Virus record (IMG/VR): IMGVR_UViG_3300043446_003847
Coordinates: 1 to 20,903 of that record
Direction: 5' to 3' (one strand)
Source: a virus
Length of the DNA stretch: 20,903 bases
Below, piece after piece: positions 1 through 20,903 of this stretch. A model generated the notes under the pieces. The model was not told where the DNA came from. It saw only the letters and a list, made by a program, of their open reading frames with translations, and made no database searches. The position numbers were made by a program, and so were the translations under genes. Every line of letters begins with the position of its first letter. Positions within the stretch are counted from its first letter, which is position 1.

Positions 1-66
1 CCCCTTCCCATCCCGGATTTCTCGCGCGCAGGGTATGTGTTTTCCAGGTTCGGAGGATGACGACTG

Positions 67-513
67 ATGCCGATGCCACGAAGGGACTCCCGACCGACGC
101 AGTCCGCCGAGCTTGAGGCGGACATCGCCGCGCTTGAGGAGCTCGCCGCGAACGCCGAGTCGGACAAGGCTTACAGCCCGGCCGTGACCGCGCGCTCGCG
201 ATTGCCGAGCCTGCGCGCCGAGCTGCACCGACTGCGCGACCTCGAGGTGCTCGTCGCGACCTCGGACCCGCTGGAGCGGATCCGGCGGACGCGAGCGATC
301 GCGGAGCGCGAGGGATCGTGGCAGGCCGTCGCTCGCCTTGCCTCGGTTGAGGCCGACCTCGAGGTGCGCCTCGCGGAGGCCCGTGCTGCCGAGGAGGCCG
401 CGAAGCTATCGAACCTTTCGACCGATGACTTGCTGGAATACATCACCGCCGCAATCGACCAGGTGCCCGCGAACTTGCGGGCCGAGCTGCTCGACCGGCT
501 CATGCCCGCGTGA
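67..513 (+). CDS. terminase small subunit-like protein
   Basis: The 148-residue product directly precedes the large terminase, the usual position of the small subunit, which recognises phage DNA and loads it onto the packaging motor. It is predicted to be almost entirely helical. Residues about 14-30 and 45-60 are rich in Leu, Ala and Glu and could form a coiled coil. A central segment around residues 68-95 (DPLERIRR, then AEREGSWQAVARLA) resembles a segment I know from TerS-like phage proteins. No clear helix-turn-helix is visible, so the assignment rests mainly on position. The ATG at 67 has GGAGGA at 52-57. The stop overlaps the GTG start of terL in a GTGA, so the two should be translationally coupled. 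It could alternatively be an unrelated packaging accessory protein. Confidence 0.6.
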   Translation: MPMPRRDSRPTQSAELEADIAALEELAANAESDKAYSPAVTARSRLPSLRAELHRLRDLEVLVATSDPLERIRRTRAIAEREGSWQAVARLASVEADLEVRLAEARAAEEAAKLSNLSTDDLLEYITAAIDQVPANLRAELLDRLMPA

Positions 514-1991
514 AGAAGCACCGGGCCGGCGACAATCCGGCGCGAGGACAGGACGCTTTCCGCCTGCTCGCGCGTGCTACCGAGCAGCTACGGCGTCGGA
601 CGCAATCGGACCGCTTGTCCGCGATGGACTGGACTCGCCCACAATGGGCGTTCCTCAACGACCCGTCGCGCTTCAAGCTGCTTCGGACCGGCAACCAACT
701 AGGCAAGAGCACGGTCGGGCTTGCCGAATGTGTGATGCACGCGCTCGGCACGCACCCGCACCAGCGGATCAAGCCTCCGATCGAGGTCTGGATCATTTTC
801 GAGTCGCGGCATCAATCGCTGCCGTTGCAGGAGAAGCTGTGGAGGCTGCTGCCGAAAGAGCAGTTGGCGGACGGCCAGCGACCCTATGATCCCATTACCG
901 GCTTCGGGCACCACGAGCCGCTGATTGAGTTCGCCAACGGATCGCGGATCCGAATGAAAACGAACAACCAGGACGGCATCGGCCTAGCCGGCGGCAGCCC
1001 GCACCATATCCTCTTGGACGAGCCACCGAAGCCGCGCGTCCTCGCCGAATGTTTCATGCGGCTTCGCTCGACAGGCGGGACGTTGTCGCTGACTCTGACG
1101 CCGATCAACCGCGACTGCACCGTGCTACGCGAGGAGGTCGACGCAGGCAAGATCGCCGACTTGCATTTCCCGTTCACGGCAGACAACCTGATTCAAGTCC
1201 GTTCCGGGCGACCGCTGACCGACGACGCCGGGATCGTGAAGGACGAGGCGTGGGTTATCGCTCAACGTGCGCTTGCGATGCCGCACGAAGCACCGATCGT
1301 GAACGACGGCGAATGGGACGGCCGCGCCGTCGCTCGCCTGTTTGATGCCTTCCGTGCCGACACAATGGTCGTGGACCATTTGCCGGCCCGCGAGCTCGTC
1401 CTCTGCTTCGGCGTAGACCACGGCACCCAGCGAGGCAACAACGCCGCCGTCCTCGTGGCCGTTGACAAGTCGCGCATCCTCGACGGCTACCCGACGGTCT
1501 ACGTGATGGACGAGGCATGGTCAGACGGGATGACGACGTCGGAGGCCGACGCCGACGCGGCGCTGGGGATGCTGCGCCGCCACGGTCTGACGTGGTCGGA
1601 CATCGACCACGCTTACGGCGACATTCCCGCTGGCGTGCGCGGGTCCGCCGGCCGCAAGGGCAACTATGACCTCATGGACGCGATCGCGCGAAAGACCTCG
1701 GCGCGCGGGCGCCGCAACCTCAAACCGCAGATCCAGATCGCGAAACGCGGCGAGAACGCGGGCGCACAGTCAATCCAGCGTGGCGAGGGCTGGCTCCATC
1801 GGCGCATGGTCGCCGATGCTTTCCGCGTGCATCGTCGGTGCGAGCGGGTGATTGAGGCGATCGAGAAGTACGACGGCCGGCAGGACAGCGAGCACAAGCA
1901 CATCATTGATGCCGTCCGCTACTCGCTCTATGAGTGGATCATCAAGGGCGGTCCGCGCCAGCCCAGCGGCACTCGACTCCGGATCGGTTAG
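510..1991 (+). CDS. terL: terminase large subunit (TerL)
   Basis: This is the ATPase-nuclease that drives DNA into the prohead and cuts it. The 493-residue protein has a Walker A motif GNQLGKST at 61-68, a Walker B motif HHILLDEP at 165-172 with the catalytic Glu at 171, and a coupling motif SLTLTPIN at 193-200. The C-terminal half looks like the RNase H-fold nuclease, with Asp303 (FGVDHG), Asp371 (YGDIPAG) and Asp467 (IIDAVRY) as the likely metal-binding triad. Length is normal for the family. The GTG at 510 overlaps the previous stop and has no strong Shine-Dalgarno, so coupling is likely. An ATG at codon 39 would remove only an unconserved basic N-terminus. The TAG stop at 1989-1991 is followed within two bases by a promoter-like element. 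Confidence 0.95.
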   Translation: MKKHRAGDNPARGQDAFRLLARATEQLRRRTQSDRLSAMDWTRPQWAFLNDPSRFKLLRTGNQLGKSTVGLAECVMHALGTHPHQRIKPPIEVWIIFESRHQSLPLQEKLWRLLPKEQLADGQRPYDPITGFGHHEPLIEFANGSRIRMKTNNQDGIGLAGGSPHHILLDEPPKPRVLAECFMRLRSTGGTLSLTLTPINRDCTVLREEVDAGKIADLHFPFTADNLIQVRSGRPLTDDAGIVKDEAWVIAQRALAMPHEAPIVNDGEWDGRAVARLFDAFRADTMVVDHLPARELVLCFGVDHGTQRGNNAAVLVAVDKSRILDGYPTVYVMDEAWSDGMTTSEADADAALGMLRRHGLTWSDIDHAYGDIPAGVRGSAGRKGNYDLMDAIARKTSARGRRNLKPQIQIAKRGENAGAQSIQRGEGWLHRRMVADAFRVHRRCERVIEAIEKYDGRQDSEHKHIIDAVRYSLYEWIIKGGPRQPSGTRLRIG

Positions 1992-2009
1992 GCGGTATCT
2001 TGTCGAGTA
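1992..2009 (+). promoter_or_regulatory. promoter-like cassette, copy 1, upstream of portal
   Basis: GCGGTATCTTGTC lies directly after the terL stop and differs by one base from the element at three other gene junctions. If TATCTT (1996-2001) is a -10 box, transcription eight bases downstream would begin on the A of the portal ATG (2009). No ribosome binding site lies between the element and the ATG. A -35-like TCGACT with 17-base spacing is present but is not conserved in the other copies. Confidence 0.6.
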
Positions 2010-3457
2010 TGAGCACCCAGCCGTCTGGCCTCGATATGCCGCCTGTCCCGCGCGACCCCTGGGAGGCTCGTCGTTGGACCGAGTCGCGCCGTCGGTGGCG
2101 GATGCTGACGGGCGAATGGTCGGCCGACCTGCAAGAGCGGATCAGGCGCGACCTCGGCAGCGTAAGGTCCGAGGCGATCGGCATCCCCGACCTTTCGAGC
2201 AACGTCCTGCTATCCGTTTCCCGGCAACTTTCGATCCTGCACGACGAGGAGCCGAAGGTCCACCACCTCGATTCCGACGCCGCCGAGCGCGTCTTCGACG
2301 CCATGTGTGACGCGGGCTGGGTGCCGGCCATGCAGACCTTTGTCGCTGACCTCGTCGCGCTCCGTGATGCTCCCATGCGGATCGACGTCGGCGGCGACCC
2401 GTCGAAGCCCGTGCTTCGGTTTCGCCCCATCCGACCCGACCTGTGCCTCGCTTGGTCGAAGGCCGTCGCGCCCGACGTCGCGGTCGGCATCCGTGAGGCG
2501 CGCAAGGGTCGAGACGGTCGATGGTACTGGGAAGTCCTCGACGTCAGCGACCCAGCGAACCCGCGCTACATCGCGGAGGACGCCGACGGCAACGACGTAT
2601 CGACGCTCGTCCTTGGCGGCACTTTCTCGGGTGACGCCTACCCGTACCGCGACGAAAACGGCGATCCGTTCCTCCCTGTGTGGCTGTACCACGCCGCCAA
2701 GCGCCCCTACCTGTGGGACTACGCCAGCGGCATGGAGGTGGTCGAGGGCACCATCCAGGCCGGCGTGGCAATGTCTTTCTGGATGCACACGCTCCGGTCG
2801 GCCTCGTGGCCGCAGCGGTACATGCTTGGCGCGGAGCCTGACGGCGCGGACTACGCGGACGAGAACGGCGACGGTCGTGGACGGCGCGACATTGTCGCGG
2901 ACCCGGCGGCCGTCCTCATCCTGCACCCGATGGACAGCACCCAGGGCGGCGCGCAGATCGGCCAGTGGGAAACCGCCGCCGACGTGGCCGCCACGCTCGA
3001 CGCCGTGATCCGCTACGAGCAGCGCGTTGCGACCTTCGCCGGGATCTCGGCGTCGGACTTCCTTCGCCAGTCGGGTGACGCCCGCTCCGGATACGCGCTG
3101 TCCATCAGCCAGTCCGGCAAGCGTCAGGCCGCGCGCAAACTGGAGCCCACCGTCAAGGAAGGCGACGAGCACGTCGTCGCGATCTGCGCCAAGCTGCTCA
3201 ACCTCTGGAGCAAGCGCGACGGCGGCGCTGGTCTGCGTCTTCCCGAAGACGGCTACGAGGTGGAATACACCTCGCTCCAGCTCACGCCAGAGGAGATCGC
3301 GGCCAAGCGCGAGTCGGTGATCGCGCTGCTCGATCGCGGGCTGATCACGCCCGCCGAGGCGCGCGCCGAGCTGTGCGGCGAGACGGTCGAGGAGGCCGCG
3401 CGGATGCTGGCCGCGAACGCCGATCCGCCCGCCGCGCCCGACACGATGAACGCATGA
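2009..3457 (+). CDS. portal protein
   Basis: The protein (482 residues from the chosen start) would form the dodecameric ring at the capsid vertex through which DNA enters and leaves and to which terminase docks. It has the position, size and composition of a portal: a helical N-terminus (DPWEARRWTESRRRW), a mixed central region, a long helix around WETAADVAATLDAVIRYEQR, then an Ile/Ser/Gln stretch typical of portal stem-crown regions. The C-terminus contains TPEEIAAKRESVIALLDRGL, a helix pair common in portals. The frame is open upstream to an ATG at 1934 inside terL, but those 25 residues look like out-of-frame terL sequence. I therefore start at the ATG at 2009, just after the promoter-like element. 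No Shine-Dalgarno precedes it. Scaffold follows after 12 bases. Confidence 0.85.
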   Translation: MSTQPSGLDMPPVPRDPWEARRWTESRRRWRMLTGEWSADLQERIRRDLGSVRSEAIGIPDLSSNVLLSVSRQLSILHDEEPKVHHLDSDAAERVFDAMCDAGWVPAMQTFVADLVALRDAPMRIDVGGDPSKPVLRFRPIRPDLCLAWSKAVAPDVAVGIREARKGRDGRWYWEVLDVSDPANPRYIAEDADGNDVSTLVLGGTFSGDAYPYRDENGDPFLPVWLYHAAKRPYLWDYASGMEVVEGTIQAGVAMSFWMHTLRSASWPQRYMLGAEPDGADYADENGDGRGRRDIVADPAAVLILHPMDSTQGGAQIGQWETAADVAATLDAVIRYEQRVATFAGISASDFLRQSGDARSGYALSISQSGKRQAARKLEPTVKEGDEHVVAICAKLLNLWSKRDGGAGLRLPEDGYEVEYTSLQLTPEEIAAKRESVIALLDRGLITPAEARAELCGETVEEAARMLAANADPPAAPDTMNA

Positions 3458-3469
3458 TCGGAGGACACG

Positions 3470-4078
3470 TTGAGCGACACCACGGAGCCGGCCGTCGCGC
3501 CGGTCGAGACGCCGCCGCCCGCCACGCCCGCGACGACCGCCGCACCGGCTGACGACGGCAAGGGCCCGGTTCCCTATTCGCGCTTCGACGAGGTCCGACG
3601 CGAGCGCGACGACTGGCGCACCCGCGCCGAGTCCGCAAGCAAGGTTGAGGCCGACCTCGTGGCCGCGCGCGAATCATTCGCCAAACTGCAAGCCGAGCTC
3701 GATGCCGAGCGCTCGGCCCGCGCCGACGACCGAGCTTTCGCCGCCGTCGGGCTGCTTGATTCCGACGCCCAGGACGTCGCTCGCCTGCTCTACGGCAAGG
3801 TCTCCGAGAAGCCCGAGGGAGGCCTTGCGGCGTGGCTTGCTGCCGCGACCGAGAAGCCCGACGCCGCCCCGATGCCGCTGCGCCCCTACCTGTCGCAGCC
3901 CGCGAAGCCCCCGAAGCCCGCGCCGATGGATACTTCGGATCCGACCGGCGCCGCTCGCGTGGTGACCGGCGACGTCACGGCCGAGCAGCTCCGCGCCGCT
4001 CGAGAGGTCGGTCGCACCACCGGCGACTGGTCGCAGTTCGACCGGCTGAAAAGCGCGACGGTCGGCCGGCGTCGGTGA
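3470..4078 (+). CDS. capsid scaffolding protein
   Basis: The 202-residue protein sits between portal and major capsid, where scaffolds are found. Scaffolds template prohead assembly and then leave. The N-terminus (about 1-32) is a Pro/Ala/Thr-rich disordered tail. Residues about 38-85 form a charged predicted coiled coil (EVRRERDDWRTRAESASK and onward). The C-terminus is basic and helical, ending KSATVGRRR, which suits the capsid-binding end of a scaffold. The start is TTG at 3470, supported by GGAGGA at 3460-3465 with short spacing; no ATG or GTG lies nearby in frame. No serine protease motif is visible, so a protease-scaffold fusion is unlikely. Confidence 0.75.
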   Translation: MSDTTEPAVAPVETPPPATPATTAAPADDGKGPVPYSRFDEVRRERDDWRTRAESASKVEADLVAARESFAKLQAELDAERSARADDRAFAAVGLLDSDAQDVARLLYGKVSEKPEGGLAAWLAAATEKPDAAPMPLRPYLSQPAKPPKPAPMDTSDPTGAARVVTGDVTAEQLRAAREVGRTTGDWSQFDRLKSATVGRRR

Positions 4079-4080
4079 GA

Positions 4081-4104
4081 CCGGTATCCGGTCGGTGGAG
4101 CTAC
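4081..4104 (+). promoter_or_regulatory. promoter-like cassette, copy 2, upstream of major capsid
   Basis: CCGGTATCCGGTC follows the scaffold stop by two bases and differs by one base (G for T in the last -10 position) from the consensus element. It is followed by GGTGGAGCTAC, an apparent ribosome binding site with no start codon next to it. The eight bases GGAGCTAC recur at 4186-4193, where they serve the capsid ATG at 4195. Predicted transcription from about 4097 gives a leader of about 98 bases. Confidence 0.5.
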
Positions 4105-4194
4105 GGACTCGGCCACGGGCACGCGCCCCGATACCACCGCGACAGGCCCCATCGTCCGCGAGCCTAGCCGCTTGCAACAAACAATGGAGCTACA
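4105..4194 (+). promoter_or_regulatory. leader region of the major capsid gene
   Basis: This gap has no convincing open reading frame. It ends in an A-rich, probably unstructured stretch (TTGCAACAAACAATGGAGC) carrying GGAG at 4186-4189, five bases before the capsid ATG. It contains GATACC at 4130-4135, complementary to GGTATC at 4083-4088, and a small GGGC-ACGC-GCCC hairpin. An out-of-frame ATG at 4184 overlaps the ribosome binding site. A structured leader before the most abundant virion protein is plausible but unproven. Confidence 0.35.
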
Positions 4195-5118
4195 ATGGCG
4201 AACGAGACCACCTACTCCGCTCTCGCGGACTCCCGCGCTACCGAGATCCTCATCGGCACCTGGGAGCAGCTGCTCGCCGAGCGCGGGCCCCTGCCCTCGC
4301 ATCCCGCGATTCTCAAGGCCCCCGACGTCGCTGGCCTCGGTTCCAGCAAGGTCCGTGTCAGCGCCGCGGCGCTCGACGGCTACACGCTGCTTTCGTCCAC
4401 CTCGGACGGCTCGGCCGTCTCGAACACCACGCTCGTGGACGAGAAGTACGAGGTCACGGTCGCCCGGTACTCGAAGACCTACGCGCCGACCGACCTCGCG
4501 CTCCTGACCGATCCGGGCAAGGGCCTCAACTTCGAGCGTTTCGCGACGGACGCGTTCATTTCCGCGCAGCAGACGCTGGTCAACCTCGTCGCGGCCCTCT
4601 CGACCGGGTTCTCCTCGTCGGTCGGCACGTCGGGCAGCAACCTGACGCTGGCGCAGTTCCTTGAGGCGAAGGCCACGCTGGAGATCGCGAACGCCGCCGA
4701 CAGCGGTTTGATCGCGATCCTGCACCCGCGCCAGTGGAACGACCTCATCCAGGACGCCGCGCTGACCATCAGCGCCGGTGCCGCGCAGTACGACCCGGCG
4801 AACGCCGCCGTGACCAAGATCACGGGCGGTTCGTTCAAGGGCACGTTCCACGGCGTCGACGTCTACGTGTCCAGCCGCGTCCCGACGGCGAACAGCGCCG
4901 CCGACCGCGCCGGCATGATGCTCGGCCGCAACGCGATCGTCTACGCCGAGGGCTCGGCTCCCGTGCTCGACCCCGCGAACCAGATGGCGATCGGTCCCGT
5001 GCTGTTCGAGCGCAGCCGCAACGCGCAGTCGGGCCTCTGGAACTGGACGACCCACTACTACGTGGGTGTCGCCGAGATGTTCGACGCGGCCGGCGTCGGC
5101 ATCGTCACCGACGCCTGA
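4195..5118 (+). CDS. major capsid protein (HK97-type, inferred)
   Basis: The 307-residue protein builds the icosahedral shell. Evidence is its place after the scaffold and its family-like sequence. The N-terminal region (about 20-110) has alternating Val/Thr/Ser strands. A long helix (about 118-140, FERFATDAFISAQQTLVNL) resembles the HK97 spine helix. LIAILHPRQWNDL (about 173-185) resembles the conserved segment preceding the A domain. The C-terminal strands include GVDVYVSSRVP and WNWTTHYYVGVAEM. There is no long N-terminal delta domain, in agreement with the separate scaffold. The ATG at 4195 has GGAG five bases upstream. A strong GC-rich hairpin follows the stop. Confidence 0.85.
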   Translation: MANETTYSALADSRATEILIGTWEQLLAERGPLPSHPAILKAPDVAGLGSSKVRVSAAALDGYTLLSSTSDGSAVSNTTLVDEKYEVTVARYSKTYAPTDLALLTDPGKGLNFERFATDAFISAQQTLVNLVAALSTGFSSSVGTSGSNLTLAQFLEAKATLEIANAADSGLIAILHPRQWNDLIQDAALTISAGAAQYDPANAAVTKITGGSFKGTFHGVDVYVSSRVPTANSAADRAGMMLGRNAIVYAEGSAPVLDPANQMAIGPVLFERSRNAQSGLWNWTTHYYVGVAEMFDAAGVGIVTDA

Positions 5119-5126
5119 TTCACCAC

Positions 5127-5151
5127 GGGGGCCCTCCGAGCGAGGGCCCCC
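5127..5151 (+). terminator. GC-rich hairpin after the major capsid gene
   Basis: A perfect 10-bp stem, GGGGGCCCTC and GAGGGCCCCC, closes a 5-base loop (CGAGC) eight bases after the capsid stop. No T-run follows, so it may attenuate read-through or protect the capsid mRNA 3' end rather than terminate fully. A second small hairpin (GGGG-GGCT-CCCC, 5176-5187) followed by TTT lies just before the next ribosome binding site. Confidence 0.6.
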
Positions 5152-5204
5152 ACGTCCTCCGGGTGGATCGTCGCCGGGGGGCTCCCCTTTGAGGAGGACA
5201 GTCA

Positions 5205-5909
5205 ATGCCAGTCAAGCCGAAGGCCGAGAAGCTCGCAGATCCGACTAGCGCGATCGCGCCCGTCTCGACCCCCGACGCCGAGCTTGTGGACCTCGGTGGC
5301 GACGTTCACCATGCGGTGGACGTCTTTCCGAAGCTGGACCCGACCCCGCCGTTTCTGCTTGCGTACCATCCCCAGCGGTGGGCCGTGGTCGAAGGCTACT
5401 GCGTCCCGGCGCTTGCAACCGTCGTCGTGGAACCTGGCGTCAACAACGTCGAGAATCTGACCCGCAACGGCCGCACCTCGCCCGACTGGACCGCTGCGGC
5501 CAAGCTGCACACGACCAAGGGCGCGACGATCATCCCGCACGCCAAGGGCCCCGGTGGCCGGTCGTACATGCAGCGGGTCCAGGTGCGACACGGGCATCAC
5601 CACATGCCGGTGTTCGCGACCGCGCACCGTGGCTCCGACGAGGTCACCGTCAACGGCAAGGGCTACTCCGAATGGCTTGAAAGCCTGTTCGATGACGGCA
5701 CGCTTGCGCCGCCGCCGCCCTACGTGCTTCGGAATCTCCGGGCCAAGTACGAGCAGGAGCGGGCCACGTATGCCGACCGGGCCTACAACCAGCCTTCGGC
5801 GCTCCCGTTCGTCAAGAAGGCCGAGGCCGCTCTCGCCGCAATCGACAAGGTGATCGCCAAGTTCGGCGGCGGCGAGGCCGTGGCCGGCGAATCGGTCGGG
5901 CTCGACTAA
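5205..5909 (+). CDS. unrecognised protein between capsid and connector genes
   Basis: I do not recognise the 234-residue product. It starts at an ATG at 5205 with a strong GAGGAGGA seven bases upstream, so it is probably well expressed. Its N-terminus (1-30) is charged and Pro-rich. The middle contains several hydrophobic strands (FLLAYHPQRWAVVEG, ATVVVEPGVNNV) and a His-rich patch (RHGHHHMPVF, about 128-137). The C-terminal third is helical with a run of prolines (APPPPYVLRNLRAKYEQERA). Position suggests a head-associated structural or assembly protein. Neither a decoration protein nor a head-completion factor can be shown. It ends in a TAATG overlap with the next gene. Confidence 0.6.
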   Translation: MPVKPKAEKLADPTSAIAPVSTPDAELVDLGGDVHHAVDVFPKLDPTPPFLLAYHPQRWAVVEGYCVPALATVVVEPGVNNVENLTRNGRTSPDWTAAAKLHTTKGATIIPHAKGPGGRSYMQRVQVRHGHHHMPVFATAHRGSDEVTVNGKGYSEWLESLFDDGTLAPPPPYVLRNLRAKYEQERATYADRAYNQPSALPFVKKAEAALAAIDKVIAKFGGGEAVAGESVGLD

Positions 5910-6670
5910 TGGCAAGCGATCGCGTTTCAACGCAAGTCTCCGTGCGTTTCGCGCTCCCGTACATCGTGGAGCGCGGAGCCACGACGAGACTCGTGTTGGC
6001 CGGCGCGATGCTTGACAATGGTCAGTCTCCGTTCACGTCGTGCAAGGTGTCCGTCTACGACCCATCCGGAAACGCGATTGTCTCCGAGGCATCGGCCACC
6101 TTCACGCAGGGCGTGACGTTCAGCGCCGGCTACGACTGGACGCCCGCCGCGACCCTCGCGCTCGGCGGCGGGTACACGGTCGAATGGAAGGCGATCGTGA
6201 CCGGCGGCGAGTACGCCACGTACCGCAACGACGCGATGGTCGTCCGCCGCTCTATGGGCTGCCCGATTGCGTCGGCCGACCTTTACTCGGTGATGTCGTC
6301 GCTCAATCCTTCCGGCCCGAAGCCGATCCACGGGCTTTCGACGCTGGACGTTTACGTGTCCGAAGCGTGGACCCGCATCCAGCGCCGACTCATCGAGCAG
6401 GGCAACCGGCCAAACCTGATTCTGTCGCCGTCCGCGCTTCACGACGCGGCCGTGCTGCTGTCGCTTGCGCTCGTGTTCGAGGACTTTTCCACGCGACTCA
6501 ATGCGGCTTACATGGAGCAGGCCCGCATGTACCGCGAGCAGTACGAGACGGCGTGGAATCGCCTGTCGTTCTCCTATGCCGACCTTGACGGCACCACCGC
6601 AAGCCCGAACCGCCGCCGAGGCGCGACTAGCGCGGTGTTCCTCGGCACCTCGCGCTGGCCGACCGGATGA
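5909..6670 (+). CDS. head-tail connector/adaptor-like protein with N-terminal beta domain
   Basis: The 253-residue protein looks bipartite. Residues about 10-112 form a strand-rich domain (TRLVLAGAMLDN, CKVSVYDPSGNAI, GGYTVEWKAIVTGG) with an immunoglobulin-like pattern. Residues about 118-253 are helical and include LYSVMSSLNP, the amphipathic VYVSEAWTRIQRRLIEQG, and a distal YMEQARMYREQYETAWNRL followed by a basic Arg-rich tail and a hydrophobic end. That C-terminal pattern is typical of phage head-tail adaptors that sit under the portal. The gene order fits: it follows the capsid genes and precedes the tail terminator-like gene. The ATG overlaps the preceding stop (TAATG), and the stop overlaps the next ATG (ATGA). 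Function is inferred from position and secondary-structure pattern. Confidence 0.55.
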   Translation: MASDRVSTQVSVRFALPYIVERGATTRLVLAGAMLDNGQSPFTSCKVSVYDPSGNAIVSEASATFTQGVTFSAGYDWTPAATLALGGGYTVEWKAIVTGGEYATYRNDAMVVRRSMGCPIASADLYSVMSSLNPSGPKPIHGLSTLDVYVSEAWTRIQRRLIEQGNRPNLILSPSALHDAAVLLSLALVFEDFSTRLNAAYMEQARMYREQYETAWNRLSFSYADLDGTTASPNRRRGATSAVFLGTSRWPTG

Positions 6671-7125
6671 TCTCCGATATTCGGTTTGCCGTCTCCGACG
6701 CGATCGCGACCGCGTTTACGATCCGCGAGTCGCCCTGGATTTCCGACGGCCCGTTTCGCGATCCGTCGGTGTCGCAGAACGGAGCCTTCGCGGTGACGGT
6801 GCCGCGTACCGACGTGGTCGAGAATCGCCGAGCACGGGCAAACGGCGACGGCATCGTGTGCAAGTCCTCTATCCGCGTTCGCGTGCTGCTGCTGATGCGC
6901 GGTGACGCTGCGGTCGAGGACTACGTCACGGCGCTAGATTTTGCGGCGGCGCTCGCCGGCGTCGTTGGGGCGGTCAAGTCGGACGCGGTGGACCACAGCC
7001 AGCTCGCCCTACAGTCGCTGACCTACGACCCGATCGGCGACGACACGGCAATCCTCGTGACCGGCGAATGGACCGTAATGCATCAGCTGTTCGTCTATCC
7101 GCACGATTACACGCCGCCCGAATAG
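6667..7125 (+). CDS. tail terminator-like / head-tail joining protein
   Basis: The 152-residue protein immediately precedes the tail tube gene, the standard place of the tail terminator that caps the tube and joins tail to head. It begins with a short helix (MISDIRFAVSDAIAT). It continues with strands such as FAVTVPRTDVVEN and IRVRVLLLMRG, then a central helix (AVEDYVTALDFAAALAGVV), and ends in strands (ILVTGEWTVMHQLFVYP). That alpha-beta order matches the terminator/neck fold. It is coupled to the previous gene through ATGA. The TAG stop is followed after two bases by the promoter-like cassette that starts the tail tube unit. No catalytic motif is visible. Confidence 0.55.
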   Translation: MISDIRFAVSDAIATAFTIRESPWISDGPFRDPSVSQNGAFAVTVPRTDVVENRRARANGDGIVCKSSIRVRVLLLMRGDAAVEDYVTALDFAAALAGVVGAVKSDAVDHSQLALQSLTYDPIGDDTAILVTGEWTVMHQLFVYPHDYTPPE

Positions 7126-7148
7126 GCGGTATCCTGTCCGCATAGAGG
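7126..7148 (+). promoter_or_regulatory. promoter-like cassette, copy 3, upstream of tail tube
   Basis: GCGGTATCCTGTC lies directly after the preceding stop, then two free bases, CAT, one base and GAGG (7145-7148), with the ATG at 7155. TATCCT (7130-7135) fits a TANNNT -10 box. The conserved C-A at 7141-7142 would be the -1/+1 step, leaving a leader of about 13 bases that is mostly ribosome binding site. TTACAC (7107-7112) has 17-base spacing but is not conserved in other copies. Confidence 0.7.
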
Positions 7149-7154
7149 TTCCCC

Positions 7155-7676
7155 ATGGCCCTGTCCAACGTCGTCAAGATCGCTTCGGATGCCGGTACCT
7201 ACGTCCTCGCGGACGGCACTGGCACGCCGCTGACGCACACGGTGAAGTTCGACTCGGCCGACCTGACCATCAGCGGAATCCAGCAGGCGCTGAAGGAAAC
7301 CAAGGCGTACCAGTCGCGCGGCAAGTTCGTGTCGCTCCGCAAGGGCCAGCGTGCCCCGGTCCAGTTCTCGTTCTCTTACATGCAGAGCGACCTCTCGGAA
7401 TCGAGCAGCGGCACCACGCTCGATTTCATCTTCGGCAAGGGCGCGCACTCGGCTCGCGTGACCACGGGCCGCATCGGTGGCGACGTCGTCACGCTTGATT
7501 TTACCGTGACCTTCGAGGGCACGTCCTACGGTGACAGCGCCGACCAGACGATCAAGATGCAGGACTGCGAGTTCAGCGTCACCGTCACCGAGGGCGACCC
7601 GAACTCGATCAAGCTCGACGCCGTCTGCTACGGCGACGTCTACATCAACGGCAGCAACTGGTTCGACGTCAACTGA
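7155..7676 (+). CDS. major tail tube protein
   Basis: The 173-residue protein would polymerise into the tail tube. It is strand-rich throughout (THTVKFDSADLTISGI, PVQFSFSYMQSDL, VTLDFTVTFEGTSYG, CEFSVTVTEGD) with the small Gly/Ser/Thr loops of tube proteins and the usual size of about 150-200 residues. The segment around residues 72-85, a polar turn, could be the oligomerisation loop. It stands between the tail terminator-like gene and the assembly chaperones and is driven by its own promoter-like cassette, as expected for a protein made in many copies. The ATG at 7155 has GAGG six bases upstream. Confidence 0.75.
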   Translation: MALSNVVKIASDAGTYVLADGTGTPLTHTVKFDSADLTISGIQQALKETKAYQSRGKFVSLRKGQRAPVQFSFSYMQSDLSESSSGTTLDFIFGKGAHSARVTTGRIGGDVVTLDFTVTFEGTSYGDSADQTIKMQDCEFSVTVTEGDPNSIKLDAVCYGDVYINGSNWFDVN

Positions 7677-7693
7677 CGCCGTCCGGAGGACAA

Positions 7694-8056
7694 ATGCCCA
7701 TCGTGACCCTTGGCGGTCGTGAGCACACGCTCACGCTGCCGTCGTCGTATGCCGTCCGCTGGGAGGTCGCGGCACTCGCGCACGTCAGCGTCATTCGCGC
7801 GCGGTCCGCTGCCCTCGCGCTGACGATCCCAGGTGGCGAGCGCGGCTACAAAATGCCTGCCCTGTCGCGCTGCGGTTTCTCGGTCGCGGTATACGGGGGC
7901 GAGGCCTTCGACGCGCTGACCGCTGCCGGTATCGCGCTCGATGACATTCTCGCGCAGGGCGAAATCGCGCTCGACTACCTCACCGACGGGCTGGTCACGG
8001 CCAAAGACGTGGACGCTGCGGAGGATTTCTCCGGGGCCCCGGTCGATCCGACGTAG
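7694..8056 (+). CDS. tail assembly chaperone, short form (gpG-like)
   Basis: The 120-residue product is the unshifted form of the tail assembly chaperone, which keeps the tape measure soluble while the tube polymerises around it. It starts at an ATG with GGAGGA at 7685-7690. It has a strand-rich N-terminus (PIVTLGGREHTLTLP) followed by helices, including ALDDILAQGEIALDYL, and ends in an acidic tail (DAAEDFSGAPVDPT). Identification rests on position between tail tube and tape measure and on the overlapping -1 reading frame downstream, which has no start codon of its own. Sequence similarity to known G proteins cannot be judged by eye. Confidence 0.7.
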   Translation: MPIVTLGGREHTLTLPSSYAVRWEVAALAHVSVIRARSAALALTIPGGERGYKMPALSRCGFSVAVYGGEAFDALTAAGIALDDILAQGEIALDYLTDGLVTAKDVDAAEDFSGAPVDPT

Positions 8057-8280
8057 CCGTCCTCGCGCTTGAGCTGGGCGAGGGCTCGCCGTCCGTCATC
8101 GGCGAGGGGATCCATCGGGGCCAGTCCGGAATCGGGTACGGCCGTTTCTCGTCGTTGCCGTTGGACGAGCAGGCCCGTTTGCTGGCGTATCTGCGAATCA
8201 AGGCAGACCCGGACGGCAAGCACCGAAAGCTGTCCCCAGCCGACGGCCTGCGCCGGCTGACGTCGCGCCCGCAGACCTGA
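7694..8280 (+). CDS. tail assembly chaperone, -1 frameshift product (gpGT-like)
   Basis: Frame -1 relative to the short form is open from 7945 to its TGA at 8278-8280 and contains no ATG, GTG or TTG before about 8153. It nevertheless encodes a natural-looking, well-biased sequence (AVLALELGEGSPSVIGEG, then GYGRFSSLPLDEQARLLAYL). The simplest reading is a programmed -1 frameshift in the 7945-8053 overlap, giving a fusion of about 195 residues as in many long-tailed phages. No classical XXXYYYZ heptamer is in register. Candidates are TTC at 8027, which can re-pair as TTT, and the GGGGCCCC run at 8033-8040. The exact slip site is unresolved. Confidence 0.75.
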
Positions 8281-8282
8281 CG

Positions 8283-8304
8283 CGGTATCCTGTCCTCGTG
8301 GAGG
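8283..8304 (+). promoter_or_regulatory. promoter-like cassette, copy 4, upstream of neck-like gene
   Basis: CGGTATCCTGTC begins three bases after the chaperone stop, followed by two free bases, CGT, one base and GAGG (8301-8304), exactly as in copies 3 and 5. TATCCT occupies 8286-8291, and the predicted start is G8298. The GTG start codon is at 8309. No recognisable -35 box is present at 15-19 bases. Confidence 0.7.
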
Positions 8305-8308
8305 CAGC

Positions 8309-8896
8309 GTGCTCGACGCAAAGGTCACCGGCGACCTCGACGCATGGGCACGCGCCGCTAGCCGGGCTGCAATCGAAGCCACGCGCGAGCTCGTGGGCGG
8401 AATCACGAGCGAGGTCTACAACGCCGCCAAGTCGGCATGGCCCGTGCGACCAAAGGAGATGGTGGCCGACCATCCTCGCGGCTACTCGCGTTCGCGGCTC
8501 GGCGATTCGGTGCGACTTGAGGGCGACGGGACGACGGTTGGCCGCATCGCGAACGATGCCAACTACGCCTACATGATCAAGAGCCGTAGGGTCGAGGTTC
8601 CGGCCGGGTCACAGTACGAGGCCGCATGGGGCCGTAAGATGCTGTCGCTGCTTGAGCAGCAGCAGCGGATCCAAGCGTCGGGCGGCATTTACACGAGGTC
8701 GCAGTCGGGCAAGTCCGCCCTGACCACGAAGCGGTACCGCGCGAACCAACGCAAGATCCGCCAGCACGCCGCGCGAGCCAGGGACGCCAAGCACGTCTGG
8801 ACGCTCCTCGTGCGCGAGCCGATGGAGCGTAAGTCCGCTAATCTGCGCGAGCAGCTGGCGGCGGCGGTCGTCAAGGCCGTCGAGGGCGTAGGCTGA
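8309..8896 (+). CDS. neck/tail-completion-like protein (HK97 gp10-like, tentative)
   Basis: The 195-residue basic protein begins at GTG 8309, four bases after GGAGG. Its N-terminal helix (AWARAASRAAIEATRELVGG) is followed by WPVRPKEM, a Gly/Asp loop (EGDGTTVGRIANDANYAYMIKSR) and a long basic helical region. The 'helix, then tyrosine-rich turn ending in YAYMI' pattern resembles gp10-type tail-completion proteins. However, those usually lie before the tail tube, whereas this gene is between the chaperones and the tape measure. The alternative is a tape-measure-associated factor. It is coupled to the tape measure gene by an ATG overlapping its TGA. Confidence 0.45.
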   Translation: MLDAKVTGDLDAWARAASRAAIEATRELVGGITSEVYNAAKSAWPVRPKEMVADHPRGYSRSRLGDSVRLEGDGTTVGRIANDANYAYMIKSRRVEVPAGSQYEAAWGRKMLSLLEQQQRIQASGGIYTRSQSGKSALTTKRYRANQRKIRQHAARARDAKHVWTLLVREPMERKSANLREQLAAAVVKAVEGVG

Positions 8897-10503
8897 TGCC
8901 GAGCAGCACGATCGACATTGAGATCCGCGCAAGGACCGAGGCGCTTACTGCGGAACTCGCCAAGGCCGGCAATCTTTCGCAGAAGCAGGCCGACAAGATT
9001 GCAAAGGAGTTTGTCAAGGCTGGAAAAGAGGCCGAGAAGGCGAACGTAAAAGCAGCGGATTCAACCGAAAAGCATTGGGCTGGCGCAGCAAAGAAGGTAG
9101 CTAGCGCGCTCGGCGAAGGAACGATCCCGAAGTTTGAGAAGCTGTCCGGAATCGCCGAATCGTTCGGCGTTATGTCCGGTGCGTCCGCGTTGAAGGTCGC
9201 CGGCCTGACGCTCGGTATTGCCGCGCTTGCAACTGGCGCGATGAAGCTCGGCGGCACGGTTATTGATACCGCCCGCAATATCGACACGCTGTCGCAATCG
9301 CTTACGGAGCAGCAGCGAGGCGCGCTTGCGGACGAAATCAAGGCGCTTCGTGACGTCCAAGACGAACTGACCGGACTCGACCAAGCCGCAACGGCCGCGC
9401 AGATCAAGCTGTCCGCAGCGTTCGCGACGTCTGGACTTGCGGAGAATCTGGCGTTCGTTATCGACCGCGCATCGACGGGTCTCGCGTTCCTGCTTTCCGC
9501 TGGCGGTCAAGTTCCCAACGCACCGTCGCAGACGGCGGGAAAGACGGTAAAGCAGTTTAGCGTAAACGACCTCGCGGCATCGATCGGTATGCCCTCCGCG
9601 CCAGCCGCTGGAACGGCTGTCGCAAAGGCCGCATCCGGAAGGACGACGTCCCCAAGCGGCACGCGCGCCGAGGCCGAGCGCCAGAAGGAGGCAGAGAGGG
9701 AGATCCAGCAGTTCATGCTGGATTATTACCTCAATGCCGACAAGGAGCGAGAGGACGCGCGGCTGAAAGAGGCCGAGGAGGAGCAACGCCTCCGCGACGA
9801 GGGCCTCGCTGCCGAGAAGGAGTACCGCGACCAGCAGACCGCGCTCGCCAAGGAAGCGGCCGACAAGCAGCTTGAGCACGCCCAACGCGTCAGGGAAGGC
9901 AGCAAGCAGACCGCGTCTAACGTCGGATCCTTCGTCGGCGGCATCAGCGACCTTGTTTCGACGCTGTACGAGCAGGCCGCCGACAACGCCGAGGAAGGCA
10001 GCGTCCGCGAGAAGAAGGCGCGGCGCACGGCGTTCGCCGTCGCGAAAGCTGCCGCAATCGCGCAGGCGGCTATCAATACCGCGTTGGCCGTGTCGCAGGC
10101 CCTGACGATGGTGTTTCCGCTCAACTACATCAACGCCGCAATCGTTGGCGCGCTCGGTGCGGCCGAGGTCGGCGTCATCGCTGCAAAGCAAATGCCGACG
10201 GCGCACTCTGGCGGTATGGTCGGCAGCGTCTCGACCGCGCCCGACGAGCAGCCGATCATGGCCCTTCGCGGCGAGGCGGTGCTGTCGCGTCAAGCGGTGC
10301 AAGACCTCGGCGGCGAGCAGGCCGTCAGCAGCGCGAATCGACGTACAAGCAGCAGCGACGGCATGGTAGGGACGTTCGCGATGGTTTACGAGCATCGCTC
10401 TTACGACGCCTTCATGGCCCGCGACCTTCGCCGGCCGACGGGCGCGGTGCGTCAGGCGATCCGTGGCTCCGGTAACGCTGGCTTGATCAAGAGGTCCGGC
10501 TGA
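8896..10503 (+). CDS. tail tape measure protein
   Basis: This 535-residue protein sets tail length and can help form the DNA channel. The N-terminal 70 residues are a Lys/Ala/Glu-rich coiled coil, then a hydrophobic segment follows (about 95-118, ASALKVAGLTLGIAALATGA). A long charged helical region occupies about 255-335 (EAEREIQQFMLDYYLN, KEREDARLKEAEEEQ). A second hydrophobic region spans about 375-430. The C-terminus carries the pattern AHSGGMVGSV, DEQPIMALRGEAVLSRQAV and LGGEQA, which is characteristic of phage tape measures. It is short for the family, implying a tail of roughly 80 nm on the usual 1.5 Å per residue rule. Much of the coding sequence looks more A-rich than its neighbours. 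Confidence 0.85.
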   Translation: MPSSTIDIEIRARTEALTAELAKAGNLSQKQADKIAKEFVKAGKEAEKANVKAADSTEKHWAGAAKKVASALGEGTIPKFEKLSGIAESFGVMSGASALKVAGLTLGIAALATGAMKLGGTVIDTARNIDTLSQSLTEQQRGALADEIKALRDVQDELTGLDQAATAAQIKLSAAFATSGLAENLAFVIDRASTGLAFLLSAGGQVPNAPSQTAGKTVKQFSVNDLAASIGMPSAPAAGTAVAKAASGRTTSPSGTRAEAERQKEAEREIQQFMLDYYLNADKEREDARLKEAEEEQRLRDEGLAAEKEYRDQQTALAKEAADKQLEHAQRVREGSKQTASNVGSFVGGISDLVSTLYEQAADNAEEGSVREKKARRTAFAVAKAAAIAQAAINTALAVSQALTMVFPLNYINAAIVGALGAAEVGVIAAKQMPTAHSGGMVGSVSTAPDEQPIMALRGEAVLSRQAVQDLGGEQAVSSANRRTSSSDGMVGTFAMVYEHRSYDAFMARDLRRPTGAVRQAIRGSGNAGLIKRSG

Positions 10504-13500
10504 TGACGACGGTGATTCGACCGGCCTTCCAGGGCCTTTGCATCCCTGACCCGCGCGCCGTTCTCGGCCCCACCATCGCGGCGGACACGGCTGGCATCCA
10601 TGCGGGTCAGCCCGTGCCGTCGGCCGCGACGAGGCTCTCGCTCGTCAGCGATTACCGGGCGCGCGATGCAACGGACAAGTTCATCCAGATCGAAACGAAG
10701 ACTGGCGGGATGCCGGTCGCCGGCCTGTCGAATCGACCCGCGTCGTTCCTGTGGAAGCGCGACGACGAGGACGATACCGCGTGGCGCGGCTGGCAAGGCT
10801 GGCAGATCCTCCAGCGCGTGGACAAGGTCCACGTCGAGGGCGCGGGGAACACCTTCAATCGGCCGTGCGTGGCGACGACGCCGAGCGGCATCGTCTGTGC
10901 CGTCGAGTCCAAGGTTGCCGGCACCTATGGCTACACCATCACTCGCGCACCGCTGGACGGAGGCGACCTCGTCGCGGTGACGTCCATCGCTGGCAAGGCC
11001 CGGCGGTCCGGCTACCGTGGCTGCTGCGCCCTGGCCTATATGTCCGACGGCCGGCTGATGCTGTATGCGGCGCAGACCCGGTCCACGGCCGCGACCGCGA
11101 ACACGATCATCTCCGCGTGGTCGAGCGATGACGACGGCTCGACGTGGTCGCTCGTCGCCGAAAACGTCATCCCGATGGAGCTGGACGACGCCGACGAGGT
11201 GCGCCGCATCCGGGTCGCCGAGCGCAACGGTCAGGCGTTGATGATCGTCCATGCAAAGAACACGTCGCGCTCGCACAACGCCGACTACCTCGTGCAAATG
11301 GCGTCCTCGGACGGCGGCTTTTCGTTCTCGTTCGTCGGCGCGATCCCGGACGAGGCGAATCACGGCGGCGGCTTTCCGGACGTAATGGCCTCGACGGACG
11401 GCTTCTTCGTGGCGTGGATTGACCTCCATAGCCATTACCCGCTGTTCGTCTCGCTCGGCTCGGCGTTCCATGACCTGACCACGTCAGCGGCCGTGCAGGT
11501 CAGCACGACCGAGGTTGCGAGCGACAGCGGCAGCCCGAAGGCGTTTGGTATGGGTGGTCTCGCGACGTGCGAGACCGACGACGGCAGTTTTGTCGTCTAT
11601 GCTTGCAACTTCGGCACGGGCGGCGTGGATACCTTGTGCTGCGTAAGCACCGACCGAGGGCTGACGTGGCTCCCTCGAGGCGAGTGGTGGGGCAAGCCCG
11701 CCGCGTACTGGGGCAACGCAAATCCAGGCAACCCGGCGTGTGCAGCCGTGTCCGGACACGTCCTGCTCGTGGCCGGCGACATTCCCGTCACCAGCACCGC
11801 GGACGAGTCGGTGACGGCGTACACGCTTGGCGGGTACACGAATCTTACGGCGGCGTCGAGTCAGAGCCAAATGGATGCCACGCGCCAGATCAATCCGAAC
11901 GTCTACGGCGGCTGGCTCCCGCTCGACAAGCCCGAGGATTACGGGTGGACTGCGACCGACGACGCATCGATCACGGCGACCTACTCGTCGGGCCGATTCG
12001 TGGTTTCGTCCTCCGCGGCCACGCAGGACTATCGGCGTGTGCTTGCGACAGGCGAGGCGGTCGGCACCGCGACGATCACGGCGCGCACGGGAGAGGCCCC
12101 CATCTCGCGCGGCGGATCGTCCACCTACGCGGGCCCGGCTTACGTCGAGGTGCTTACGGGCGACAACACGACGACGTACACAAGGTGCCGCGCTAGCATT
12201 GATAGCGCCGGTATCCATTACGCCCGATGGAGCGGGACCGCATGGACCGACACCGCGTCCGAGCTTGTCACGCTGAACGGCTCGTCGGAGATCCGCCTCG
12301 ACGTCGCGCAGGGGAAGGCTCGCGTCTGGTACCGTGACGCGACGACGGGCATCGATCAGCCGTGGGTGCTTGCCCATGACAAAACGCCCGCCGCCGTGTC
12401 GGCTGCGGTGACGTCCTACCATGCTTTCGGCGGGCAGCTCGACAGCGGCGATCAGGTCTCGTGGGTGTCCGTGTTTTGCGGCGAGGAGGTCCTCACGACC
12501 TACACGGCGAAGGAGGACGCTTTCGCACGGCCGTTCTCCGCTCGCTCGATCGAGGTCGCGGACAACGTGGCCGTAGCTGCTCGCGGTGGACCGACGATCC
12601 CAGGGGACTCGTGGACGGTCGGATTCGCGTTCGAGTGGCCCCGCGAAAATCTCGTCACGCCGAGTCCACGTCAGGCTTGGCGCTCGTGCGACACCGACGA
12701 CCAGCCGTCCTACATCACGCATGAGTGGACGCTGTCGGACGGAACCGATTCGGCGTTGTTCCACGGCACGGCGATCGCGATTCCGCTGATTGAGCATAAC
12801 GTCCCATTTATCGTGCTCGGCGCCAAGCGAAACGGGTCGTGGACCGATTACAACGTGGACCTCGGCATTACCGCTGTGGGTTTCGAGCGCACCGGCAACG
12901 TCGTCACCGCGCCGCGCAGCACGGGCCATGACGGCAGTTTCGCGGGCGTCGTCCGCGAGCACGAGTTCGCGGGCGGGACTTGGTATGCGGCCCCCGGTGC
13001 GGTCGGTCGCCGCATCATCGGCAACAGCGGAGGAACGTGGAGCCGGACGACCACCGGCCCGCAGCCACGTTTGATCCTTGAGGACGTGGACGACGTCGCC
13101 GACGCCGACGAGGGCGCGACCGGCATCATTGTCCCGCCGCAGGCCGTCATCATCGGGCCGACCTCGCAGTCGTACACGATCGACGCGATGCGGATCAAGA
13201 TCCCGAAGCCCGACGGTACCACCTATTGCGAGCCACCGGATCGGACGTGGAAGATCGGGTACGCGACCTTCTGCCGGCTGCTGGCGCATGGCGACGAGTA
13301 CGATTGGGGCCGCATCATCGAAACCGAGTCCCCGACGGAGACAACCGACCTCCCCGGAAACGTGCGCCGCACGCGCGTCACCGGCCCGGCTCGTCGCAAG
13401 GTGTCGTTCTCATGGAGCGACGGCCCGGTCGATACGTCGATGTCGGACCCAACGTCCTTCTCGACCTCGGGTTGGTCGCCGTCGTACACGGCAGGGCCTA

Positions 13501-13745
13501 TGGGCACGATCGGCTCGACCGCATGGCAGGTGGACGCGCTGCCCCGGCTGCTTGATGGAGCCGACGTCCCCGTGCTCTATATTCCTCGCGTTGCGTTCTC
13601 ATCCGCGATCGGCGTCCTCAACCGCCGCCATGAGCTCGTACACATGCGGGTCACGTCGCCGGTCCGCCTCGAGACCGTGCAGGGCACCGAGGGCGTGGAC
13701 GAGGTCATCCGAATCGCGACGGTCACGGGCGAGGAGGAGGTATGA
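10503..13745 (+). CDS. large tail-tip protein with Asp-box (sialidase/BNR-like) repeats
   Basis: The 1080-residue product lies directly after the tape measure, where distal tail and receptor-binding proteins are encoded. Three segments match the Asp-box pattern S-x-D-x-G-x-[ST]-[WF]: residues 208-215 (SDDDGSTW), 268-275 (SSDGGFSF) and 382-389 (STDRGLTW). Asp boxes mark blades of sialidase-type beta-propellers, so residues of roughly 100-440 are probably such a propeller, for glycan binding or cleavage. I could not locate the full sialidase active site by eye. Residues about 465-660 are beta-rich and could be a lectin-like jelly roll. The C-terminal third (about 680-1080) is also strand-rich and may dock onto the tail hub. 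Its ATG overlaps the tape measure stop, and its TGA overlaps the next ATG. Confidence 0.75.
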   Translation: MTTVIRPAFQGLCIPDPRAVLGPTIAADTAGIHAGQPVPSAATRLSLVSDYRARDATDKFIQIETKTGGMPVAGLSNRPASFLWKRDDEDDTAWRGWQGWQILQRVDKVHVEGAGNTFNRPCVATTPSGIVCAVESKVAGTYGYTITRAPLDGGDLVAVTSIAGKARRSGYRGCCALAYMSDGRLMLYAAQTRSTAATANTIISAWSSDDDGSTWSLVAENVIPMELDDADEVRRIRVAERNGQALMIVHAKNTSRSHNADYLVQMASSDGGFSFSFVGAIPDEANHGGGFPDVMASTDGFFVAWIDLHSHYPLFVSLGSAFHDLTTSAAVQVSTTEVASDSGSPKAFGMGGLATCETDDGSFVVYACNFGTGGVDTLCCVSTDRGLTWLPRGEWWGKPAAYWGNANPGNPACAAVSGHVLLVAGDIPVTSTADESVTAYTLGGYTNLTAASSQSQMDATRQINPNVYGGWLPLDKPEDYGWTATDDASITATYSSGRFVVSSSAATQDYRRVLATGEAVGTATITARTGEAPISRGGSSTYAGPAYVEVLTGDNTTTYTRCRASIDSAGIHYARWSGTAWTDTASELVTLNGSSEIRLDVAQGKARVWYRDATTGIDQPWVLAHDKTPAAVSAAVTSYHAFGGQLDSGDQVSWVSVFCGEEVLTTYTAKEDAFARPFSARSIEVADNVAVAARGGPTIPGDSWTVGFAFEWPRENLVTPSPRQAWRSCDTDDQPSYITHEWTLSDGTDSALFHGTAIAIPLIEHNVPFIVLGAKRNGSWTDYNVDLGITAVGFERTGNVVTAPRSTGHDGSFAGVVREHEFAGGTWYAAPGAVGRRIIGNSGGTWSRTTTGPQPRLILEDVDDVADADEGATGIIVPPQAVIIGPTSQSYTIDAMRIKIPKPDGTTYCEPPDRTWKIGYATFCRLLAHGDEYDWGRIIETESPTETTDLPGNVRRTRVTGPARRKVSFSWSDGPVDTSMSDPTSFSTSGWSPSYTAGPMGTIGSTAWQVDALPRLLDGADVPVLYIPRVAFSSAIGVLNRRHELVHMRVTSPVRLETVQGTEGVDEVIRIATVTGEEEV

Positions 13746-15547
13746 TTGCGGCCGGGATCTACGGCTCCGACGTCGGCCGCTTCCCTCGCCCTGGTGACGG
13801 CGGCTGGCGCTGGCTTGTGTCGGTGCGCTACGCGGGCCGGGTCATCCGCTGGGGCGACGGCGACCTGTCGGCAATCGAGCTTGACGGGTCGTTGTTCGCG
13901 GTCAACCTCGACAGCGACCTATCCAATATCTCGGTAACGGATGCGATTCCGGTCGGCGCGGTCGGTGTCGCGCCCCGCTCGCTGTCGTTCTCGGTTTACA
14001 TGCCAGCCGGGATCGACGTCGCGCTGAACGAGCGGCGCGGGATCATGTTCTCGGGCTCCGAGGTCGAGGTCGCGCTGGTGCCCGACGGCGGGACGCTGTC
14101 GGACCGGTGCGTCGTCCTGCGCGGGTTTGCCTCCGAGCCGACCTACGGGACGACCGATGACCCGGTGTCGTTCACGGCACGCGAGCCGGAGTCCTACAAC
14201 GACGGAATCTACCCGCCGGATGCCGCGCGAAACGTCGTGGCGCTCGAACTGCTCGGCATCTCCAACAATGGCAAATGGTATCAGGCCGAGGTGCCGTGGT
14301 TTGCCGCGCCCGATACCGACAACGGGGATGCCGACAAGCTGGTCCAAATCGGTCAGGTCTGGCCGCGCGTGTTCGGCGCGCCGGGCGCGATCACGCTGTC
14401 CACCGTCAACGGCTACAGGTCCGACCGACCGGGGACGCGCGCGATCCCGGTCTCGCAAATGGAGTCGGCGCATTGGGGCGAGGACGACCTGCGCTTGATT
14501 TGGACGGCGCTGCTCATCTCCTACGAGCACGTCCCGCAGCCGGAAACGACGAACGTCACGCTCCTTCGGTACGACAGCGAGTATCCGAACGGCACGATCC
14601 GCCTGTCGCTTCCGACCCGGCTCGGACTTGACCACCGAGGGATCCCGTTTACCTGCGTCCGATACGACGACGTCCTTGCAATTCCGGGCGCGTTCCTTCC
14701 GAAGACCGGCATGGACGCGCACGAGCTGCTCCTTATGTCGGACTGGTGCGTAGCATGGGGCGCATACGATGGGCACTCCAACGGGCCGAACGTGGACGGC
14801 ACCCCGGCTCCGTCGGCCGCAAACGTCCTGTCGTGGATGATCGAGCGGTCCTCGCTGGTCTGGGACGTCGGCCGGTCAAAGTCCGCGACCGACCACCTTC
14901 GACCCTACCTGCTGGCCGGCGCGATCGAGGACACGACGCGCCCGCTCGACTGGCTGTCGGACCACGTATTCGGCACGCTGCCTGTGTTCCTCGCGTCCGG
15001 GCCGCTCGGCTTGTATGCGGTTCCGGTGCCATATCAGAGTCAGTTCGCGGTGCCGGTGTCGGCGATCGTTGTTGACGGCTGGTCCGCGGTGCTCCCCCGG
15101 CAGGCCGTCCAGGTCGAGACCGACGAGCGCGCGACGAAGGTTGCGGTAAGCTGGTGTCGGGACGCATCGAACGGGGCCTACTTCAAGCGCGCTTTCCGTC
15201 TCAATGGCGACGACCAGACGCGATCCGCTGGCGACTCCCCCTACTACGAGACGACGATACCGACAGAGGAAACGGCCGAGCGCGTGGTGTCGGTTGACCT
15301 GCCCTACGTGTGGGACGACCAGACCGCCTATCGCGTCCTCGACTGGCTCGCGTGGCGCGAAATGAAGCAGCGCCGCACGATCGCGGTGGACGTCGATCCG
15401 TCCGTGCACGGCTGGCTGTCGGTCGGCGACGTCGTGACCTTCACGTCCGACGCGCTGCACCTGCAAGCCGCCAAGTGCATGGTCGTCAGCATCACCCGCT
15501 CGTCCGCTCTATGGTGGCGGTGCAAGGTCATGCCGCTGGACGATTGA
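13742..15547 (+). CDS. tail hub / distal tail protein (gpJ/gp27-like C-terminus)
   Basis: The 601-residue protein begins at an ATG with GAGGAGG just upstream, inside an ATGA overlap. The N-terminal 150 residues are strand-rich. The C-terminal 90 residues have the arrangement I associate with tail hub proteins: VSVDLPYVWDD, a helix with TAYRVLDWLAWREMKQRR, then TIAVDVDPSVHGWLSVGDVVTFTS, and final strands ending in WWRCKVMPL. In hub families this 'helix, strand, LxxGDVV' block is part of the ring that closes the tube. The middle contains Trp-rich segments of unknown role. It probably pairs with the Asp-box protein to form the tail tip. No lytic transglycosylase or peptidase motif was seen. The TGA is followed by a promoter-like cassette. 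Confidence 0.65.
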   Translation: MIAAGIYGSDVGRFPRPGDGGWRWLVSVRYAGRVIRWGDGDLSAIELDGSLFAVNLDSDLSNISVTDAIPVGAVGVAPRSLSFSVYMPAGIDVALNERRGIMFSGSEVEVALVPDGGTLSDRCVVLRGFASEPTYGTTDDPVSFTAREPESYNDGIYPPDAARNVVALELLGISNNGKWYQAEVPWFAAPDTDNGDADKLVQIGQVWPRVFGAPGAITLSTVNGYRSDRPGTRAIPVSQMESAHWGEDDLRLIWTALLISYEHVPQPETTNVTLLRYDSEYPNGTIRLSLPTRLGLDHRGIPFTCVRYDDVLAIPGAFLPKTGMDAHELLLMSDWCVAWGAYDGHSNGPNVDGTPAPSAANVLSWMIERSSLVWDVGRSKSATDHLRPYLLAGAIEDTTRPLDWLSDHVFGTLPVFLASGPLGLYAVPVPYQSQFAVPVSAIVVDGWSAVLPRQAVQVETDERATKVAVSWCRDASNGAYFKRAFRLNGDDQTRSAGDSPYYETTIPTEETAERVVSVDLPYVWDDQTAYRVLDWLAWREMKQRRTIAVDVDPSVHGWLSVGDVVTFTSDALHLQAAKCMVVSITRSSALWWRCKVMPLDD

Positions 15548-15569
15548 CGGTATCCTGTCGGCATTGAGG
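15548..15569 (+). promoter_or_regulatory. promoter-like cassette, copy 5, upstream of small tail gene
   Basis: CGGTATCCTGTC begins immediately after the hub-gene stop, followed by two free bases, CAT, one base and GAGG (15566-15569), with the ATG at 15575. TATCCT occupies 15551-15556, and the predicted start is A15563. Element, initiator and ribosome binding site keep the same spacing as in copies 3 and 4. No -35 box is recognisable. Confidence 0.7.
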
Positions 15570-15574
15570 GTACC

Positions 15575-16129
15575 ATGAGTCGATCGACGGTGCAGGGCAG
15601 CGTAGCCCGAATGGATCTTGGTCAGGGCTCGGTGGCCCCTGGTGTCGTGTCGCTTGGCACGCAGCCCGGAGACATTCGCGTCGGGATCTTCTATTCCGGA
15701 GGGTCGCCCGCGTTCTCGCTGCTCATTGATGGAGATCCGACGCCTGTCGTTCTGTCGGCCGGTCCTGCCGCCGGTGAGACGTGGCGCGACGTTGAACTGG
15801 TCTTCATCTTTGGCGGCGGCACGTCGCTTCCTTCCGACGGTATCGGTTGCAGCGCGACGGCGTTTGCGAGCGGAATCGGAATCAACGTGCGCGGCACGTC
15901 GTTCGGTCCGCTCTCTCCGCGCACGAACGCGGATTTCGCTTCAATCTGCGATGCTACCCGCGTTCTCAACTTTACCGACCCGTGGAGCGTGACCTACACC
16001 CTCAAGGTTGCGGCCGTGCTCGATGGTGATGCAAGCGACAAGATTGAGCTCACCATCAGCGAGGACGCCACCACGCTGACCTCGCTGGAACAGGCGACCC
16101 CTGTCCTTCGCTACCGAGTCGTCGGCTAA
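15575..16129 (+). CDS. small beta-rich protein, possible tail-tip accessory or receptor-binding protein
   Basis: I do not recognise this 184-residue protein. It is rich in Gly, Ser, Thr and Val and probably all-beta: GDIRVGIFYSGGSPAFSLLIDG, VELVFIFGGG, WSVTYTLKVAAVLDG and the C-terminal PVLRYRVVG are clear strands. There is no signal peptide, membrane segment or catalytic motif. It is the last gene before the membrane/lysis cluster and follows the hub gene, so a tail-tip or fibre-associated role is plausible. It has its own promoter-like cassette, which suggests that independent or abundant expression matters. The ATG at 15575 has GAGG five bases upstream, and the next reading frame starts in a TAATG. 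Confidence 0.5.
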   Translation: MSRSTVQGSVARMDLGQGSVAPGVVSLGTQPGDIRVGIFYSGGSPAFSLLIDGDPTPVVLSAGPAAGETWRDVELVFIFGGGTSLPSDGIGCSATAFASGIGINVRGTSFGPLSPRTNADFASICDATRVLNFTDPWSVTYTLKVAAVLDGDASDKIELTISEDATTLTSLEQATPVLRYRVVG

Positions 16130-16148
16130 TGTTCGACGGGTCGCCTAT

Positions 16149-16592
16149 GTGCGGCGTGCCGTCGTGAGTCGGCATCCTGTTTCGTCGTTTCCGGTGTCGC
16201 TGCTGCCGGAAACCGACGACGTCGTTCTCGCGCCGGACGAACGCACAGACGAGCGCCCGACCTACGTCACGCCCTCGGATTTGGATTCCGCCCTGGCACC
16301 CATTCGCGCCGCAATCGCCGACGTCCTCGACCACGTTGGACCGACGGCCCAGCGGCACCGTGCTCGCCGCGAGGCCGCGCTGCTCGCGTCCGTGATCGTC
16401 GGCATCGGCTGCTTCGGACTTGGCGCGCTCGACTTGCAGGGCGCGTCCGACCTCACCATCGGCATCCTCGGCGGACTGATTCTGGCGGCTGTCGTCGCCG
16501 TCGTCGCCGTGCTAGGCCGAGTTCACGTCACCGCAAGCGCACCCGGCGTGAGCATCGGGGCTGGCGGTTCAACCTCGGAGAGTACCCCGTGA
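16149..16592 (+). CDS. two-helix membrane protein, holin candidate
   Basis: The product (147 residues from GTG 16149) has a soluble N-terminal half with an acidic, Pro-rich stretch and a short amphipathic helix (DSALAPIRAAIADVLDHV). Two strong membrane helices follow (about 85-102 and 107-127, for example LLASVIVGIGCFGLGALDL and IGILGGLILAAVVAVVAVLG), separated by a short polar turn. The tail is short and Gly/Ser-rich. Two transmembrane helices close to an endolysin gene suggest a holin, though the long N-terminal domain is atypical. The start is uncertain: GTG at 16164 (142 residues) would overlap a 12-codon mini-frame, and neither start has a strong Shine-Dalgarno. The stop overlaps the next GTG (GTGA). 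Confidence 0.55.
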   Translation: MRRAVVSRHPVSSFPVSLLPETDDVVLAPDERTDERPTYVTPSDLDSALAPIRAAIADVLDHVGPTAQRHRARREAALLASVIVGIGCFGLGALDLQGASDLTIGILGGLILAAVVAVVAVLGRVHVTASAPGVSIGAGGSTSESTP

Positions 16593-16780
16593 AGGCACGA
16601 GTCATCGTCATCCTGCTCGCCGCCGCCATTTCGATGGTGTCGGCGTTCTACGCCGTCAAGCGCAACGACCAAGAGCAGGCCGCGAAGCAGGCCCAGCAGG
16701 CGGTCGAGTTGATCCAGAAGGCTGCGGCCCTCGACTCCGACGCTCCGGACACCGACGTCGCGGACACGGTGCAGCGATGA
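16589..16780 (+). CDS. small membrane-anchored coiled-coil protein, i-spanin-like
   Basis: The 63-residue protein starts at a coupled GTG. Residues 4-22 form a hydrophobic N-terminal membrane anchor or signal (RVIVILLAAAISMVSAFYA) followed by the basic VKR. Residues about 26-48 are a Gln/Ala/Glu amphipathic helix (QEQAAKQAQQAVELIQKAAA) able to form a coiled coil, and the tail is acidic. This layout resembles a small inner-membrane spanin, but it is shorter than typical Rz proteins and no lipoprotein partner was found. A holin-accessory or pinholin role is possible too. It is linked to both neighbours by start-stop overlaps. Confidence 0.45.
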   Translation: MKARVIVILLAAAISMVSAFYAVKRNDQEQAAKQAQQAVELIQKAAALDSDAPDTDVADTVQR

Positions 16781-17082
16781 TCAAGCCGCTTGAGCTGCTG
16801 CTCTACCTCCGTGGCCTCGGCGGCGACCTCATCGACGGTGCCGACGCTTTCCCCGGCCTGCTCGCGTTGTACTGTGTCGTTGGCGAGCCCGATGGTCCGA
16901 CGCTCGCCGCGCTGGACATCGACTTCCGGATCTGCGTCAAGGCCGGATGGATCGCGCAGTACCAGCACGCGAGCGGGATGCAGATCCACGTCCGTCCGGC
17001 CGGTCACGCCATGTGCGCCGTGCTCGATGCCGTGGACGATGAGATTCAAGCGAACGCGCCGACGCCCTACGGCGACGTCTGA
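16777..17082 (+). CDS. unrecognised 101-residue protein in the lysis cluster
   Basis: The protein begins at an ATG in an ATGA overlap and ends in a TGATG overlap, so it is part of the coupled string. The N-terminus is moderately hydrophobic (IKPLELLLYLRGLGGDL), followed by FPGLLALYCVVG. The middle has DIDFRICVKAGWIAQYQHASG and MQIHVRPAGHAMCAVLDAV, suggesting a small alpha-beta domain. It contains three cysteines. There is no obvious transmembrane helix and no known motif. Its place among membrane proteins and endolysin is the only clue to function. Confidence 0.5.
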   Translation: MIKPLELLLYLRGLGGDLIDGADAFPGLLALYCVVGEPDGPTLAALDIDFRICVKAGWIAQYQHASGMQIHVRPAGHAMCAVLDAVDDEIQANAPTPYGDV

Positions 17083-17195
17083 TGTCCGAGCTCGACGGCG
17101 TTCTGATCGTCTGCCTAGGCGTGCTACTATGGTGGTCGAGCGGCATGATCGCGGGGTTCATCGGCGCGATCGTCGCATGGTGGTGGAATCCGTGA
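17082..17195 (+). CDS. 37-residue hydrophobic membrane peptide
   Basis: A short frame runs from an ATG overlapping the previous TGA to a TGA that overlaps the GTG of the endolysin, so it fills the gap exactly. The peptide has a charged N-terminus (MSELDG), a hydrophobic helix (VLIVCLGVLLWWSSG), a second hydrophobic stretch (MIAGFIGAIVAW) and ends in WWWNP. This is a membrane protein of one long or two short helices, rich in tryptophan. A small holin or pinholin is the most natural suggestion given the adjacent endolysin. Perfect start-stop coupling on both sides is the main argument that it is real. Confidence 0.55.
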   Translation: MSELDGVLIVCLGVLLWWSSGMIAGFIGAIVAWWWNP

Positions 17196-17656
17196 GCCTG
17201 TCGCCCCACTTTGCCGCAGCCGAACTTGGCGTCAGCGCCGACACGCCCGCCGCGCACGTCGAGGCCCTGCGTCACGTCTGCCGCGACCTCCTCGAGCCGA
17301 TCCGCGCTCACGTCGGCGGCCCGATGCGCATCAACGACCTGCGCGCCGGCCTGACCATGCGCGGCTGGCGTCCGTCGGCCTCGGTCGGGTCCGCCACGTC
17401 GCAGCACCTGAAGGGCGAAGCGGCCGACTTCGACCTGTACGGCGCGGACCTCGAACCCGTGTGGCGCTGGATCGCCTGGGAGTCGGGCCTCCGCTTCGGC
17501 CAGCTCATCATCGAGCGCCGCCGCCCGGGGACGTGGTCGTGGATCCACGTCTCGCTGGGGGCCCCGTGGCGCGACCCGAGCCGGTGCCAGCAGGTGATGT
17601 GCTCGCCGGACGGCAAGACGTACCGGCGGATGCAGAAGGGCGAGGCGCTGCCGTGA
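17192..17656 (+). CDS. M15-family peptidase, endolysin
   Basis: The 154-residue protein matches zinc D,D-carboxypeptidase-like peptidases (Peptidase_M15_3 type), used by many phages to cut peptidoglycan cross-links. Predicted zinc ligands are His72 and Asp79 in SQHLKGEAADFD and His119 in WSWIHVSL. Glu108 in FGQLIIER is a candidate catalytic residue. The N-terminus LSPHFAAAELG is typical of this group. There is no signal peptide or separate cell-wall-binding domain, so export would need a holin. The GTG at 17192 overlaps the preceding stop (GTGA). An in-frame ATG at 17177 (159 residues) is an alternative. The stop overlaps the next GTG. Confidence 0.85.
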   Translation: MSLSPHFAAAELGVSADTPAAHVEALRHVCRDLLEPIRAHVGGPMRINDLRAGLTMRGWRPSASVGSATSQHLKGEAADFDLYGADLEPVWRWIAWESGLRFGQLIIERRRPGTWSWIHVSLGAPWRDPSRCQQVMCSPDGKTYRRMQKGEALP

Positions 17657-17913
17657 GCGGCCCGCTCGACCTCGTGGGCGAGGTGGTCGGCCTCGGCACC
17701 GCGATCGCCAAGGCCGCCGACCGCCCCGACGACGTGCAGCGCGCCGCCTTCATCGGCCGCGCGTCGGGCCGGCTCCAGTGGGCGATCGACGTCTACGGCG
17801 CCGCGAGGCACCCCGGCCGCCGTCGTGAGGCCGCCCGCATCGGAGCCAGGTGGGCCGCCGCGCTTCGGTCGCTGGGCGAGCCCGTGCCGCCGCTGCCGTG
17901 GGTGCGCGGGTGA
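17653..17913 (+). CDS. unrecognised 86-residue protein downstream of endolysin
   Basis: The frame begins at a GTG overlapping the endolysin stop (GTGA) and ends in another GTGA overlap. The product is helical, with a hydrophobic N-terminus (LDLVGEVVGLGTAIAKAAD) and a basic second half (YGAARHPGRRREAARIGARW), finishing in a Pro-rich PVPPLPWVRG. No known motif is visible. The first helix is only weakly hydrophobic, so membrane association is uncertain. Confidence 0.5.
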   Translation: MSGPLDLVGEVVGLGTAIAKAADRPDDVQRAAFIGRASGRLQWAIDVYGAARHPGRRREAARIGARWAAALRSLGEPVPPLPWVRG

Positions 17914-18092
17914 CGATCGGCCGCGGCCTCGTGGACGACCTCACTGCGGCGCAGCGCCGCACCATCCTCCGCCGCCTGCTCGACAGGCTGGCCGAGACGT
18001 CCGAGACGACCGAGGCGGGCCGCCATCGCGCGGCGACGCTCCGGGCGCAGATCCAGCGACAGCGCGACGAGATCGCGCGCATGGAGGGCTGA
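17910..18092 (+). CDS. small helical protein, 60 residues
   Basis: It starts at a GTG in a GTGA overlap and ends in TGATG with the next gene. The sequence is a highly charged helix (AAQRRTILRRLLDRLAETSE, then HRAATLRAQIQRQRDEIARM) likely to form a coiled coil. It has no cysteine and no hydrophobic segment. It is not recognised. Coupling on both sides supports it being a real gene. Confidence 0.5.
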   Translation: MTIGRGLVDDLTAAQRRTILRRLLDRLAETSETTEAGRHRAATLRAQIQRQRDEIARMEG

Positions 18093-18100
18093 TGGCGTTC
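18083..18100 (+). repeat. duplicated translation-start block, copy 1
   Basis: The 18 bases from GGAGG through the first two codons after the ATG match 18340-18357 at 17 of 18 positions. Both copies contain the end of one gene and the start of the next, giving the same N-terminal Met-Ala-Phe. Confidence 0.65.
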
Positions 18101-18349
18101 GATGCCATGCGCGCGCTCGACAGGATGCTGGAGGCCGACTCCGTGGACTGCGGCGACGAGGACTCCTGTGCCCCCGATGCGGCCGTGCTGGTGCTGGTCT
18201 GCGGCGACGACGCCGACGACTACGTGCTGGTGAAGGCCGACGATGAGGACGAGGCGGACGCGGCCATGCGGATCGCCGCGGAACGACTGGCGGCGGCGAT
18301 CGGCTGCGCGCTGGTGCCGCTGGCGAGCAACGACGAAGCGGAGGCCTGA
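18092..18349 (+). CDS. acidic 85-residue protein
   Basis: The ATG at 18092 has GGAGG five bases upstream, inside the end of the previous gene. The product is strongly acidic (Asp and Glu throughout, for example CGDDADDYVLVKADDEDEADA) with a helical C-terminus (AAMRIAAERLAAAIGCALVPL). Very acidic small phage proteins sometimes mimic DNA or bind host proteins, but nothing here shows that. The stop overlaps the metallophosphoesterase ATG. An 18-base start-site block is repeated with one mismatch at the next gene. Confidence 0.5.
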   Translation: MAFDAMRALDRMLEADSVDCGDEDSCAPDAAVLVLVCGDDADDYVLVKADDEDEADAAMRIAAERLAAAIGCALVPLASNDEAEA

Positions 18350-18357
18350 TGGCGTTC
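18340..18357 (+). repeat. duplicated translation-start block, copy 2
   Basis: Second copy of the start block, at the metallophosphoesterase gene; the single difference is C for G after GGAGG. Confidence 0.65.
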
Positions 18358-19590
18358 AACGGCAGAGGCATCCCGGCGGACGAGCTTGTCGAGCTGCTCG
18401 CCGGCTACGCGGCCGGGTGGGACGGTCTGCTCACCCCGAGCGGCGGCGAGCTCGCGCGCTACATCGCGGACGCCTGCGGGCGGCCCGAGCTCGACACGAT
18501 CGCGGTCGGCAACCGGGCGCGGCGCGAGTTCGTGCGGATCTACGGCGAGGGCAACCGCCACCGGCCACGGACCCTGGACAAAGGTGTCGGTGCTCTGTCG
18601 CAAGTTGTGCGCGGTTTGTCCGAACCACACCAGTCGCCCCACCAGTCGCCCCCCCAGTCGCGCGCCGAGCTGCCCGATCTCGATCGGTGGGACGAGCCGG
18701 CCCGCCCGCGCATCCGCGACCCGTGGCGCGTCGAGCCGCAGCCTCCGCCCGACGACGAGGCGGAGATGCTGCGCCGGTGGCGCGAGGACCACCACCGCGA
18801 CCGCCAGCGGTGGGCCACGAACACCGGGCCCCGCGTGTTTGAGCACCACGACGCGCTGCCCATCGGCCTCACGCTGTTCGGTGACCAGCATGTGGACGAC
18901 GACGGCTGCGACGTCGACGCGCTCGTGCGCCACGTCAGCACGGTCGCGGTCACGCCCGGCCTGTACGGCGTCAACCTCGGGGACGTGACCAACAACTGGA
19001 CGGGCAAGCTCGCGCACCTGTGGGGCCACCAGTCCACGACGCACGAGGAGGCCGCCCGCCGCGCCTCGTGGTTGATGCGCTCGATCCCGTGGCTGTGCGT
19101 CGTGTCGGGCAACCACGACGACTGGAGCGACGGCACGCTACGCCTCGCGATGGTGGAGCGCGGGCCGCTGCACTTCGCGAAGGTCGAGGCGCGGCTGGAG
19201 TTCCGCATCGGGGACGCGCCGCCGATCCGCCTCGTCGCCCGCCACCAGTTCAAGGGCTCGTCCATGTGGAACGCCGGCCACGCGCTGAAGAAGGAGGCCG
19301 TCATGGGCGACGGCTGGGGCGACGTCTACGTCCAGGGCCACCACCACGACAGCCACGTCATGACGGAGGAGCGTCCCGACGGTCGCCGCGTGTGGACCGT
19401 CAAGGCACGCGGGTTCAAGCACTTCGACAGCTACGCGCACCGGCTCCAGTTCCACGACCACCAGCACGGCCACGCGCCGACGCTCGTGCTCGACCCGATG
19501 GGCCCGCCGGCCGACCGGGTGCGCGTCGTGTTCGACGTGGAGGAGGCCGCCGCGATGGTGGGGTGGCTTCGACAGCGCCGGGCCGCGTAG
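18349..19590 (+). CDS. calcineurin-like metallophosphoesterase
   Basis: The 413-residue protein carries the metallophosphoesterase signature in its second half: GDQH (Asp179, His181), GD (Asp212 in NLGDVTNNW), GNHD (Asn255, His256, Asp257) and GHHH (His331, His333). These residues bind two metals and hydrolyse phosphoesters in nucleases, phosphatases and cyclic-nucleotide esterases; the substrate cannot be read from sequence. Residues 1-75 are a separate helical domain with a possible helix-turn-helix (GGELARYIADACGRPELDTI). A disordered Pro/Gln linker (about 93-106) comes from a 12-base tandem repeat. A nuclease acting on DNA is possible, given the N-terminal domain. It is the last gene of the coupled string, and its stop is followed at once by a strong hairpin. 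Confidence 0.85.
   Translation: MAFNGRGIPADELVELLAGYAAGWDGLLTPSGGELARYIADACGRPELDTIAVGNRARREFVRIYGEGNRHRPRTLDKGVGALSQVVRGLSEPHQSPHQSPPQSRAELPDLDRWDEPARPRIRDPWRVEPQPPPDDEAEMLRRWREDHHRDRQRWATNTGPRVFEHHDALPIGLTLFGDQHVDDDGCDVDALVRHVSTVAVTPGLYGVNLGDVTNNWTGKLAHLWGHQSTTHEEAARRASWLMRSIPWLCVVSGNHDDWSDGTLRLAMVERGPLHFAKVEARLEFRIGDAPPIRLVARHQFKGSSMWNAGHALKKEAVMGDGWGDVYVQGHHHDSHVMTEERPDGRRVWTVKARGFKHFDSYAHRLQFHDHQHGHAPTLVLDPMGPPADRVRVVFDVEEAAAMVGWLRQRRAA
18628..18660 (+). repeat. 12-base tandem repeat in the linker of the metallophosphoesterase
   Basis: CACCAGTCGCCC occurs twice in tandem (18628-18639 and 18640-18651), followed by a degenerate third unit. It encodes repeated His-Gln-Ser-Pro in the disordered linker between the N-terminal domain and the enzyme domain. 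Unit-number variation here would stay in frame. Confidence 0.8.
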
Positions 19591-19621
19591 CACGGATCGA
19601 AACCCAAGCTTTCGATCCGTG
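19591..19621 (+). terminator. hairpin ending the plus-strand operon
   Basis: A perfect 12-bp stem (CACGGATCGAAA and TTTCGATCCGTG) with a 7-base loop begins on the base after the metallophosphoesterase stop. There is no T-run after it, so termination may be inefficient in vitro, but position and perfection argue for an end-of-operon structure. Confidence 0.7.
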
Positions 19622-19639
19622 CGGACGGTTACCGTCCGC
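19621..19639. repeat. 19-base near-perfect palindrome
   Basis: GCGGACGGT-T-ACCGTCCGC is a 9+1+9 dyad immediately abutting the preceding hairpin. As RNA it could form a hairpin with a 3- or 5-base loop. As DNA it has the symmetry of a dimeric repressor site. No promoter is visible next to it. Confidence 0.6.
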
Positions 19640-19669
19640 CGGCCGGATGCTGGTCATCCACAACGAAAC

Positions 19670-19700
19670 CGCCCCGCCACGGACCACCCGTGACGGGGCG
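19670..19700 (-). terminator. bidirectional hairpin, probable terminator of the minus-strand operon
   Basis: A 13-bp stem with one C-A mismatch (CGCCCCGCCACGG and CCGTGACGGGGCG) closes a 5-base loop, ACCAC. Read on the minus strand it is followed by GTTTCGTT, a modest T-rich tail, so it suits transcription arriving from the convergent operon. Confidence 0.65.
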
Positions 19701-19738
19701 TCGTGCCGCGTCCCTCCGACGATGGGCGCGCGGCAACC

Positions 19739-19763
19739 AACCTGTAAGGGCGGCTTACAGGTT
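19739..19763 (-). terminator. hairpin at the end of the minus-strand operon
   Basis: A perfect 10-bp stem (AACCTGTAAG and CTTACAGGTT) with loop GGCGG overlaps the stop codon of the last minus-strand gene by one base. It lacks a T-run on either strand and may act together with the larger hairpin 39 bases further on. Confidence 0.6.
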
Positions 19764-20146
19764 CACGCCCACCGCCTCGCGACAGCCGCCAGCCGCTCGA
19801 CGGCCGTCCAGTCCGCCGACTCCGGCATGAGCGTGGCCGCCTGGATCGCGCCCGCGAGGTCCCACGCGAGGTGGGCACGGAGGTCCCGCAGCGCGGCGCG
19901 GAGCGTGCGGTGGGTGCCGCGCGGTCGCCAGTACAGGTTCACGCCGGTGCCCCACACGATCGAGGCGTTCCACCCGCCTGCGACCGGCCACGCCATGATG
20001 CGGACGACGCGGACGGGCCCGCCGTCGTGATGCTCGGGAAGGTAGCCAAGCAGGCCGCCGGTCGGTCCCGGCGCGGCCCCGCGCTCGTCCCATTCGACGG
20101 CCTGCCACTCGTCGCGGGCGACGCGGAGGATGGTGCTGGCGTTCAT
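19763..20146 (-). CDS. unrecognised 127-residue protein, last gene of minus operon
   Basis: The ATG at 20146 is preceded by GGAGGTG (20152-20158 on the complement), and the preceding gene's TGA overlaps it (ATGA). The protein starts with a helix (TILRVARDEWQAVEWDERG), then a Gly-rich turn and strands (VRVVRIMAWPVAGGWNASIVWG). The second half is helical and basic (HRTLRAALRDLRAHLAWDLA), ending in VERLAAVARRWA. It resembles small phage early proteins in style but matches no family I can name. The frame is open well beyond 20146, but the ribosome binding site and overlap fix the start. Confidence 0.6.
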   Translation of the reverse strand: MNASTILRVARDEWQAVEWDERGAAPGPTGGLLGYLPEHHDGGPVRVVRIMAWPVAGGWNASIVWGTGVNLYWRPRGTHRTLRAALRDLRAHLAWDLAGAIQAATLMPESADWTAVERLAAVARRWA

Positions 20147-20490
20147 GCCCCCACCTCCACCTGCGCCAGATCGTCCGCGACCGTCGTCCACCCTTCCGCC
20201 CGCGCCGACGCCACGAGGCACCGCAGCACCACGCCGACGGCGTCGACCACGTCGGGCGACTCGAAGCGCACCGCGAACGCGCGCCGCGACCCAAGGTCCG
20301 CATCCACGCGCCACGTCCCGCCGCCGGGCCTCGGCGTGCGGCGCGAGATCCAGAAGCGCAGCGGGACGATGCTTCCGCGCTCGCTGACGGGGTCGAGGCG
20401 GCCGTGGATCTGGAGCCGGACGCGGTCCCATCGGACGCCCGGGAAGCGAGCCGCGAGGGCTTCACGGGCTCGGTCGTACTGGTCAGCCAC
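20143..20490 (-). CDS. unrecognised 115-residue protein, minus operon
   Basis: It begins at a GTG with a strong GAGGAGGTGA upstream. The protein has an N-terminal helix (DQYDRAREALAARFPGV), then strands (RVRLQIHGRL, IVPLRFWISRR, WRVDADLGSRRAFAVRFES) and a C-terminal helix (VVDAVGVVLRCLVASARAEG) with an acidic end. The alpha-beta-alpha order suggests a compact globular domain. There is no known motif. The start overlaps the preceding gene by eight bases, and the stop overlaps the next ATG, so the three complete minus-strand genes form one coupled operon. Confidence 0.6.
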   Translation of the reverse strand: MADQYDRAREALAARFPGVRWDRVRLQIHGRLDPVSERGSIVPLRFWISRRTPRPGGGTWRVDADLGSRRAFAVRFESPDVVDAVGVVLRCLVASARAEGWTTVADDLAQVEVGA

Positions 20491-20791
20491 GGGTCACCTC
20501 CTCGCGCAGCATCCCGAAGGCACGCCGCCGGATCTCGCGCGCGAGGTCTCCGGCCCACCCGCACGCGGGGCTGTCGGCGTCCGCGATGTCGAGCAGGTCA
20601 GCGGCGCACAGGAGGGCCGCCGGAGCATCCTCCGCGCCCGACACCGCGCCAGAACCGAGGTCGATCGCGTTGGCCGCGACGTCGCAGCACGGGAGGCCGC
20701 AGTCCTCCGCGATCAGCCGCAGCGGGTTCACCAGCATAGCGGCCATGCGCCGCCCGTGGGTGGCGCGGTAATCGTCAAAATCGTCAGCCAA
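20483..20791 (-). CDS. unrecognised 102-residue protein with TTG start, minus operon
   Basis: Two consecutive TTG codons (20794 and 20791) are possible starts. I choose 20791 because its spacing from GGAGGTG (complement of 20796-20802) equals that of the next gene, and it gives the same MAD N-terminus. The protein is helical and acidic at the N-terminus (DDFDDYRATHGRR). It has a Cys-containing segment (EDCGLPCCDVAANAIDLG), a hydrophobic helix (APAALLCAADLLDIADADSP) and a basic C-terminus (REIRRRAFGMLREEVTRG). The four cysteines are not arranged as an obvious zinc finger. Function unknown. Confidence 0.55.
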   Translation of the reverse strand: MADDFDDYRATHGRRMAAMLVNPLRLIAEDCGLPCCDVAANAIDLGSGAVSGAEDAPAALLCAADLLDIADADSPACGWAGDLAREIRRRAFGMLREEVTRG

Positions 20792-20903
20792 CAAGCACCT
20801 CCGCGACGTCGAAGCCGGCCGCGCGCCAACTCTTGATGCAGGCTGCGGCGGTGCTCGGCGTTCCCTGCCAGATCACGAAGCCGGCCACATAAGCGGCCGG
20901 CCG
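20784..20903 (-). CDS. partial unrecognised protein running off the right edge
   Basis: The complement of the last 120 bases is an open frame of 39 codons ending in TGA, overlapping the TTG start of the next gene by eight bases, exactly as the next pair does. The visible part includes YVAGFVIWQGTPSTAAACIK and then AAGFDVAEVLVG, a strand-helix-strand pattern. A GTG lies at 20888 but its reality as a start cannot be judged here. An inverted repeat (GCCGGCC and GGCCGGC, 20880-20886 and 20895-20901) lies inside it. Confidence 0.45.
   Translation of the reverse strand, partial: RPAAYVAGFVIWQGTPSTAAACIKSWRAAGFDVAEVLVG

Follow-up and report, generated by a model that had tools for sequence, protein, structure and literature searches.

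The late operon of this uncultured bacterial virus carries a short motif, CGGTATCCTGTC, at five of its gene junctions, and the sites of a related virus, the comparison of mismatches between and within the two genomes, and the placement of the copies together with a matrix scan indicate that it is almost certainly a real, functional and co-evolving cis-element. The explanation to which we incline, with moderate confidence, is that the five copies are late promoters of one element each, with no -35 box, at which a phage-specific factor would direct a start about 7 bases downstream; judged from the sequence, they are most likely promoters rather than repressor sites. The window, that is the whole stretch of DNA analysed, comprises 20,903 bp with 68% G+C and represents its IMG/VR record in full; the early region is absent from it.

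The late operon opens with a terminase small subunit gene, assigned by position only, followed by the genes for the terminase large subunit and the portal, the gene at 3470 and the capsid gene. After the capsid come three genes, a putative tail tube, the tail-assembly chaperones, the gene at 8309, the tape measure, tail genes and lysis (Table 1). The family search for the putative tube protein returned no match, and its predicted structure (pLDDT 36, alignment depth too low) gave no usable model. The chaperone region (7694-8280) comprises a short frame, 7694-8056, and a second open frame that stops at 8278-8280; near 8035, the stretch GGGGCCCC is conserved. The chaperones are likely made via a -1 programmed frameshift. 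Further downstream, the gene at 18349-19590 matches a PHROG DNA repair exonuclease family, and the C-terminal half of its product is ~36% identical to proteins of three Pseudomonas phages.

Table 1. Positions of the motif copies, late genes and untranslated features in the window.
Feature	Position	Strand	Remarks
Terminase large subunit gene	510..1991	+	phrog_5653 (1e-11), phrog_2; Terminase_6N; stop 1989-1991
Motif copy 1, CGGTATCTTGTC	1993..2004	+	Between terminase large subunit stop (1989-1991) and portal ATG (2009); counterpart L008:1992
Portal gene	2009..3457	+	phrog_104 (3e-9); start codon conserved in L008
Motif copy 2, CGGTATCCGGTC	4082..4093	+	3 bases past the stop of 3470-4078; capsid ATG 113 bases on; counterpart L008:4086
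Capsid untranslated leader	4094..4194	+	~100 bases; 36 bases at 4115-4150 match L008 at 97% identity (80% overall)
Major capsid protein gene	4195..5118	+	phrog_267 (4.3e-8)
G+C-rich hairpin, 10 bp	5127..5151	+	Downstream of the capsid gene; also conserved in L008; resembles a terminator, no T tract
Motif copy 3, exact	7127..7138	+	Precedes the putative major tail protein gene; counterpart L008:7119
Putative major tail (tube) protein gene	7155..7676	+	Assigned by position/synteny only
Motif copy 4, exact	8283..8294	+	Follows the frameshifted chaperone frame (stop 8278-8280) and precedes gene 8309; counterpart L008:8274
Gene 8309	8309..8896	+	Between tail-assembly chaperones and tape measure; 56% identical in L008
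Tape measure gene	8896-10503		
Tail gene	13742-15547	+	Stop directly before motif copy 5
Motif copy 5, exact	15548..15559	+	Adjoins the stop of 13742-15547 and precedes gene 15575; beyond L008 coverage
Gene 15575	15575..16129	+	Downstream of motif copy 5

Three copies are exact (7127, 8283, 15548) and two differ by one mismatch (1993, 4082), at the positions given by an earlier, sequence-only reading of this DNA. All five are on the + strand and none is inside a gene. As had been claimed, they directly follow stop codons, with measured gaps of 1, 3, 1, 2 and 0 bases for copies 1 to 5. The motif is sharply defined, with high column information at positions 0-11 and values near background upstream, and its A+T-rich core stands out in composition from the surrounding DNA. 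The sole upstream exception is an all-T column at -20, which is missing in the related virus; consequently, the earlier statement that no -35 element is conserved upstream of the copies holds. A scan for sigma-70 consensus promoters (-10/-35 pairs) returned none anywhere in the 20 kb. The register described for the exact copies (two bases, CRT, one base, GAGG) was found in all three, with GAGG at a fixed 6 bases from the motif. In contrast, the notion of a fixed cassette of promoter plus ribosome-binding site had to be abandoned, as the first base of the motif lies 16, 113, 28, 26 and 27 bases from the start codon in copies 1 to 5 and the portal lacks a well-placed Shine-Dalgarno sequence.

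Word counts give five copies (up to one mismatch) against 0.086 expected under an order-3 Markov model (P ~2e-6), and the motif family ranks first of 20,708 12-mers by over-representation in the record. We rejected raw over-representation as proof because GC-rich words repeat equally often, three exact copies of a 12-mer being common among them, and because significance after correction for all words is marginal (~0.04). It is position, rather than word count, that makes a non-chance origin decisive: all five copies start no more than 4 bases past the stop of a late gene, and such positions make up 0.46% of the record, which corresponds to a placement probability of ~2e-12 as a naive estimate assuming independence. 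When the record was scanned with a matrix, the five sites scored 18.6-21.4 and the next best 12.4, and there are therefore no copies in genes; many such copies had been named in the sequence-only reading as evidence that would speak against its proposal. The site scoring 12.4 is a weak sixth copy, CGGCATCCTGTT, at 16170-16181, which would be upstream of the gene annotated from 16149 if a downstream GTG is the true start of that gene. This site, with two mismatches, was not accepted.

The only close relative found, L008 (IMGVR_UViG_3300032288_002474, 12,434 bp), is collinear with the first 12 kb of the window, with ~80% DNA identity over 67-8440. The motif CGGTATCCTGTC is absent from L008. However, CGGTAT occurs exactly four times on its + strand. 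These four sites are at the orthologues of the junctions that hold copies 1-4, and all of them read CGGTATTTAC. The left half, CGGTAT, is thus identical in nine of nine copies, five from the window and four from L008. The right six bases differ between orthologous sites at 5, 5, 6 and 6 positions (mean 5.5 of 6), whereas copies within one genome differ on average at 1.0 of 6. Because only one relative was found, the evidence for this concerted switch, the strongest result of the analysis, comes from one genome pair with four shared sites. Within that pair, the switch speaks against an origin by chance or drift and against a generic promoter of the host, and the concerted rewriting points to a trans-acting factor that would read the site: four junctions were rewritten to the same new spelling, unlike the outcome of independent drift, so that a sequence-specific factor presumably changed and its sites followed. 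The earlier proposal of a regulatory element for a phage-specific factor, subdividing the late operon, gains support from the uniform motif that L008 carries, in a spelling of its own, at these junctions.

The two genomes also coincide at their ends. The window and L008, assembled independently, share their first base, 66 bp ahead of the first gene of the operon (the putative terminase small subunit gene), and the sequence of positions 1-66 is conserved between them. Because two independently assembled contigs start at the same base, the shared start suggests a physical, cos-like genome end and not a random contig end.

Relatives were sought by terminase, capsid and portal, and this search recovered a single contig (L008, its part L006, and L015, which is the same contig in opposite orientation) together with L007. 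The terminase of L007 is 26% identical and its junctions have no repeated 9-mer in common. The motif plus GAGG had no match in a scan of viral contigs, and scanning genome contigs with the motif gave three matches in unrelated contexts, a number equal to chance expectation. Single copies of the L008 motif in six other contigs, one in each, were taken as chance. Among 50,697 phage records, the capsid, portal and tape measure had no tblastn match and the terminase had weak matches only. The absence of any capsid, portal or tape-measure match implies that this phage lineage is essentially unsampled in that collection.

The junctions upstream of the portal and capsid genes deserve separate description. 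The portal ATG lies 4 bases past motif copy 1, where transcripts would start, and the arrangement is the same in L008. No properly spaced Shine-Dalgarno sequence was found for the portal gene in the window or in L008 (anti-SD duplex table), and a leaderless start of the portal mRNA is possible. The L008 gene at 8291 has an in-frame ATG 17 bases from the motif, the same distance as in the portal. A C-R step follows the element by 6 bases in the window and by 6-8 in L008; it is a weak signal. The fixed spacing previously proposed for this step applies to the exact copies, but the step is absent from copies 1 and 2 at that spacing. The capsid gene is bracketed by the motif and a conserved leader on one side and a conserved hairpin on the other. 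As the hairpin lacks a T tract, termination there is uncertain, and it is missing from the output of a scan for T-tract terminators. The untranslated stretches beside the capsid gene, 4115-4150 and 5127-5151, are more conserved than most coding DNA.

We propose that the five copies act as internal late promoters of the single-element, -35-less kind. Their reader would be a phage-encoded or phage-directed factor, either a sigma factor, a sigma-appropriating activator or a phage RNA polymerase, which would recognise the whole 10-12 base DNA element (CGGTAT plus CCTGTC). Transcription would begin ~7 bases downstream at the C-R or a similar step, with predicted RNA starts at about 7142 (copy 3), 8298 (copy 4) and 15563 (copy 5). 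Such starts would produce very short leaders with a GAGG Shine-Dalgarno sequence for the major tail protein, gene 8309 and gene 15575, a leaderless mRNA for the portal and the ~100-base conserved leader for the capsid. In L008, the right-half specificity of the factor would have changed and all sites would have followed. Action on transcription initiation, the start points and a phage-encoded factor are all three inferred. Among the genes of the 20.9 kb record, from which the early region is absent, none was recognised as coding for a sigma factor, an RNA polymerase or an activator.

Could the copies instead be ordinary housekeeping promoters of the host, with TAnnnT as their -10 box? TATCCT and TATCTT fit this consensus, with a start 6-7 bases downstream, and the sequence-only reading had noted that TATCCT fits a -10 box. 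An ordinary -10 box is not supported, because the aligned hexamer is TATTTA in every L008 copy, without the essential last T; in addition, copy 2 of the window has TATCCG, the conserved block extends over 10-12 bases, beyond TAnnnT, and a shared host factor would leave the concerted switch unexplained. We regard this interpretation as very improbable. Hardly credible is an origin by chance, or as short recombination or boundary sequences at module joints: the marginal word count after correction would allow for chance, but all five copies are at junctions and a parallel family occupies the same junctions in L008, and homology that promotes exchange should stay the same between relatives, not switch.

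The main rival, which we consider less likely, is that the motif is a stoperator or operator, an asymmetric 12-13 bp site for the phage's immunity repressor that would block late-gene elongation or initiation in a lysogen; heteroimmune relatives would then have differently spelled sites. Stoperators of the L5 type are 13-bp asymmetric sites located in short intergenic spaces and oriented with transcription (PMC9283540); from one related phage to another, the consensus changes along with the repressor (PMC6550527). In their asymmetry, length of 12-13 bp, single orientation, short intergenic placement and divergent consensus, the stoperators of cluster A phages (L5, Bxb1) do resemble the motif (PMC9283540, PMC6550527). 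They differ from it in sequence and in number, with 20-30 sites genome-wide against five in 20.9 kb, and the motif is restricted, within the record, to the structural operon; the lysis region has no site, and neither does the neighbourhood of the - strand genes at 20 kb. A repressor site would also leave unexplained the promoter-like C-R spacing and the portal ATG that stands, without a Shine-Dalgarno sequence, at the expected start. In the record, which lacks the early region, neither a repressor nor an integrase was seen. An element acting at the RNA level, in translation initiation or mRNA processing, appears quite improbable. Three copies do lie a fixed 6 bases before GAGG, and the start-associated sequences (SAS) of cluster K mycobacteriophages are repeated 13-mers just upstream of gene starts, mostly in one orientation, with an associated ESAS consensus that differs between subclusters (PMC3203893, PMC12699233). 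However, SAS hug the start codon and are mostly outside the structural module, whereas the motif is confined to that module and its distance to the start codon ranges from 16 to 113 bases, which makes a start-associated sequence unlikely. The motif also differs in sequence from the SAS consensus GGGATAGGAGCCC (up to 2 mismatches, directly before the start codon). The nine copies share no common fold and have no Rfam match, a tRNA search found none, and junctions with a strong Shine-Dalgarno sequence and no motif exist at 7677-7693 and 3458-3469.

Thus, late promoters read by a phage-specific factor are the reading that we retain. More tentatively, the element may belong to an undescribed phage transcription system, in which one bipartite element would drive internal late promoters, including that of a leaderless portal mRNA, and in which the factor would have changed half of its specificity, and all sites their spelling together, between phages that have ~80% of their late DNA in common; the phage collection contains no sequenced relatives of this lineage. 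Should the sites be promoters, exact RNA starts follow from them, and they would provide a small, portable pair of late promoter and factor for high-G+C bacteria.

Late promoters of T4, TATAAATA, also lack a -35 box, and internal late promoters precede its structural genes; the class III promoters of T7 are internal and late as well, and a promoter and a terminator bracket the T7 capsid gene. The motif has no sequence match to either type and differs from them in length and base composition, and neither a gp55-like protein nor a single-subunit polymerase was detected in the record. The order of promoter, leader, capsid gene and hairpin is nevertheless reminiscent of phi10-gene 10-T-phi, as generally known from T7.

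A closer parallel is offered by phiEco32. Its late promoters have one element only, tAATGTAtA, lack a -35 and initiate 6-8 bp downstream (PMC8948821). The phiEco32 relative 7-11 has a different consensus (GTAAtg-16-aCTA) at similar genome positions; middle and late promoters of phiEco32 depend on gp36, and late promoters of 7-11 on gp47 (PMC8948821). The window likewise has a repeated short single element before late gene groups, with no copy in genes and no -35, and its relative carries a different consensus at similar positions. phiEco32 and 7-11 are enterobacterial podoviruses with a known sigma gene, whereas the window has 68% G+C, a siphovirus-like gene order and a factor that is predicted. 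The two genomes offer an unusually clean example of a concerted change of specificity. The window and L008, at 80% DNA identity, are far closer than phiEco32 and 7-11, and their two motif sets form a natural before-and-after pair of a regulator changing together with all its sites: one half of the site is unchanged in every copy and the other rewritten, in phages that can be aligned base by base.
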